From Flavobacterium sp. CG_23.5 (GTDB lineage: Bacteria; Bacteroidota; Bacteroidia; Flavobacteriales; Flavobacteriaceae), in the NCBI RefSeq assembly GCF_017875765.1, contig NZ_JAGGNA010000001.1, positions 1,077,001 through 1,141,000 of the forward strand: 64,000 bases of DNA, written 5' to 3'. Below are positions 1-64,000 of this stretch, piece after piece. Position 1 is the first letter of the stretch. Every line of letters begins with the position of its first letter. A program made the translations under genes and the position numbers. Under the pieces are notes generated by a model. That model was not told the origin of the DNA. It did not search any database and was given only the letters and a program-made list of their open reading frames with translations.

Positions 1-2573
1 ATGGTTCAATAGTTTACGACAAATCTCATCAGGTTATGCCTAATGGATTTGGTCTATTGGGTCATAACTCAAGTACGCAATCGGCCATTATTGTTCCTAA
101 ACCGAACAATCCAAATTTGTATTATATATTCATAGTTGACCAACCCAATCCAAAAAATGTAGATGATGATCCATATAATAATGAAGACCCTCCAAATAAC
201 GGATTAAATTATTCCTTAGTGGATCTAAGATTAAATAATGGCTTGGGTGATATTGTTATATCCGAAAAAAACATTCACTTAATAACTTACGATAAAAATA
301 ACACGGAGGATGTAAAATATAAATGTTCTGAAAAAATAACAGCTGTACAGCATGCTGATGGAGTTTCGTTTTGGATAATAACTCATTTTAAAGACACATT
401 TTATTCCTTTAAAATAAGTACACTTGGAGTGGATAAAAAACCAATCCCTACATCTACAAATTTAAATGTTCCGCTGGGTGGTTATATTTCCAATGCAATA
501 GGCTATTTAAAAACATCACCAAATGGTAAAAAAATTGCTATAGCTAATTCATCAATGAAACTAAATGACGAATTAGACCCCAAAGGCAATGTAATAAGAA
601 ATACAGGAAATGTCTGGCTCTATGATTTTGATACAGGGTCTGGAAAAGTAAGTAATGGATTTTCAATAATGAGTGGAACAAATCCCTACGGATTAGAGTT
701 TTCCGCAAAATCAAAAAAACTTTATGTAACTGTAAACCGTTTTAATCCCGATGGAATTACATTAGGTAGTTCCTTAATTCAATTTGATCTTAAAAGTTCA
801 AATATCATTGGTTCAAATACAACAATAATAACCTCCGCTTATGTAGCCGGAGCTTTACAATTAGGTCTCGACGAAAAAATATATCGGTCTGGTTACCCTA
901 TTTTAACCGATAGCTCAAATAAATTGTCTGTAATAAACAATCCAGAATTAAATGGTACTTCTTGTAATTTTTTACAAAATGAAATCGATTTAAAGGGCGG
1001 TTTTGCAAAATTGGGTTTACCGCCATTTATAACTTCATTATTTTTATATGCCTTTAGCTATGAATTTAATTGTTTGGGACAAGCTACACATTTTTATATC
1101 AATTCTGTTGAAAAAATAGACTCTGTGCTTTGGGATTTTGGAGACGGAACCACCTCTACAGACATAAATGCTTATCATACATATCAAAACATAGGTGATT
1201 ACAAAGTAACTTTGATAAAAACCATCAACGGAGAAAATAGAGAACCACTCGAAAAAACAATAACTATATATGAAATTCCCAAAATAATTTCAACACCATA
1301 TAAATTAATCCAATGTGATACACAAGATAATTTACCGACAGATGGATTAGCCTCTTTCAATTTAGCGCTGGCTAATGAACCAATTAGCTTAGGTAAAAAA
1401 GATTTTCAAGTATTTTATTATCACAGTATCCTTGAAGCAGAAAACGATCTTAATAATTCTAACTCTATTCCCACTAATTATCGCAACACCATCCCAGATG
1501 AAATTCTATATGCAAAAGTTACACCACCGAATTCTTCCTGTTATAGTATCGCTACTGTTATTTTACATGCTAATAAAAACATATTAATTTTACCTCAGGC
1601 AATGCGTGAATGTGATCTTGGTAATGGTAAAGGACTTTTTAATTTAAAACAAAAGAAGGAATTAATAAAAACTGAGTTGAATTTACCATCAGATGTTCGT
1701 TTGTATTTCTATTCTAATGAAGATGATGCTTCATTAGGTGTAAATGAATTAGAAGATCAGTACACATCGATTTCTAAAATAATATACATTCGAGCTGAAA
1801 ATAATGAGGGATGTTATGGAACAGGAAATTTTGAAATTATAGTAGTATCAACCCCAAAAATAAATACCTTAGTAAAAAGAATACTATGTGAAGGCAATAG
1901 CACTTCAATTGTATTAGATGCTGGTATTATCTTTCCAGCACTTCTTACTGATTATACCTACAAATGGTCAACAGGGGAAATAACACCCACCATTAAAATA
2001 AATAGAGAGGGGGATTATACGGTTATTGTAAAAAATAAATCAGATTGCGAAGTATCTCGAAAATGCAGTGTAAGTATATCCTATTTAGCAAAAGTAAACA
2101 ACATAATCATTCATGATTTACAGCAATTAAATGAAGTTATAATTGAGCTTAGCAATCCCAATGATTATAGGTACATGATTCATTTTCAAAATGGGACTTC
2201 TACCCCATTTCAAAGTACACCGATTTTCGAAAATGTACCCGGCGGGTTTCATGAATTAATTATTGAAAACAATGATGGATGTGGTCGCATACTGAAAAAT
2301 ATTGCTGTTTTAGATGCACCGAAATTCTTCACGCCTAATAGTGATGGCTACAACGATTATTGGAACTTAAAAGGAATAAATTCTCCTTTTTATAAAAATG
2401 CCATTATTTTTATTTTTGATCGCTATGGTAAACTTCTTAAACAATTGTCCCCTTCAAGCCTAGGCTGGGATGGAAATTATAATAAAGAACAATTACCATC
2501 TGATGATTACTGGTTTACCATTAAACTTGAAGATGGAAGAGAAGCTAAGGGACATTTTAGTTTGAAAAGATAA
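1..2573 (+). CDS. T9SS type B sorting domain protein with PKD domain (5' end outside window)
   Basis: Large cell-surface or secreted protein, probably exported by the type IX secretion system. The first Met in the frame is at base 36, but the frame is open back to base 3 and those codons (GSIVYDKSHQV) continue the same fold, so the true start lies upstream and no signal peptide is visible. The N-terminal half resembles a repeat or propeller module. A PKD domain follows at about residues 350-410 (WDFGDGT, then a YHTYQNIGDY strand). Cys-containing Ig-like modules come next. The last 85 residues form the gliding-motility-associated type B sorting domain (KFFTPNSDGYNDYW, then FDRYGK, ending GHFSLKR). 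No function beyond an adhesin or surface role can be assigned. The family call is firm and the role is unknown. Confidence 0.88.
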   Translation, partial: GSIVYDKSHQVMPNGFGLLGHNSSTQSAIIVPKPNNPNLYYIFIVDQPNPKNVDDDPYNNEDPPNNGLNYSLVDLRLNNGLGDIVISEKNIHLITYDKNNTEDVKYKCSEKITAVQHADGVSFWIITHFKDTFYSFKISTLGVDKKPIPTSTNLNVPLGGYISNAIGYLKTSPNGKKIAIANSSMKLNDELDPKGNVIRNTGNVWLYDFDTGSGKVSNGFSIMSGTNPYGLEFSAKSKKLYVTVNRFNPDGITLGSSLIQFDLKSSNIIGSNTTIITSAYVAGALQLGLDEKIYRSGYPILTDSSNKLSVINNPELNGTSCNFLQNEIDLKGGFAKLGLPPFITSLFLYAFSYEFNCLGQATHFYINSVEKIDSVLWDFGDGTTSTDINAYHTYQNIGDYKVTLIKTINGENREPLEKTITIYEIPKIISTPYKLIQCDTQDNLPTDGLASFNLALANEPISLGKKDFQVFYYHSILEAENDLNNSNSIPTNYRNTIPDEILYAKVTPPNSSCYSIATVILHANKNILILPQAMRECDLGNGKGLFNLKQKKELIKTELNLPSDVRLYFYSNEDDASLGVNELEDQYTSISKIIYIRAENNEGCYGTGNFEIIVVSTPKINTLVKRILCEGNSTSIVLDAGIIFPALLTDYTYKWSTGEITPTIKINREGDYTVIVKNKSDCEVSRKCSVSISYLAKVNNIIIHDLQQLNEVIIELSNPNDYRYMIHFQNGTSTPFQSTPIFENVPGGFHELIIENNDGCGRILKNIAVLDAPKFFTPNSDGYNDYWNLKGINSPFYKNAIIFIFDRYGKLLKQLSPSSLGWDGNYNKEQLPSDDYWFTIKLEDGREAKGHFSLKR

Positions 2574-2693
2574 AATGTTAAAAAGACTTACAATGAATAA
2601 CCATTCTCCCTATAAAAATTAAGTAAGTCCATATTCGAGAATAATTCACATAGATATTTTATAAAAATTCGACGAAATACCAACAAAACAACC

Positions 2694-2724
2694 ACAAAAA
2701 AAAGCCATTCTTTCGAATGGCTTT
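2694..2724 (-). terminator. Rho-independent terminator of typA
   Basis: A 10-bp stem (AAAGCCATTC / GAATGGCTTT, 4-nt loop) is followed on the minus strand by a run of eight T. It lies 20 bases past the typA stop codon. Confidence 0.85.
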
Positions 2725-2744
2725 CCTATAATAAAAATATAAAA

Positions 2745-4541
2745 TTAGATTTTAAATCTTTTTCTATCTGTTTCAGTCAAATAAATTTTACGCAAACGAA
2801 TAGATTTTGGAGTTACCTCTACATATTCATCTTTTTGAATGTACTCTAAAGCTTCTTCAAGAGAGAAAATAATCGGAGGGATAATTCTTGCTTTCTCATC
2901 ATTTCCTGATGAACGTACATTAGATTGTTTTTTCTCTTTAGTTACGTTTACACACATATCATCAGCACGAGAGTTTTCGCCAATTACCTGACCTTCATAG
3001 ATTTCAGTATTTGGTTCAACAAAAAACTTACCACGATCTTGTAATTTATCGATAGAATAAGGAATAGCTTTTCCTTTTTCCATAGAAATTAATGACCCTT
3101 TGTTACGTCCTGCTATCTCTCCTTTGTAAGGCTCATATCCTATGAAACGGTGTGCCATAATAGCTTCACCAGCTGTTGCAGTAAGTAATTGATTACGCAA
3201 TCCAATAATTCCACGAGATGGAATATTAAATTTTACAATCATACGCTCCCCTTTCGTTTCCATGCTTAACATTTCACCTTTACGCATAGTAACAAACTCT
3301 ACAGCTCTACCAGAAAGATTCTCAGGTAAGTCGATTGTTAGCTCTTCAATCGGCTCACATTTTTTACCATCAATTTCCTTGATAATAACTTGTGGTTGAC
3401 CAATTTGTAATTCATATCCTTCTCTTCTCATAGTTTCAATAAGAACAGATAAGTGCAATACTCCACGACCAAAAACCATAAATTTATCAGCAGAATCAGT
3501 TTCACCCATTTTCATGGCTAAATTTTTCTCTAATTCTTTTGTCAATCTATCTCTAATATGACGAGAAGTTACAAATTTTCCTTCTTTACCGAAGAAAGGA
3601 GAGTCATTAATAGTAAACAACATACTCATTGTAGGCTCATCAATAGCAATTGATTTCAAAGCTTCCGGATTTTCAAAATCAGCGATAGTATCTCCAATTT
3701 CAAAACCTTCTACTCCAATAATCGCACAAATATCTCCAGCAATTACTTCTTGAACTTTCTTACGACCAAGACCTTCAAAAGTATGAAGTTCTTTAATTCT
3801 AGATTTAGTTGTTGTACCGTCTCTTTTTACTAATGAGATTGGCATACCTTCTCTCAATATACCTCTTTCCAAGCGACCAATAGCGATACGACCTGTAAAA
3901 GCGGAGAAATCTAAAGATGTAATTAACATTTGAGGAGTTCCTTCCGATACTTTAGGAGCTGGTACATTTTCTATAACCATATCTAACAATGCTTCAACAT
4001 TATCAGTTACGTTTTCCCAATGGTCAGACATCCAGTTATTTTTAGCTGAACCGTAAACAGTAGGGAAATCTAACTGCCACTCTTCTGCACCTAATTCAAA
4101 CATTAAGTCAAAAACTTTTTCATGAACTTCTTCAGGAGTACAGTTTTCTTTATCAACTTTATTGATTACAACGCATGGTTTTAAACCAAGGTCTAGTGCT
4201 TTTTGTAATACAAAACGCGTTTGTGGCATTGGTCCTTCAAAAGCATCTACAAGTAGACAAACTCCATCAGCCATGTTCAATACACGTTCTACCTCACCAC
4301 CAAAATCGGCGTGACCAGGAGTATCAATAATGTTGATTTTTGTTCCTTTGTATACTACAGAAACATTTTTTGAAGTAATAGTAATACCTCTTTCACGCTC
4401 TAAGTCGTTGTTATCAAGGATTAAGTCACCTGTGTTTTCGTTGTCACGAAATAACTGACAGTGATACATAATTTTATCAACCAAAGTTGTTTTACCGTGA
4501 TCGACGTGGGCAATAATTGCAATGTTTCTAATAGATTCCAT
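2745..4541 (-). CDS. typA: Translational GTPase TypA/BipA
   Basis: Ribosome-associated GTPase of the elongation-factor family, involved in ribosome assembly and stress or low-temperature adaptation. The 598 residues match the usual family length. The G domain starts at once with the P-loop [10 protein letters not shown] (residues 10-19), then RERGITI (switch I), [15 protein letters not shown] (G3) and NKVDKE (G4). EF-Tu domain 2, the EF-G III/V-like domains and the TypA-specific C-terminus follow. It is a single-gene unit: the terminator lies just downstream, and the neighbour across 170 bp is divergent. Confidence 0.97.
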
Positions 4542-4560
4542 CTGTGATTTTTAATGGGTG

Positions 4561-4568
4561 CAAAGGTA
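4561..4568 (-). promoter_or_regulatory. Candidate -7 box for typA
   Basis: TACCTTTG on the minus strand fits the Bacteroidetes -7 consensus TAnnTTTG and lies 20 bases before the typA start. I see no clean -33 TTG at the usual spacing, so this is a candidate only. Confidence 0.45.
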
Positions 4569-4711
4569 CACTTTATTTTGATATAAAAAATATTTATGCA
4601 ATAGTTTACATATTGTTAACGTATTAGACCTAAAAAACTATTACGCAATAAGAGCAAAATAAGTTTCAGACGATACTTAGTATTTTAACATTATTTATTT
4701 ATATTTGAGTA

Positions 4712-6427
4712 ATGAAAAACAAAACCAATCAAATAATTATAACCTATATCCTCATCTCTCTATTTGTGGCAATCCTTTGCCACAAATTATTCCAAAAATT
4801 TATCTACACTGCTAACTTTCAAAACTATAATTTCGTTAAAGATTTGTTGTTTATAACTTTTACAGGGATTGCTTACAAATTAATTTTATCAAAAAATGAC
4901 AATAGGAACTCTGCAATTTTTGAAAAACTCAAGAATACAAATGATGAAATTAAAGAGTCAAATGAAAAATATGACATTGTAGCAAAAGCAACAAGCGACA
5001 CTATTTGGGATTGGAAAATACAGGAAGATAGCTTATCCTGGAACAAAGGAATAGAAGTGATTTTTGGATACACCCAAAATGAAGTTGGCTCTAGTTCCAA
5101 ATGGTGGTTTGAAAAAATCCATCCAGAAGACAGTATCAAAATGTCAATTAAACTATATTCCTTTATAGAACAAAAAACGGAAAACTGGCAAGATCAATAC
5201 CGTTTTAAATGTGCCGATGGTTCCTATAAATACGTTTTAGACAGAGGTTTCCTTTTAAAAGATGAGGAAGGAAAAGCCACACGAATGATAGGTGCAATCC
5301 AGGATATTACAAAACAAAAAGAGGAAGAGCAACGGCTTAAATTATTAGAAACAGTTATTACTCAATCCAGAGATTCAATAATTATCACAGAAGCGGATTC
5401 TAAAAACACCCGGATTCCAAAAATAATCTATGTAAATCCTGCTTTCTCCATTATGTCAGGATACCATACTGATGAAATCATCGGAAAAACACCAAATATT
5501 TTTAAAGGTCCCAATTCTGATAAACAAGAATATAAAAAATTAATTACTGCCTTAAAAAAGAAACAAGAATGTCTGATTGAAACTATAAGCTATAAAAAAA
5601 ATAAAGAGGAATATTGGGTTCGTTTCTCTATGATTCCAATTTACGATACAGAAAATGAGCATTCACATTGGATATCAATCCAAAGAGATGTCACGGAGGA
5701 AAAAAAACAAGAAAAAGAAAAAGAACAATTGATCCGCGAATTAACACAAAACAACAAAGATTTAAAGCAGTTTTCCTATATTACATCGCACAACCTTAGA
5801 GCGCCATTATCCAATCTGACCGGACTTTTAAACTTAATCGAAGACATTCCTATTGAAGACCAAGAATTAAAAGAAATTTTAAACGGTTTTAGTAAATCCA
5901 CTCATTTATTAAATGACACCATAAATGATTTAGTTAAAGTTATTATTATAAAAGACAATGCTTCTATCCAGAAAGAAGATGTATTTCTAAAAGAAATCTT
6001 TGAAAATGTTTTTAGTCAGCTAAGCTTTCAAATTGAATTATTCAAACCAATAATAAAACTTAATTTCGAAAAAATTTCTGTTTTAAATACGAACAAAGCC
6101 TACTTCGAAAGTATATTATTAAATCTACTGACTAATGCACTAAAATATAAATCAGAAAATAGAAAACTTAAAATAACCATTACAGCTAACGAAACCGATG
6201 ATACCGTTTATTTAATATTCAAGGATAATGGAATAGGGATCGATTTAGAAAGAAATAGAGACAAAGTCTTTGGGCTCTATCAAAGATTTCATAATTATCC
6301 TGACAGCAAAGGACTGGGATTATATTTAGTCAAATCACAAGTTGAAACGATGGGAGGAACTATTAGCATTGAAAGCGAAGTAAACAAAGGCACAACTTTT
6401 ACATTAACATTCAAAAACAAAGAATAA
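4712..6427 (+). CDS. PAS-domain sensor histidine kinase
   Basis: Membrane-bound sensor kinase. Two hydrophobic segments (about residues 8-25 and 41-60) anchor it with almost no periplasmic part. Two PAS/PAC modules follow (about 85-205 and 215-330), so sensing is probably cytoplasmic. The HisKA H-box is SHNLRAPLSN with phospho-acceptor His360. The HATPase domain shows NLLTNALKY (N box), DNGIGID (G1) and GLGLYLVK (G2). The stop codon overlaps the start of the next gene by one base (TAATG), so the two are translationally coupled and the response regulator is its likely partner. The signal is unknown. Confidence 0.92.
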   Translation: MKNKTNQIIITYILISLFVAILCHKLFQKFIYTANFQNYNFVKDLLFITFTGIAYKLILSKNDNRNSAIFEKLKNTNDEIKESNEKYDIVAKATSDTIWDWKIQEDSLSWNKGIEVIFGYTQNEVGSSSKWWFEKIHPEDSIKMSIKLYSFIEQKTENWQDQYRFKCADGSYKYVLDRGFLLKDEEGKATRMIGAIQDITKQKEEEQRLKLLETVITQSRDSIIITEADSKNTRIPKIIYVNPAFSIMSGYHTDEIIGKTPNIFKGPNSDKQEYKKLITALKKKQECLIETISYKKNKEEYWVRFSMIPIYDTENEHSHWISIQRDVTEEKKQEKEKEQLIRELTQNNKDLKQFSYITSHNLRAPLSNLTGLLNLIEDIPIEDQELKEILNGFSKSTHLLNDTINDLVKVIIIKDNASIQKEDVFLKEIFENVFSQLSFQIELFKPIIKLNFEKISVLNTNKAYFESILLNLLTNALKYKSENRKLKITITANETDDTVYLIFKDNGIGIDLERNRDKVFGLYQRFHNYPDSKGLGLYLVKSQVETMGGTISIESEVNKGTTFTLTFKNKE

Positions 6428-6834
6428 TGTTAGATCAGATTTTATGTATTGATGACGACCCCATAACACTTATGTTATGCAAAAAGGTACTTATCAAAGC
6501 ATCTTTTTCAAATGAAATTATCACATCGCAAAACGGAGAAGAAGCACTTTGTTACTTCAATACTTTAAAATACACCAACACAGAAAGTGAATTAAAAAAA
6601 CATCCGCAATTAATTTTTTTAGATTTAAACATGCCCGTAATGGGAGGTTGGGAATTCTTAGAGCAATTTAATACCGAAGCATTTTCTGAATTTAAGAATA
6701 TAAAGATTATAGTACTTTCCTCAACCATAGACCCTGAAGATCTGGAAAAATCTAAAAAGTATCCTATGGTAATTGATTTTTTATCAAAACCTATTACCCT
6801 AGCTATGCTTGAATACTTAAAAAATAAAATTTAA
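6427..6834 (+). CDS. Single-domain response regulator (CheY/Rcp1-like)
   Basis: A stand-alone receiver domain of 135 residues with no output domain. It has the acidic pocket Asp9-Asp11, the phospho-acceptor Asp66 (FLDLNMPVMGG), the Ser/Thr switch in VLSST and the conserved Lys in FLSKPI. The long insert between helix 2 and strand 3 (about residues 47-60) is typical of Rcp1-like regulators paired with PAS or phytochrome-type kinases. It starts on the last base of the upstream kinase gene, so cognate pairing is very likely. It must act through protein contacts or a phosphorelay because no DNA-binding domain is present. Confidence 0.93.
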   Translation: MLDQILCIDDDPITLMLCKKVLIKASFSNEIITSQNGEEALCYFNTLKYTNTESELKKHPQLIFLDLNMPVMGGWEFLEQFNTEAFSEFKNIKIIVLSSTIDPEDLEKSKKYPMVIDFLSKPITLAMLEYLKNKI

Positions 6835-6851
6835 TAAAAATAGCGTATATA

Positions 6852-6885
6852 AAAAAAGCTCCCAATGTGATTGGGAGCTTTTTTT
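6852..6885. terminator. Bidirectional terminator between response regulator and rpsT
   Basis: A GC-containing stem (AGCTCCCAAT / ATTGGGAGCT, 3-nt loop) is flanked by A on the left and T on the right. It can end the kinase/regulator transcript on the plus strand and rpsT on the minus strand. Confidence 0.85.
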
Positions 6886-6907
6886 ATAAGTAGGTAAATT
6901 ATATTAA

Positions 6908-7159
6908 TTACAATTTAGCAACGTGTTTCGTTAACTTAGATTTCAAATTAGAAGCTTTGTTATCATGAATGATATTCTTCTTAGCTAATTTATCAATCAT
7001 AGATATTACATTTGACAATTTAGATGTAGCATCAACTTTATCAGTAGCTATTCTTAATGCTTTGATTGCATTACGAGTAGTTTTGTGTTGGTATCTGTTT
7101 AATACTCTTCTCTTTTCGTTACTTCTAATTCTCTTTAGAGCTGATTTATGATTTGCCAT
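6908..7159 (-). CDS. rpsT: 30S ribosomal protein S20
   Basis: Primary 16S rRNA-binding protein of the small subunit, 83 residues as usual. It starts MANHKSALKRIRSNEKRR and is rich in Lys/Arg helices, ending in the conserved region with DKLAKKNIIHDNKASNLKSK. It is followed by the shared terminator. The tRNA-Glu genes lie upstream on the same strand, about 35 bases before the start, so co-transcription with them is possible. Confidence 0.96.
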   Translation of the reverse strand: MANHKSALKRIRSNEKRRVLNRYQHKTTRNAIKALRIATDKVDATSKLSNVISMIDKLAKKNIIHDNKASNLKSKLTKHVAKL

Positions 7160-7194
7160 TTTATTGCTTTTTTATCTTTTACTATTTTTTTTTG

Positions 7195-7266
7195 TAGTCC
7201 GTAAGGGAATCGAACCCCTGTTACCAAGACGAAATCTTGGCGTCCTAACCCCTAGACGAACGGACC
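7195..7266 (-). tRNA. tRNA-Glu (UUC), body type 1
   Basis: A 72-nt cloverleaf on the minus strand: acceptor GGTCCGT / ACGGACT with a terminal G-U pair, anticodon stem CCAAG / CTTGG with loop ATTTCGT giving anticodon TTC, T-arm GGGG-TTCGATT-CCCC, and discriminator A. CCA is not encoded. Confidence 0.95.
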
Positions 7267-7305
7267 TTATCCTCCTAAGTTATTTGTCAATCTAAATTGA
7301 ACTTG

Positions 7306-7377
7306 TAGCCCGTAGCGGAATCGAACCGCTCTTACATGGATGAAAACCATGCGTCCTAACCGATAGACGAACGGGCC
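7306..7377 (-). tRNA. tRNA-Glu (UUC), body type 2, copy a
   Basis: A 72-nt cloverleaf on the minus strand: acceptor GGCCCGT / ACGGGCT, anticodon stem CATGG / CCATG with loop TTTTCAT giving anticodon TTC, T-stem AGCGG / CCGCT. It is identical to the next copy and differs clearly from the 7195 copy in acceptor, anticodon and T stems. CCA is not encoded. Confidence 0.94.
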
Positions 7378-7423
7378 ATTTTCCCTCTAAGTTCGGGATG
7401 ACTTTAATCTGCAAAAAAAATAG

Positions 7424-7495
7424 TAGCCCGTAGCGGAATCGAACCGCTCTTACATGGATGAAAACCATGCGTCCTAACCGATAGACGAACGGGCC
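7424..7495 (-). tRNA. tRNA-Glu (UUC), body type 2, copy b
   Basis: Identical in sequence to the tRNA-Glu at 7306-7377. The spacers between the tRNA genes differ, so only the tRNA itself is repeated. It is the first gene of a cluster running toward rpsT on the minus strand. Confidence 0.94.
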
Positions 7496-7573
7496 CTGCT
7501 TCTCTAATGCGGATGCAAAAATACAACTATTTTTGAGACGCACAATAGCTGATGCAAAAAAAATTATTTTTTT

Positions 7574-9052
7574 TTAATATGCCTTCGCAAATAACACTCT
7601 TCCAACTGATGGTTCCCCAGTAAAAACGCAGCTTCCCGCCTCTTCTACTCGGTCTAAAGGGATACATCTAATGGTCGCTTTAGTGAGGTCTTTAATCTTT
7701 TCTTCAGTAGCTGCAGTTCCATCCCAATGAGCTGATACAAAGCCTCCTTTATTGTCTAAAACTTGTTTAAATTCATCAAAACTATTTACTTCGGTAATAT
7801 GTGTATCACGATAATTTAATGCCTTTTCGAACAAATCAATTTGAATTTGAGCCAATAAATCATTGATATAAGTTACAATTCCGTCTTTTGAAATAGTTTC
7901 TTTTGTCAATGTATCTCTTCTTGCTACTTCAAAAGTTCCATTTTCTAAATCTTTTGGCCCTACAGCAATTCGAACCGGAACACCTTTCAATTCCCATTCA
8001 GCAAACTTGAATCCTGGTTTTTGAGTCGTTCGATCATCATATTTGACAGCAATTTTCAATTTCTTCAATTCTGACACTAACACATTAACAACTGAAGTGA
8101 TTTCCTCTAATTGCTCATCTGTTTTGTGAATTGGAACAATAACAACTTGAATCGGTGCTAAATTAGGAGGCAGAACCAATCCTTTATCATCAGAATGTGT
8201 CATTACCAACGCTCCCATCAATCGAGTGGAAACCCCCCAAGAAGTTCCCCAAACATGTTCTTGCTTCCCTTCTGCATTGGCAAATTTAACGTCAAAAGCT
8301 TTGGCAAAATTTTGCCCTAAAAAGTGCGAAGTCCCTGCTTGCAATGCTTTCCCATCTTGCATCAAGGCTTCGATACAATAGGTTTCCTCTGCACCAGCAA
8401 ATCGTTCCGTTTCGGTTTTGAAACCTTTTATAACTGGAATTGCCATAAAGTTTTCAGCAAATTCAGCATATACATGCATCATTTTCTCTGATTCTTCAAT
8501 AGCTTCTTTTTTGGTGGCATGAGCAGTATGTCCTTCTTGCCATAAAAATTCCGCGGTACGCAAAAACAATCTTGTTCTCATTTCCCATCTCACAACATTC
8601 GCCCATTGATTAATAAGCAACGGTAAATCTCTATAGGATTGAACCCATCCTTTGTAGGTTGACCAAATAATGGCTTCACTTGTTGGACGAACAATTAATT
8701 CTTCCTCTAGTTTTGCATTTGGGTCAACCATAAGCTTCCCTGGTCTATCGGGATCATTTTTTAATCTATAGTGTGTTACAATCGCACATTCCTTTGCAAA
8801 TCCTTCTGCATTTTTCTCTTCTGCTTCAAACATACTTTTTGGAACAAACAATGGAAAATAGGCGTTTTGATGTCCCGTTTCTTTAAACATTCGATCCAAT
8901 TCCGCTTGCATTTTTTCCCAAATTGCATAGCCGTAAGGTTTGATAACCATACAGCCTCTAACTCCTGAATTTTCGGCTAAATCAGCCTTGACAACCAGTT
9001 CGTTATACCATTTTGAATAATCTTCTGATCTTGTAGTTAAGTTCTTACTCAT
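7574..9052 (-). CDS. proS: Prolyl-tRNA synthetase (short, archaeal/eukaryotic-type)
   Basis: Class II synthetase that charges tRNA-Pro. The 492 residues and the lack of the long editing insertion put it in the short ProS class common in Bacteroidetes. Visible features include [23 protein letters not shown] (motif 2 region), [16 protein letters not shown], the tRNA/ATP-binding region with [23 protein letters not shown], and the C-terminal anticodon-binding domain with a terminal AKAY. The start at 9052 ([17 protein letters not shown]) matches the family. It is divergent from the lipoprotein gene 102 bases away. Confidence 0.96.
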
Positions 9053-9106
9053 ATTGAATAGTTTGGCATAAATTTTGTTTTAATTATTTTTAACTAAATA
9101 GTTCCG

Positions 9107-9114
9107 CAAAACTA
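9107..9114 (-). promoter_or_regulatory. Candidate -7 box for proS
   Basis: TAGTTTTG on the minus strand fits TAnnTTTG. A TTG lies about 20 bases upstream on the same strand (complement of CAA near 9132-9137), compatible with the -33 element. Confidence 0.5.
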
Positions 9115-9116
9115 AC

Positions 9117-9124
9117 TATTTTTG
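9117..9124 (+). promoter_or_regulatory. Candidate -7 box for the lipoprotein gene at 9155
   Basis: TATTTTTG fits TAnnTTTG and lies 30 bases before the ATG at 9155. It is two bases from the oppositely directed proS box, so the two polymerases would compete. No strong -33 element is visible. Confidence 0.45.
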
Positions 9125-9154
9125 TAATGTGCAACAATAAAAAACACCCTAGAT

Positions 9155-10189
9155 ATGAAAACTAATACTTTTTCTTTCTCAAATGCTCCAATATTTTATA
9201 TTGTTGCATTTTTGAGCATTTTGTTAACTTCATGTGGCTCGTATCAAAATAGTTCCTATTATGATAGCGATGGTATATATGGAAACAAAGACAATAGAAA
9301 TATTGAAAGAGCGTCCCAAGTTAGTTCAAATAATCGATACAAGGATTACTTTAGTTCTTTACAAGACGACAATCAATCTACTGAAATTTTTACCGATGTA
9401 GATAAGTACAATAATTATAGTTTAGATAACGACAACCAGCAAAACAATAGCGCAAACTATCCTGGATGGGGCAGCAATCCTCAAAGCGTAAGCATCAATG
9501 TTTATGATACCGGATGGGCAATGAATAACTGGTACGGAAACAATTGGGGTTGGAATGGCGGATATGGCTGGGGAATGAATGTTGGTTTTGGCTGGAATAA
9601 TTGGGGCTGGAACAACTGGTATGGAAACAATTGGTATGGAAACAATTGGGGTTGGAACAATCCGTACTACTACGGATGGGGTGGATACGCAAGTTATGGA
9701 TGGAACTATCCTTACTATGGTTATTCAAATTATGGTTATTACAACAATAATAATTATTCCAATAATCCAAGCAGAAGAGGTTCTTCTTATCAAAATTCAG
9801 TGAAAGGTACTAGAAATTACAGTTCAAGAAATTATTCTCAAAATCAGTCCAATTCTACCAGAGGATCAAATTATTCTGATTCTAGAAGAAACTCAACTTA
9901 TTATAACGGTACAAGAACCAGTCCTACCTTTTCAAGAGGAAATGGTACACAACAACAAAATAATAATTATAACAATCCTAGCAGAAGATCAAACACAAAC
10001 GGTCAACAAAACTACAACCGTTCCAATAACCAAAATTATTCACCATCTAGATCTAATAACTCCAGGTCTAATGAAAGTTATTCCCCATCAAGATCAAATA
10101 ACTCAGGTTCCTATGACAACTCCAGATCTTCAGGAGGTGGCAGTAACAGCGGCAGATCATCTGGTGGAAGCGGAAGGAGAGGTAACTAA
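9155..10189 (+). CDS. Low-complexity N/G/Y/W-rich lipoprotein
   Basis: A secreted lipoprotein of 344 residues: hydrophobic signal with lipobox LLTSC, lipidated Cys27. Residues 28-110 are Asn/Ser/Asp-rich. Residues 115-200 are a striking Trp-Gly-Asn-Tyr tract built on the unit NNWYG / NNWGWN. From about residue 205 the chain becomes a Ser/Arg/Asn-rich tail with repeated SPSRSNNS units ending in GGGSNSGRSSGGSGRRGN. No catalytic domain is visible and the function is unknown; the composition suggests an exposed, disordered or adhesive surface protein. Short DNA repeats underlie the Trp tract, so its length may vary between strains. Overlapping long frames in this stretch are by-products of the biased codons. 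Confidence 0.8.
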   Translation: MKTNTFSFSNAPIFYIVAFLSILLTSCGSYQNSSYYDSDGIYGNKDNRNIERASQVSSNNRYKDYFSSLQDDNQSTEIFTDVDKYNNYSLDNDNQQNNSANYPGWGSNPQSVSINVYDTGWAMNNWYGNNWGWNGGYGWGMNVGFGWNNWGWNNWYGNNWYGNNWGWNNPYYYGWGGYASYGWNYPYYGYSNYGYYNNNNYSNNPSRRGSSYQNSVKGTRNYSSRNYSQNQSNSTRGSNYSDSRRNSTYYNGTRTSPTFSRGNGTQQQNNNYNNPSRRSNTNGQQNYNRSNNQNYSPSRSNNSRSNESYSPSRSNNSGSYDNSRSSGGGSNSGRSSGGSGRRGN

Positions 10190-10246
10190 AAAATCTATTT
10201 ATACTTTTTAATAAAAAAAAAAAATCAAAACTATACTTGAAATAAA

Positions 10247-11752
10247 ATGAAAAAATATTTATTCCTATTATTAACTGGCTTAACTTTCAGCGTGGCCCAA
10301 TCGCAAGAAATATCAGATGCTATACGATATGCGCAAGACAATTTAAATGGAACGGCACGTTTTAGAGCAATGGGTGGCGCATTTGGAGCACTTGGTGGTG
10401 ATTTATCAGCCATAAACGTAAATCCGGCAGGCTCGGCAATCTTCGCAAATAATCAAGTGGCCATTACCCTGAGTAATTACGATACAAAAAACAACTCCAA
10501 TTATTTTGGCACTTCAACAACTGAGAAGAACAATTCCTTCGATTTAAATCAGGCTGGAGGAGTTTTTGTATTTAATAGCGGAAACCCAACTAGTGACTGG
10601 AAAAAGTTCGCCCTATCAATGAATTATGACAACGTAAATAATTACAATAATTCTTCGTTTTCCGCCGGAACTAATCCTAACAATTCAGTAGCTAATTATT
10701 TTTTAAGTTATGCTAATGGCGTTCCATTAAATGTTTTAGATAACTCTAGCTATGCAAGTTTAGATAATGGGGCACAACAAGCTCTATTAGGATATCAAGG
10801 CTTTGTCATCAATGCAGTTGATGAAAATAATCCTAATAATACGCAATACACTTCAAATGTTCCTGCAGGCGGTAATTATTATCAAGAAAACTCGATTATC
10901 TCTAGTGGCTATAACGGAAAATTATCATTTAATGCCGCTACCTCTTATAGAGATAAATTATATATTGGATTAAACTTAAACTCTCATTTCACGGATTATA
11001 GAAAATCTTCCCGTTTTTATGAAGACAATGATAATGCTTTGGATGCCAATTATAAAATCAAGAGGTTGAGCTTTGACAACGAATTATATACTTACGGAAC
11101 CGGTTTTTCATTTCAAGCGGGCGCGATTGCAAAAATAACCAATGAAATTCGTGTAGGATTAGCTTACGAATCTTCGACCTGGTATCATTTAAGTGATGAG
11201 TTTTCTCAAAAATTAGTTGCGGTAAGCAGTAACTCCAGCGGTGAATTAAGTCCAGATGTTGTAGATCCGCAAATTACTAATTTATACCAACCTTATAAAT
11301 TACAAACACCAAGTAAAGTAACAGGAAGTTTCGCTTATGTTTTTGGGAAATCAGGATTGATAAGTGTTGATTACTCGATGAAAGATTATAGCAAGACCAA
11401 ATTCAAACCCGAAAACGATACTTATTTTAGTGCTGTCAATAGTAATATGAATGCTATTCTTGATAAAACTAATGAATTACGTTTGGGTGCAGAATATAAA
11501 ATTGAAGCATGGAGTTTAAGAGCAGGATACCGTTTTGAACAAAGTCCTTATAAAAACAAAACAACCGTAGGCGATTTAAAAGGTTATTCAGGAGGTTTGG
11601 GTTATAACTTTGGTTCAACCAAAGTAGACTTGGCTTATTCTACGGCAGAAAGAAATTCGCAACAAGGATTCTTCAGTCAAGGATTAACTGACGGTGCAGA
11701 AATTAAATCTATCAATAATAATGTCTCTTTGACTTTATTATTTGAATTGTAA
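10247..11752 (+). CDS. Outer membrane transport protein, OmpP1/FadL-like
   Basis: An outer membrane beta-barrel of 501 residues, often annotated in flavobacteria as a FadL/TodX-like or hemin receptor protein. It has a cleavable signal peptide (MKKYLFLLLTGLTFSVAQSQ). Next is the family's N-terminal hatch signature ARFRAMGGAFGALGGDLSAI followed by NPAGSAIFANNQVAITLSNY. The rest is alternating barrel strands ending in a terminal Phe-Glu-Leu (VSLTLLFEL). The substrate is probably hydrophobic, but this cannot be read from sequence. A terminator follows, so it is probably a single-gene unit. Confidence 0.88.
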   Translation: MKKYLFLLLTGLTFSVAQSQEISDAIRYAQDNLNGTARFRAMGGAFGALGGDLSAINVNPAGSAIFANNQVAITLSNYDTKNNSNYFGTSTTEKNNSFDLNQAGGVFVFNSGNPTSDWKKFALSMNYDNVNNYNNSSFSAGTNPNNSVANYFLSYANGVPLNVLDNSSYASLDNGAQQALLGYQGFVINAVDENNPNNTQYTSNVPAGGNYYQENSIISSGYNGKLSFNAATSYRDKLYIGLNLNSHFTDYRKSSRFYEDNDNALDANYKIKRLSFDNELYTYGTGFSFQAGAIAKITNEIRVGLAYESSTWYHLSDEFSQKLVAVSSNSSGELSPDVVDPQITNLYQPYKLQTPSKVTGSFAYVFGKSGLISVDYSMKDYSKTKFKPENDTYFSAVNSNMNAILDKTNELRLGAEYKIEAWSLRAGYRFEQSPYKNKTTVGDLKGYSGGLGYNFGSTKVDLAYSTAERNSQQGFFSQGLTDGAEIKSINNNVSLTLLFEL

Positions 11753-11805
11753 ATCTCCCTAACCCTCGAAGAGGTTATAGAAAAGAATAAAAATTGAATT
11801 AAAAT

Positions 11806-11837
11806 ATCCGTTTCATGATTTGAGACGGATTTTTTTT
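11806..11837 (+). terminator. Terminator after the OmpP1-like gene
   Basis: A 10-bp stem ATCCGTTTCA / TGAGACGGAT (one G-T pair, 5-nt loop) is followed by eight T on the plus strand. Confidence 0.85.
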
Positions 11838-11870
11838 GAAAAAGGTGTTAAAAACCTTAAAAGTAGTAAA

Positions 11871-11980
11871 GTAGCCCCGATAAAAGCGTCATCCATTGTA
11901 CCCGGGGTTCGGGTACAATGATACAGCGGTTAGCGGGACAGCGGGTGATGAAAAAAGCCAAAGGTTTGTGCTCCTGAACA
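11871..11980 (+). repeat. Dispersed structured intergenic element, copy 1 (type A)
   Basis: It begins AGCCCCGATAAAAGCG and continues with ATCC. A perfect 11-bp hairpin (arms 11894-11904 and 11910-11920, loop GGGTT) follows, then GATACAGCGGTTAGCGGGA and finally GCTCCTGAA. The same ordered blocks recur at 56790-56902 (minus strand), and a variant recurs at 61481-61585. The hairpin sequence differs in each while the flanking blocks are kept, the pattern expected of a structured RNA or DNA element. It lies between the OmpP1-gene terminator and the rimO promoter and accounts for most of this 310-bp gap. Confidence 0.65.
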
Positions 11981-12022
11981 AATTAATAGAAACTGAAACA
12001 AGTTCAGTTTAAATAAAAATCG

Positions 12023-12030
12023 TAATTTTG
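12023..12030 (+). promoter_or_regulatory. Candidate -7 box for rimO
   Basis: TAATTTTG fits TAnnTTTG and lies 32 bases before the rimO start codon, downstream of the structured element. Confidence 0.45.
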
Positions 12031-12062
12031 CAAAATTCCCAAATTATCGGGATTATAATACT

Positions 12063-13376
12063 ATGAGAACGAAGTCTTTAAAAAAGAATAAAATAAACGT
12101 AATCACTCTTGGGTGTTCGAAAAATGTATATGACAGTGAAGTGCTTATGGGTCAACTCCGTGCTAGCGGAAAAGATGTTGAACATGAAGCGCCAGCCGAA
12201 AGTGAAGGGAATATTATAGTTATAAATACATGTGGATTTATTGATAATGCCAAGGCAGAATCAGTAAATATGATTTTAGAATATGCTGATAAAAAAGAAA
12301 GAGGTTTAGTTGACAAAGTTTTTGTTACCGGATGTCTTTCGGAGCGTTACAAGCCTGATTTAGAAAAAGAAATTCCAAATGTGGATCAGTTTTTTGGGAC
12401 TACAGAATTGCCTGCACTATTGAAAGCATTGGGCGCGGATTATAAGCATGAATTATTAGGAGAACGTTTAACGACTACTCCAAAAAATTACGCGTATTTA
12501 AAAATTTCTGAAGGTTGTGACAGACCATGCAGTTTTTGTGCGATTCCATTAATGCGAGGAAAAAACGTTTCTCAAACTATTGAAAAATTAGTGAAGGAAG
12601 CAGAAGGCTTGGCTAAAAACGGCGTTAAAGAACTAATTTTGATTGCTCAGGATTTGACTTATTACGGTCTTGATCTTTATAAAAAACGTAATCTTGGCGA
12701 ATTATTGGAAGCATTAGTAAAAGTGGAAGGAATCGAATGGATTCGTTTGCATTACGCCTTCCCTACTGGTTTTCCTATGGATGTTTTGGAAATCATGAAA
12801 CGCGAGCCTAAGATTTGTAACTACATTGATATTCCTTTGCAACATATTTCAGATTCTATCTTGAAGTCTATGAGAAGAGGAACGACGCAGGCAAAAACAA
12901 CAAAATTATTGAAAGATTTCCGTGAAGCTGTTCCTGGGATGGCGATTCGTACTACTTTAATAGTAGGGTATCCTGGAGAAACGCAGGAAGATTTTAATAT
13001 ATTGAAAGAATTTGTTCAAGAAATGAAATTTGACAGAATGGGTTGTTTTGCTTATTCTCATGAAGAAAATACACATGCTTATTTGCTTGAAGATGATGTT
13101 CCAGACAATGTAAAACAAGATCGTGCAAACGAAATAATGGAATTACAATCACAAATTTCTTGGGATTTGAACCAAGAAAAAGTAGGACAAGTATTCAAGT
13201 GTATTATAGACAGAAAAGAAGGCGGACATTTTGTAGGCCGAACTGAATTTGACAGTCCAGATGTTGACAATGAGGTTTTAATTGACGCGTCAAAGCATTA
13301 TGTAAAAACAGGTGAGTTCGTAATGATAAAAATTATTGAAGCAACTGAATTTGACTTGTACGGAGAACCAGTTTAA
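12063..13376 (+). CDS. rimO: Ribosomal protein S12 methylthiotransferase RimO
   Basis: Radical SAM enzyme that methylthiolates Asp of ribosomal protein S12, using two 4Fe-4S clusters. The N-terminal UPF0004/MTTase domain carries its three cluster Cys in LGCSKNVYDSE, INTCGFIDNAK and VTGCLSERY. The radical SAM motif is CDRPCSFCAIPLMRG. The C-terminal TRAM domain closes the 437-residue chain, a normal length. RimO-specific features such as GCSKN and AESVNMILE separate it from MiaB. The small secreted-protein gene follows within about 40 bases. Confidence 0.96.
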   Translation: MRTKSLKKNKINVITLGCSKNVYDSEVLMGQLRASGKDVEHEAPAESEGNIIVINTCGFIDNAKAESVNMILEYADKKERGLVDKVFVTGCLSERYKPDLEKEIPNVDQFFGTTELPALLKALGADYKHELLGERLTTTPKNYAYLKISEGCDRPCSFCAIPLMRGKNVSQTIEKLVKEAEGLAKNGVKELILIAQDLTYYGLDLYKKRNLGELLEALVKVEGIEWIRLHYAFPTGFPMDVLEIMKREPKICNYIDIPLQHISDSILKSMRRGTTQAKTTKLLKDFREAVPGMAIRTTLIVGYPGETQEDFNILKEFVQEMKFDRMGCFAYSHEENTHAYLLEDDVPDNVKQDRANEIMELQSQISWDLNQEKVGQVFKCIIDRKEGGHFVGRTEFDSPDVDNEVLIDASKHYVKTGEFVMIKIIEATEFDLYGEPV

Positions 13377-13417
13377 ATTTGAATTATTTTTCTAATAATA
13401 TCTTTAAAACATTTAAT

Positions 13418-13885
13418 ATGAAAGCATTCCAAATACTTGTGACCTGCGCAGTACTATTATTTTCTATCAACACGATTTCGGCACAATATGGCGGTAACGG
13501 TTATAATAATGGATATGGCGGTGGTTATGGAAATGGGCGTAATCAAATGAATAGCGGAATGAGTCATGATTCTAGCAGAGATAAACCAAGAGAAATTCCA
13601 GTTGAAGAAACCGTTGGGAAAATAATGAGTAAACTTAAACCGGCTATTGATCTTGATGAACTTCAGGAAATTGCAATCTCGAACATTTTTACCGAAAGTA
13701 TAAAGTCTGAAACTGCAATAATAAAAGGACAAACTAGTCAAGATGACAAAATCAAAGAATTTCAAGCCCTGTCGGAAGTGACAGATAGAAAAGTAAAGGA
13801 ACTATTAAATAGCGATCAAAAAGAAAAATACATCGCTTTTATCGAAGAAAGCAAAAATCCAAAAAAATCCAAAAAAAATAAATAA
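13418..13885 (+). CDS. Small secreted protein with Gly/Tyr/Asn-rich N-terminus
   Basis: I choose the ATG at 13418 (MKAFQILVTCAVLLFSINTISAQ, a clear signal peptide). An in-frame TTG at 13379 would add 13 residues before the signal and is unlikely. The mature 155-residue precursor has a YGGNGYNNGYGGGYGNG tract, then a soluble helical region (about residues 55-145) with DLDELQEIAISNIF and KVKELLNSDQKEKYIAFIEE. The helical part recalls the periplasmic helical proteins of flavobacteria with an LNxxQKxK motif. Function is unknown. It sits between rimO and a lipoprotein amidase on the same strand. Confidence 0.75.
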   Translation: MKAFQILVTCAVLLFSINTISAQYGGNGYNNGYGGGYGNGRNQMNSGMSHDSSRDKPREIPVEETVGKIMSKLKPAIDLDELQEIAISNIFTESIKSETAIIKGQTSQDDKIKEFQALSEVTDRKVKELLNSDQKEKYIAFIEESKNPKKSKKNK

Positions 13886-13925
13886 TTCGTTCTTTGCAAC
13901 GTCAAAAATGTAATCATAAATAAGC

Positions 13926-14828
13926 ATGAGGAATTCTTTTTATTACTTAATTTTAGCTTTCATTATCACCTCTTGTGCTTCAAATCCTTATAAGGCAACT
14001 GAGAAAATATACGATAAAAAACTACATGACTTAAAAGAAACTCTTTCAAACAAAGAATCGATTTCTTTACCATTAGGTAATAATTATAAAATTACAGTTG
14101 ATACCTTGTACACCAATCAATTGCACAGTGTTAAAGACTCTATTTCAAGAACAAGTCTTACAATATTAAAAAATGGTGTAAATACCGAATGGATTAGCAC
14201 GGTGAATTTTAATTTAAGGAAGCCTAATTTTATCATCATTCATCATACCGCACAAGATTCAATACAGCAAACGATAAAAACATTTACGCTGGCAAATACA
14301 CAAGTAAGTGCGCATTATGTGATTGCAAATGACGGTCGAGTGATACAAATGTTGAATGATTATTTAAGAGCTTGGCATGCTGGTGCTGGGTCTTGGGGGA
14401 AAAATACCGATATCAATTCTGCATCAATAGGAATTGAGCTTGATAATAATGGAACAAAACCTTTCTCTGAATTACAGATAAACAGTTTATTGGCTCTTTT
14501 GACCAAATTAAAAAAGGACTATAACATTCCTGCTCAAAATATTATTGGTCATTCGGATATTGCTCCTGCCAGAAAAAAAGACCCTAGCGCTTTATTTCCT
14601 TGGAAAACTTTAGCGGAAAAAGGGTTTGGGATTTGGTCCAATGAGATATTAGAAATTGCTCCGGTCGACTTCAATGTAGAGCAAGCGCTGCGGATTATAG
14701 GTTATGACACAAAAAACCTTCCTGTAGCGATAATGGCTTTCAAATTGCATTATGTTCAAACAGATATTAATGATGTGTTAGATGATAATACTAAAAATAT
14801 TATTTACTCGATCTTCAAACAACAGTAA
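13926..14828 (+). CDS. N-acetylmuramoyl-L-alanine amidase, lipoprotein
   Basis: A zinc amidase of the Amidase_2 (AmpD-like) family that would cleave the MurNAc-L-Ala bond of peptidoglycan. The lipobox FIITSC gives lipidated Cys17, so it is anchored in the envelope rather than cytosolic like AmpD. The zinc/catalytic signatures are FIIIHHTAQDS, then ISAHYV-type VSAHYVIANDGRVIQ, RAWHAGAGSWG, SIGIELDNNG and IIGHSDIAPARKKDPS. A C-terminal segment of about 70 residues resembles the helical, PG-binding-like tail seen in related proteins. It is probably the last gene of the rimO-small protein-amidase run and is followed by a terminator. Confidence 0.9.
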   Translation: MRNSFYYLILAFIITSCASNPYKATEKIYDKKLHDLKETLSNKESISLPLGNNYKITVDTLYTNQLHSVKDSISRTSLTILKNGVNTEWISTVNFNLRKPNFIIIHHTAQDSIQQTIKTFTLANTQVSAHYVIANDGRVIQMLNDYLRAWHAGAGSWGKNTDINSASIGIELDNNGTKPFSELQINSLLALLTKLKKDYNIPAQNIIGHSDIAPARKKDPSALFPWKTLAEKGFGIWSNEILEIAPVDFNVEQALRIIGYDTKNLPVAIMAFKLHYVQTDINDVLDDNTKNIIYSIFKQQ

Positions 14829-14852
14829 TTTTGTTTAACCAACAAAATAAGG

Positions 14853-14891
14853 AAAACGATTTTTTGAATATATCAAAGAATCGTTTTTTTT
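14853..14891 (+). terminator. Terminator after amidase gene
   Basis: Stem AAAACGATT / AATCGTTTT with an inner TTTGA / TCAAA pairing, followed by a T run on the plus strand. Confidence 0.75.
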
Positions 14892-14956
14892 ATTCATATC
14901 CTTCTCTGCCTATTTTCTTTATCTTAAATGCACTTTGAGTACTACAACTAATAATA

Positions 14957-14997
14957 AAAAAAAGCTGCCACAACATATAAAAGAATGTCATGGCAGC
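14957..14997 (-). terminator. Terminator of the porin-like gene
   Basis: Stem GCTGCCA / TGGCAGC with an inner ACAT / ATGT pairing. Seven T follow on the minus strand. It lies 30 bases beyond the stop codon at 15028. Confidence 0.8.
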
Positions 14998-15027
14998 AAA
15001 AAAAAAATATTGTCTTATCTAATTTAA

Positions 15028-16077
15028 TTAGAAGCTGTAAGTTGTTGCCAACAAAACATAGGCATTAGAACCTGATGGATTTGAATTGCTGTCCATAAAT
15101 ATATCTTTGGATGAGAGATCAACTCTAACCTCAGGAATGATTGTTAAATTTCCAACTTTGTAGTTCAATGAAAGCGTGTTACCTACGATACTAGATCCAC
15201 CTAAAGTTGAAAGAGTTACGGCCGCGTCAGTTGCGTCAAAATACTCTAATCTGTATGCTAAACTAATATTGTCTTTTGCAGCATAATTGGCATATCCAAT
15301 TAAAGCAAACCATTTTTCATCATTTGCACTAGTGACATCATCATTTATCAATGCATACGTTCCATTAAATCCTAAAGAAAATTTATCAGTAATCTTTTTA
15401 GATGCTACAACATCAAATTGCGTTTTATTCACTGTAGTTGCCGGATTTGAACTACCGGAAGTTGCATTAAAGTATACACTTCCTGAATCTCCCACATAAG
15501 CCACTTGTCCTATGAATGTTTTTTGCGTAGAACCAGCTTCAATCGTTGTTTTAAAATCCGTTGGATTCGTTACCCCAGCCATAAAACTAACTTTACCTGA
15601 AGTATATTGCGCTTTTACTCCAGTGTTAAAAAATGGTCCATTAGTAAAAGCGTAGGACATACTGTAGTTTTTATTATCGACAGCATCCAATAATTCATAT
15701 CCGATATGCGTAGTAAAGCTACCTCCAATAACTTTAAATTTTTCCGAAAATTCGTAAGTAAAAATCAATTGCTTTATCATAAATGAACTTGCTTTATCAT
15801 TGTATGTAAATTCTTTAGCTCTGTTTCCAAAACCTAAATCAACGAATACAGATCCTTTTCCTATTTTGTGAGATGCCTCTATGGAAGCCATTCCTAACTC
15901 AAATGAGTTGTGAGAATTAGTAAAACTAGTTTTTCCGTTCCCTGCTAAATTTGCAAAATCATATTTATAATACATATCAGCCGATCCTCCAAAAGTAGTA
16001 GCTGGTGCTGGTGCATCTTGTGCAAATGTTATGCTTGTCGTTAGTAAAATTACTAAAATAGTTAATGCTTTTTTCAT
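15028..16077 (-). CDS. Outer membrane beta-barrel porin-like protein (BBP2/OmpL-like)
   Basis: A 349-residue outer membrane barrel with signal peptide MKKALTILVILLTTSITFAQ. The mature start GGSADMYYKYDF, then NSFELGMASIEASHKIGKGSVFVDLGFGNRA and a series of amphipathic strands ending YVLLATTYSF with a C-terminal Phe, fit the putative beta-barrel porin-2 type found widely in Bacteroidetes. The transported solute is unknown. It is divergent from the small membrane protein/SulP/carbonic anhydrase unit across about 590 bp, and no functional link can be shown. Confidence 0.82.
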   Translation of the reverse strand: MKKALTILVILLTTSITFAQDAPAPATTFGGSADMYYKYDFANLAGNGKTSFTNSHNSFELGMASIEASHKIGKGSVFVDLGFGNRAKEFTYNDKASSFMIKQLIFTYEFSEKFKVIGGSFTTHIGYELLDAVDNKNYSMSYAFTNGPFFNTGVKAQYTSGKVSFMAGVTNPTDFKTTIEAGSTQKTFIGQVAYVGDSGSVYFNATSGSSNPATTVNKTQFDVVASKKITDKFSLGFNGTYALINDDVTSANDEKWFALIGYANYAAKDNISLAYRLEYFDATDAAVTLSTLGGSSIVGNTLSLNYKVGNLTIIPEVRVDLSSKDIFMDSNSNPSGSNAYVLLATTYSF

Positions 16078-16630
16078 GTTTAATTTAGTTTTAGTTATTA
16101 ATCTGGTTGGGTATTATTTGGTTGAACTTTATAAAATATTCTCGTTTTACACTGGTCACTCTCTAAAATTGTAAAAAAAGTACCATAATTACTCTTTTTT
16201 TCTTGAAGTAAAACCCCTTTTCCTTTTGGCGAATTTATTAACTTTTATGCGACTTGATTAAATAATATTTACTTATTTGGTTATTTTTGAGAAGAATTAT
16301 TGATAACAAAAAATCATTGTGGAATAATAAATATTTCATATTATTATCGTAATATTTTAAAAAATTCATAATTTAAATATTACGCCTTACCCCTATTTTT
16401 TTAATACAAAATATAAAAAAAATAAAAAAAAGTAGAAATTACATCTGTTTTTAAATCAAATAAAATAAACACCCCCTATTTAAATAGTGTATTTTTTAAA
16501 AATATTTTATTTCATCACACTTGTCACTATCCGTCAGAACATAAAAAATAGAAAGTTAATGTGATTCAAATTACACATTTGATGGTAGCCTAACAGATGT
16601 TAATTTTGTTTTAAATTTCATAAAATAATA
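16078..16630. other. Long AT-rich divergent intergenic region
   Basis: About 550 bp without a supportable gene between the porin-like gene (minus) and the SulP unit (plus). It is very AT-rich with A/T runs (for example 16400-16440). It probably holds the promoter and leader of the porin gene, but I cannot point to a specific site. I saw no tRNA, repeat or gene remnant. Confidence 0.5.
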
Positions 16631-16659
16631 TTGATTTCATTTGTTAAATTCTATTTTTG
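16631..16659 (+). promoter_or_regulatory. Promoter TTG-N18-TATTTTTG of the SulP/carbonic anhydrase unit
   Basis: TTG at 16631-16633 and TATTTTTG at 16652-16659 match the Bacteroidetes consensus in both boxes and in spacing. It lies so close to the ATG at 16665 that transcription would start at or next to the initiation codon. Confidence 0.6.
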
Positions 16660-16664
16660 CGGTA

Positions 16665-16946
16665 ATGAAGATCGTCGCACAAATATTATTATTTATTTTT
16701 ATTGCTTTTCTTTTAACACCTACAATTGTTAGTGTTATAGAGAAAAGTACCGATACTTCTATTACCTATAGTTTTTTTGAAGAAGAACAATCACACAAAC
16801 AGATTAAAGCAATTTTTCATTTTGATATTGCTTATGAAATAATTCATTTATCGGAATTAACCTCAAGTCTTATTCTGTCAGAGAATTTGTCTAAGCACGA
16901 TATTATTTCTTCGACTATATTTATTCCCCCGCCTGACCACCTTTAA
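16665..16946 (+). CDS. Small membrane-associated protein upstream of SulP
   Basis: A protein of 93 residues starting MKIVAQILLFIFIAFLLTP. One N-terminal hydrophobic segment (residues 3-22, a signal anchor or uncleaved signal) is followed by a polar, probably periplasmic domain that ends IFIPPPDHL. A TTG at 16641 would add eight residues but overlaps the promoter, so I prefer the ATG. It is the first gene of a run with SulP (90-bp gap) and carbonic anhydrase. A homologous small protein in this position is, from memory, common in flavobacteria. It may be an accessory subunit of the transporter. Function is unproven. Confidence 0.72.
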   Translation: MKIVAQILLFIFIAFLLTPTIVSVIEKSTDTSITYSFFEEEQSHKQIKAIFHFDIAYEIIHLSELTSSLILSENLSKHDIISSTIFIPPPDHL

Positions 16947-17036
16947 TACATTGTTAATTTTAAAATTTTAAAATTAAATTGCTCGCATTATAACAATGTG
17001 AAAAAAATCTTTGTGTTTAATTTTTAGTGAGGTATA

Positions 17037-18692
17037 ATGACAAAAAAAATCAATCTTTTTGCTAACCTTAAATCCGATTTCGCGTCTGGTTTAGTGGTTT
17101 TTCTGGTGGCGCTACCATTGTGTTTAGGTATAGCAATGGCGTCTGGAGCACCATTATTTTCGGGAATAATTTCAGGTATTATAGGTGGAATAGTTGTGGG
17201 CTATCTGAGTAAATCACATTTAAGTGTCTCGGGTCCAGCAGCAGGTTTAACCGCTATTGTTCTTACGGCGATTACTGATTTAGGTGCATTTGATATTTTT
17301 TTAACTGCGGTTTTTATTGCGGGTTTAATCCAATTAGCGTTGGGATTTATCAAAGCGGGAACTATTTCAAATTATTTTCCAACTAATGTAATCGAAGGAA
17401 TGCTGGCCGGAATTGGAATTATTATTATTCTGAAACAATTGCCGCATGCCTTTGGTTATGACAGTGATTTTGAAGGAGATCAAGCCTTTTTAGAATTAGA
17501 CGGAAGCAATACATTTTCTGCATTACTGGCTGTTTCTAATTATATCCAATTGGGTTCCATTATAATAACGGTACTTTCATTACTAATTTTAATTGCCTGG
17601 GATAAGGTTCCTTTCTTAAAAAAATTAAAATTAGTACCTGGAGCTCTTATAGCAGTAGTTGTTGGTGTTGTTTTAAACGAGATTTTCACATCATCCGGAA
17701 GCTCTTTGGCTATAGCCACAGAACATTTAGTTTCATTACCAGTTCCAACGACTTTGGAAGAGTTTAAACAAATAATTGTCACCCCTAATTTTTCTGGAAT
17801 TACGAATTCCAAAGTTTGGGTCGTTGCCTTTACTATAGCAATTGTTGCCTCGATTGAAACCCTATTAAGTGTTGAAGCAGCGGATAGAATGGATGTCCAG
17901 AAACGGTACACCGATACCAATGCGGAATTAAAAGCGCAAGGAATTGGAAACATGGTGAGTTCTCTATTAGGTGGTTTACCATTAACATCTGTAATTGTAC
18001 GTACATCAGCAAATAGTAATTCGGGCGCCAAATCCAAAATGTCTGCCATTATCCACGGTATTTTGTTATTGGTAAGTGTTGTAACTATTCCATTAATATT
18101 GAATAAAATTCCATTGGCAACATTAGCAGCCATATTACTATTAGTAGGATACAAACTTGCTAAACCATCCATATTTAAGCACTTTTGGGAAAAAGGAAAA
18201 TATCAATTTGTTCCTTTTATTGCCACATTATTGGCAGTAGTATTTACTGATTTATTAAAAGGAGTGGCTTTAGGAATTATAATTAGTATCATATTTGTTT
18301 TAAAAGGGAACCTGAAACGTGCCTATAATTTTAGAAAAGAAGAATATGCGGACGGCGATGTTATTCATATTGATTTAGCACAAGAAGTTTCTTTTTTGAA
18401 TAAAGCTGCAATAAAATCTACGTTGAATGATATTCCAGAAAATTCAAAAGTAATTATAGATGCAAAAGACACTGTTTATATAGCACATGATATTTTGGAT
18501 TTAATCCATGAATTCAAAACCACAAGAGGTAAAGATTATAATATTAAAGTTAAACTTAGAGGTTTTAAAAAAGCTTATCAGCTAGAAAATACTGAAGAAA
18601 CGCCAAACAAAGTTACTTTTGAACATTATTATGATGCCGCTAAAAGAAAAACAGTCAAAAGAGAGATCCTTACTGAGGACTTTATTGAGTAA
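17037..18692 (+). CDS. SulP family anion transporter (probable bicarbonate transporter)
   Basis: An inner membrane carrier of the SulP/SLC26 family, 551 residues. The N-terminal domain begins with the family signature DFASGLVVFLVALPLCLGIAMASGAPLFSGI and has about 10-14 membrane segments. The region around residues 275-330 (SIETLLSVEAADRMD, then GIGNMVSSLLGGLPLTSVIVRTSAN) is characteristic. A short STAS-like domain ends the chain (about 440-540, VIIDAKDTVYIAHDILDLI). A beta-carbonic anhydrase 80 bases downstream argues for bicarbonate rather than sulfate as substrate; this is inference from context. It is probably co-transcribed with both neighbours. Confidence 0.92.
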   Translation: MTKKINLFANLKSDFASGLVVFLVALPLCLGIAMASGAPLFSGIISGIIGGIVVGYLSKSHLSVSGPAAGLTAIVLTAITDLGAFDIFLTAVFIAGLIQLALGFIKAGTISNYFPTNVIEGMLAGIGIIIILKQLPHAFGYDSDFEGDQAFLELDGSNTFSALLAVSNYIQLGSIIITVLSLLILIAWDKVPFLKKLKLVPGALIAVVVGVVLNEIFTSSGSSLAIATEHLVSLPVPTTLEEFKQIIVTPNFSGITNSKVWVVAFTIAIVASIETLLSVEAADRMDVQKRYTDTNAELKAQGIGNMVSSLLGGLPLTSVIVRTSANSNSGAKSKMSAIIHGILLLVSVVTIPLILNKIPLATLAAILLLVGYKLAKPSIFKHFWEKGKYQFVPFIATLLAVVFTDLLKGVALGIIISIIFVLKGNLKRAYNFRKEEYADGDVIHIDLAQEVSFLNKAAIKSTLNDIPENSKVIIDAKDTVYIAHDILDLIHEFKTTRGKDYNIKVKLRGFKKAYQLENTEETPNKVTFEHYYDAAKRKTVKREILTEDFIE

Positions 18693-18772
18693 TTAATTTT
18701 AATGAAATCACTTTTAGTAGTGCTTTTAGAACACGCAAAAATGAGATTCTCAAATTTAAAAAAAACAAAAAA

Positions 18773-19408
18773 ATGAGCGATTTTTATAAAAAAATATTAG
18801 ATAACAACAAAAAATGGGTCGAAACTTCTCTAGCCAAAGATCCCAATTATTTTGAAGATTTAGCTAAGGGACAAACACCCCCATTATTGTGGATTGGATG
18901 TTCAGACAGTAGAGTTCCTGCTAATGAAATTGTAGGGGCTAAACCAGGCGAAGTATTTGTACATAGGAATATTGCCAATATGGTAGTGCATAGTGATATG
19001 AATATGTTGAGTGTATTAGATTATGCTGTAAATGTTTTGAAAGTAAAACATGTGCTTGTTTGCGGTCATTATGGTTGTGGAGGTGTAAAGGCCGCCATGG
19101 GAAATGATTCAATTGGAATCATAGATAATTGGATTCGACATATAAAAGATGTTTATCGTTTACACGACGAATACTTAAATTCAATTACTGATGAGACGGA
19201 ACGCTTCAATGCTTTTGTTGAAATTAATGTAAAAGAACAAGTTTTCGATTTAGCTAAAACATCAATTGTTCAAGCAGCATGGAGAAACGGGCAAGATTTA
19301 ACACTTCATGGTTGGGTTTATGGACTGAATTCTGGATTTGTAACTGATTTAAATGTGAATATAAGTTCAGAGAAAGATTTAGACGAAGTATATCAGTTGA
19401 GATTCTAA
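18773..19408 (+). CDS. can: Beta-class carbonic anhydrase
   Basis: Zinc enzyme that interconverts CO2 and bicarbonate. The 211 residues show the full active site: Cys43, Asp45 and Arg47 in GCSDSRVPA, and His99 and Cys102 in CGHYGCGG. Tight dimer features such as VHRNIANMV are present. It follows the SulP transporter in the same direction and is closed by a strong terminator. The pair would supply bicarbonate for carboxylases, such as the acyl-CoA carboxylase encoded at 23.5-27.3 kb. Confidence 0.96.
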   Translation: MSDFYKKILDNNKKWVETSLAKDPNYFEDLAKGQTPPLLWIGCSDSRVPANEIVGAKPGEVFVHRNIANMVVHSDMNMLSVLDYAVNVLKVKHVLVCGHYGCGGVKAAMGNDSIGIIDNWIRHIKDVYRLHDEYLNSITDETERFNAFVEINVKEQVFDLAKTSIVQAAWRNGQDLTLHGWVYGLNSGFVTDLNVNISSEKDLDEVYQLRF

Positions 19409-19410
19409 AA

Positions 19411-19438
19411 AAAAAATCGCCTTCGGGCGATTTTTTTT
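19411..19438 (+). terminator. Terminator after carbonic anhydrase
   Basis: ATCGCC-TTCG-GGCGAT hairpin with a stable TTCG tetraloop, followed by a T run. It starts three bases after the stop codon. Confidence 0.92.
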
Positions 19439-19811
19439 ATTATTAAACCAGACTACCAAAAAAAAAATAAACAATAATTTAATATGCAATATTTGATTGT
19501 AAACTTCATACTGCTTGAAATAAAGATTATAATTGTTTTTGTTAAATTACTGGCTGCAGCAAATTTCTGTATACTAAAATTGTTATTTGTATTTCTTGCA
19601 AAAATTGGTACGCTATAATTTTTTGATACTTCTATTTCTATAGCAATTTAAAGCCCAACATAGAAAATTTAAAGCCTGCTTAGCCACTTGCATAAACATC
19701 ATTAACCTCCATTAATAACTAATACTTCAACAAATGGTCTGCTATTAACTTTGTTTTCTATTCGATAATTGTTGATTTCATATTCATAATTTTTTTTATT
19801 CAAATCTCAGA
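19439..19811. other. Non-coding decayed stretch
   Basis: No intact gene. A short minus-strand open stretch (about 19702-19787, reading YRIENKVNSRPFVEVLVING) may be part of a further gene remnant that I cannot identify. The rest shows only short frames with stops in every phase. Confidence 0.4.
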
Positions 19812-19920
19812 CTACTCTCCTCCATAGCCTGACTTTTTTGTTCCTTCAAAACGAATCCTAGAATCCGATTGTGCTGATGAGTTTATAAAAATATTTCCCG
19901 CTTCATTTTTTCTGTCTAAA
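19812..19920 (-). pseudogene. C-terminal remnant of a succinate-semialdehyde/aldehyde dehydrogenase
   Basis: On the minus strand the frame reads NEAGNIFINSSAQSD, then RIRFEGTKKSGYGGE and a stop. This matches the C-terminal signature of NAD(P)-dependent aldehyde dehydrogenases of the succinate-semialdehyde type (usual pattern: SGNVFIN, then SDPRLPFGGxKxSGYGRE). The key positions have drifted (PFGG replaced by RFEG). Only about 36 codons remain and the catalytic part is gone. Its lost 5' half would have run into the space now held by the aminotransferase remnant. Confidence 0.7.
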
Positions 19921-19982
19921 TGTTGGCGTTTTCACAATCTTCCGCCTAAATACCAAACGAAGAAACTCGATTAAAATGGAGC

Positions 19983-20746
19983 TTGGATTCGGTAGAAAGA
20001 ATCATTCGTTATGAAGGTGGACATACTATTGCTGCCTTTATTTTTGAAGGCGAAAGCGGTTCGTCAGGTTGCTTACATTATCCAAATGGATACTTGAAGG
20101 GCATCAAAACCTTATTCGAAAATACGATATTTTGTTTATTGCCGATGAAGTGATGAGCGGCTTTGGAAGAACGGGAAAGTGGTTCGGTTTTGAGCATAGT
20201 GATATCATTCCGGATATGATTTGCATGGCAAAAGGTTTGACTTCCTCTTATCTTCCTCTGGGCTGTCCGATGGTTTCAGATAAAATCGCCGCAAAATATG
20301 GCGATTCTCCTTTATGGATTGGCTTAACATACAACCCACATCCGGTAGCGTTAGCCGCTTCATCGGCGGTAGTAAACATTTATGAAACTGATAATCTAAT
20401 TGCAAACACCAATAAAATAGGTGCTTTTATGGAAAAGAGAATCAACGAATTGCGTACCCAACATCCATCAATGGGCGATTTTAGAACTAAAGGATTATTG
20501 GGATGTTTAGATGTTATAAAAAGCCGAAAACCGTATGAATTAATGGCACCTTTCAATGCCAGCGCAAGTGAAATGGAAATCATGAACAAAGTGGGTGCCA
20601 AATTGAGAGAATTAGGACTGTACACCTTTGTTCGTTAGGGTTACATCTTTATTGCTCCGCCATTATTGATTAATGAAACTCAAATAGACGAAAGTTTAGC
20701 CATTATTTCTGAAGCGTTAAAAATAGCCGACGAATATGTAAATTAG
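19983..20746 (+). pseudogene. Broken class III aminotransferase (omega-aminotransferase/GABA transaminase type)
   Basis: PLP-dependent class III aminotransferase remnant of about 250 codons. The first part reads VERIIRYEGG, AAFIFEGESGSSG and LHYPNGY. A one-base loss in the A run at 20106-20109 then shifts the frame, and the protein continues RKYDILFIADEVMSGFGRTGKW and MAKGLTSSYLPLG (PLP-Lys region). A TAG at 20636-20638 stands where the family has Trp (FVR-stop-GYIFIAPPLL). The same frame then runs to a normal stop at 20744-20746. The N-terminal 40% is missing. With the aldehyde dehydrogenase tail next to it this was probably a GABA or beta-alanine degradation locus. The uninterrupted frame 20069-20638 should not be annotated as a functional enzyme. 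Confidence 0.85.
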
Positions 20747-20799
20747 AATATTTATTGTTATAAGAAAGAGCTGTCACCTTCAAACAACGCTTTCTTATC

Positions 20800-22983
20800 T
20801 CAGTTTTTATTAAAATCTGTTAACATTTTTTTTAGTTTATTTTTTTCTTTTACTTTAAAAAAACCATCTAATAATTCAAATATTTTTTCTTTATTTAAAG
20901 GTTTCGTAATATAATTTTTAAACCCTAAATTCAGTATCATTTCTTTATCTTCGGCTGATGAATATGCCGTTTGAGCTATTACAATTAAATCTGGATTCGT
21001 TTTTTTTATAATTTTAAAAGCATCCAATCCATTCATTACCGGCATTTTTACATCCATAAAAACCAAATCAATATCGGTATTTACCCTACAAATATCGACG
21101 GCTTCTTGACCATTTTTGGCTCGAAGAATTGTATAATTTCTTAATTGCAAAATTTTCTTTAATAACAAGAAATTTATATTATCGTCCTCCGCAATCAAAA
21201 TTGTCTCATTTCCTAAATTATGATGAAAACTGTTAGTCGTTTTAACCTTGATTTTCTTTTCTGATTCATCAAAAACTAAAGGTATTTTAAATCGAAAAAT
21301 TGAACCTTTCCCAAATGAAGAGTTTACGGTAATTGAACCTCCTAACATTTCAATATAAGCTTTAGAAATAGCCAAGCCTAAGCCTAAGCCACTTGAGTCG
21401 GCATGAAACTGATCTTCAACCCTTAAAAACCGATTAAAAATTACTTTGAGATTTTTTTCGTCAATTCCTCTTCCGGTATCTTTAACCATGAAAGTAACGG
21501 TTCCGTCATTATCATTTACCGCATAACCAAAGGAAATGGAACCTTCATCTGTAAATTTAATTGCATTTGCTATCAAATTTACAAGAATTTGCTTTAACTT
21601 AGTTTCATCTGTAAGTAAATACTTTTCAATTGGATTGGAACATTCAATAATATGAAAATCAATCTGTTTTTCTTTTGGAATGGTGACTTTGATTGTTTCA
21701 TATAATTCCCGAATGCATTTATTGAGGTTGATACCCTTATATTTTGGCTTAATTTGATGTGCATCAATTTTAGACATTTCAATAAGATCCTCAATAATAG
21801 AAACCAGATTATTACCGCTTTTATTAATAATTTTCAAATATTCTGATTTTTCATTTTCATTTAAATCAGGATTGCTTAACAAATCACTAAAACCAATGAT
21901 TGCGTTCATTGGTGTTCTAATTTCGTGTGATAAATTAGCTAAAAAAGAAGACTTGAGCTTATCGCTTTCCTCCGCTTTATGTTTAGAAATTTCCAATTGC
22001 TTTCTTTGATTACTATTTTCTTCAAAAAGATTCCCAATATATCCAAACTCCCCTTTTATTCTTTTCAGACTAGCAATAGCAGATCGACTTCCTGTTTCCA
22101 AAATACTCGTTATCAATTTCAAAGGATTGTAAACCCAGCGCTTGGTGTAATAAAGACAAATTAAAATATTAAATATCGAAGCAATTATAACTATGAAAAG
22201 AATCTCTTTCGTATTTTTAAAATTCAGATTAAAAACTCTTTTAAAAGTTAATTTTGAAACCTCTTTATTATTCCAATCCTTCAAACCTAAATTTATAGTA
22301 ACTGCATCTTTTGCAACAGGACTTATGTAACTATTTTCTGTTAGACTTACCTTGGAACTACTAATTTGGTCAAGTTTCTCAAAAAAATCTTTATCTAAAA
22401 GCCTAGCCATAAAGAAATAACCAGAAGGATTTGACTTATTTTTTTTTGGATCGTTTGAAGGATGAATTGTTCCGCCAAAAACTTCCACAATTCCTTCTGG
22501 AATTTTCATATAAAACCGAGTGAGTTTAGACTTATAAAGTTTTAGCATCACCTCTTTCGGAATAAAATTAATTGTTTTAATCTTCGTCGATTTCGTTTTA
22601 TTAATCAATTGGTTGCTTAAATCATATACCCCAACATAATCCATTTTATAAGTTTCAAATTGGCTTGCCACATTCTTATTATACCACTTTTTATCTTTTG
22701 TTTTAGTAAATTTAACCAATCCGTCCCAAAATGTAACATCAATAATTGTAGCTGTGGGTGTTTCCGAATTAAGTTTGAAAAGTGAATTAACTTCATTTTC
22801 ATACTGATTAAATGTTCTTTTATAAAATTGCTTTTCTTCTTTAATGGTGTAAAGATAAAGTGAAACATAAAGTAACAAAAAGAATAAACTTGTAGAAACA
22901 ATCAGTAATAAAAGCTTATAGTAGGTATTAATAGTACCGATTTTTTTCATAATACAAGGTGGTATTTGGGGAACTAAATGCAT
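20800..22983 (-). CDS. Hybrid sensor histidine kinase/response regulator with CHASE4-type sensor
   Basis: A 727-residue membrane sensor. TM1 is at about residues 20-42. A periplasmic region of about 220 residues contains DVTFWDGLVKF, KWYNKNVASQFETYKMDYVGVYD, typical of CHASE4. TM2 is at about 258-278. HisKA follows with SHEIRTPMNAIIGFSDLL (His353). HATPase shows NLIANAIKFTDEG, DTGRGID and GLGLGLAISKAY. A C-terminal receiver domain (about 592-712) carries LVFMDVKMPVMNG and FKNYITKPL. No Hpt domain is present, so a separate Hpt protein would be needed for a full phosphorelay. The frame starts at 22983, but the Met at 22950 (MKKIGTINTYYKLLLL) is a plausible alternative start. It stands alone next to the decayed locus. 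Confidence 0.9.
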   Translation of the reverse strand: MHLVPQIPPCIMKKIGTINTYYKLLLLIVSTSLFFLLLYVSLYLYTIKEEKQFYKRTFNQYENEVNSLFKLNSETPTATIIDVTFWDGLVKFTKTKDKKWYNKNVASQFETYKMDYVGVYDLSNQLINKTKSTKIKTINFIPKEVMLKLYKSKLTRFYMKIPEGIVEVFGGTIHPSNDPKKNKSNPSGYFFMARLLDKDFFEKLDQISSSKVSLTENSYISPVAKDAVTINLGLKDWNNKEVSKLTFKRVFNLNFKNTKEILFIVIIASIFNILICLYYTKRWVYNPLKLITSILETGSRSAIASLKRIKGEFGYIGNLFEENSNQRKQLEISKHKAEESDKLKSSFLANLSHEIRTPMNAIIGFSDLLSNPDLNENEKSEYLKIINKSGNNLVSIIEDLIEMSKIDAHQIKPKYKGINLNKCIRELYETIKVTIPKEKQIDFHIIECSNPIEKYLLTDETKLKQILVNLIANAIKFTDEGSISFGYAVNDNDGTVTFMVKDTGRGIDEKNLKVIFNRFLRVEDQFHADSSGLGLGLAISKAYIEMLGGSITVNSSFGKGSIFRFKIPLVFDESEKKIKVKTTNSFHHNLGNETILIAEDDNINFLLLKKILQLRNYTILRAKNGQEAVDICRVNTDIDLVFMDVKMPVMNGLDAFKIIKKTNPDLIVIAQTAYSSAEDKEMILNLGFKNYITKPLNKEKIFELLDGFFKVKEKNKLKKMLTDFNKN

Positions 22984-23430
22984 TTAACCTATTTCTTTTA
23001 ATAAAAATTAATTGTTTATATTAAAATAATATGTTAAATTACTGGCGCAAGTTAATCTTTTTAATTCAAAAAATATAAACTTGTTTATAAAGCTTTATTT
23101 TCTGCAAAACCGCTACTTTTTAATTAGTCAATATCATCTTTTTCATCTTGATTAATACAATGCTAACTTCAACGCAGGCGCAGAAACTTTAATGGCGCCA
23201 TCGAAGAATCTCAAAATAAAAATCTCAAAAAAATATTTGAAATTGAAAGAAAAAGTAAATTTGAATGAAGGCTGATTCTTGCAAAAATAAATTAATGGAT
23301 TTGAAGTTCTATCTTGAAAAATGCAATTTTAAAAATGGTATTAAAAATAGTCTTTGTATACGTTATAATAAATTAAACTATCAAGAAACCGTTGAAGAAA
23401 AAAAAAGTAAAGTCTAAAAAATAAAACTAC
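22984..23430. other. Intergenic region without supportable gene
   Basis: About 450 bp, AT-rich. A 40-codon plus-strand frame (23295-23417) has no recognisable features. A short minus-strand stretch near 23165-23225 (reading FFDGAIKVSAPALKLALY) may be a gene scrap, but I cannot name it. The left end probably holds the kinase promoter. Confidence 0.4.
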
Positions 23431-23457
23431 AAAAAAACCAGCCTTTTCAGCTGGTTT
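23431..23457 (-). terminator. Terminator of the acyl-CoA carboxylase operon
   Basis: Stem AAACCAGC / GCTGGTTT with a 7-nt loop, followed by T on the minus strand. It lies 22 bases beyond the carboxylase beta stop. Confidence 0.85.
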
Positions 23458-23478
23458 CTGCATTTTTATACTAAAATA

Positions 23479-25020
23479 CTACAAAGGAATATTTCCGTGT
23501 TTTCTTTTAGGAGTTACACTTTCTTTATTTTCGAGCATACTGAAAGCTTTTATCAATTTGCGTCTCGTGTCTTGCGGTAAGATTACTTCATCAACAAAAC
23601 CACGTTGGGCTGCTGTGTATGGATTAGCAAACAAATCGGCATATTCGGCTTCTTTTTCCAATAGTTTGGCTTCGTGATCTTCGGCTTCGTTGATTTCTTT
23701 TTTGAAGATAATTTCACTGGCTCCTTTCGCCCCCATTACAGCAATTTCAGCAGTTGGCCAGGCAAAATTCATGTCGGCACCAATGTGTTTCGAGTTCATA
23801 ACATCATAGGCACCACCATAGGCTTTACGAGTAATAACGGTAACTCTTGGCACCGTCGCTTCGCTCAAAGCATATAATAATTTGGCACCATGTACGATAA
23901 TTCCATTCCATTCTTGATCCGTTCCTGGTAAAAAACCTGGCACATCTACCAAAACCAACAATGGTATATTAAAGGCATCGCAAAAACGGGTAAATCTTGC
24001 CGCTTTAATCGAACTTTTTACGTCCAAACAACCTGCTAAAAACATTGGTTGATTGGCTACAATTCCAATGCTTCTTCCTCCCAGTCTGGCAAAACCCACA
24101 AGGATATTTTCGGCATAGTTTTTATGAATTTCGAAAAACGAATCTTCATCAATAATCCCACCAATGACGCTAAGCATATCATAAGGTTTATTTGGATTAT
24201 CAGGAATAATATTCGATAATTGCTCCCGTACCTCATCACCTAATTCATAAGGCAAATTGTGTGGCGTTTCTTTATTGCTTTGTGGCAAATAGCTCAACAA
24301 TCGTTTTAAATCTTCTAAACATTCCACATCATTTGTCGAAGTACAATGAGCCACACCAGACTTGGTAGAATGTGTGCTTGCTCCACCTAGTTCCTCCGAG
24401 GTTACGGTTTCATTGGTTACGGTTTTCACCACATTCGGACCGGTTACAAACATGTAACTGGTGTCTTCGACCATCATCGTAAAATCAGTCATCGCAGGAG
24501 AATAAACGGCTCCACCGGCGCAGGGTCCCATGATAGCTGAAATTTGTGGAATCACTCCCGAAGCTTGTACGTTTTTAAAGAAAATATCAGCATAACCGCC
24601 CAGTGAACGAACCCCTTCTTGAATACGTGCTCCACCAGAATCGTTTAATCCAATCATTGGCGCACCCATTTTGACTGCCATATCCATTATTTTACAGATT
24701 TTTTCAGCATGCGTTTCCGACAAAGAACCTCCAAAAACAGTAAAATCCTGAGCGAAAATGTAAACCAATCTACCGTTTATGGTTCCATATCCTGTGATTA
24801 CACCGTCTCCATAATACAACTCTTTATCCATACCAAAATCAGAGGTACGGTGTGTAACTAACATCCCTATTTCTTCAAAAGAGCCTTCGTCCATCAAATA
24901 CTCAACCCGTTCTCTGGCAGTTAATTTTTTGTTGGAATGTTGCTTTTCAATACGTTTTTTACCGCCACCCAAATGAGCTTCGGCAATTTTATTGTTTAAT
25001 ACTTTTATTTTAGACTCCAT
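23479..25020 (-). CDS. Acyl-CoA carboxylase, carboxyltransferase subunit (propionyl-CoA carboxylase beta)
   Basis: Transfers the carboxyl group from carboxybiotin to an acyl-CoA, probably propionyl-CoA giving methylmalonyl-CoA. The 513 residues fit the fused beta subunit of PccB type rather than the split AccA/AccD. Both crotonase-fold halves are visible: [24 protein letters not shown], then [16 protein letters not shown] (N-terminal CT), and [26 protein letters not shown], then [21 protein letters not shown] (C-terminal CT). It is last in the order BCCP, biotin carboxylase, carboxyltransferase, all on the minus strand. Confidence 0.94.
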
Positions 25021-25229
25021 CTGTTGTCATTTATTATTTTCTGGATTAAGTAAAGTAATTTAAAAAAACGAAACACATAGATACATAGATTTTAACCCTT
25101 TAGAATAAAGACGTTTCACTTATTCATAGACTTCATAAGCTATGTGGAAAAATAATTTTCTATCTATCTTTTTTTACAAACATTTTAAGACTAGCTTTTT
25201 CTATGTTTCTATGTGGTAAGATTTTATCA

Positions 25230-26669
25230 TTAAATTGGTAAGCGTACGATTTTTTGATCTTCAAAATACTGTTTCATAGCCACGAGAGCTGCGATTTCGG
25301 CTTCTTTAGCCATTTGGTTTTTCAACACATCCGCATTGTAATATTTTTTTACAAAATGAGTATCGAAATTTCCGGAGCGAAAAGCTTCATGTTCAAAAAC
25401 GAATTTCCCGAAAGGCAACGTCGTTTGCACCCCTTCGACATGGTAACCATCAATCGCTTTGATCATCAACTGAATCGCTTCTTCACGAGTTTCTCCATAC
25501 GTGATAAGTTTGGCCAACATTGGATCATAATAAATAGGAATATCCATGCCTTGTTCAAAACCGTTATCGACACGAATATTTTCGCCCACAGGCAATTGAT
25601 ATACATCTAAATGACCTACACTTGGTAAAAAATCATTCATTGGGTCTTCGGCATAGACTCTCAATTCTAAAGCGTGTCCTTTGATTTGTAAATCTTCCTG
25701 TTTAATGATTAATTCCTCACCTCTGGCCACTCTGATTTGCAATTCAACTAAATCGGTTCCTGTAATCCATTCCGTAACGGGATGTTCTACTTGCAATCGC
25801 GTATTCATTTCAAGGAAATAGAAATTATTATTTTCATCCAATAAAAATTCTACCGTTCCCGCTCCTAAATAATCACATGATTTGGCAACCAAAACAGCTG
25901 CTTCACCCATTTTTTTTCGCAATTCCGGCGTTAAAACCGAAGATGGCGCTTCTTCAATCACTTTTTGATGACGACGCTGGATGCTGCATTCTCTTTCGAA
26001 TAAATACAAAATATTTCCGTGACTGTCTGCCATCACTTGAATTTCTATATGTCGCGGTGAAGCCACATATTTTTCAATAAAAACAGAACCATCACCAAAA
26101 GCAGCAATTGCTTCGCTAATCGCTCGGTTCATTTGAGATTCAAAATCACTTTCGCTTTCTACCACACGCATTCCTTTTCCACCACCACCTGCCGAGGCTT
26201 TAATTAGAATAGGAAAACCAATTGCTTTTGCAGCTAACTTTGCTTTTTCAATATCCGTAATCGCTTCGTCTACACCGGGAACCATTGGAATATTATATTC
26301 CTTAACCGCATCTTTAGCCGCTAATTTACTTCCCATAACTCTAATGGCTCTCGATTTAGGACCAATAAATATGATGCTGTTTTTTTCACACTCTTCGGCA
26401 AAATCAGCATTTTCGCTCAAAAATCCATAACCCGGATGAATCGCGTCCACATTTAAGGATTTGGCTACTTCTATAATTTTGCTTCCTAATAAATACGATT
26501 GACTCGAAGGTGCTTCTCCAATCCAAACCGCTTCATCGGCAAATTTTACGTGAGGTGCATTTCGATCAGCTGTCGAATAAACTGCAACCGTTTTAATGCC
26601 CATTTTTTGTGCGGTTTTCATCACCCTGATGGCAATTTCCCCTCTATTGGCAACTAATAATTTTTTCAT
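25230..26669 (-). CDS. accC: Biotin carboxylase subunit of acyl-CoA carboxylase
   Basis: ATP-grasp enzyme that carboxylates biotin on the carrier subunit. The 479 residues start KKLLVANRGEIAIRVMKTAQKMG. The ATP-binding loop is KASAGGGGKGMRVV. The active-site region is FLEMNTRLQVEHPVTEW, preceded by the KVIEEAPS motif. The C-terminal biotin carboxylase domain (RVYAEDPMNDFLPS) is complete. The order BCCP-AccC-carboxyltransferase in one direction, with gaps of 104 and 209 bases, marks a dedicated acyl-CoA carboxylase rather than the housekeeping acetyl-CoA enzyme, though it could serve both. Confidence 0.94.
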   Translation of the reverse strand: MKKLLVANRGEIAIRVMKTAQKMGIKTVAVYSTADRNAPHVKFADEAVWIGEAPSSQSYLLGSKIIEVAKSLNVDAIHPGYGFLSENADFAEECEKNSIIFIGPKSRAIRVMGSKLAAKDAVKEYNIPMVPGVDEAITDIEKAKLAAKAIGFPILIKASAGGGGKGMRVVESESDFESQMNRAISEAIAAFGDGSVFIEKYVASPRHIEIQVMADSHGNILYLFERECSIQRRHQKVIEEAPSSVLTPELRKKMGEAAVLVAKSCDYLGAGTVEFLLDENNNFYFLEMNTRLQVEHPVTEWITGTDLVELQIRVARGEELIIKQEDLQIKGHALELRVYAEDPMNDFLPSVGHLDVYQLPVGENIRVDNGFEQGMDIPIYYDPMLAKLITYGETREEAIQLMIKAIDGYHVEGVQTTLPFGKFVFEHEAFRSGNFDTHFVKKYYNADVLKNQMAKEAEIAALVAMKQYFEDQKIVRLPI

Positions 26670-26773
26670 TTTTTATTTTTTAACCGCAGATTCGCTAATT
26701 TTTAATGCTATTACAATCAATTGCTTTGAATAATTTACCATTCATTTTTAAATTGCGAATTATCGGTATTTTA

Positions 26774-27259
26774 TTATTCGAATTCAATTAACAACTGTCC
26801 TTTATCTACTGCATCTCCCATAGCAACCGAAATCGATTTGATAACGCCATCACGCGGAGAAAGGAAACTATTTTCCATTTTCATAGCCCCAAGAATGATT
26901 AAATTGTCGTTTTCTTTTACTTCTTGACCCACCACAACACTAATTTCCAGAATTAGTCCAGGCATAGGTGCTTTAATGAAGTTTACTTGTTTGGTGAGTC
27001 CAACTTCAAATCCCATTTCCTTGATAAGAATATCCAATGGATTTGAAATCACTACAGTGTAGCTGTTGTTGTTTACCTTAACGGTATAGCTTTTTTGATT
27101 GAAATCAGAAGTTACGATCTCCGCTTTATAAGGTGTATTTTCATGCAGTATATGAAATTTATTTGTTTCCACCGATACCGCATCTAGTTGTGAAACACTC
27201 TTCTTTTCAACATCAAAATGAAAAGTGTCATTTACATTTACTTTATAACCAATACTCAT
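26774..27259 (-). CDS. Biotin carboxyl carrier subunit of acyl-CoA carboxylase
   Basis: Carries the biotin that shuttles between the two catalytic subunits. The biotinyl domain is at residues 92-161, with the biotinylation site Lys127 in LGAMKMENSF; the usual first residue E of EAMKM is G here, a common variant in this subunit. The N-terminal part (residues 1-90) is a small beta domain such as those found in propionyl-CoA-type BCCPs. The length (161) and position as first gene of the three-gene set agree. Confidence 0.92.
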   Translation of the reverse strand: MSIGYKVNVNDTFHFDVEKKSVSQLDAVSVETNKFHILHENTPYKAEIVTSDFNQKSYTVKVNNNSYTVVISNPLDILIKEMGFEVGLTKQVNFIKAPMPGLILEISVVVGQEVKENDNLIILGAMKMENSFLSPRDGVIKSISVAMGDAVDKGQLLIEFE

Positions 27260-27366
27260 AAGTATATTTTTTATTGGTTGTAAAAATAAGTAAAGAAAAC
27301 GTTTGCGTAAATGAAAAACAGAAGTTTTATGCTAATTTGATATAGTTATACAAGAAATAAATTCTT

Positions 27367-29562
27367 TTACAATACTAATAACCCAAATTCACGCAATGTT
27401 TTAATTGGTTTTGAATACCAAAATAATTCAAAATCTTCGAGATGAGTTTCAAAATCGGATTTAATTTCTTGAAAAGTATAAATTTTAGCATTGGAAACGG
27501 AGATTTTCAGAAGCATTTCTACCAGCCATTCTCCTTCATTTTTATTGGTTTGAATACTGAAACTTTCTTTCTTAACGTGAAAAGTCAACGTCATTAACTC
27601 CCAAGAATTCCCTTTTTTGGATTTTGTAAAATGTTCGATACCAGGCTTCCCTCCTAACCAAACTATTTTGGCGGTGGGTTTAATTGTAAAATCGCTTTCT
27701 TCCTGCAAAGCATCAAATATAAAATCGGGTGAGATTTTAGTTTTTGGAATTTTGAAGTCAAACCAATCCTGTAATTCGTAATCAAAACAGATTCCGTGCA
27801 TGAAATTAAACAAGGATTTCTTGAGTCCAAAACTGAATTTATCGTGGTCGATTCCTGTTGAATCCGTATAATTAATATCGTTATTGGCAAATGTACCAAT
27901 GGTTTCCGTTTCTTTTACCACTCCAAATTTCTCCGGATACATCCCAACAGGACTATGCGCTGTCATGGCAAATTGATGCCAAAATCCAGATTGCAATACG
28001 CCAACTTCAAATAGTTGTCGGACCATTTCAAGACTGTCCACCGTTTCCTGAATCGTTTGGGTAGGATAACCGTACATTAAATACGCATGAACCATTACAC
28101 CCGCTTCGGTGAAATTCCGTGTAACTTTCGCCACTTGTTCTACCGTTACGCCCTTGTCTATGAGTTTTAATAATCTATCCGAAGCGACTTCCAAACCTCC
28201 TGAAACGGCAATGCATCCAGAAGCTTTCAGCAACAGACACAAATCTTTGGTAAAGCTTTTTTCGAATCGAATGTTTGTCCACCAAGTCACCGCTAAATTT
28301 CTTCGAAGAATTTCCAAAGCCAATGCGCGCATCAATGCCGGCGGTGCCGCTTCATCAACATAATGAAAACCATTCTGGCCTGTTTTCGCTATCATTTCTT
28401 CCATTCGGTCACACAATAAATTGGCGGCAACGGGTTCATAGATTTTGATATAATCCAAAGAAATATCACAAAATGTACATTTTCCCCAATAACAACCGTG
28501 CGCCATGGTTAGTTTATTCCAACGGCCATCGCTCCACATACGATGCATGGGATTCACAATTTCGATAACCGAAATATATTTATCCAAAGGCAAATCCGAG
28601 TAATCAGGAGTTCCAACTTGGGATTGCTTGTAATCTGGTTTTGTTGAATTGTTTTTGTACACCACTTTTCCATCTTCTAGCAGAAATGTTCTTTTGAAAC
28701 AATAGTGAGCTGGATTTTCTACATTCGATATTAATTCTTCCACAGGCACTTCGCCATCATCCAAAGTGATAAAATCAAAAAACTCAAAAACACGCGCATC
28801 AGAAAGCGAACGCAATTCGGTACTTGGAAAACCGCCTCCCATTGAAATTTTAACATGCGGATGATTCTTCTTCACCCATTGCGCGGATCGAAACGCCGCA
28901 TATAAATTCCCTGGAAACGGAACCGAAATCAAGAATAGTGTTGGTTGAACTGTTTCTATTCGCTCTTTCAAAATTGAAATCAGAATATCATCTATATAAG
29001 TAGTTTCCTGTTGCAAAGCTTCGTATAACTCGTCAAAAGAATTCGCACTGCGACCCAAACGTTCCGCGTAGCGGCTGAATCCAAAATTGGCATCGATACA
29101 TTCCACAATAAAATCAGAGATATCTTCAAGGTATAAAGTAGACAAGTGTTTCGCTTTGTCCTGTGTTCCCATGGTTCCGAATGCCCAATCCAATTCTTCC
29201 AATTGTGCAAAACGAGACGCTTCGGGCAAGAAATCTTCCTGACATATTTGCAGCGCCAAGGTTGGATTTTTGCCTTGTAAAAATGCAATTACGGGATTGA
29301 TGGTTTTAATGTATTCCTCTTGAAGTGCAACAATTCGCTTCGAATTATCTGAAAGTTCGCTTTTAAACTTTAAACCTGAAACTTTAAACAAATCAATAAG
29401 TCCTTCTTTCGAAAACAATTTCAAAATCACTTCAATCCCTAAATCTGCTTGCACCGATTCAATGCCTTTAGTATTCAGAAACCCTTTGATATAGGCGGTT
29501 GCCGGATACGGCGTATTCAGTTGGGTAAAAGGAGGCGTGATGAGAAAAAGTTTGGTTTTCAA
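27367..29562 (-). CDS. B12-binding-domain radical SAM protein
   Basis: A cobalamin-dependent-type radical SAM enzyme of about 731 residues. The N-terminal region (KLFLITPPFTQLNTPYPATAYIKGFL) is a B12-binding-like domain extending to about residue 300 (HPHVKISMGGGFPSTE). The radical SAM cluster motif is GCYWGKCTFCD, followed by GLEVASDRLLKLIDKG and HAYLMYGYPTQT. The substrate is unknown. I place the start at a TTG (29562), because the coding-like sequence before KTKLFLITPPF is absent in proteins of this type as I know them. An ATG at 29637 would add 25 residues of unlikely character. It is a single gene on the same strand as the carboxylase operon. Confidence 0.85.
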   Translation of the reverse strand: MKTKLFLITPPFTQLNTPYPATAYIKGFLNTKGIESVQADLGIEVILKLFSKEGLIDLFKVSGLKFKSELSDNSKRIVALQEEYIKTINPVIAFLQGKNPTLALQICQEDFLPEASRFAQLEELDWAFGTMGTQDKAKHLSTLYLEDISDFIVECIDANFGFSRYAERLGRSANSFDELYEALQQETTYIDDILISILKERIETVQPTLFLISVPFPGNLYAAFRSAQWVKKNHPHVKISMGGGFPSTELRSLSDARVFEFFDFITLDDGEVPVEELISNVENPAHYCFKRTFLLEDGKVVYKNNSTKPDYKQSQVGTPDYSDLPLDKYISVIEIVNPMHRMWSDGRWNKLTMAHGCYWGKCTFCDISLDYIKIYEPVAANLLCDRMEEMIAKTGQNGFHYVDEAAPPALMRALALEILRRNLAVTWWTNIRFEKSFTKDLCLLLKASGCIAVSGGLEVASDRLLKLIDKGVTVEQVAKVTRNFTEAGVMVHAYLMYGYPTQTIQETVDSLEMVRQLFEVGVLQSGFWHQFAMTAHSPVGMYPEKFGVVKETETIGTFANNDINYTDSTGIDHDKFSFGLKKSLFNFMHGICFDYELQDWFDFKIPKTKISPDFIFDALQEESDFTIKPTAKIVWLGGKPGIEHFTKSKKGNSWELMTLTFHVKKESFSIQTNKNEGEWLVEMLLKISVSNAKIYTFQEIKSDFETHLEDFELFWYSKPIKTLREFGLLVL

Positions 29563-29759
29563 AAGATATTGTTTTGTGCAAAAATAAGGGTTATTTGTAT
29601 AGTTTTCACAAAAATAAAAGGCTAGGTTGCTAATCACTATTCCGTTTTAAATACTAATGGTAATGCTTTTTGATATTGTATAATTTGTAAAAAATAAATT
29701 ACATTTGTTTAAACTCAGATTAAGATTTTTCACCCATCATACAAATATTACTTAATTTA

Positions 29760-32700
29760 ATGAAAAAAATTTTACTATTACTATTTTCCTTTTTTTCAAT
29801 AGTATCATATTCACAATATACCTTAATTCCTGACCCTGAATTTGAATGGTATCTGATTTATAACGGTTATGATATTGGAGCCATTGATGGCAAAGTGCTT
29901 ACATCAAAAATAGAAGTTATTAAAGAAATCTATTTCTTTCCTGGGGCAGCAAATATTAACATCACAGATTTGACTGGGATAGAAAATTTTAAAGCTTTAG
30001 AAAAATTAAATTGTACCAATTGTAATTTAACTACTTTAGATTTAAGCAAAAATATTTTCCTAACTGATTTAATTTGTGACAATAACAAATTAACAAGTTT
30101 AAATGTGATAGGATGTGCTAATCTTAAATCAATTAACTGCAGTGGAAATCAATTTACCAGTTTGGATTTTAGCCAAACGATTAATCTAAAATCCTTATAC
30201 TGTAGAAACAGTAAATTAAGCGTTTTAAATTTGAACACTAATATAACCTATTTAGATTGTAGCTATAGCAATTTAAGCACTTTAGATCTTTCCAAATGTA
30301 CTTTATTAGAGTCTTTGGTCTGTCCAGATAATCAATTTAAAAATATGGATATTTCAAAGAATATTAATTTAACTGATTTATCTTGTTATAACAATCAACT
30401 TATAAATTTAGATGTTTCAAAAAATATTAAACTAAGAAGTTTTTCTTGTCAAAACAATCAATTAAAAAATCTAGATATTACAAGCAACCTTAATTTATTG
30501 TTTTTTATTTGCTCCAGCAATCAATTAACCAATTTAGATATATCCCAGAATACCAAACTTACCAATCTAAATTGTTCTTCAAATCAGCTATCAAATTTAG
30601 ATATATCAAATAACACAAATTTATCAGAATTGTTGTGTACTAATAACCAAATTATAAGTTTAGATATTTTTAAAAATATTAATTTAGTAGCTTTATATTG
30701 TTTTGATAATAAATTAACAAGCCTCAACACAAACTCAAATCTGCAATTAAAAATTTTATACTGTCATAACAATCTAATTACTAGTCTCGATGTTTCTTTG
30801 AATAATAATTTAGAAATATTTAGATGTGCAAATAACCAGCTTACCTATTTAGACCTGAGAAATAACCAAAGTATGAATTGGTGGAATGACACTTCCTATT
30901 GGACAAATAATCCAAAACTAAATTGCATTTATGTCTTAGATGCTTCTTTTTTTAACTACTTTTTCTCAAATAGGAAAGATGCTACTGCTAACTATGTTGA
31001 TGGAAACCCTCCTCAATTTGAATCTACAATACAAACAATATGCTCAAAACAAAATCCTACTATAAAAGACATTGTAGTTAGCGGCAATAATATCAAATGG
31101 TTTGACTCTATTAATGGGGTTAATGAATTACCAGAAACTACTTTATTAGTGGAAGGAGTCACTTATTTTGCAATGAATACCTCAGTTGGTTGTGAAAGTT
31201 TAAAAAGTGCAATTACAATAAGTCTAAAGGACACTCCTCGCCCCTCAGCATTATCACCGCAAAACTTATGTAAAGCGTCTAATCTAACTTTAGTAAATCT
31301 GAATGTAACTGGAAGTTTAATTAAATGGTACACTGCTATAAATGGCGGTTCTCTTCTACCAGAAACTACACCATTAAATAATGGCACTACTTATTATGCT
31401 TCCCAAACTAATAACGGATGTGAAAGTCCTAGAGTTCCTGTTTTAGTGAATTTCCTCCGTGTTGCTTCACCTGTAACCCAATCATCCCAAAGCTTTTGCA
31501 ATCAGCAAAAAGCAATTTTATCAGATATTGTTATTTCTGGACAAAATGTAAAATGGTACGATTCTTCAAATAATGGCAATCAACTACCAAATTCAACTTT
31601 GTTGCAAAACGGCAGCACTTATTTTGCGACACAAACGATTAGCGGTTGCGAAAGTGATAGAACTCCAGTAATAATTACTATAAAACCCAACCCAACACCT
31701 TCATTACCTTCTCCCCAAAACTTCTGCATCCAACAAAATGCAACTTTAAACAATATCACTATCGCAGGACAAAACATAAAATGGTATGACATTTTAACAA
31801 ATGGAAACCTCTTATTAAATACAACTTCATTACAAAATGGAACCACATATTACGCATCACAAACCATAAACGGATGCGAAAGCGAAAGAATTCCAGTTGT
31901 CGTAAATATCCAAAATACTCCTGCACCAACTGGAAATGCAAGTCAATCATTTTGTTCCAGTCAAAACGCCACTTTAAATGATATTGCCATCAACGGAACT
32001 TCCATTAAATTGTATATGGCTGCCACAAATGGAACTCCTTTAGCAAGCTCAACTTTACTACAAGATGGAATTACCTATTATGCGACACAAACAATAAATG
32101 ATTGTGAAAGTCTGAGTAGACTGGGAGTTACAATTTCCTTAATCAACACTTTGAACGCTACTAACTATTCTGAAACTATTTGTGACGATCAAAATAACGG
32201 CAATGAGATAGTAAACTTAAAAAGCTATAACTCAAACCTTATTGGTTCAACCGGAAATACATTTGGATATTATACTTCGGCTAACGCTGCCGGAAACCAA
32301 ATCACCACAAGCCAAATCACCAATTTTAGCAACTATAATTTGACATTGGGAAAACATTCCGTTTACGTCAGAATTGATTCGCCAAACTCTTGTCACCAAA
32401 TTGTAGAATTACAAATAACTTTGGTTAGCAAACCAATAATAAACATTCCGAACATTGTTCCTATTTGCGAAAACAATACAATCACAATTGATGCAGGATC
32501 TGGTTCTGACACTTATTTGTGGTCAAATGGAGCTTCAACATCCTCCATAACTGTATCCAATCCTGGAGACTTTTCAGTAATCGTTAGCAAGAATTACGGC
32601 ACTACTTCTTGCTCGAGCACAAAAAACTTTACTGTAAAAAAATCCAACATCGCCACCATAACATCAATCGAAACAAAAGATTGGACAGATAATGAAAACA

Positions 32701-33116
32701 GTATTACCGCTTACGTGACCGGTGCTGGGGATTATGAATATTCAATTGATGGAATTTATTTTCAAAACAGCAATCAGTTTTTGAATGTTCATAAGGGAGA
32801 ATATACAGTGGAAGTAAGAGATAAAAATGGTTGTGGAACTGCCACCGATGAAGTTTATCTATTGATGTTTCCAAAATTCTTTACGCCAAATGGTGATGGA
32901 TACAATGATACCTGGAGTATTCATTTTTCTGATTTGGAAATAGGTTTAACGGTTAAAATATTTGACCGCTATGGTAAATTCATCAAAGAATTGATACAAA
33001 ATGCCACTTGGAATGGAACTTTTAATGGTCAAGAACTTCCTGCAACTGACTATTGGTTTGTGGTTACCAGAGCCAATGGAAAAGAATATAGAGGACATTT
33101 TAGTTTGAAACGATAA
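29760..33116 (+). CDS. Large T9SS protein: leucine-rich repeats, Ig-like repeats, type B sorting domain
   Basis: A 1118-residue secreted or surface protein with signal peptide MKKILLLLFSFFSIVSYSQ. From about residue 65 to 380 there are about fifteen 21-residue leucine-rich repeats of the Bacteroidetes type (C-NNQLTNLDIS-NTNL). Five or six Ig-like modules of about 75 residues follow (FC-QNATL-DI-I-GQNIKWYD, then YYASQT-NGCES), about 415-790. Further beta domains lead to the sorting domain (last 85 residues, KFFTPNGDGYNDTW to GHFSLKR). It is a probable adhesin or binding protein. The gene is followed after 12 bases by another T9SS gene in the same direction. The last 181 bases recur almost unchanged at 40270-40450. 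Confidence 0.92.
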   Translation: MKKILLLLFSFFSIVSYSQYTLIPDPEFEWYLIYNGYDIGAIDGKVLTSKIEVIKEIYFFPGAANINITDLTGIENFKALEKLNCTNCNLTTLDLSKNIFLTDLICDNNKLTSLNVIGCANLKSINCSGNQFTSLDFSQTINLKSLYCRNSKLSVLNLNTNITYLDCSYSNLSTLDLSKCTLLESLVCPDNQFKNMDISKNINLTDLSCYNNQLINLDVSKNIKLRSFSCQNNQLKNLDITSNLNLLFFICSSNQLTNLDISQNTKLTNLNCSSNQLSNLDISNNTNLSELLCTNNQIISLDIFKNINLVALYCFDNKLTSLNTNSNLQLKILYCHNNLITSLDVSLNNNLEIFRCANNQLTYLDLRNNQSMNWWNDTSYWTNNPKLNCIYVLDASFFNYFFSNRKDATANYVDGNPPQFESTIQTICSKQNPTIKDIVVSGNNIKWFDSINGVNELPETTLLVEGVTYFAMNTSVGCESLKSAITISLKDTPRPSALSPQNLCKASNLTLVNLNVTGSLIKWYTAINGGSLLPETTPLNNGTTYYASQTNNGCESPRVPVLVNFLRVASPVTQSSQSFCNQQKAILSDIVISGQNVKWYDSSNNGNQLPNSTLLQNGSTYFATQTISGCESDRTPVIITIKPNPTPSLPSPQNFCIQQNATLNNITIAGQNIKWYDILTNGNLLLNTTSLQNGTTYYASQTINGCESERIPVVVNIQNTPAPTGNASQSFCSSQNATLNDIAINGTSIKLYMAATNGTPLASSTLLQDGITYYATQTINDCESLSRLGVTISLINTLNATNYSETICDDQNNGNEIVNLKSYNSNLIGSTGNTFGYYTSANAAGNQITTSQITNFSNYNLTLGKHSVYVRIDSPNSCHQIVELQITLVSKPIINIPNIVPICENNTITIDAGSGSDTYLWSNGASTSSITVSNPGDFSVIVSKNYGTTSCSSTKNFTVKKSNIATITSIETKDWTDNENSITAYVTGAGDYEYSIDGIYFQNSNQFLNVHKGEYTVEVRDKNGCGTATDEVYLLMFPKFFTPNGDGYNDTWSIHFSDLEIGLTVKIFDRYGKFIKELIQNATWNGTFNGQELPATDYWFVVTRANGKEYRGHFSLKR
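32936..33116 (+). repeat. 181-bp repeat, copy 1 (3' end of T9SS sorting domain)
   Basis: Differs at three positions by hand alignment from 40270-40450. The corresponding end of the neighbouring gene (35033-35213) is clearly more divergent. Confidence 0.9.
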
Positions 33117-33128
33117 TCGACAAAATCA

Positions 33129-35213
33129 ATGCGAAAAAATATACAATTCATTTATTTCTCTTTTATAATCACAGTCTTTTTTTCTATCAAAATAAGTTCC
33201 CAAACTATACAATGGCAAAATACAATTGGAGGTAATGATTATGATTGGAGTGATTTTATAGAATTATCAAATGATGGAAATTATCTTTTAGGAGGATATT
33301 CATACTCTAATATTTCAAGAGACAAAAATGAAAACTCAAGAGGCGAAGGAGATTTCTGGCTTCTAAAAATTGATGATATTTCAGGCGGTCTATTATGGCA
33401 AAAAACAATTGGTGGCAATAATTTTGATCATATGACATCAGCAAAAGAAACCAAAGATGAGGGATATATACTTGGAGGTTACAGTTCTTCGGGAATATCA
33501 GGCGAGAAAACACAGTCTTCAAGAGGTAATGATGATTATTGGGTGGTAAAACTTGATAAAAACAGAAATATTATTTGGGACAAAACTTATGGAGGAAGCG
33601 GTGTTGACCGATTAACATCAATAATTGAAACTGCCGATGGCGGTTACCTCATGGGAGGTTCCTCAGATTCAAATATTTCAGGTGAAAAAACGGAGAACTC
33701 TCGCGGCAGTCTTGATATGTGGGTCATTAAAACCGACTCTTCCGGAAATATAATGTGGCAAAAAACATTTGGAGGCAGTAATTTCGACTGGGTAGAATCA
33801 ATTGTTAAAACTCCAGACGGAGGCTATATATTAGCGGGATCTTCAGATTCAAATATTTCTGGAGATAAAAACCAAAATTCAAGAGGTGGAGGTGATTATT
33901 GGATTTTAAAGATTGATAGTTTAGGGGCTATCGTCTGGCAAAAAACCATTGGTGGTAACAATGGAGATTATGCAAAATCAATTATTGCCACATCTGATGG
34001 AAACTACATTATAGGAGGCGACTCTTTTTCTAATATTTCTGGTGAAAAAACTGAAAAAACAGTGAATAACTCTAATGATGTTTGGCTACTAAAATTAAAT
34101 AGCAATGGACAAATTCTATGGCAAAAAGACATTGGAGCAAATGACACTGAAACTTTTGCTGATATTCGAATGACCTCAGACAACGGTTTTATACTTGGCA
34201 TCATGTCCTATTCAGGAATTTCAGGTTTTAAAACCGAAGTATCAAGAGGAGAACGGGATTATTGGATAGTGAAACTTGATGCCGCAGGTAAATTTGAATG
34301 GGACAAAACTATAGGAGGATCCAGCCTTGACCAACCCCAATCTATTGTTCAAGCTAAAGATGGAGGTTATGTAACAGTAGGCTGGTCACAGTCTGATACA
34401 TCAGGTGATAAAACAGAAAACAAAAGCGGATTGCAAGACTTTTGGGTTGTAAAACTTAAATTATGTTCTAATGCCCTATCGACTAAAAGTAATTCACCTA
34501 TTTGTTTGGGAGAAACGATACAACTAACAGCAATTGGTGGTGCCAATTATTCATGGACTGGACCAAATGGATTTACTTCCATAGAACAAAATCCAACAAT
34601 TTTAAATGCAAATCTATCTAATGATGGCCAATATAGTTGCAGTATTACAGGAACTGGTGGTTGCGATGGTATAATTTCTACAAAAGTCATTATTAATAAT
34701 ACTATGTTACCTGCAGCTTCTTCTCCTCAATTATTTTGTGCAGAACAGAAAGCAACTTTAAGTACTATAGAAATTTCAGGGCAAAATATAAAATGGTATA
34801 ATTCATTAACAGCTGGTCAAATTTTATCAAGTACTACACTAATTCAAAATGACACCAATTATTATGCATCACAAACCATAAATGGTTGCGAAAGCAGCAG
34901 AACTTTAGTAAATGTCCAATATACATTTTGTGAAACTCCAGATGAAAGTTTTTCAACAATAATGTATCCTAAATTCTTCACTCCAAACGGAGATGGATTA
35001 AACGATACCTGGAGTATTCATTTTTCTGATTTGGAAGTAGGTTTAACGGTTAAAATATTTGACCGCTATGGTAAACTCCTCAAAGAATTGATACAAAATG
35101 CCACGTGGAACGGAATGTATAATGGACAAGAACTTCCTGCAACAGACTATTGGTTTGTGGTTACCAGAGCGAATGGAAAAGAATATCGAGGTCATTTTAG
35201 TTTGAAGCGATAA
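33129..35213 (+). CDS. T9SS type B protein with propeller-like WQKTIGG repeats
   Basis: A 694-residue exported protein with signal peptide (KNIQFIYFSFIITVFFSIKISS). Residues 25-445 hold seven repeats of about 58 residues with the pattern WQKTIGG-N-D, I-T-DGGYILGG-S-SNISGEK, SRG-DYWV-KLD, probably a beta-propeller. One PKD/Ig-like module (SPICLGETIQLTAIGGANYSW) and one Ig-like repeat (FCAEQKATLSTIEISGQNIKWY) follow, then the type B sorting domain. It starts 12 bases after the preceding T9SS gene, so the two may be co-expressed. The binding partner is unknown. Confidence 0.9.
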   Translation: MRKNIQFIYFSFIITVFFSIKISSQTIQWQNTIGGNDYDWSDFIELSNDGNYLLGGYSYSNISRDKNENSRGEGDFWLLKIDDISGGLLWQKTIGGNNFDHMTSAKETKDEGYILGGYSSSGISGEKTQSSRGNDDYWVVKLDKNRNIIWDKTYGGSGVDRLTSIIETADGGYLMGGSSDSNISGEKTENSRGSLDMWVIKTDSSGNIMWQKTFGGSNFDWVESIVKTPDGGYILAGSSDSNISGDKNQNSRGGGDYWILKIDSLGAIVWQKTIGGNNGDYAKSIIATSDGNYIIGGDSFSNISGEKTEKTVNNSNDVWLLKLNSNGQILWQKDIGANDTETFADIRMTSDNGFILGIMSYSGISGFKTEVSRGERDYWIVKLDAAGKFEWDKTIGGSSLDQPQSIVQAKDGGYVTVGWSQSDTSGDKTENKSGLQDFWVVKLKLCSNALSTKSNSPICLGETIQLTAIGGANYSWTGPNGFTSIEQNPTILNANLSNDGQYSCSITGTGGCDGIISTKVIINNTMLPAASSPQLFCAEQKATLSTIEISGQNIKWYNSLTAGQILSSTTLIQNDTNYYASQTINGCESSRTLVNVQYTFCETPDESFSTIMYPKFFTPNGDGLNDTWSIHFSDLEVGLTVKIFDRYGKLLKELIQNATWNGMYNGQELPATDYWFVVTRANGKEYRGHFSLKR

Positions 35214-35354
35214 TGTTTATAAAAAACTTTTCCTCTTTTTTCTAATAGCCAAAAATTGCGAATTACCCTAAATCTCCAGATTCTGAAATAAAACAACACT
35301 CTTTGTTCCAATATCTTCAAATTCCTAACGACAAATTTCAATTTTTGATTTACA

Positions 35355-36209
35355 TTATTGATAAATAGTTTTGTTGCTTGGGATTGCTCCAGAAAATTGA
35401 CAAATCTTGGCTGCAAAAATCAAAGAATTCTTCAATGCCTTTTGCACATCATTTTCTTTGAAATAAGAATTTAAAAAACAAGCCAAAAATCCATCTCCTG
35501 CTCCAATTGCGTCTTTGAATAGATTGTCCGAAACCATTTGGGTTGATTCTTGAATAATAGTATTGTCCCAGTAAACCAATGCCCCTTTTTTAGATTGCGT
35601 TCGAATAATTTTGATTATACTAAATGAATTTTTCAAGTAATCCAATAGCTGATCGTCTGTAGATTGTTTGAAAATTTCTTTCAGATACATCCATTCATCA
35701 TCATTTACCTTTAAAATAGTAGTATTTGAAAGACAAAAATTAATTGTAGTTTCTGAATAAAAATCTCCTCTCAAATTCAAGTCACAAACAAAAATAGCTG
35801 ATGGATTCTCTGTTTTGTATTGCAAAAAAGTGGTTTGGTTCTTTTCAAAATACAATGCCAAACTTCCATAAATAAAAACATCGACGGGCTTATCTATGGC
35901 AACATACTCAATATATTGCCATGCTTTTTCTGTTTCAATGGTATAATGTGGCTCATTTTCAATAAATTTAACACTTACAAAACCTGTAGGATGATTTTTA
36001 TCGAAAGAAATTCCTTGTTCAATATTTTCATTTTTTGCAAAATCAAATATTTCATTACCAAAATCATCTTTTGCAATTTTACTAATAAAAGTTACTTGAT
36101 TCCCAAAACGTTTTAAATGAATGGCTACATTAAAAGGAGCTCCCCCGATAACATTTTTGTCTGGCAGACAATCCATTAATACTTCGCCAAAAGCTATTAT
36201 ATTCTTCAT
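35355..36209 (-). CDS. PfkB-family sugar kinase (probable fructokinase)
   Basis: A ribokinase/PfkB-fold kinase of 284 residues. The N-terminal signature GGAPFNVAIHLKRFGNQVTFISK is in place, and the C-terminal PfkB motif DAIGAGDGFLACFLNSYF carries the catalytic Asp. It overlaps the GH32-like gene by four bases (ATGA), so it is translationally coupled. Next to a GH32-like protein and sucrose-phosphate synthase, fructose phosphorylation is the natural role. Substrate choice is inferred from context. Confidence 0.88.
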   Translation of the reverse strand: MKNIIAFGEVLMDCLPDKNVIGGAPFNVAIHLKRFGNQVTFISKIAKDDFGNEIFDFAKNENIEQGISFDKNHPTGFVSVKFIENEPHYTIETEKAWQYIEYVAIDKPVDVFIYGSLALYFEKNQTTFLQYKTENPSAIFVCDLNLRGDFYSETTINFCLSNTTILKVNDDEWMYLKEIFKQSTDDQLLDYLKNSFSIIKIIRTQSKKGALVYWDNTIIQESTQMVSDNLFKDAIGAGDGFLACFLNSYFKENDVQKALKNSLIFAAKICQFSGAIPSNKTIYQ

Positions 36210-37687
36210 AATTCGTCGGGGTTAGAAGTTGCATATTCATTTTCTGGTTCAGGAATTACGTGAATTATTGAATCGCTTAATGATATAATAGCGGAACAAA
36301 CGTAGACGCCTATCTTTCCATCATTATATTTGAAATCTAATAAAGTCAATTTTACAACTTCATTGATTGAAAGTTCATAATAGTTTCCGTAACGAATAAT
36401 CTTGAAATGGATTTGTTTATTTTCTAGAATTTCAAATTGATTTGTTTGAATATTTTCAAAAATAAAATTATTTTTCACGTCTTTTTCGTTAAATCCCCAA
36501 GCTCTAAATTGAACAAAACCATTTACAAAATCAATAGAAATATAATATCCCGTTCCTTCTCCATCACATTCAATTACAAAACCGGTTTTACCCATTCCTT
36601 CAACAGTCAATGTTCCTTCCCAAACAAAGTTATTTGCAGGTTTTTCAAAGCAAAAAACTTCGTAACCACTTCGACAGCTGCATTGCCATTTATTATCTTC
36701 AAAAAAAGTCAAATTTGCCGTAGGGTTTCCTAAAATAGCGTTTGGAAATGGAAAATTTTCTTGGGAAATTGTTTTTTGATACAGCGTTTCCCAGTAATGA
36801 TAGGTTTTTAATAAAAGCCTACCATTATCGTCAACATCCAACTGTTTTGGGGGAGGTATCACACGATGAGTATTGACATTTCCACCAACAAAATAAAAAT
36901 TATATATCAAAAAATGATCTCCTTCTTTTACAATTCTTGCCGCATAATTACCTTGTGGTAACAATACATTATCATGAAAAGCATGATACTCCCCTTTAAA
37001 TTCTGAAGCAAACCAATAACGAATTTTAATATCTTCACGAATGGAACCCAACAAATAATGATTTCCTTTTATTTCGACCACAGCGGGACATTCAACATCA
37101 TCGTATACATAAGAAATGTGCAACGGCTTTTGCAGGATGAAGCCATTTGATTCTTTTTTTGCCATACCTATACATCCTCTTCGATAAGTAGGTCCTACTG
37201 CACTTCGAGCACAAATCAATAGATAATCTTCTCCTTCAAATCGATATTTAAAAGGATCCCTAAAACTTAACCATTCACGGGGATTATTCTTTGAATTTTC
37301 ATAATATGGAGCTTGACTTTTAAGAGGCAGGCCATATTTATTTTCTTTCGTCCAATGAATTAAATCTGATGAAACAGCCCTTCCAATTTGTTGCTTAATT
37401 CCTTTGTCTCTGCGTTTTAGCCCTGTGTAATACATCTCGTATCCTTCTCCTTCAAAATTTTTGCTAACATGCATTGTCCATAACATATCATCATCCCATT
37501 CTCCGGGTTCTCCAACCCACAAAGCATTTTTCACTCTTTTCCAAGAAAGACCATCTTTGGATATTGCATGTGCAATGTAGTCATGATTAGGAATAATCAA
37601 ATGAAATAAATGATGGACTCCTTTTTCATCTATAAATACATCAACATCTCCTATTTCCCAATTACTAAAACCTGAACCTGAATACAT
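36206..37687 (-). CDS. GH32-like five-bladed propeller protein (sucrose/fructan hydrolase-like)
   Basis: Glycoside hydrolase family 32-like, 493 residues, no signal peptide, so cytoplasmic. The transition-state motif RDP is present (Arg143-Asp144-Pro145 in FRDPF), as is the acid/base motif EC (Glu199-Cys200 in DDVECPAVV). The nucleophile motif WMNDPNG is not recognisable. In its place is NWEIGDVDVFID (residues 9-20), where Asp14 or Asp16 could serve. A C-terminal beta-sandwich (about 350-480) is complete. It lies one base after the sucrose-phosphate synthase stop and overlaps the kinase. Probably an intracellular sucrose-cleaving enzyme, but activity is not certain given the altered motif. 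Confidence 0.8.
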   Translation of the reverse strand: MYSGSGFSNWEIGDVDVFIDEKGVHHLFHLIIPNHDYIAHAISKDGLSWKRVKNALWVGEPGEWDDDMLWTMHVSKNFEGEGYEMYYTGLKRRDKGIKQQIGRAVSSDLIHWTKENKYGLPLKSQAPYYENSKNNPREWLSFRDPFKYRFEGEDYLLICARSAVGPTYRRGCIGMAKKESNGFILQKPLHISYVYDDVECPAVVEIKGNHYLLGSIREDIKIRYWFASEFKGEYHAFHDNVLLPQGNYAARIVKEGDHFLIYNFYFVGGNVNTHRVIPPPKQLDVDDNGRLLLKTYHYWETLYQKTISQENFPFPNAILGNPTANLTFFEDNKWQCSCRSGYEVFCFEKPANNFVWEGTLTVEGMGKTGFVIECDGEGTGYYISIDFVNGFVQFRAWGFNEKDVKNNFIFENIQTNQFEILENKQIHFKIIRYGNYYELSINEVVKLTLLDFKYNDGKIGVYVCSAIISLSDSIIHVIPEPENEYATSNPDEL

Positions 37688-37688
37688 A

Positions 37689-39887
37689 TTATTTTATTAT
37701 TTTATAATGTTTTAATCCCTCTAGAATACCCGAGGAAGCGGAACTTTTAGCTACATATATTTTTTTAGTTGTTTTATATTCAGCTAATTCTAAACTTCGA
37801 TTGCCTACAATAATTCCTTTAACCGAACTTCTAAACATATCAATGTCATTTCCTGAATCGCCTGCAGCAATTACACTTGATAAAGGGATTGCCCATTTAT
37901 GGCATAAAAACTTGATGGCATTTCCTTTTGATGCTCTTTTAGGTAAAAAATCAATAAACTCGCCATGACTTGGAATAATATTTACCTTATACCATCCTGT
38001 CCCTAAAACTTTAATTAATTGGTCGTGATTGTATTTTTCCTTATCATAATAATACGAAATTTTAAAAGGATTTTGAGCTACTTCTTCTTGCATTTTTAAC
38101 CAAGGAATACCTTTTAAACGATTTACAATATCTTCTCTTTTCCAACGACCCGCCAAAAATGTCGACCAACCTTTGTCTAAAATATAATCTTTCCCGTTTG
38201 TATAATAAATTTCAGTACCAACTGAACAGATAATAAAATCGGGCAAGGGTAATTGTTCCTCTTCAATAACTTTTTTAACCAAATCTACATTTCGCCCTGA
38301 TGCAAGAGCAAATGCCATTTTTTCAGTATTATTAGTTAAATACGTTTTCAATTCCTTTAACCCCGGATTATTCAATTTTGGATGAATCAATGTTCCGTCA
38401 ATATCCGAAACTAATAAATTTTCGACTTTTCTTTTTAATCGTTCAATATTAATATTGGGGTAATGCTGCTTTTTGATTCCTGAACCAGATGAAAGCAATA
38501 AATTTTCATTAACTAATGCAACATATTGATTGACGTGACTTAACCAACTATAATGTTTTTGAATATTAATTGCTCCATTATTTGAATAATATTTCCATAG
38601 ATTTTCGTTGGTTAAAATATTCCTTAATGATTTTTTAATTTCATCTTCATCCAAAGGATTTACTAATTCTCCATTTTGACAAGTAGGAATAATCTCGGAT
38701 GGACCTCCATTTTTAGTAACAACCACAGGTAAACCAGAACTTGCGGATTCAATTATTGTTAGACCAAAATTTTCATGCAAGGCCAAATTTACAAAGACTC
38801 CTCTTTTTTCAGCAGCAAAACGATAAATAATTGAAACCTCATTTTCCACATCATGCTTTTTAGGAATTGCCATTTTTCCATACAAATCATACTTGTCCAT
38901 CAATAATAATAAATCCGTTAAAACGTCTTTTTCAGAATCTGGCATTTGCGTAATATCTTTACGTATCCCTGCAAAAATTACCAAATTAGCAATACTTTGC
39001 AGTTCTTTGTCTTTGCCATAAACATCAATTAATGTATGAAGGTTTTTATGACGATCGGGTCTCGAAAGAGCTAGAATAATAGGTTTGTGCGGATTTGTTA
39101 AAAATTTAGAAATTTTTTCTGACACCCAATATTTTCTTTGTTTTTCCTCCATTTGCTTATCAAAATCTTCTTCAAGATGGTAATATGGAACAAATTTCGT
39201 GGTGTCAATCCCGGGAGGAATTGCATGGTACTTTCCTAAATTAAAATTTTCATAAGGTTTATATGTTTCGATTTCTTGCTCGGTAGATGTAATAATAAAT
39301 TCTGATAATTCTAGTGTCTTTTCCTCTGCGGCAATTCGCTCTTTAAACTTAAATTTTCTTTCACGTTCTTCTTCAAGCATACCGCTTTCTTGTAGTTTTT
39401 TCTGTTTATAAAAACCCAAAGAATGTCCCGTATGTGCAAATGGAATATTTAAAATTATTGACAATTCACTTGCAACATATCCTGCATCTCCATAATGGGA
39501 ATGAATCCAATTTGGAAATATATCATGAAGTTTAATATGTTGAACGACACCATTGACATATGTATCCAAACCTGCCCATAATTGTTCTTTTGGCCTGTAT
39601 TTTTTTCCCAAAAAAGGAATTCGTCTGATGTCAAATTTTTCATTAACGATTTCAATAGGCACTGCATATTCTGAAGAAAGATTTTGATCATCAATTAACC
39701 TTGTAAATAAATGAACATACTCTACATCCTTATGTTGTGATAAAAACTCGGCAAGTTCATAAACATACTTTGTTTGTCCGCCATTATCAGCATCTCTCCC
39801 AATCTCAAGACCTGTACCTTTAATAAGTCCATGAATATTGATTAATGCAATTCGTAATTTTCTCGTCTTGTTTTCAATTGCTTGCAT
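37689..39887 (-). CDS. Sucrose-phosphate synthase fused to sucrose-phosphate phosphatase
   Basis: Makes sucrose-6-phosphate from UDP-glucose and fructose-6-phosphate and probably dephosphorylates it. I start at Met 39887 (MQAIENKTRKLRIALINIHGLI); an upstream in-frame Met at 39926 adds 13 unlikely residues. The GT4 part (about 1-460) shows ADNGGQTKYVYELA, WIHSHYGDAGYV, HTGHSLG, LSRPDRHKNL and ENFGLTIIESASSGLPVV. The HAD-IIB phosphatase part (about 475-730) shows VSDIDGTLIHP and AAGDSGNDIDMF. It is the first gene of a very tight three-gene operon. Confidence 0.92.
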   Translation of the reverse strand: MQAIENKTRKLRIALINIHGLIKGTGLEIGRDADNGGQTKYVYELAEFLSQHKDVEYVHLFTRLIDDQNLSSEYAVPIEIVNEKFDIRRIPFLGKKYRPKEQLWAGLDTYVNGVVQHIKLHDIFPNWIHSHYGDAGYVASELSIILNIPFAHTGHSLGFYKQKKLQESGMLEEERERKFKFKERIAAEEKTLELSEFIITSTEQEIETYKPYENFNLGKYHAIPPGIDTTKFVPYYHLEEDFDKQMEEKQRKYWVSEKISKFLTNPHKPIILALSRPDRHKNLHTLIDVYGKDKELQSIANLVIFAGIRKDITQMPDSEKDVLTDLLLLMDKYDLYGKMAIPKKHDVENEVSIIYRFAAEKRGVFVNLALHENFGLTIIESASSGLPVVVTKNGGPSEIIPTCQNGELVNPLDEDEIKKSLRNILTNENLWKYYSNNGAINIQKHYSWLSHVNQYVALVNENLLLSSGSGIKKQHYPNINIERLKRKVENLLVSDIDGTLIHPKLNNPGLKELKTYLTNNTEKMAFALASGRNVDLVKKVIEEEQLPLPDFIICSVGTEIYYTNGKDYILDKGWSTFLAGRWKREDIVNRLKGIPWLKMQEEVAQNPFKISYYYDKEKYNHDQLIKVLGTGWYKVNIIPSHGEFIDFLPKRASKGNAIKFLCHKWAIPLSSVIAAGDSGNDIDMFRSSVKGIIVGNRSLELAEYKTTKKIYVAKSSASSGILEGLKHYKIIK

Positions 39888-40054
39888 CTTGTAATATAAG
39901 AAAAAATTAAACAATTTAGAGTCCAATTTATAAAAATAACAGGATAATCAACAATTCTGTAATTAATTATAAGAATTATTGAGTTTATGAAAGATGATAA
40001 TGATGCTTCCTAAAAAGCAGTAAAAATCATAGAATACACATATCCGTAACCCTT

Positions 40055-40450
40055 TTGTCAAACACAATTCCTCTTCAAAACGTTAACACAAATTATGCAT
40101 CGCAAACTATAGACAATTGTGAAAGCAATCCAATTTTGATAAACGCCCGAATTTCAACAGATGCAGATTGTGATTTAACAATTGATAATTCATCATTGTC
40201 ATATCCTAAATTTTTCACCCCAAACGGAGACAGTTTCAACGATATTTGGAAAATCAAATTTTCTAATTTGGAAATAGGTTTAACCGTTAAAATATTTGAC
40301 CGCTATGGTAAATTCATCAAAGAATTGATACAAAATGCCACTTGGAATGGAACTTTTAATGGACAAGAACTTCCTGCAACTGACTATTGGTTTGTGGTTA
40401 CCAGAGCCAATGGAAAAGAATACAGAGGACATTTTAGTTTGAAACGATAA
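40055..40450 (+). pseudogene. Orphan T9SS type B sorting-domain tail
   Basis: Only the last part of an Ig-like repeat (NTNYASQTIDNCES) and the complete type B sorting domain (YPKFFTPNGDSFNDIW to GHFSLKR) remain. The frame has only a TTG for a start and no signal peptide, so it cannot be exported by itself. It is the 3' end of a lost gene. The preceding region (39930-40054) shows no coding continuation. The last 181 bases match the end of the gene at 29760 with three differences. Confidence 0.85.
40270..40450 (+). repeat. 181-bp repeat, copy 2
   Basis: Same sequence as 32936-33116 except for three substitutions. The two copies are in direct orientation and enclose the second T9SS gene and the sucrose operon. 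Confidence 0.9.
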
Positions 40451-40477
40451 AGATTCATCGTTTCAAACTTCGTAAAA

Positions 40478-41131
40478 TTATACCTGTGTTTTAATTTCTT
40501 TAAATTTCACATAAGAATAAACCATCGGAACGATCACAATTAGCCCAATTATAAATAAGAAAACAACTAGATTAATTTCATTTGGAAGAATAAAAGCTGC
40601 AACCATAATCAGTAAGCCGCCAATAAACCATAGTTTGCTTGCAAAAGTATGCGTAGATTTCCAAACTTCTTTATTTTCTATAGTCCATGGTGTTCGAATG
40701 CCTAAAAAATAATTCGGTTGAATCACTTTAAAATAATTCCCCATGACTACAATTAAAATTCCAATAAGGGCAAAAATAAAATTGGGTTTAGCAATAGTTT
40801 GACTTTGTGATGAATACACAATAAACATAGCCAGAAAAGACATAAACAAAACTAGAGCAAATTTGAGTTGATAATACTTCCCTCCCATTATATCCATTCG
40901 TTTTTTAGGATCGATTTTAGGAATTATAAGCATCAAAAGGTAGGTCAGAACCGGTAAAAGAAATACCATTCCTATCAAAGTATATTTATCTCCCCAATGA
41001 TCAATTTCTCCTTTGGAATTCCAATGCGTTGGAATTTTTTCCGGAAGTTTATTCCACAAAAATGTCAAATAAATGAAAGGGATTAAAACAATTCCGATAA
41101 TAGGTAATTCTCTTCTTAAAGTTAAGTTCAT
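40478..41131 (-). CDS. sdpI: SdpI-family membrane protein (DUF1648 + SdpI)
   Basis: An inner membrane protein of 217 residues. The N-terminal DUF1648 part has the hallmark WNKLPEKIPTHWNSKGEIDHWGDK, and the C-terminal SdpI domain contains PNYFLGIRTPWTIENKEVWKSTH. About six membrane segments are visible. I use the Met at 41131 (MNLTLRREL), which lies four bases after the sdpR stop; the longer frame would overlap sdpR. In Bacillus, SdpI gives immunity to the SdpC toxin and sequesters SdpR. Whether this homologue protects against a toxin is unknown, and no sdpABC genes are seen. Confidence 0.88.
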   Translation of the reverse strand: MNLTLRRELPIIGIVLIPFIYLTFLWNKLPEKIPTHWNSKGEIDHWGDKYTLIGMVFLLPVLTYLLMLIIPKIDPKKRMDIMGGKYYQLKFALVLFMSFLAMFIVYSSQSQTIAKPNFIFALIGILIVVMGNYFKVIQPNYFLGIRTPWTIENKEVWKSTHTFASKLWFIGGLLIMVAAFILPNEINLVVFLFIIGLIVIVPMVYSYVKFKEIKTQV

Positions 41132-41135
41132 GTTT

Positions 41136-41390
41136 TTATTTTTTAAAAGTTGATATCCATTGCAAAACATCTTCCATTATAGTAGTGTTAATAGAATAAA
41201 TTACGAATTGCCCTTTTTTCTCTGAAGTAATTAAATCCGCTTGTTTTAAAATATCCAGATGATGCGAAATACTGGGTTTTGAAATATTAAAATGAGCCGC
41301 GATTTCACCGGCAGTCAAATCTTTAATTTTCAACAACTCTAATATTTCCCTCCTCGTAGCATCGTTTAAAGCTTTAAAAATGGCATTCAT
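41136..41390 (-). CDS. sdpR: SdpR-like ArsR-family autorepressor
   Basis: A winged-helix repressor of 84 residues: ALNDATRREILELLKIKDLTAGEIAAHFNISKPSISHHLDILKQADLI, with no metal-binding Cys motif. It is followed after four bases by sdpI, giving the classical sdpRI operon. A perfect inverted repeat 19 bases before its start codon is the obvious autoregulatory operator. Confidence 0.92.
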   Translation of the reverse strand: MNAIFKALNDATRREILELLKIKDLTAGEIAAHFNISKPSISHHLDILKQADLITSEKKGQFVIYSINTTIMEDVLQWISTFKK

Positions 41391-41408
41391 TTTCGTTAGT
41401 TAATTATA

Positions 41409-41430
41409 TATTTAGACAAATGTCTAAATA
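41409..41430 (-). promoter_or_regulatory. Palindromic operator of sdpRI
   Basis: TATTTAGACA-AA-TGTCTAAATA: perfect 10-bp arms with a 2-bp spacer, 19 bases before the sdpR start, placed where it would block the promoter. Confidence 0.75.
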
Positions 41431-41470
41431 CTTTTTCAATTTAGCAAATATTTGTTCCAATATTTTTTGG

Positions 41471-41733
41471 TAATTTAGCATCAAATAAATTAAAATATGC
41501 CAACCGACTGCATCAGCTATCAAAATTCAGGATATTTCTCTTCTTTGATGAATGATTATTTAGATCAAAAAAGTAATTTACATTCTTTGTACCACAGATT
41601 TCCCAAACTAGAAAATTTTGAAGATCAAATAATTGAAAAGCAAAAAAACTACGATAATCATAACAGATCCGTTTTAGTTTCCGCTTTGCAAAAACAATAT
41701 TTGAATATTGAAGCTTCTGTTTTGACCAAATAA
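41471..41733 (+). repeat. Direct repeat, left copy (bshC upstream region and 5' end)
   Basis: 263 bp matching 52445-52707, including 26 bases before the ATG. By hand alignment of the coding part there are about 23 differences in 234 bases (about 90% identity), concentrated at the distal end. It bounds the sigma factor/SusCD/ggt cassette. Confidence 0.9.
41497..41733 (+). pseudogene. bshC: Truncated bshC (first 78 codons)
   Basis: It reads MPTDCISYQNSGYFSSLMND and continues in parallel with the intact bshC at 52471 up to SVLTK, where a TAA replaces the next Gln codon and the similarity ends. The Rossmann core and all catalytic regions are missing. The start region and its likely promoter (TAATTTAG) are retained, so a short peptide may still be made. 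It is the left remnant of an insertion or duplication event. Confidence 0.9.
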
Positions 41734-41863
41734 CATATGATTTATGTTTTTCAAAAACAAAATTCATAATATTATTTTTTTTTATTTTTATACAATAAAG
41801 AAAATAACTAAAAATCTAACATTAAAACTCATTAATGTATTTTTTAATCACCGCTAAAAAGTA

Positions 41864-41871
41864 TAAATTTG
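41864..41871 (+). promoter_or_regulatory. Candidate -7 box of the ECF sigma gene
   Basis: TAAATTTG fits TAnnTTTG, 43 bases before the TTG start. The inverted repeat at 41875-41890 begins three bases downstream. Confidence 0.45.
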
Positions 41872-41874
41872 AAA

Positions 41875-41890
41875 AACTTAACCTTAAGTT
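41875..41890 (+). promoter_or_regulatory. Inverted repeat at the ECF sigma promoter
   Basis: AACTTAA-CC-TTAAGTT, perfect 7-bp arms, located at the expected transcription start. Possible operator or autoregulatory site for the sigma/FecR cassette. Confidence 0.5.
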
Positions 41891-41914
41891 AATATAAAAA
41901 CTAACCCATTCAAT

Positions 41915-42523
41915 TTGAAAACCCAGTTTGAACTCAAAATTGTACCTGACGACTCCGTTATTTGGAGGAATCTTAAATTGGGTGACGAGAAGGCTTTTTC
42001 GTTACTTTTTGAAAAATATTATGATCATTTGGTGCGTTATGGAAACTCTTTGTCTCGCTTTTCAGATAAAGTACAAGATTGCGTTCAAGACGTGTTTACG
42101 GATGTTTGGGTATACAGGCAGACTTTAAATGACTCCGTTGTAGTTAAAGCTTATTTGCTGTCAAGTGTGCGCAAAAGAATTGCAAGGCTTCAAGATCGCG
42201 AACGTATTTTTCGTAAGACTACATCAGTTGACTCCATTCAATTCCTCCTTGACTTTTCTGTTGAACATCAACTCATCGTTGATGAATCAACTGCCGAGAA
42301 AGTATTACATCTCAACAAACTTATAAATGGCTTACCCCCAAGACAAAAAGAAGCCTTGTATCTTCGCTATCATCAAGGTCTAAGTGTCGAGCAAATTGCT
42401 GACATGCTAGAGGTTAATTACCAATCTGCAAACAATTTATTGCACCGTGCCTTGTTGAACCTTCGTAAAGAATGGAAAGGGAATATCTCACTACTTTTAA
42501 TACTCTCGACGAATGTTATTTAG
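41915..42523 (+). CDS. ECF-type RNA polymerase sigma factor
   Basis: Sigma-70 family, extracytoplasmic-function type, 202 residues. Region 2 reads DEKAFSLLFEKYYDHLVRYGNSL, then VQDCVQDVFTDVWVYRQ; region 4 reads LPPRQKEALYLRYHQGLSVEQIADMLEVNYQSANNLLHRALLNLRK. The only usable start is TTG (41915). The FecR-type anti-sigma factor 94 bases downstream and the SusC with an N-terminal STN domain after it give the classic Bacteroidetes trans-envelope circuit: ligand binding to SusC releases the sigma factor, which then turns on the SusCD genes. Confidence 0.92.
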   Translation: MKTQFELKIVPDDSVIWRNLKLGDEKAFSLLFEKYYDHLVRYGNSLSRFSDKVQDCVQDVFTDVWVYRQTLNDSVVVKAYLLSSVRKRIARLQDRERIFRKTTSVDSIQFLLDFSVEHQLIVDESTAEKVLHLNKLINGLPPRQKEALYLRYHQGLSVEQIADMLEVNYQSANNLLHRALLNLRKEWKGNISLLLILSTNVI

Positions 42524-42617
42524 CAGATTATTTAATTAAAAATAAAAATAAGTTATAATTTACTGAGTATATAATAAAAGACCTGTCCTCTTTGTTTTTG
42601 TAATCCATAATATCTTG

Positions 42618-43733
42618 ATGCAAGAACGTAACAATTATACCGAAATAGAAGAATTTTTAGCAGATGAGTCATTCCACCTGTGGATCAGATTCGCTGATGA
42701 CCAAAAAAAATGGGAAGAATGGACTTTAGAAGATCCCAAACGCGCGAAATTAGTAGAGGAAGCGCGATTGTGGTTATTAGCAATGAATGTTCCTGAATCG
42801 ACGATGTCCAAAATAACTGTTAACGATGCTTTAGAAAGCACTTGGGCAAAAATTAAAAACAAGGAAAAAAATAACAACCAAATTCAAAAATCTACAATAA
42901 AGCTTTGGAACAGCAATTGGATTAGAGGAGCGGCAGCACTTCTGCTGTTTGGTTATATATCTACTTGGATATACAATGATTATTATTTTTCAAACAATAA
43001 TTCTAATATTTACTACGAACTTATTAATAAAAATAGAGAAGGTTTAGTAGAACAAACAAACAATTCAAACAATCCACAGATAATAACTTTATCTGATGGA
43101 AGTTCGGTCTTATTACAACCAAACAGCAAGTTGAGTTATCCCAAAATATTTGTTGGAAACGAACGCAAAGTATATCTCTCTGGAGAGGGTTTTTTTGAAA
43201 TCAGTAAAAATCCAGAGAAACCATTTTTCGTCTTTGCTAATGAGATCGTTACCAAAGTGGTTGGGACCAGTTTTAGGATAAAAGCATACACCAATCAACC
43301 AAATGTAGAGGTATTAGTTCGCACAGGCAAAGTAAAAATCAAGTCGAATCAAATAATTGCAAATTCAGAGGAAGAAGAAGTTGTTTTGCTTCCTAACCAG
43401 GCATTAAGGTTTGTTCGTAAGGGCCTTACTTTTCATAAAATTACTGATATAACCAAAGATGAAACTTTGGCTCATTCGGTCGGAAATATTGAACATTTGA
43501 GTTTTGAATTTACTGATATTCCTGTTTCGCAAATTTTCAGTACTATCGAACAAGCTTATTTGGTAAATATTGATTTTCCAAAAGAGAAGTTAAAAAACTG
43601 TCATCTTACAACTTCACTAAATGATCAACCATTGCCAGAAAAATTAAAAATTATTTGTAAAAGTCTTGGAAACAATTCGAATTACGAAATGAACGGAAAT
43701 CAAATAATCATTACATCAGACGGATGTAATTAA
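42618..43733 (+). CDS. FecR-family anti-sigma factor
   Basis: An inner membrane anti-sigma/sensor protein of 371 residues. The cytoplasmic N-terminal domain (about 1-90, EEFLADESFHLWIRF) would hold the sigma factor. A single membrane segment is at about 98-114 (WIRGAAALLLFGYISTWIY). The periplasmic FecR domain contains ITLSDGSSVLLQPNSKLSYP, RKVYLSGEGFFEISKNPEKPFFVFANE, VVGTSFRIKAY and VEVLVRTGKVKI. A C-terminal DUF4974-type region (LSFEFTDIPVSQIFSTIEQAY) completes it and would contact the STN domain of SusC. The ATG at 42618 is preferred over the TTG just before it. Confidence 0.92.
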   Translation: MQERNNYTEIEEFLADESFHLWIRFADDQKKWEEWTLEDPKRAKLVEEARLWLLAMNVPESTMSKITVNDALESTWAKIKNKEKNNNQIQKSTIKLWNSNWIRGAAALLLFGYISTWIYNDYYFSNNNSNIYYELINKNREGLVEQTNNSNNPQIITLSDGSSVLLQPNSKLSYPKIFVGNERKVYLSGEGFFEISKNPEKPFFVFANEIVTKVVGTSFRIKAYTNQPNVEVLVRTGKVKIKSNQIIANSEEEEVVLLPNQALRFVRKGLTFHKITDITKDETLAHSVGNIEHLSFEFTDIPVSQIFSTIEQAYLVNIDFPKEKLKNCHLTTSLNDQPLPEKLKIICKSLGNNSNYEMNGNQIIITSDGCN

Positions 43734-43768
43734 TTCTAAATTGCCTATGTAAAATTGTGCATAAAAAA

Positions 43769-43798
43769 GCGTCGAAAATGCTATAACACTTTCGACGC
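43769..43798 (+). promoter_or_regulatory. Hairpin between fecR and susC
   Basis: Perfect 9-bp stem GCGTCGAAA / TTTCGACGC with a 12-nt loop, followed by an A-rich rather than T-rich stretch. It may be a processing, attenuation or mRNA-stabilising structure separating the regulator genes from the highly expressed SusCD genes. Confidence 0.55.
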
Positions 43799-43887
43799 AA
43801 TAAAAATTCAACAAACCCTCTGTAAAGGATTTATTGAAATGTTTTTCTTACACCTTTAAACAGTATTAATCAAAACAAACCAAAATT

Positions 43888-46800
43888 ATGAAAAAACCTG
43901 TTGTTAAACAACGATTACTTCTTCGAATCATGAAAATAACATTAATTCAGTTTGTCTTGGCACTTGTCTTTTCAAGTGTTACCATGGCAAACAGTGTGAA
44001 AGGACAAAGAAAATTGGACACGAAGATTACCATTGCCTTTAACAATTTGAGTTTAGATAACGCCCTATCAAAACTTGAAAAATCTGCACATGTTAAATTT
44101 TCTTACAATTCAAGAATGGCTCATCTAGATCAAAAAGTAACCATAGAAGCTAATGATGAACTATTATCAAGTATACTTAACCGAATTTTGAAGCCACTGA
44201 ATATTATCTATGCTGAAATAAGCAATCAAATTGTGTTGCAAAAGGAAATCTTGCCTGGAGATGGATTTTCTGATAGCGATAATAAAGAATCGGTGATTCA
44301 AAACTTATTGACACCCATCATTACGGGTAAAGTAATGGATGAAAAGGGGATTCCTTTACCAGGAGCAACTATACTGGCTAAAGGTACTAATATTGCTGTA
44401 ATAACAGATGCAAATGGTAACTTCAGAATAGATATGCCAAAAAACAGCACGAAATTAATTATTACTTTTATTGGAATGGAATCCCAAGAAGTTGCCATTG
44501 GAAATTATCCGCTCACTATTATTTTAAAAGAAACAGGTCAAAAATTAGAAGAAGTAGTTGTAACTGCTTTTGGTATTAAACGTAAAAAAAACTTATTGCC
44601 TTATGCCGCCCAGCAAATTAGTGGTGATGATGTGAATAAAACTCGACTAAACAATATAGCATCAGGTCTTTCAGGAAAAATATCTGGTTTACAAATTACA
44701 CAAGGAAATTCTGTTGGAGGATCCGTAAATGTAGTAGTGAGAGGGAATAAATCCTTATCAGGAAATAATCAGGCCCTATTTGTTGTAGATGGAGTCCCTG
44801 TAGATAATTCAAATACTAATTCAGATTCTCAAAAATCCGGAGCAGGTGGATATGATTATGGTAACGCTGCGGCAGATATTAATCCGGACGACATTCTCTC
44901 TATAAATGTTTTAAAAGGAGCAGCTGCTTCGGCCTTGTATGGTTCACGCGCTGCTAATGGAGTCATAATGATAACGACTAAAAAGCCAAAAACTGGATTA
45001 GGAATTACTATGAATACTGGGATAACTGTTGGATCAATTGATAAATCTACTTTCGTAAAATACCAACAAGAGTATGGTGCCGGTCGTTCTATTGCTCAAG
45101 ATAAAGATGGATTTCTGTATTTTGATGCCAATGGCGATGGTATTAAAGATCTAGTTGTTCCTACTTTTGCTCCACGTTCTTGGGGACCACGTTATGACCC
45201 TAATTTAATGGTGTATGACTGGGAATCATTCGATCCTGCATCTCCAAATTATCAAAAACCAAAACCTTGGATTGCTCCGAAAAACGGACCAGAAAATTTT
45301 TACGAAACAGCTATTTCTAGCAATCATAACATCATGATTGATGGAATGGTAGCAGATAAAGGCTCTTTTAAAATCGGATATACGAGAAATGACGAAAGAG
45401 GAGCGCTACCAAATAGTAGCGTGCTGAAAGATATTGTGAATCTTGGTGCTAGCTTCAATATAACAAGTAAATTAGTGGCGAGTGGATTAGTGAATTATTC
45501 TCAAGTTAATGGAAAAGGGAGGTATGGAACAGGATACGATAGCGGACGGAATGTCAATAGTAATTTCCGCCATTTTAACCAAACTAACGTAGATGTTTCC
45601 GAACTAAGGGATGCTTATTTTAGAAATAGAAAAAACGTAACTTGGAACTGGGCAGACCCAACTAAGCTAACCAATTTAGTTCCGGCTTTTTCAGATAATC
45701 CTTATTGGGTAGTTTACGAAAATTATCAAAATGACAACAGAAATAGGGTAATTGGAAACGTATCCCTTAATTACAAAATTACTGACTGGCTTGATCTTTT
45801 AGGTAGAGTTTCAGTAGACACATACCATGAAGCTCAACAAGAACGAAGAGCAGTTGGAAGTGCAGGTGTTTCATCTTATTCCCGTTTTGACAGAGATTAT
45901 AATGAAACAAACTATGATTTACTGGCCACAGTTAATAAAAAAATAAATGAGGATTTTGGATTTAATGGATTGGCCGGAGTAAACATCAGAAGAAATACGG
46001 TATCTTCTGTTTTTTTACAAACAACTGGTGGATTAGTTATACCGAATCTTTATGCTATTTCTAATTCTAAAGGAATCATTCCTGCCCCGGTAGAATCTTA
46101 TCAATCAAAAGCCGTTGATGGAGTATTTGGAGGAGTTACTTTTAGCTATAAAGATTTTCTTTTACTCGATGGAACCCTGCGTCGAGACAAATCATCTACG
46201 TTACCTGAAAATGCAAATGCTTATAATTATTATGCTATTTCAGGCAGTTATGTATTTTACCATCATTTACAAAAATTAAATTGGTTATCATCTGGAAAAG
46301 TCAGAGTAAACTATGCAACTGTAGGAAATGATGCAGCATTTGGAAGTCTTAAAGATGTTTACGTTAAACCAAATCCATTTGACAGCACCCTGCTCTTCTC
46401 TTTACCTAATACTAAAAACAACAGTGAATTAAGACCTGAGAATACTATTAGTAAAGAAATTGGTTTAGAAATGTCTTTCTTTAATAATAGATTAGGTTTT
46501 GATGCGTCCTATTACCATACTAACACCGTAGACCAAATAATTCCTGTTGCTACATCGACAGCAATCGGTTATTCAAGTAAATTCTTAAACGCAGGTGATA
46601 TTGAAAATAAGGGTATTGAAGTTTCATTATATGCGACGCCTGTTAAAAGCAACGATTTTTCTTGGAATGTAAATGTAAACTTCACCAGAAATAGAAATAA
46701 AGTATTATCGCTTTATAACGATAGTAAAAACCTGCAATTAGGTACTTTTCAAGGTGGGGTAAGTTTAAATGCATCAATTGGTAAACCTTATGGAGAATTA

Positions 46801-47451
46801 CAATCCGTAACTTATGAAATGTTAAATGGAGAAAGATTAATCAAACCAAACGGATTATATCAATTCACTTCTACAACTTCTAATGTTATTGGAAATGTAA
46901 ATCCTGATTGGATAGGTGGTTTAAGCAATAGCTTCAGATATAAAAACTTAACTTTAAGTTTCTTAATTGATGTTAAAAAAGGAGGACAATTATTTTCTCT
47001 AGATATGTATTATGGAACTATCTCTGGTATTTTACCCGAAACGGTTGGATTAAATGATCTTGGAAATCCAAAACGTGATCCAGTTGCAAATGGCGGTGGT
47101 GTAATTTTACCAGGCGTAACAGCAAACGGTCAACCCAATACAAATAGAGTAACAATTGTTTCAGGAACAAGTTCGTATCAAGCACAGTCAGATTTTGTTT
47201 ATGATGCTGGTTTTGTAAAACTGAGAGAATTAGCTATTTCATATTCACTTCCTAAAACAATTATTTCGAAAATGAAAGCAATAAATGACATCGAATTTTC
47301 ATTGACTGGTAGAAATTTATGGCTAATCCATAAAAATGTACCTTATGCTGATCCGGAAGAAAACTTATCATCAGGAAATATTTCAGGCTATCAAAGTGGC
47401 TCCTACCCTACTGTACGTGCTATTGGCTTTAATGTTAAAATAAAATTATAA
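43888..47451 (+). CDS. SusC/RagA-type TonB-linked outer membrane transporter with STN domain
   Basis: A 1187-residue TonB-dependent transporter. After the signal region (KITLIQFVLALVFSSVTMANSVKGQ) comes an STN domain (about 45-115, FNNLSLDNALSKLEKSAHVKFSYNS), which signals to FecR. Next is a carboxypeptidase-D-regulatory-like domain (about 143-212, ITGKVMDEKGIPLPGATI). The TonB box region is LEEVVVTAFGIKRKKN. The plug has GLSGKISGLQITQGNSVGGSVNVVVRG and LFVVDGVPVDNSN. The 22-strand barrel follows and ends IGFNVKIKL. It works with the SusD-like lipoprotein 10 bases downstream. The ligand is unknown; the linked gamma-glutamyltransferase suggests peptides or gamma-glutamyl compounds. Confidence 0.95.
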   Translation: MKKPVVKQRLLLRIMKITLIQFVLALVFSSVTMANSVKGQRKLDTKITIAFNNLSLDNALSKLEKSAHVKFSYNSRMAHLDQKVTIEANDELLSSILNRILKPLNIIYAEISNQIVLQKEILPGDGFSDSDNKESVIQNLLTPIITGKVMDEKGIPLPGATILAKGTNIAVITDANGNFRIDMPKNSTKLIITFIGMESQEVAIGNYPLTIILKETGQKLEEVVVTAFGIKRKKNLLPYAAQQISGDDVNKTRLNNIASGLSGKISGLQITQGNSVGGSVNVVVRGNKSLSGNNQALFVVDGVPVDNSNTNSDSQKSGAGGYDYGNAAADINPDDILSINVLKGAAASALYGSRAANGVIMITTKKPKTGLGITMNTGITVGSIDKSTFVKYQQEYGAGRSIAQDKDGFLYFDANGDGIKDLVVPTFAPRSWGPRYDPNLMVYDWESFDPASPNYQKPKPWIAPKNGPENFYETAISSNHNIMIDGMVADKGSFKIGYTRNDERGALPNSSVLKDIVNLGASFNITSKLVASGLVNYSQVNGKGRYGTGYDSGRNVNSNFRHFNQTNVDVSELRDAYFRNRKNVTWNWADPTKLTNLVPAFSDNPYWVVYENYQNDNRNRVIGNVSLNYKITDWLDLLGRVSVDTYHEAQQERRAVGSAGVSSYSRFDRDYNETNYDLLATVNKKINEDFGFNGLAGVNIRRNTVSSVFLQTTGGLVIPNLYAISNSKGIIPAPVESYQSKAVDGVFGGVTFSYKDFLLLDGTLRRDKSSTLPENANAYNYYAISGSYVFYHHLQKLNWLSSGKVRVNYATVGNDAAFGSLKDVYVKPNPFDSTLLFSLPNTKNNSELRPENTISKEIGLEMSFFNNRLGFDASYYHTNTVDQIIPVATSTAIGYSSKFLNAGDIENKGIEVSLYATPVKSNDFSWNVNVNFTRNRNKVLSLYNDSKNLQLGTFQGGVSLNASIGKPYGELQSVTYEMLNGERLIKPNGLYQFTSTTSNVIGNVNPDWIGGLSNSFRYKNLTLSFLIDVKKGGQLFSLDMYYGTISGILPETVGLNDLGNPKRDPVANGGGVILPGVTANGQPNTNRVTIVSGTSSYQAQSDFVYDAGFVKLRELAISYSLPKTIISKMKAINDIEFSLTGRNLWLIHKNVPYADPEENLSSGNISGYQSGSYPTVRAIGFNVKIKL

Positions 47452-47461
47452 ACTAAGAATC

Positions 47462-48895
47462 ATGAAAAAAAGATATATAACTACAGTACTACTTGGTATT
47501 TTAACAATTAGTGCCTGTACAGAAAATATTACTCGTTTTAATGAAGAGACAAAACTTGCTAGTAGCGTTCCCGCCGGAAGTTTGTTTTCAAATTCAGTAA
47601 AAACACTCTCCGACGGATTGGCTTCAGCGAGTGTCAATGTAAATATATTTCGCCATTTTGTAAATCATTGGGCTCAAGCCGTCATTCAGGAAGAAGCAAA
47701 TTTTGATTACATTACACGAGCAATTAATGATGCTTGGTGGACTCGTATGTATCGTGATGTATTAAACGATTTAAAAGAAAGTGCACGAATTATAAATAAA
47801 GATGCGACTTTAAATCCGATGCAGAAAACAAATCAATTAGCTATGATTGATATTATGCAGGTATACACTTTTAATATTTTATTGACTACTTTTGGTGATA
47901 TCCCTTATACTCAATCTCTAGATGACCAAAAGTTATTTCCTATCTATGATGATGCAAAAACTATCAATGCAGATTTAATGCAAAGATTAGATAACGACAT
48001 CAATAAATTAAGTACAAGTGCCCCAGGATTTACTACTACAGAAGATATCCTCTTCCAAGGATCTGTATCTAAATGGATTTCTTTTGCTAATTCACTGCAA
48101 GTAAGAATGGCAATGACTTTAGCGGATGTAGATAATGCAAAAGCAAAAGCAGCTTTTGAAAAAGCAGAACCAATGGCTATTAATTCTATAGCTAATGATA
48201 CCTTTATTAAATATTTTAGTGCTACACCAAATAACAATCCATTATATGATCAATTAGTATTAGCAAACCGCACGGATTATATAGCTGCAAAAGATTTAAT
48301 GGATATATTAAATAATTTTTTAGATCCTCGCAAACCTGGATTTTTTGGTGTAAATAATGTGGGAGAATATGTTGGCGGAATAATGGGAGCACCAAGTGAT
48401 TATCCAAAAATGTCTAAACCAAGTGCTCGTGTTGCTGCACCAAGCGCACCTAATACATTAATAGATTATGTGGAAATGGAGTTTTATAGAGCTGAAGCTA
48501 AAGAACGCGGATATACTGTATCGGGAACAGCTGAATCGCATTATAATAACGCCATAAAAGCTTCAATAATCTATTGGGGAGGAACAAGCTTGCAGGCAGA
48601 TACTTATTTATTAAGACCAAACGTAGCTTATTCAACTGCGACTGGCGGATGGAAACAAAAAATTGGTTTCCAAAAATGGATTGCATTATACAATCGTCCA
48701 TTTGAAGGATGGCTAGAAGTTCGTCGATTAGATTTCCCTAAGTTAACAGTTCCAGTAAATGCTATATCTGGATTTCCAAACCGACTAAAATATCCTTCAA
48801 GTGAACAACAGCTAAATGGAGCAAATTATAGTAAAGCGGCGGCAAAAATTGGTGGTGATAAAAGTGAAACAAAATTATTTTGGGACATCTTCTAA
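47462..48895 (+). CDS. SusD/RagB-like nutrient-binding lipoprotein (SusD-like 2 type)
   Basis: A surface lipoprotein of 477 residues that forms the lid over the SusC barrel. The lipobox is LTISAC with Cys19. The helical, TPR-like scaffold is visible in WWTRMYRDVLNDLKESARIINKD, NILLTTFGDIPYTQSLD and VEMEFYRAEAKERGYTVSGTAESHYNNAIKASI; the ending VRRLDFP-KLT, FPNRLKYPSSEQQLN is typical of the SusD-like family 2 that is often paired with STN-containing SusC proteins. It starts 10 bases after susC. Confidence 0.93.
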   Translation: MKKRYITTVLLGILTISACTENITRFNEETKLASSVPAGSLFSNSVKTLSDGLASASVNVNIFRHFVNHWAQAVIQEEANFDYITRAINDAWWTRMYRDVLNDLKESARIINKDATLNPMQKTNQLAMIDIMQVYTFNILLTTFGDIPYTQSLDDQKLFPIYDDAKTINADLMQRLDNDINKLSTSAPGFTTTEDILFQGSVSKWISFANSLQVRMAMTLADVDNAKAKAAFEKAEPMAINSIANDTFIKYFSATPNNNPLYDQLVLANRTDYIAAKDLMDILNNFLDPRKPGFFGVNNVGEYVGGIMGAPSDYPKMSKPSARVAAPSAPNTLIDYVEMEFYRAEAKERGYTVSGTAESHYNNAIKASIIYWGGTSLQADTYLLRPNVAYSTATGGWKQKIGFQKWIALYNRPFEGWLEVRRLDFPKLTVPVNAISGFPNRLKYPSSEQQLNGANYSKAAAKIGGDKSETKLFWDIF

Positions 48896-48917
48896 TTAAT
48901 AAATAGACAAAAGACAT

Positions 48918-50600
48918 ATGAAAAAGTCAATTCTAATCCTATTCCTATTATCAACAAAACTCCTGTTTGCCCAAGATCGTTTAACAGGAAAAAACTTTGC
49001 CACTAGATCTGAAGTAATTGGGCAACACGGAATGGTGGCGTCAAGCCAACCATTAGCCACCCAAATTGGAATAGATATTTTAAAAAAAGGAGGGTCTGCT
49101 GTCGATGCAGCAATAGCCGTTAATGCTGCATTAGGTCTTATGGAACCAACAGGTAGTGGTATTGGTGGTGACCTGTTTGCAATTGTATGGGAGGCCAAAA
49201 CCAAAAAACTATATGGCTTAAACGCAAGTGGACGATCGCCAAAAGCACTGACTTTAGATTATTTTAATAAAAATAACATAAAGCATATTCCCCCTAGTGG
49301 TCCTTTACCAGTAACTGTTCCGGGCTGCGTTGATGGTTGGTTCGAATTACATAATAAATTCGGAAAAATACCAATGAAGGACATCTTAAATCCCAGTATA
49401 AAATACGCCGAGGAAGGCTTTCCAACTACCGATTTAATAGCTTATTATTTACAAATTACATTGAAAAAATATATGAAAATGTATCCAAATGTAAAAGAAA
49501 CATATACGGTTGATGGTAAGTTGCCTCAAAAAGGAGATATTACTAAAAACATTTTCTTAGCAAATACTTATAAAAAAATTGCTAAAGGTGGAAGGGACGC
49601 TTTTTATAAAGGAGATATTGCGAGAGAAACTGCTAAATTTATTCAAGATCAAGGAGGCTTCTTAGCTTACGAAGATTTCACTACTCATAAATCTGATTGG
49701 ATTGAGCCGGTTTCAACAAATTACAGAGGTTATGATGTTTGGGAATTACCCCCTAATGGCCAAGGTATATCTACCTTACAAATGTTAAATATTATTGAAG
49801 GGTATGATTTTACTAAAATACCTTTTGGTAGTGCTGAACATTTGCATATTGTAAACGAAGCTAAAAAACTTGTTTTTGAAGACCGAGCAAAATACTATGC
49901 GGATCTAGATTTTATGAAAATTTCAGTAACTGATTTGTTATCAAAAGAGTATGCATCACAACGTAGATCATTAATCAATCCTGACAATGCCGGTACATTT
50001 AAAGCTGGAAAAGAAAGTAATGGTGGTACTGTTTATTTAACTGTAGCTGATAAAGACGGTAACATGGTTTCACTAATACAAAGTAACTACAGAGGAATGG
50101 GTTCTGGAATGGTACCACCTAAATTAGGTTTTATGCTTCAAGATCGAGGGGAATGTTTCAATATTGCCGAAGGAACACCAAATTCATATGCGCCCCAAAA
50201 AAGACCTTTTCATACTATAATCCCTGGTTTTGTAACAAAAAAAGGAATTCCATTTATGAGTTTTGGCGTGATGGGTGGCGATTTTCAACCTCAAGGACAT
50301 GTACAGATATTAATGAATATGATTGATTTTGGAATGAACCTACAAGAGGCAGGCGATGCACCTAGATTCGAACATATTGGTTCTACCAATTTTACAGGCG
50401 AATTAGCGGAAGGTAAAGGAGAAATTCTGATTGAAAATGGATTTGACTTCGAAGAAATAAAAAAATTAATTCAAAAAGGACACAAAGTTGGATTTGGTGG
50501 CTATTATGGCGGCTACCAAGCAATCATGTTTGACTCGGAAAGAAAAGTATATTTTGGGGCTTCGGAAAGTAGAAAAGATGGTCAGGCTACTGGGTATTAA
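48918..50600 (+). CDS. ggt: Gamma-glutamyltransferase, exported
   Basis: An N-terminal nucleophile hydrolase that cleaves gamma-glutamyl bonds (glutathione, gamma-glutamyl peptides) or transfers the gamma-glutamyl group. The 560-residue precursor has a signal peptide (KKSILILFLLSTKLLFAQ), so it is periplasmic or secreted. The N-terminal signature is GMVASSQPLATQIGIDILKKGGSAVDAAIAVNAALGLMEPTGSGIGGDLF. Autocleavage would occur before Thr371 (NGGTVYLTVADKDGNMVS), where classical enzymes have TTHxSV, a variation typical of a broader GGT-like group. The glycine pair near the C-terminus (FGVMGGDFQPQGH) is present. Co-directional with SusCD (22-base gap), so the protein probably feeds on or prepares the transported ligand. 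Confidence 0.92.
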   Translation: MKKSILILFLLSTKLLFAQDRLTGKNFATRSEVIGQHGMVASSQPLATQIGIDILKKGGSAVDAAIAVNAALGLMEPTGSGIGGDLFAIVWEAKTKKLYGLNASGRSPKALTLDYFNKNNIKHIPPSGPLPVTVPGCVDGWFELHNKFGKIPMKDILNPSIKYAEEGFPTTDLIAYYLQITLKKYMKMYPNVKETYTVDGKLPQKGDITKNIFLANTYKKIAKGGRDAFYKGDIARETAKFIQDQGGFLAYEDFTTHKSDWIEPVSTNYRGYDVWELPPNGQGISTLQMLNIIEGYDFTKIPFGSAEHLHIVNEAKKLVFEDRAKYYADLDFMKISVTDLLSKEYASQRRSLINPDNAGTFKAGKESNGGTVYLTVADKDGNMVSLIQSNYRGMGSGMVPPKLGFMLQDRGECFNIAEGTPNSYAPQKRPFHTIIPGFVTKKGIPFMSFGVMGGDFQPQGHVQILMNMIDFGMNLQEAGDAPRFEHIGSTNFTGELAEGKGEILIENGFDFEEIKKLIQKGHKVGFGGYYGGYQAIMFDSERKVYFGASESRKDGQATGY

Positions 50601-50666
50601 CTGACTTTTTTTAAAAAGAGTATAGTATTGAACAACAGGAATTAGCATTATATAAATTTTAATACA

Positions 50667-51755
50667 ATGAAAGTTAAAAACTTATTTACATTATTCATAT
50701 TATTTTTTGTTGCTAGTCACAATAGCAATGCTCAAATGAAATTCCCATCACCAATTGAGGGAGATTATTTAATTAAAGATTTTGTCTTTAAAAGTGGTGA
50801 ACATATTGATAAACTCAAACTTCATTATACAACAATTGGAAAACCAACCAAAGATATAAATGGAAAAATCAACAATGCGGTTTTGATAATGCATGGCACT
50901 ACTGGAAGCGGAACTAACTTTTTAAGCGAACAGTTTGGAGGAAATTTGTTTGAAAAAGGACAATTACTGGATGCTACAAAATATTTTATCATTCTACCTG
51001 ATGACATTGGTCATGGTAAGTCATCTAAGCCAAGTGATGGCATGAGGATGAAATTTCCTAAATACAATTACGATGATATGGTATTAGTGAACTATAAATT
51101 ACTAACAGAACATTTAAAAGTAGATCATCTCCGTCTAGTGATGGGTACATCAATGGGGGGAATGCACACTTGGGTTTGGGGCTACACTTATCCAGATTTT
51201 ATGGATGCTTTGATGCCGTTAGCTAGTTTACCCGTGGAAATAGCTGGCAGGAATCGTATTCAAAGAAAAATGGCTATTAAATTAATAGAGATGGATTCGA
51301 AGTGGAAGAATGGTGATTATGTTAAACAACCAAAGGAAGGAATGACTGGCGCAATACTGTCACTTATGTTTATGGTTAGTAGCCCTTTGCAATGGCAATT
51401 AAATGCTCCTACTAGAGAAAAAGCAGAAATCATGATGGATAAAACCTTAAATAGATACTTGTCACTATTAGATGCTAATGATCTAATTTATGCCTTTGAT
51501 TCATCTAGAGATTACAATCCGCAACCTCATTTATCCCATATTAAAGCACCTTTAATTGCTATAAATTCAGCTGATGATCAAGTAAATCCTCCTGAATTAG
51601 GTATAATGGAGAAAGAAATCAAAAATGTTAAAAATGGCAAATACATATTATTACCAATAACAGATAAAACGTCAGGCCATGGAACGCATTCAAATCCTAA
51701 AATTTGGGGACAATATCTAAAAAATCTACTTAGAGAGTCGGAACCAATATACTAA
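50667..51755 (+). CDS. Exported alpha/beta hydrolase related to homoserine O-acetyltransferase
   Basis: Alpha/beta-fold protein, 362 residues, with a signal peptide (KVKNLFTLFILFFVASHNSNAQ). The MetX-like features are LHYTTIGKP, NAVLIMHGTTGSGTNF (oxyanion region), the nucleophile Ser162 in MGTSMGGMHTWVWG, an Asp in INSADDQVNPPE and a terminal His in SGHGTHSNPKIWG. True MetX acts in the cytosol on acetyl-CoA; export argues for a hydrolase, such as an esterase or amidase working with GGT. It is the last gene of the cassette (66-base gap after ggt), followed by a terminator about 290 bases downstream. Confidence 0.88.
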   Translation: MKVKNLFTLFILFFVASHNSNAQMKFPSPIEGDYLIKDFVFKSGEHIDKLKLHYTTIGKPTKDINGKINNAVLIMHGTTGSGTNFLSEQFGGNLFEKGQLLDATKYFIILPDDIGHGKSSKPSDGMRMKFPKYNYDDMVLVNYKLLTEHLKVDHLRLVMGTSMGGMHTWVWGYTYPDFMDALMPLASLPVEIAGRNRIQRKMAIKLIEMDSKWKNGDYVKQPKEGMTGAILSLMFMVSSPLQWQLNAPTREKAEIMMDKTLNRYLSLLDANDLIYAFDSSRDYNPQPHLSHIKAPLIAINSADDQVNPPELGIMEKEIKNVKNGKYILLPITDKTSGHGTHSNPKIWGQYLKNLLRESEPIY

Positions 51756-52444
51756 TTAAAATTCAATAGCAATCTTATCCTTTGAGGAAATCTTTTGCAT
51801 TTATCATACGCTTGTTCTTTCAAAAATTATTTTTTCTCGCTTTTTACGAAAAAAAACGAATTAAGTAAATAAACCAACTTAAATTTGTTCTGGCACTAGA
51901 TAAATATTTAATCGATACAAAAAGTGTAAAAGTAAAGTAAGAAAAGAAACGTTTAAGATTACTTATTCTAACTCAATATAAACTTTTACCAGTGAGTCAG
52001 GTAATTTTAGAAATACTTCTCTAAATAAATTTTAAAAAAATACAAAAAAGGTTGCTCTTTAAAAGGCAACTTTTTTTTTAGGCAATTTCTGGATAAGCTA
52101 TCTACATTATTTTTCTTTTAAAACTAATAGATTAATTTTTAAAAAATCAAATGATATAACATTCTTTTTCATCCATATTTGAGAGAAGTCACATTATGGA
52201 AGCAAATGATGAGAACTTTCCTTTTGTGAAATAACAAACTTCGAGAACATAAATTAATTATGATAATTATATTTCACTAAATGCAAAAGCACTTTAGTAA
52301 TTGTTATTTAAATGGAAGTAAAATAATAAAAGTATGCAACGTAAACTGCTTTGAAAAAACAGTGGAAATTGATTAAAAATAAAAAATAAAAATTCAGCAT
52401 TTCACAAAGCTTTCTTAAACTAAAAATTATAGCTTTACTTTTCA
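51756..52444 (+). other. Intergenic region right of the cassette
   Basis: About 690 bp, AT-rich, no supportable gene. It contains one terminator (52044-52079). I see no integrase, transposase remnant or inverted terminal repeats that would explain how the cassette arrived. The right bshC repeat begins at 52445. Confidence 0.6.
52044..52079 (+). terminator. Terminator right of the cassette
   Basis: Stem GTTGC / GCAAC extended by A-T pairs, followed by nine T on the plus strand. Confidence 0.8.
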
Positions 52445-52707
52445 TAATTTAGCATCAAATAAATTTCAATATGCCAACCGACTGTATCAGCTATCAAAAT
52501 TCAGGATATTTTTCTTCTTTGATGAATGATTATTTAGATCAAAAAAGTAATTTACACTCTTTATACAACAGATTTCCCAAACTAGAAAATTTTGAAAATC
52601 AAATCCTCGAAAAACAAAAAAACTACAACAATCATAACAGATCCGTTTTAGTTTCCGCTTTGCAACAACAATATGCTTCTATTTCATCTTCTGTTTTAAC
52701 GAAACAA
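52445..52707 (+). repeat. Direct repeat, right copy (intact bshC 5' end)
   Basis: Counterpart of 41471-41733. The shared sequence begins 26 bases before the ATG and ends at about codon 79 of bshC. It includes the likely bshC promoter (TAATTTAG). Confidence 0.9.
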
Positions 52708-54063
52708 AATATCGAAGTTTTAGCGCTTCCCAACACATTCACCGTAACAACGGGCCACCAGCTAAATTTATTCAGCGGACCTTTGTATTTTTTGTACAAA
52801 ATTATTTCGACCATAAATTTAACGAATGAATTAAAAGCAAAATATCCTTCTTATAATTTTGTTCCCATTTATTGGATGGCAACCGAAGATCACGATTTTG
52901 AAGAGATTAATTATTTCAATTTCAAAGGAAAAAAATTCAGATGGAACACCGAAAGCACCGGTCCTGTTGGCAGATTATCGACTAAAGGCTTAGAGGATTT
53001 CTTTGACGTATACGCACTTGAATTGGGTTCCAGTACAAACGCAGAAGCGATAAAAAAATTATTTAAAGAATCTTACCTAAATCACGATAATTTAGCGGAT
53101 GCTACAAGATATTTGGCCAACGCACTTTTTGGATTATACGGTTTGGTAATTCTGGATGCAGATAATTCCGACTTAAAACGAGCTTTTATGCCTTTTGCAA
53201 AAGAAGAATTATTGCATCAAACTTCACATCAATTAGTCCTAGAAACAGCTGAAAAATTAAAAGAGTATACCGTTCAAGTTAATCCCCGCGAGATAAATTT
53301 ATTTTATATTGAAGATAATATACGAGAACGAATTGTTCTTGAAAATGGAAAATACAAAGTAAACCACACCAAGATTGAATTTTCGGAAACTGAAATTTTA
53401 GAATTACTGGAAAATCATCCGGAGAAATTCAGTCCAAATGTGATTATGCGTCCGTTGTATCAAGAAGTAATTTTACCCAATTTATGTTACATTGGCGGAG
53501 GCGGAGAAATTGCATATTGGCTGGAACTAAAATCTTTCTTTGATGCTGCAAAAGTAACTTTTCCAATACTTTTATTAAGAAACTCAGTACTGCTGGCCAC
53601 CGAAAAACAAGCTAAAAAAGCGGAGAAGTTACACTTAAATTGGACTAATCTATTTTCTAAACAATCCAATTTAATCAACAGTAAAACCAAAGAATTATCG
53701 GAGTTTCCAATAGACTTAACACCTATTAAAGAGCAGTTACGAAAACAATTTGAAGCGCTTTTTGAAATGGCAAATCATACCGATGAATCATTCATGGGAG
53801 CAGTAAAAGCACAAGAAGTAAAACAAACCAAAGGATTAGAAAATCTGGAAAAACGTTTGCTTAAAGCACAAAAAAGAAAATTAAGCGATGTTTTGCAACG
53901 CATCACCGATTTACAAAATGATTTGTTTCCAAATCAAAGTTTGCAGGAACGTCAAGCAAATTTTTCCGAATTTTATTTAGAAAATGGAGACAATCTGATT
54001 CCAATGATTATTAATCAATTGAAACCTTTGGAACAAAATTTCGATATAATTTTATTGCCATAA
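52471..54063 (+). CDS. bshC: Bacillithiol synthase BshC (cysteine-adding enzyme)
   Basis: Final step of bacillithiol synthesis, thought to join cysteine to glucosaminyl-malate; bacillithiol is the low-molecular-weight thiol of Bacteroidetes and Firmicutes. The chain has 530 residues, the normal length. Characteristic regions are VTTGHQLNLFSGPLYFLYKIISTINL, PIYWMATEDHDFEEINYF, YGLVILDADNSDLKRAF and IGGGGEIAYWLELKSFFD. A C-terminal coiled coil (about 440-500, LENLEKRLLKAQKRKLSDVLQRITDLQNDLFP) is present. Its 5' end is duplicated 11 kb upstream. Confidence 0.96.
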   Translation: MPTDCISYQNSGYFSSLMNDYLDQKSNLHSLYNRFPKLENFENQILEKQKNYNNHNRSVLVSALQQQYASISSSVLTKQNIEVLALPNTFTVTTGHQLNLFSGPLYFLYKIISTINLTNELKAKYPSYNFVPIYWMATEDHDFEEINYFNFKGKKFRWNTESTGPVGRLSTKGLEDFFDVYALELGSSTNAEAIKKLFKESYLNHDNLADATRYLANALFGLYGLVILDADNSDLKRAFMPFAKEELLHQTSHQLVLETAEKLKEYTVQVNPREINLFYIEDNIRERIVLENGKYKVNHTKIEFSETEILELLENHPEKFSPNVIMRPLYQEVILPNLCYIGGGGEIAYWLELKSFFDAAKVTFPILLLRNSVLLATEKQAKKAEKLHLNWTNLFSKQSNLINSKTKELSEFPIDLTPIKEQLRKQFEALFEMANHTDESFMGAVKAQEVKQTKGLENLEKRLLKAQKRKLSDVLQRITDLQNDLFPNQSLQERQANFSEFYLENGDNLIPMIINQLKPLEQNFDIILLP

Positions 54064-54117
54064 ACTTAAATTTTCATCAAGACACGAAGTACTATTAACC
54101 ATAACCAACCAAAAAAG

Positions 54118-55389
54118 ATGACCAAAGAACGTTTAATTTCACTGGATACATTTAGAGGATTTACAATTTTATTTATGACAATTGTAAATAATCCTGGAAG
54201 TTGGACTTCGATTTATCCCCCTTTGGAACACGCGGAATGGAATGGTTGCACCCCCACCGATTTGGTCTTTCCTTTCTTTATTTTTATAATGGCGGTAGCC
54301 ATATCTTTTGCAATGCCAACTAAACAGTTTGACAGCGCTACTTTTAATAAAATAACAATACGTGGATTACGGATTTTTTGTTTGGGATTATTTCTTAATT
54401 TTTTTGGTAAAATAGAAATTTTGGGTCTGCAAGGAATTCCATTATTGTTGAGTCGATTAGTAATAACTATTGGAGTAAGTTATGCGCTTTTGGGCAATTT
54501 CAGTCTGAAAATCAAGACCTATTTGACACTTTTTGTTTTTGTTGTCTTATTGTTTCTAGCTTACAGCGGTATCGAAGCGTATCAAGAAGTTAGAATTCCC
54601 GGAGTATTACAACGAATCGGGATTGTGTATTTTTTTGTTTCTCTTTTGTACTTAAAAACGAATCAAAGAACACAACTTCTAACCGCAGTATCACTATTGC
54701 TGCTGTATTGGGGATTAATGGCTTTTGTACCCGTTCCGGGAATTGGAGCAGCAAACTTTGAAAAAGGGACCAACTTAGGTGCTTGGTTAGATAGTGTACT
54801 ATTAGAAGGACACATGTGGATTTTTTCAAAAACTTGGGATCCCGAAGGCATATTAAGTACAATTCCCGCAATTGCTTCAGGAATAATCGGGCTACTTATT
54901 GGACAATTGATCAACAGTTCTTTACCAAAGTTGGAAATTGTCAAAAAGATGGCTATAGTAGGTTTAACAGTTACATTATTGGGGCTACTTTGGAACATCG
55001 TGTTTCCTATCAACAAATCACTTTGGACCAGCTCCTATGTTTTATATACTTCTGGATTGGCAATACTGTGTTTAACCGTTTCATTTTATTTAATTGAAGT
55101 TGCAAATTATAAAAATTGGACAAAGCTATTTTTAATTTGGGGAGTAAATCCAATGGTTGTATTCTTTTTCTCTGGTATTATTCCGCAAGGATTGAGAATG
55201 ATTCAATTTCAAAACCCTCAAATACCAACAGAACAAATTAATCTTCAAAAATATCTGTATACTTTTTGGATTGCACCATTTTTCGATAATCCTTTATTGG
55301 CATCCTTGGTCGGAGCTTTAATTTATGTTGGAATTTGGTCTTTCATTTTGTGGTTATTTTATAAAAACAAGCTGATTTTTAAAGTATAA
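54118..55389 (+). CDS. HGSNAT-like membrane acyltransferase (DUF5009/DUF1624-type)
   Basis: A polytopic inner membrane protein of 423 residues with about 10-11 membrane segments. It resembles heparan-alpha-glucosaminide N-acetyltransferase and the bacterial NagX/YeiB group: [22 protein letters not shown], then a His in [28 protein letters not shown]-type motif (the likely acetyl-carrying His), and [14 protein letters not shown]. Probably transfers acyl groups from cytosolic acyl-CoA to sugars or wall components across the membrane. It follows bshC by 54 bases and may be co-transcribed. The substrate is unknown. Confidence 0.85.
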   Translation: [423 protein letters not shown]

Positions 55390-55464
55390 ATAACAAAAAT
55401 AGCACTTATAACAAATAAAAGCCTCATAACTGCTGATTTAATAATTTCAATTCAAAAAAAAGTC

Positions 55465-55472
55465 TATTTTTG
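55465..55472 (+). promoter_or_regulatory. Candidate -7 box for ndk
   Basis: TATTTTTG fits TAnnTTTG, 28 bases before the ndk ATG. The A-rich leader (TTTAAAAAAAGAAAATAAA) is typical of well-expressed flavobacterial genes. Confidence 0.5.
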
Positions 55473-55499
55473 CACAAAATTTAAAAAAAGAAAATAAAA

Positions 55500-55918
55500 T
55501 GGCTACTAATAGAACTTTTACAATGATTAAGCCTGATGGCGTTGAAAACGGACACATCGGAAATATATTAGCAATGATCACAACTGCTGGTTTCAAAATC
55601 GTTTCTTTGAAATTAACTCAATTAACTGTTGCTGATGCACAAGCATTTTATGCTGTTCACGCTGCAAGACCATTCTACGGTGAATTAGTTGAATTCATGA
55701 CTCGTGGTCCTATTGTTGCTGCTATTTTAGAAAAAGACAACGCTGTTGAAGATTTCAGAACATTAATTGGTGCTACAAACCCAGCTGAAGCTGCTGAAGG
55801 AACTATCCGTAAAGCATACGCAACTTCTATTGGAGAAAATGCAGTTCACGGTTCTGATAGCGATGAAAATGCAGCTATCGAAGGTGCTTTCCATTTTGCT
55901 GGAAGAGAGCAGTTCTAG
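55500..55918 (+). CDS. ndk: Nucleoside-diphosphate kinase
   Basis: Transfers the gamma phosphate of ATP to nucleoside diphosphates through a phosphohistidine. 139 residues. The active-site His117 is in [12 protein letters not shown], and the N-terminal [17 protein letters not shown] and the [31 protein letters not shown] region are canonical. The start codon ATG is at 55500, preceded by an A-rich leader. The gene has its own promoter box and a bidirectional terminator. Confidence 0.97.
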
Positions 55919-55972
55919 ATTTTAGAATGTTGATTAACGATTTTTGATTGCAGATTTAAAAATCATCACATA

Positions 55973-56008
55973 AAAAATTCCCGTTTCCAAAAGAAACGGG
56001 AATTTTTT
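55973..56008. terminator. Terminator after ndk (bidirectional)
   Basis: Long stem AAAATTCCCGTTTC / GAAACGGGAATTTT, 5-nt loop, with A on the left and T on the right. It can serve ndk and, from the other side, the DUF721 gene. Confidence 0.88.
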
Positions 56009-56059
56009 ATATCTACTAAAATCTGAAATGAAAAATCTGCATTCTTAAATCAAAAATCT

Positions 56060-56356
56060 TTATCTCAAAACTACGTCCTTAACCACGTCACGACGCAATT
56101 CTTCGTTGATCATCGCGACAATTTTGGATCTTCCATGACTTAATTCTTCTCTCAAAACCGAAGAAGTCAACTCTACATATAAAGTCGAACCTTTCAAAAC
56201 TACATTTCTGGTATAACTATTAACACCGTTCCCCATCAGGTTTTTCCAAGCATCCTTTACGTCAATCTGGTCCATTCCTGGCTGCAGTTTGTTTACTTGG
56301 ATGATTTGTTTCAAAACATCCCCTATCGTACTTTGATTATTTAGTCTTTTTGCCAT
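56060..56356 (-). CDS. DUF721 protein (DciA-like)
   Basis: A small basic protein of 98 residues: NQSTIGDVLKQIIQVNKLQPGMDQIDVKDAWKNLMG, then SSVLREELSHGRSKIVAMINEELR. This is the DUF721 family, whose proteobacterial members (DciA) load the replicative helicase. The role in Bacteroidetes is inferred. It overlaps the upstream lipoprotein gene by 20 bases, so the two are translationally linked. Confidence 0.88.
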   Translation of the reverse strand: MAKRLNNQSTIGDVLKQIIQVNKLQPGMDQIDVKDAWKNLMGNGVNSYTRNVVLKGSTLYVELTSSVLREELSHGRSKIVAMINEELRRDVVKDVVLR

Positions 56357-56780
56357 CGCCCAGAAGATTTATTGGTCCAGTTTTCTTATAATGATATTCC
56401 TTTTTCTCCGCGTTTTTCAGCACCATTTCTTCATCCGAAAGTGAGACTAATTCCTCGCTCCACTTTGTAAACGGAGTCGAATAATCCAGAAAAACTTGAT
56501 CCGCTGCAAAACGTACCGTTACATTTTCATAGGTGTTATTTACCAAGAAAGTACCATCTAATTGCGGCATAACTTTCTTCCGCATTCCGCTGTTGTTCTT
56601 GCCTATTTGGAAAAAATCATAACTTTCATTCATCCCATAATCCTTATCTTTCCCTTGGTCAAAAACTACTTTTTCGATTTCCCAATACCCATTAATTTTA
56701 GAAACATCAGCGGGTTTTATCTTTTGCTGACAAGCAACAAATAACAGTGAAATAAATAAAATTCTAAAGGTATTTTTCAT
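56337..56780 (-). CDS. Small lipoprotein (lipocalin-like)
   Basis: A lipoprotein of 147 residues from the Met at 56780 (MKNTFRILFISLLFVAC, lipidated Cys17). The body, starting INGYWEIEKVVFDQGKDKDYGMNESYDFF, is a small beta-rich domain recalling the lipocalin-like lipoproteins of Bacteroidetes. A longer frame from 56837 adds 19 residues, but those codons are the conserved 3' part of a dispersed structured element (56790-56902), not real protein, so I reject the longer start. It overlaps DUF721. Function is unknown. Confidence 0.82.
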   Translation of the reverse strand: MKNTFRILFISLLFVACQQKIKPADVSKINGYWEIEKVVFDQGKDKDYGMNESYDFFQIGKNNSGMRKKVMPQLDGTFLVNNTYENVTVRFAADQVFLDYSTPFTKWSEELVSLSDEEMVLKNAEKKEYHYKKTGPINLLGDGKKTK

Positions 56781-56789
56781 ATAATTATT

Positions 56790-56902
56790 ATTTTTAGGAG
56801 CAATTTCCTGCTGTCCACTATATCTTTTTCTTGTCATTCTTCCTTCGTCAGAATCTCAAGAAAAAGGATGCCTCCCGACACTTCGGGATCATCAGGGCTA
56901 GG
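56790..56902 (-). repeat. Dispersed structured intergenic element, copy 2 (type A)
   Basis: On the minus strand: AGCCCTGATGATCCCGA, a small CCCGA/TCGGG hairpin, GGCATCC, a long hairpin (CTTTTTCTTG at 56824-56833 with CAAGAAAAAG at 56857-56866, plus ATTCT/AGAAT inside), then GATATAGTGGACAGCAGGA and GCTCCTAAAAA. The block order is the same as in copy 1 at 11871. It ends about ten bases before the ATG of the lipoprotein gene, so it lies in that gene's 5' leader. Confidence 0.68.
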
Positions 56903-57043
56903 AAATTCGAAACAAAATAAAGTTTTCGTTTCGAAGACAAAGTTAAACTTATTAAACTCAAAGAAAACAAAAAAAGTAAAAACGAATTAAACTATTTTAT
57001 ATATTTTTGGTCTTAAACTAATTAGAAATAAATCAGTCGTAAG

Positions 57044-58120
57044 ATGCCAAAAATAATCTATAGTTTTCTAATCCTATTCCTATGTATCAGCTGCAATTCT
57101 GAAACATCGGACTCCAAGCCAACTCCTGTACTAACAGAAACAATTTATTTTCCACCAGTAACAGGTACTAGTTGGGAAACAAAATCCATAGCTAGTTTGG
57201 GATGGAAACAAGCTGCCGTTCAACCGCTTTTAGACTATTTAGAACTAAAACATTCAAAGGGTTTCATTATTCTTGTCAACGGAAGAATTGTATTGGAAAA
57301 TTATTTCAATGGCCATTCAGCATCGACTAATTGGTATTGGGCAAGTGCCGGAAAAACATTGACTTCAACAGTTACAGGAATTGCGCAACAAGAAAATCTT
57401 ATAAATATCAACAATAAAGTTTCTCAATATATTGGAACGGGTTGGACAAGTGAGACTTTAGCACAAGAAAACTTAATTACATGCAAAAACTTACTCACCA
57501 TGACTTCCGGTATCGAAGATATTGCCAATGGCGATGCTATTTCTCCTGCAAGTCTTCAATACAAAGCCGATGCAGGAACGCGTTGGGCGTATCATAACGT
57601 ATATGTAAAATTGCAAGACGTGATTGCACAAGCTTCGGGACAAACCTGGACAAATTATTTCAATGCCAAATTAAGAGACAAAATAGGAATGGATGGCGCT
57701 TGGTTTCAATCAGGAAATAATTCTGTTTATGGAAGTACAACACGCAGTATGGCTCGTTTTGGATTGTTAATGTGCAATAAGGGAAAATGGAAAAATGATG
57801 TTATTTTAAACGAAACCTATTTTAACGAAGCAACAACCACTTCTCAAAACATAAACCTTGGGTACGGCTATTTATGGTGGCTAAACGGAAAAAGCACTTA
57901 TCATTTACCGCAATCACAAGCAACGTTTCCCGGAAGTATCATTCCAACTGCTCCAAGCGATATGTTTATGGCTTTGGGTAAAAATGACCAAAAAATATAT
58001 GTCGTTCCCAGCAAAAATATGGTAGTGATTAGAATGGGCGATGCGGCCGATAATGTAAATCTTGCTTTATCAGATTTTGATTCTGTTTTATGGCAAAAAA
58101 TAAATGCTTTGTATCAATAA
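57044..58120 (+). CDS. Serine hydrolase, class C beta-lactamase-like lipoprotein
   Basis: A penicillin-binding-protein/esterase-like hydrolase of 358 residues. The lipobox LFLCISC gives Cys17. The catalytic SxxK is Ser101-Lys104 (WASAGKTLTST), the second motif is YHN (RWAYHNVYVKL), and a loose third motif occurs near PGSIIPTAPSDMFMALG. The family includes esterases, D-aminopeptidases and amide hydrolases rather than true resistance enzymes. It is a single gene, divergent from the lipoprotein/DUF721 pair. Substrate is unknown. Confidence 0.9.
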   Translation: MPKIIYSFLILFLCISCNSETSDSKPTPVLTETIYFPPVTGTSWETKSIASLGWKQAAVQPLLDYLELKHSKGFIILVNGRIVLENYFNGHSASTNWYWASAGKTLTSTVTGIAQQENLININNKVSQYIGTGWTSETLAQENLITCKNLLTMTSGIEDIANGDAISPASLQYKADAGTRWAYHNVYVKLQDVIAQASGQTWTNYFNAKLRDKIGMDGAWFQSGNNSVYGSTTRSMARFGLLMCNKGKWKNDVILNETYFNEATTTSQNINLGYGYLWWLNGKSTYHLPQSQATFPGSIIPTAPSDMFMALGKNDQKIYVVPSKNMVVIRMGDAADNVNLALSDFDSVLWQKINALYQ

Positions 58121-58124
58121 TAAA

Positions 58125-58301
58125 CTACCTATTTTTTATTCTTTTTATCATTCCAACAACAAAGAATATTAAACCAAATACTAACAAAAAGTAATAGAGT
58201 TCGCGGTTTTTATCTCTAACAAGATTAGCCAAAACAAAAGAAATGATGCTGACTAAATAAAGATACATCGTTGGTATATTTTTAAAAGAAGAAAAATTCA
58301 T
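58125..58301 (-). CDS. Small two-TM membrane protein downstream of ftsY
   Basis: A 58-residue frame: MNFSSFKNIPTMYLYLVSII at the start, then a charged loop RDKNREL and a second hydrophobic segment (YYFLLVFGLIFFVVGMI), ending KRIKNR. Two predicted membrane helices (about residues 11-28 and 36-52) with a positive C-terminus. It starts ten bases after the ftsY stop in the same direction, which supports it as the last gene of the ribosomal protein/ftsY run. The plus-strand serine hydrolase ends five bases beyond its stop codon. Function is unknown. Confidence 0.72.
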   Translation of the reverse strand: MNFSSFKNIPTMYLYLVSIISFVLANLVRDKNRELYYFLLVFGLIFFVVGMIKRIKNR

Positions 58302-58310
58302 TGTATTATA

Positions 58311-59264
58311 TTATTTAAAAAAACTATCTACAAATTCGTATTTATTAAAAACCTGCAAATCTTCAATTCCTTCTCCTACGCCAATGTATTTCACAGGAAT
58401 CTGAAATTGATCCGAAATACCAATTACTACTCCACCTTTGGCAGTTCCATCTAGTTTAGTAACCGCAAGAGAAGTCACTTCGGTAGCGGCAGTAAATTGC
58501 TTGGCTTGCTCGAAAGCGTTTTGACCTGTAGAACCATCCAAAACTAATAAAACATCGTGTGGTGCATCACCTACCACTTTTTGCATTACTCGTTTAACTT
58601 TGGTTAATTCGTTCATCAAATTGACTTTATTATGCAGACGACCGGCAGTATCTATAATTACGATATCGGCATCTTGAGCAACCGCTGATTGCAAAGTATC
58701 AAAAGCGACTGATGCAGGATCACTTCCCATATTTTGTCTTACAATAGGAACACCTACTCTATCGGCCCAAATTTGTAATTGATCAATCGCTGCGGCACGA
58801 AAAGTATCTGCAGCACCCAAAACTACTTTGTAACCCGCTTTTTTAAATTGAAATGCCAACTTTCCGATAGTCGTTGTTTTACCAACTCCGTTTACACCGA
58901 CTACCATTAAAACATAAGGTTTCGTTTGAATTGGAATTACAAATTCAGTTGCTTCACCCGAGTTGGTTTCAGATAATAAACTCGCAATTTCTTCTCTAAG
59001 GATTTGATTAAGTTCATCTATCCCTAGATATTTGTCTGCAGCTACACGACTTTCTATTCGAGTAATTATTTTTAATGTGGTGTTTACTCCAACATCCGAA
59101 GCCACAAGAATTTCTTCCAGATTATCTAAAACGTCATCATCAACTTTAGTCTTTCCAGCAACCGCTTTAGTCAATTTTGAAAAGAACGTAGTTTTTGATT
59201 TTTCCAGACCTTTGTCTAATGATTCTTTTTTCTCTGGGGAAAATATTCTTTTAAAAAAACTCAT
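58311..59264 (-). CDS. ftsY: Signal recognition particle receptor FtsY
   Basis: GTPase that receives SRP-bound ribosomes at the membrane. The 317 residues form the compact NG core without a long acidic A domain, as usual in Bacteroidetes. The N domain is at about 20-100; G1 is GVNGVGKTTTIGKLA, then DTFRAAAIDQLQIW, G3 DTAGRLHNK and G4 TKLDGTAKGG. It lies downstream of rpmB, rpmG and the DUF4295 gene in the same direction, an arrangement I know from many flavobacteria. Confidence 0.96.
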   Translation of the reverse strand: MSFFKRIFSPEKKESLDKGLEKSKTTFFSKLTKAVAGKTKVDDDVLDNLEEILVASDVGVNTTLKIITRIESRVAADKYLGIDELNQILREEIASLLSETNSGEATEFVIPIQTKPYVLMVVGVNGVGKTTTIGKLAFQFKKAGYKVVLGAADTFRAAAIDQLQIWADRVGVPIVRQNMGSDPASVAFDTLQSAVAQDADIVIIDTAGRLHNKVNLMNELTKVKRVMQKVVGDAPHDVLLVLDGSTGQNAFEQAKQFTAATEVTSLAVTKLDGTAKGGVVIGISDQFQIPVKYIGVGEGIEDLQVFNKYEFVDSFFK

Positions 59265-59340
59265 TGTATAAATAGTATTAAAAATGAAGTATTTAGACTT
59301 AAATAGCCAATACGATTTTCTAACGGTAAATATAGAAAAT

Positions 59341-59372
59341 AAAAAAGCTACTTCCGAATGAAAGTAGCTTTT
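59341..59372 (-). terminator. Terminator after the DUF4295 gene
   Basis: Stem AAAAGCTACTT / AAGTAGCTTTT with an 8-nt loop, followed by T on the minus strand. It probably separates the ribosomal-protein unit from ftsY, fully or in part. Confidence 0.82.
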
Positions 59373-59392
59373 CTATATACTGCTATTGTAAA

Positions 59393-59545
59393 TTACTTCT
59401 TTTTCAAGAACTCATCTACTGCTTCCGGAGTCATAATAGATTCTACGAATGTATATGCTCCTGTTACTGGAGATTTCACCATTTTGATGGCTTTTGATAA
59501 TCTCTTAGAAGATGTCTGTAACGTTGCTACTGTTTTCTTTGCCAT
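59393..59545 (-). CDS. DUF4295 small protein
   Basis: A 50-residue basic protein starting MAKKTVATLQTSSKRLSKA and ending EAVDEFLKKK. This is the DUF4295 family, short conserved Bacteroidetes proteins encoded right after rpmG. The position with two ribosomal proteins suggests ribosome association, which is inference. It lies 88 bases after rpmG and before ftsY. Confidence 0.9.
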   Translation of the reverse strand: MAKKTVATLQTSSKRLSKAIKMVKSPVTGAYTFVESIMTPEAVDEFLKKK

Positions 59546-59633
59546 GACTAATTATTTTTTTATTTGAAATTTCTAAAAGTAAAAATCTCTAATTAATGTA
59601 TTATTTCAAATTTTTAAAAGTAAAAACCTCTAA

Positions 59634-59816
59634 TTATTTAATTTCTTTGTGAACAGTTACACGTTTCAAGATTGGATTAAATTTCTTAATCTCTAATCTG
59701 TCTGGAGTATTTTTTTTGTTCTTTGTTGTGATGTATCTTGAAGTCCCTGCAACACCTGATGTCTTGTGTTCAGTACATTCTAAAATTACCTGGATTCTAT
59801 TACCTTTCTTTGCCAT
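59634..59816 (-). CDS. rpmG: 50S ribosomal protein L33
   Basis: A 60-residue large-subunit protein: [16 protein letters not shown] at the N-terminus, [24 protein letters not shown] in the middle, ending RVTVHKEIK. The CxxC zinc motifs of some L33 forms are missing, so this is the zinc-free (C-minus) type. It starts 27 bases after rpmB in the same direction. Confidence 0.96.
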
Positions 59817-59843
59817 CTTGCTATTTTTTTATTTTGGAAGGGA

Positions 59844-60080
59844 TTATTTGATAAATCCTTCTGACTGAGCTTTTTTCAAAACCGCAGCAATTCCATTTTT
59901 ATTAATTGTTTTTATCGTAGATGCAGCTACTCTTAGAGTAATCCATCTATCTTCTTCTGGAAGATAAAAACGCTTTTTAACTAAGTTTACAGAAAATTTT
60001 CTCTTAGTTTTGTTCATAGCGTGAGAAACGTTATTTCCTACCATCGCTCTTTTACCTGTAAGGTCACAAACTCTTGACAT
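59844..60080 (-). CDS. rpmB: 50S ribosomal protein L28
   Basis: A 78-residue large-subunit protein starting [29 protein letters not shown], then [23 protein letters not shown]. First gene of the rpmB-rpmG-DUF4295 set. The upstream stretch carries CTTTGCACCC on the minus strand, also found in front of typA (TACCTTTGCACCC), so it may be a shared strong-promoter context. Confidence 0.96.
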
Positions 60081-60151
60081 TATACTATCTTTTATCGTTA
60101 TTCAAATCGAGGGTGCAAAGAAAAGAAAAATAAACCTATAATGCAAAATAT

Positions 60152-61405
60152 TTAATGCACATTTTTCAAAATTTCTTTCTGTAATATTTCTAAACTCTTG
60201 ATTACAGTTCTATCTATCACTTTTTCACGTGGTTGCCCAAAATTAAATTCTTCAACAATTATATCATTTGGCGTAGCCAATGCAATAAAAACGGTCCCAA
60301 GTTCCCTATTTGAGTCTCCTTTTGACGGACCAGCGTTTCCAGTTGTCGCAATTGCGTAATCTGTTTTCATCATTTTTTTTATGCTCAATGCCATCGCCGA
60401 AACCACCTCTCGGCTCACCACAGAATGTTCTTTTATGAGACTTTCCGGTATACCTAGTACATTGATTTTAGTTTCTGTCGCATAGGAAACGACGCTCCCT
60501 TTAAAATACTGAGAGGACCCAGCAACAGAAGTTAATACTTGAGCAATCTTTCCTCCGGTACAACTTTCGGCCGTTGAAATGGTTTTATTTTGTTTTGCCA
60601 GAATTCTACCTACAACAACTTCAATCGTTTCGTCTTCATCAAAACCCACGATAATATCGTGAATGATGGCATCCAAAGTTTTTACATTTTCATCAATAGC
60701 CGCTTCTAACTTTTCTTTGTCAGTACCACGGGCAGAAAGTCTCAAACGAACCCTTCCCGGAGCAGGCAAATAAGCCAATTTTATAAATTCAGGAAGGTTA
60801 TTTTCCCAATCTTCAATTCGCTCTGCAACAAGGCTTTCACCTTGGCCGTAGGTAAGAATTGTTTTATGGATAATATAAGGACGCTTGTACTCTCGAACTA
60901 CTTTCGGGATGATTTCATTTTCTACTAAATACTTCATTTCATAAGGTACTCCTGGAAGTGAAATGAAAACGGTGTTTTCTTTTTTCATCCACATACCGGG
61001 CGCTGTGCCCACTTGATTATGAAGCACCGTGCATTTAGATGGCACAAGAGCTTGGTCTTTATTAACTTGCGAAGCTTTTCTATTCATCACGCGCTCAATT
61101 AACTCAATCACGTGGCTTTCGACTTCTTTATTAACTATTAATTCATCTTCGAAATAGTCGCAGAATGTTTTTTTGGTAATATCATCTTTTGTTGGCCCAA
61201 GACCGCCAGTAATAATCACCAAATCTACCGTATTTTGAAGCTTCGCAAAAGTATCAAGAATGTCTTGTTTATTATCACTTATCGAAATCATTTCGTGAAT
61301 CTCCACTCCTATTCGATCTAATGATTTTGCAATAAAACCCGAATTAGTATCGACAATTTGTCCTATTAAAATTTCGTCACCTATAGTAATTATGGTTGCT
61401 TTCAT
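60152..61405 (-). CDS. cinA: CinA family nicotinamide-nucleotide amidohydrolase
   Basis: Bifunctional-type CinA of 417 residues. The N-terminal MoaB/MogA-like domain (residues 1-170) shows [24 protein letters not shown] and [11 protein letters not shown] middle KH-like domain follows. The C-terminal PncC domain (about 255-410) has [33 protein letters not shown] and ATTGNAGP, the amidase region that removes the amide of nicotinamide mononucleotide for NAD salvage. The start [16 protein letters not shown] matches the family. Confidence 0.95.
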
Positions 61406-61480
61406 TTTTTGAAGTTGAAGGAGTTTTTTTTTGAGAGTTTAATTTTAAAAAGGAACATCTAAATTAGCACATTCCGCTTT

Positions 61481-61585
61481 TGCGTGAGGGATAAAAGTGA
61501 AAATCCTCTCTCGTCTCGTTTTAAGAACGAGACGAGAGAGATTGTAACGGATAGCCCGACCCGACCTTTTGGGAGGGTCACGCCC
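61481..61585 (+). repeat. Dispersed structured intergenic element, copy 3 (variant, type B)
   Basis: Plus-strand reading: GCGTGAGGGATAAAAGTG, then AATCC, a perfect 15-bp hairpin (61506-61520 with 61526-61540, loop TTAAG), GATTGTAACGGATAGCCCGACCC, and the closing GGGAGGGTCACGCCC. The core around the hairpin (GATAAAAG-G, ATCC, hairpin, GAT, CGG-TAGC) matches copy 1, but the outer flanks differ. It lies between cinA and the Hpt gene, starting six bases after the Hpt stop codon. Confidence 0.65.
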
Positions 61586-61590
61586 AAATT

Positions 61591-61935
61591 TTACAAATCG
61601 AAGTCTTTCTTGATTTCTTTGATAGCATCGTTAATCTGAGTCTTGACGCTTTTAAAAGTCTCTTTTATTTCTTTCTTTTTGCCTTCCGCTTTTGTCCAAG
61701 CTTCAATTTGCAGAATTTCTTCAAAAGCGACATTCAAACCTAGCAAATCGAGCGTAGGTTTGATTTTGTGAGCATAAGCATAAGCATGTTTATGATCTTT
61801 CTTTTTTATTCCTTCTTTGATTTGCATTAAATCTTCTGGAACTTCGGTTACAAACAAAGTCAGAATTTCATTTACAAATTCTGGATCGTTATCTGAAAGT
61901 GCGTACACTTTGGAAAGGTTATATTTTAAAGCCAT
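61591..61935 (-). CDS. Hpt-domain phosphotransfer protein
   Basis: A stand-alone histidine phosphotransfer domain of 114 residues. The phospho-acceptor is His56 in AYAYAHKIKPTLDLLG; the normal context is AHxLKG, and the Lys-Ile-Lys-Pro run is a flavobacterial-type variant. It is helical throughout and has no catalytic domain. It overlaps the FAH-family gene by one base. It could serve the hybrid kinase at 20800, which has a receiver but no Hpt; that link is only inference. Confidence 0.88.
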   Translation of the reverse strand: MALKYNLSKVYALSDNDPEFVNEILTLFVTEVPEDLMQIKEGIKKKDHKHAYAYAHKIKPTLDLLGLNVAFEEILQIEAWTKAEGKKKEIKETFKSVKTQINDAIKEIKKDFDL

Positions 61936-62546
61936 TATTTTACTTGTATTCTAAAGAGTTGTTGTCCTTCTAAAAATCCTTCTAAAACATCGTCCGGTTT
62001 TACCGCAGCAACTCCTTCTGGAGTTCCTGTGAAAATAATATCGCCAATTTTCAATGTAAAAAACTGAGAAACATAAGAAATCAGTTCGTCAATTTTCCAT
62101 AACATAAAGCTGGAATTACTTTTTTGTACCGTTTCATTATTGTTCGTTAATTCAAATGTAAGATTTTCTAACGAATTAAATTTATTTTTCGGTAAAAATT
62201 CTCCTATAACTGCCGAACCGTCAAATGCCTTAGATTTTTCCCATGGCAACCCTTTTGCTTTTAATTTATCTTGCAAATCGCGAGCGGTAAAATCGATTCC
62301 TACACTAATCTCGTCATAATATTTATGAGCAAACTTAGGTTCTATATATTTTCCAACTTTACTGATTTTTACAATAATTTCGATTTCGTGATGAACATCT
62401 TCCGAAAATTCCGGAATTACGAACGGATGCTGCTTCAATAAAACGGCCGAATCCGGTTTCATAAAAACCACAGGTTCCGTTGGTCTTTCGTTCTGTAATT
62501 CTTCTATATGGTTGGTATAATTTCTACCGATGCAGATTATTTTCAT
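61935..62546 (-). CDS. Fumarylacetoacetate hydrolase family enzyme
   Basis: A FAH-fold metal-dependent enzyme of 203 residues. The fold is shown by KIICIGRNYTNHIEEL, FMKPDSAV, HHEIEIIVKI (metal-binding Glu pair), GIDFTARDLQ, KGLPWEKSKAFDGSAVIGEF and IGDIIFTGTPEGVAAV. The family includes acylpyruvate and oxaloacetate hydrolases/decarboxylases; the exact substrate cannot be told. Upstream of, and overlapping by one base, the Hpt gene. Confidence 0.92.
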   Translation of the reverse strand: MKIICIGRNYTNHIEELQNERPTEPVVFMKPDSAVLLKQHPFVIPEFSEDVHHEIEIIVKISKVGKYIEPKFAHKYYDEISVGIDFTARDLQDKLKAKGLPWEKSKAFDGSAVIGEFLPKNKFNSLENLTFELTNNNETVQKSNSSFMLWKIDELISYVSQFFTLKIGDIIFTGTPEGVAAVKPDDVLEGFLEGQQLFRIQVK

Positions 62547-62641
62547 TTGTTTTGAGTTGCTAAGTTACTAAGCTATAAGGTTGCTAAGAAAATAAGTAGC
62601 GAAAAAAACTTAGAGCCTCAGAAAATTATATACTTAGAACC

Positions 62642-63412
62642 TTATTTCGTATTCAATTTTCTAAGCTTAATTGCCGTTAAAACTTTCTTGGTATACAAAG
62701 GAAAATCGGCATTTTGAATCCAACTAAAATAACCTGGCTCTGTTTCTAAGACCTTATCAACTTTCACTCCTTTGTGTTTTCCAAATGCGAAAATCTCTTC
62801 GTTATCTTTATCAAAAGCGATCATCCCTGCAAAATCAGCAATCTTTTTTCTGGTTGAAAATTCCGAAAGCAATTTCATGTCATTTTCCAATTCCGGATAA
62901 CGATCTAATTGTGCTTTTAGGATTTCATAAGTTGCCATAGTATCCGCTTCTGCCGAATGTGCATTTTCCAATCCTTTATCACAATAGAATTTTAAAGCTG
63001 CTGACAAGGTGCGTTCTTCCATTTTATGAAAGATAGTTTGAACATCTACCGAAACTTTTCCTTTCATGTCAAAATCTACTCCAGCACGCAATAATTCCTC
63101 CGCCAACAACGGAATATCAAAACGATCCGAGTTAAATCCAGCCAAATCACTGTCTTTAATCATGGCATGAACCTGCGAAGCTAATTCAATAAATGTTGGC
63201 TCATTGGCTACTTTTTCATCTGTAATTCCATGAACCGCGGTTGTTTGTGCAGGAATAGGAATGGTTGGATTCACTAACCATGTTTTGCTTTCTTTGTTTC
63301 CGTTAGGGAAAACTTTGAATATTGAAATTTCCACAATTCTATCTTTTCCGATATCAATTCCTGTAGTTTCCAGGTCGAAAAAACAAATTGGTTTACTAAG
63401 TTTGAGTTCCAT
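62642..63412 (-). CDS. DEDDh 3'-5' exonuclease (ExoX/DnaQ-like)
   Basis: A DNA polymerase III epsilon-type exonuclease of 256 residues. Motif ExoI is FFDLETTGIDIGKDRIVEIS (Asp13, Glu15); ExoII is FNSDRFDIPLLAEEL; ExoIIIe is HSAEADTMATYEI. A C-terminal extension (about 205-250, FAFGKHKGVKVDKVLETEPGYFSWI) resembles the ExoX C-terminal module. Likely roles are proofreading-like trimming or repair. Confidence 0.93.
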   Translation of the reverse strand: MELKLSKPICFFDLETTGIDIGKDRIVEISIFKVFPNGNKESKTWLVNPTIPIPAQTTAVHGITDEKVANEPTFIELASQVHAMIKDSDLAGFNSDRFDIPLLAEELLRAGVDFDMKGKVSVDVQTIFHKMEERTLSAALKFYCDKGLENAHSAEADTMATYEILKAQLDRYPELENDMKLLSEFSTRKKIADFAGMIAFDKDNEEIFAFGKHKGVKVDKVLETEPGYFSWIQNADFPLYTKKVLTAIKLRKLNTK

Positions 63413-63480
63413 TTTATATTTTTATAATAGTACAAATGTAAATTTTAAACACGAAATTCACGAATTATGACAAATTAATT

Positions 63481-63510
63481 TCACTCAAAAAAATAAGGTT
63501 TTTTGAGTGA
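63481..63510. other. Perfect 12-bp hairpin
   Basis: TCACTCAAAAAA / TTTTTTGAGTGA with a 6-nt loop. It lies between the acyltransferase terminator and the exonuclease gene. It may be a back-up terminator or an operator; the sequence does not decide. Confidence 0.6.
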
Positions 63511-63530
63511 TAAAAAAGTTTTAAAAAACA

Positions 63531-63567
63531 AAACCCGACAGATTTTTTTTCAAAATTTGTCGGGTTT
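63531..63567 (-). terminator. Terminator of the acyltransferase gene
   Basis: Stem AAACCCGACA / TGTCGGGTTT with a 17-nt T/A-rich loop, followed by a T-rich tract on the minus strand. Confidence 0.75.
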
Positions 63568-63585
63568 GTACGTGATTATTTATTT

Positions 63586-64000
63586 TTATAAATCTCTGTT
63601 TACATCAAATGCTTCTAGGTATTCCGCTACTCGTTTGACAAAACTTCCTCCCAGCGCACCATCTACAACTCTATGGTCATAACTGTGCGATAGGAACATT
63701 TTTTGACGAATTCCTATGAAATCACCTTCCGGAGTTTCAATAACCGCTGGCATTTTACGAATCGCTCCAAGAGCTAAAATCCCAACTTGCGGCTGATTCA
63801 AAATTGGAGTACCAAATACACTTCCAAAAGTCCCCACATTAGTAACGGTATAAGTTCCACCTTGCGTATCGTCCGGTTTTAACTTTCCTGCTTTTGCACG
63901 ACCACCTAAATCGTTTACCGCTTTTGCCATACCAACTAAGTTTAATTGATCTGCATTTTTTATTACTGGAACAATTAGATTACCGTTTGGCAATGAAGCT
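63586..64000 (-). CDS. Dihydrolipoamide acyltransferase (E2) C-terminal part, cut by window end
   Basis: The catalytic domain of the E2 component of a 2-oxo acid dehydrogenase complex. The last 137 codons are visible: LPNGNLIVPVIKNADQLNLVGMAKAVNDLGGRA, GGTYTVTNVGTFGSVFGTPILNQPQVGILALG, and the active site SYDHRVVDGALGG with catalytic His and Asp. The frame is open to base 64000, so the start and lipoyl domains lie outside; the Met (TTG) at 63993 is not a true start. The type (pyruvate, 2-oxoglutarate or branched-chain) cannot be decided from this part. Confidence 0.93.
   Translation of the reverse strand, partial: ASLPNGNLIVPVIKNADQLNLVGMAKAVNDLGGRAKAGKLKPDDTQGGTYTVTNVGTFGSVFGTPILNQPQVGILALGAIRKMPAVIETPEGDFIGIRQKMFLSHSYDHRVVDGALGGSFVKRVAEYLEAFDVNRDL

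What the first reader, a model, noticed from the sequence alone, without database searches (positions are those of the whole stretch)
41471..52707. A 10-kb regulated uptake cassette bracketed by duplicated bshC 5' ends
The first 78 codons of bshC plus 26 upstream bases occur twice in direct orientation (41471-41733 and 52445-52707), about 90% identical by hand alignment. Between them lie exactly one ECF sigma factor, FecR, SusC, SusD, GGT and hydrolase set, all on the plus strand. The simplest reading is that the cassette entered within or beside bshC together with a bshC 5' segment from another lineage, which rebuilt an intact gene on the right and left a stub on the left. The 10% divergence argues against a recent tandem duplication in this strain. 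No integrase or transposase is visible, so homologous recombination with incoming DNA is a good candidate mechanism.
Basis: partly seen in the sequence, partly recalled or inferred. Interest (0 to 1): 0.7.

Follow-up and report, generated by a model that had tools for sequence, protein, structure and literature searches.

The report
Uptake cassette inserted beside Flavobacterium bshC
A set of genes for sensing and taking up a nutrient was spliced in front of a conserved gene in a Flavobacterium chromosome without visible help from a mobile element, leaving a broken copy of that gene's start behind, and the set itself is a hybrid that still carries a fossil of the genes it replaced.

Summary
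In detail: a 274-nt direct repeat (89% identical) of the bshC leader and first 78 codons brackets one sigma/FecR/SusC/SusD/GGT/hydrolase set. F. xinjiangense, one of the two nearest relatives found, has the empty site: sdpI-sdpR-intact bshC. G417, the other, has a different small insert there.

The two coding ends are sisters (97/90); their leaders are not (p-AU 0.0003): the left is xinjiangense-like, the right closest to strains carrying a related cassette directly before bshC. Likely mechanism: one-sided homologous recombination at the bshC start plus an illegitimate left junction, after the split from F. xinjiangense but not very recently.

Beyond the finding, the cassette is a chimera. Sigma, FecR and SusC residues 1-221 resemble the cassette that relatives carry before bshC; SusC barrel, SusD, GGT and hydrolase resemble another operon. 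A decayed DUF4302 tail of the displaced payload survives before bshC (29.1 bits; best of 200 shuffles 6.5). The radical-SAM-bshC interval varies from 59 bp to about 10 kb. Each element has precedent; the two-level exchange is notable.

The parts
27367..29637 (-). Radical SAM gene, conserved left border of the variable radSAM-bshC interval
   Evidence: Pfam PF04055 E 1.4e-10; found upstream of bshC on the minus strand in 61 of 81 loci with at least 2 kb upstream
40478..41390 (-). sdpI (40478-41170) and sdpR (41136-41390), native left flank
   Evidence: PF13630 and NF033789; 40613-41738 is 84.3% identical to F. xinjiangense
41391..41470 (+). native bshC leader kept in front of the stub
   Evidence: 41401-41489 93% identical to F. 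xinjiangense; leader tree groups it with xinjiangense/G417 97/100
41471..41738 (+). bshC 5' stub, 26 nt leader plus 78 codons and TAA (left repeat copy)
41739..41864 (.). left junction zone: bshC homology fades, similarity to the upstream side of type-B sigma genes not yet begun
41915..42523 (+). ECF sigma factor
   Evidence: TIGR02937, PF08281; 62-80% to sigma of related cassettes
42615..43733 (+). FecR anti-sigma factor
   Evidence: PF04773, PF16344; matches at E<=1e-60 in 117 of 398 genomes drawn from the genus, the window's own included
43888..44550 (+). SusC residues 1-221: signal peptide, STN and carboxypeptidase-like domain, of the bshC-locus (type-B) kind
   Evidence: STN PF07660 E 3.4e-5, 24.0 bits, below its curated cut-off of 28.4
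44551..47451 (+). SusC residues 222-1187: TonB box, plug and barrel of the GGT payload
   Evidence: 80-96% to G274 in every window after residue 225; 15-26% to type B except residues 330-360 (56%)
47462..48895 (+). SusD-like lipoprotein (PF12771)
   Evidence: 84% to G274, 66% to G019
48918..50600 (+). gamma-glutamyltransferase
   Evidence: TIGR00066 above cut-off; 87% to G274
50667..51755 (+). alpha/beta hydrolase, PRK06489 family
   Evidence: NF005071 above cut-off; 83% to G274
51878..52020 (+). decayed 3' end of a DUF4302 gene: fossil of the displaced payload. 51937-52020 is well supported (one stop inside); 51878-51955 in another frame is weak on its own
   Evidence: profile hit 29.1 bits, E 1.7e-8 over six frames of the window; the next best (5.5 bits) is the other frame of the same place, then 5.3 bits elsewhere; best of 200 shuffles 6.5 bits
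52044..52077 (+). terminator-like hairpin shared with type-B loci
   Evidence: 86-90% over 30-35 nt to G304 and G164; folds at -12.7 kcal/mol, z -2.8; not in the list of the consensus terminator scan, which found no more than shuffles
52398..52470 (+). bshC leader closest to type-B strains
   Evidence: 68 of 76 identical to G045 including ATG; nearest rows in the leader tree are four type-B rows, but no starred branch ties it to them
52471..54063 (+). intact bshC; its first 78 codons are the right repeat copy
   Evidence: TIGR03998 above cut-off; body groups with xinjiangense and G417

Best explanation
A cassette that had previously sat directly upstream of bshC in another Flavobacterium lineage was taken into a chromosome with sdpI-sdpR-bshC. 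On its right it recombined homologously at the bshC promoter/start. On its left it was joined illegitimately inside the recipient's own bshC, near codon 79. The join kept the recipient's leader and first 78 codons as a stub and left an intact bshC behind the incoming leader. Before that, in a donor ancestor, the cassette's payload had been exchanged at the TonB-box border of susC: sigma, FecR and the SusC signalling head stayed, while the barrel, SusD and enzymes were replaced by a GGT/hydrolase set. The 3' tail of the old last gene (DUF4302) and its terminator remained. The probable function is sensing and import of a gamma-glutamyl or peptide substrate. Shown: empty site, unequal leader origins, chimera, fossil. 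Inferred: order of events, the exact join, the donor, the function.
For: Empty site in F. xinjiangense. Equal flank divergence of 84-85%. Leaders of different origin, p-AU 0.00026; bshC body with xinjiangense and G417 95/91; coding copies sisters 97/90. None of 14 fetched loci with a type-B cassette near bshC shows a second bshC start, as far as the fetched stretch reaches. Among 398 genomes searched with the first 90 residues of BshC, 385 matched and 5 had two hits: the window's own plus G153, G157, G197 and G233, whose pairs are pieces of one locus or lie on two contigs. Chimeric SusC. DUF4302 fossil. A different insertion at the same spot in G417 with a 28-nt leader repeat. No recombinase family above cut-off among the eight proteins scanned.
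Against: The donor is not sampled; the window's sigma/FecR/STN does not group tightly with any bshC-adjacent cassette, and the right leader is only nearest to, not firmly joined with, type-B leaders; cassette-less strains share its side of the tree. The left join cannot be checked for microhomology. The right copy has a longer branch than the stub (0.086 against 0.043), unexpected if the stub is simply a decaying duplicate. A clade of the right coding copy with G045 and G304 is not rejected (p-AU 0.185). A left join downstream of the right crossover needs two sister chromosomes or a circular intermediate.
Confidence: 0.7

Rival explanations
1. One reading: the whole right 5' coding segment is donor DNA from a sister lineage, with the crossover downstream of codon 78; the 10% divergence is donor-recipient divergence and the insertion could be young.
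For: Right copy has the longer branch; its codon 72 (TCA) matches G417 while the stub and xinjiangense have GAA; no stop or gap in codons 1-78 of the stub.
Against: Left and right coding copies are sisters 97/90; it needs a donor very close to the recipient in bshC yet type-B-like in the leader. Both copies have H29, which none of the 8 outgroups has, but L036, P0002, P0006 and P0018 have it too, so it is weak evidence.
Confidence: 0.17
2. Reverse polarity: the cassette was resident before bshC and incoming sdpI-sdpR-bshC 5' DNA was added on its left.
For: Type-B cassettes stand before bshC in several relatives.
Against: F. xinjiangense and G417, nearest in the bshC body, both have sdpI-sdpR before bshC; left and right flanks show equal divergence to xinjiangense.
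Confidence: 0.07
3. Site-specific or transposon insertion, or a simple tandem duplication in this strain.
For: Direct repeats at the ends; a 26-nt 85% inverted match just inside both ends.
Against: No integrase or transposase above cut-off; the inverted match is nearly all A and T and one of ten such pairs reported in the region; the leaders of the two copies differ in origin, which a tandem duplication alone does not give.
Confidence: 0.03

Closest known systems
Homology-facilitated illegitimate recombination (Acinetobacter, Pseudomonas stutzeri, S. pneumoniae, E. coli)
   Same: Foreign DNA anchored by homology at one end and joined illegitimately at the other (PMC3240628 abstract and outline; PMC2884548 passages)
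   Different: Here the join duplicates part of the anchor; the process is inferred from one genome, not observed
Sequential displacement of T6SS effector modules in Vibrio cholerae (PMC5361080, passages read)
   Same: Modules exchanged at a fixed locus by an anchored insertion, as those authors propose; remnants of displaced modules stay behind the newcomer
   Different: Here the cargo is a nutrient receptor set; the retained parts are a sigma/FecR/STN signalling head and a dead gene tail, not immunity genes
FecIRA-type cell-surface signalling SusCD loci of Bacteroidota (recalled as a kind)
   Same: ECF sigma, FecR, SusC with N-terminal STN region, SusD, enzymes
   Different: Signalling head and transporter body have separate ancestries, joined inside susC
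Type-B cassette (SusC, SusD-like_3, TIGR04549 zinc metallohydrolase, DUF4302) near bshC in Flavobacterium (my name)
   Same: Related sigma/FecR/STN, same place, similar bshC leader and hairpin
   Different: Payload is SusC barrel, SusD-like_2, GGT, hydrolase; only a DUF4302 tail of the type-B payload remains

Membership tests
Product of homology-facilitated illegitimate recombination | homologous junction at one end | tested here: met
   right leader nearest type B, bshC body with xinjiangense and G417
Product of homology-facilitated illegitimate recombination | non-homologous, short-homology junction at the other end | tested here: inconclusive
   stub stops and type-B similarity starts about 130 nt later; donor sequence not available
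Product of homology-facilitated illegitimate recombination | inserted DNA absent from the empty-site relative | tested here: met
   F. xinjiangense sdpR to bshC is 105 bp
FecIRA-type SusCD signalling locus | ECF sigma and FecR next to susC | tested here: met
FecIRA-type SusCD signalling locus | STN signalling domain on the receptor | tested here: inconclusive
   PF07660 E 3.4e-5, 24.0 bits, below its 28.4 cut-off in the window; above it in type-B G304 (35.1 bits), which is 60-70% identical over residues 30-120; listed for 7 of the 12 nearest homologues
FecIRA-type SusCD signalling locus | substrate-dependent induction through FecR | not testable with these tools
   needs expression data
Integrative mobile element | integrase or transposase within the insert | tested here: not met
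   Pfam and NCBIfam on the eight proteins of the region; one sub-threshold DUF772 match on the sigma factor; shorter overlapping ORFs were not scanned
Integrative mobile element | att or terminal inverted repeats at the ends | tested here: inconclusive
   only an A/T-rich 26-nt 85% inverted pair, one of ten reported; no tRNA near, the three of the window lie at 7194-7495
Tandem duplication in this strain | both copies and their upstream sequence share one origin | tested here: not met
   leader clade rejected, p-AU 0.00026

The most novel reading that the evidence does not exclude
The radSAM-bshC interval of Flavobacterium is a receptor exchange locus. A fixed signalling head (sigma, FecR, STN domain) stays, while transporter barrel, SusD and enzymes are swapped by recombination at the TonB-box border of susC and in bshC. 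This would let one sensing circuit be re-targeted to new substrates without any mobile element.
Probability: 0.4. Interest if true: 0.62.

Novelty: new variant of a known kind. Interest (0 to 1): 0.45.

Why it matters
It gives a readable fossil record of how a regulated nutrient receptor set was built: an exchange inside susC that kept the sensor, then transfer beside a core gene that kept the core gene intact. If general, it would explain how Bacteroidota re-wire sigma/FecR circuits to new transporters and why some intervals between core genes vary so much without integrases. It also suggests that a gene stub can mark the recipient side of such an event.

Tried and rejected
Tried and rejected: (1) Tandem duplication: spoken against by the leader tree. 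(2) Mobile element: no recombinase above cut-off, no tRNA nearby, no convincing terminal repeats. (3) Codon-level decay test of the stub: left-right 8 synonymous and 9 non-synonymous codons, ratio 1.12, within the 0.44-1.46 range of the other pairs printed, so it cannot tell a decaying from a functional copy. (4) Tree of the sigma-FecR-SusC head to name a donor: the window falls with G222, G216 and the cassettes far from bshC (92/92, not starred), not with the bshC-adjacent ones; no donor named. (5) Plasmid origin: 161 plasmid records match SusC, all under 60%; the best GGT match is 63.6%. (6) Close payload relatives outside the genus: of 279 genomes drawn from the family (the window's included), 52 had a SusC match at E<=1e-280 and the highest identity listed besides the window's own was 52%. 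(7) Other short bshC starts: 70 short proteins including the window's own; only 10 of the 70 lie on contigs of 10 kb or more, so most may be cut by contig ends. P0002 (75 aa, 86% to the stub, 307,089-bp contig), P0017 and P0018 (644,334 and 232,948 bp) may be other stubs or frameshifted genes; their DNA could not be fetched. (8) GC content does not mark the payload out (33.3-36.0% against 33.2% for the window). (9) The consensus terminator and promoter scan found no clear excess of sites over shuffles and did not list the hairpin at 52044. (10) Literature: searches on sigma/FecR/SusC, SusC transfer, Bacteroidetes hotspots, TonB receptor extensions, GGT with SusD, and bshC in Flavobacterium listed 1, 0, 15 of 282, 12 of 39, 0 and 4 papers. 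Judged by title and start of abstract none describes this locus; those papers were not opened.

Full report
What is there. The window belongs to a 3.67-Mb single-contig genome (G000, window at C1:1077001-1141000). Its nearest named relatives by BshC are Flavobacterium species. The left copy encodes the first 78 residues of BshC and then TAA; the right copy opens an intact 530-aa BshC. Between them, all on +, are ECF sigma, FecR, SusC, SusD-like_2, GGT and an alpha/beta hydrolase.

Empty site. The left flank 40613-41738 is 84.3% identical to that genome and the right flank 52436-59179 is 85.3%, so both flanks show the same divergence. The second near relative, G417, also has sdpI-sdpR before bshC, but with a 209-aa ORF of no Pfam family between them. 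There, a short piece of the bshC leader (28 nt at 86%) is repeated on both sides of the ORF. This is another insertion at the same spot. Among 398 genomes drawn from the genus, 385 had a hit to the first 90 residues of BshC and 5 had two: the window's genome, two with overlapping pieces of one locus (G157, G197) and two with hits on two contigs (G153, G233).

Three trees with three answers. The rows are 36 relatives that I chose from the 140 bshC starts held. For the 237-nt coding ends, left and right are sisters (97/90). Forcing the left copy with F. xinjiangense alone is rejected at p-AU 0.039, left with xinjiangense plus G417 at 0.017, right with those two at 0.037. Not rejected are all four together (0.308), right with G045 and G304 (0.185) and left with G045 and G304 (0.184). 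For the rest of bshC (1353 columns) the window groups with xinjiangense and G417 (95/91). For the 85-nt leaders, the left one groups with xinjiangense and G417 (97/100), while the right one lies on the far side of a 99/100 branch. Its nearest rows there are four type-B strains, but the same side also holds cassette-less strains such as G029 and G289, and no starred branch ties it to type B. A common clade of the two leaders is rejected at p-AU 0.00026. In windows, the right leader at -80..-40 is 90% identical to G045, 85% to G304, 70% to G029 and 48% to xinjiangense. The simplest reading is a crossover near the start codon: foreign leader, native coding sequence. The two coding copies have since diverged by 10%, against about 15% to xinjiangense. 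Against this simple reading, the right copy, not the stub, has the longer branch (0.086 and 0.043), so I leave 0.17 for a crossover further in, with a closely related donor. Codon counts do not decide it.

The cassette is a chimera. In G318, G189, G160 and G444 the same cassette is there with sdpI-sdpR between it and bshC (families named on G304; G045 read from its ORF list, where the SusD frame is in two pieces). These 14 loci were chosen because FecR or its cassette lay close to bshC on one contig, so 14 is a lower bound; L061 (strain 14A) looks like another. FecR matches at E<=1e-60 occur in 117 of 398 genomes, the window's included. All 14 have this payload, which I call type B, and none shows a GGT or hydrolase match. 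The window resembles type B up to position 44558 and the GGT operons of G274 and G019 from about 44540-44551 on. SusC windows before residue 225 are 53-89% identical to type B (16-28% at residues 120-145); those after are 80-96% identical to G274 and, except at 330-360 (56%), 15-26% to type B. The switch lies at the TonB box (motif recalled), so the STN and linker domains are of one origin and plug and barrel of another. G274 has the payload with a SusC that lacks the STN head; its contig ends 444 nt upstream. G019 has it with a distant sigma and FecR (29% and 38%). Neither genome has this FecR at E<=1e-60. Conversely, in F. xinjiangense the same FecR kind (74%) stands before a single receptor without an adjacent SusD, about 72 kb from bshC. 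Heads and payloads are therefore combined both ways. Twelve protein clusters with 72-79% identity over the first 420 residues carry the same head-barrel combination; the seven of them aligned in full are 81-88% identical. The chimera is thus probably older than this insertion and not made in this strain.

A fossil of the exchange. Between the hydrolase and bshC, 51937-52020 reads, with one stop, as the end of a DUF4302 gene; a piece just before it (51878-51955) continues the likeness in another frame, weakly. A profile of 15 DUF4302 ends scores 29.1 bits (E 1.7e-8) over the six frames of the window. The next best score, 5.5 bits, is the other frame of the same place; the best elsewhere is 5.3 bits, and the best of 200 dinucleotide shuffles 6.5. 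It is followed by a hairpin shared with G304, G164 and G045 and by the bshC leader. G274 similarity ends at 51803, before the fossil. Remnants on both sides of the payload suggest that the exchange took place in a cassette already standing before bshC.

A variable interval. A radical SAM gene on the minus strand is found upstream of bshC in 61 of 81 loci with at least 2 kb of upstream sequence (54 of 67 with about 10 kb; loci, not genomes, some doubled). The distance in the 61 is 59 bp to 10.2 kb, nine of them 127 bp or less. The ORF next to bshC varies (largest clusters 44, 17, 10, 10 and 7 loci). The interval is thus a place where cargo comes and goes between two conserved genes. No integrase was seen in the window's cassette; the other genomes' cargo was not scanned for one.

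Mechanism. Anchoring by homology at one end with illegitimate joining at the other is known (PMC3240628, abstract and outline; PMC2884548, passages). It was proposed for T6SS modules in Vibrio cholerae, where remnants of displaced modules stay behind the newcomer (PMC5361080, passages). Here the join lies inside the recipient's bshC past the crossover, so part of the anchor was duplicated; two sister chromosomes or a circularised incoming fragment would allow that (inference). Circularisation and single crossing-over is named in the PMC3240628 abstract as a fate of linear DNA in E. coli. I could not choose between them.

Function. Sigma, FecR and an STN-like SusC head suggest cell-surface signalling; GGT and hydrolase begin with signal-peptide-like N-termini by eye. 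Import of gamma-glutamyl compounds such as glutathione is a guess from the GGT. A link with bacillithiol synthesis by BshC is possible but the position is explained without it. No expression data were available.

Verdict. What changes is that the coding repeat is most likely native while the leader and cassette are foreign, that the event is not very recent, and that the cassette is itself the product of an earlier payload exchange whose fossil is still legible.

Noticed in passing
35355-40451: A sucrose cluster (PfkB kinase, GH32-like, sucrose-phosphate synthase/phosphatase, minus strand) lies between a T9SS (CHU_C) gene end at 35213 and a 131-aa CHU_C fragment at 40055-40450. The fragment's last 247 nt are 91% identical to the end of the T9SS gene at 33116 (98% over the last 180) and 88% to the one at 35213. 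Perhaps another cargo bracketed by a duplicated gene end.
   Followed up: partly
L167:10045-10674 (G417): 209-aa ORF without Pfam family inserted between sdpR and bshC, with a 28-nt bshC leader repeat on both sides.
   Followed up: partly
L210 (F. xinjiangense, G271:C18:330000-347000): Same sigma/FecR kind with a single STN-bearing TonB receptor and no adjacent SusD, about 72 kb from bshC; the window's genome has one such FecR only, in the cassette.
   Followed up: partly
54118-55389: DUF5009-type membrane gene between bshC and ndk is present in some relatives and absent in others, so the right side of bshC varies too.
   Followed up: no
7194-7495: Three tandem tRNA-Glu genes on the minus strand.
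   Followed up: no
P0002, P0017, P0018: Short bshC starts (75, 101 and 105 aa) on long contigs of other genomes; may be independent stubs or frameshifted genes.
   Followed up: partly
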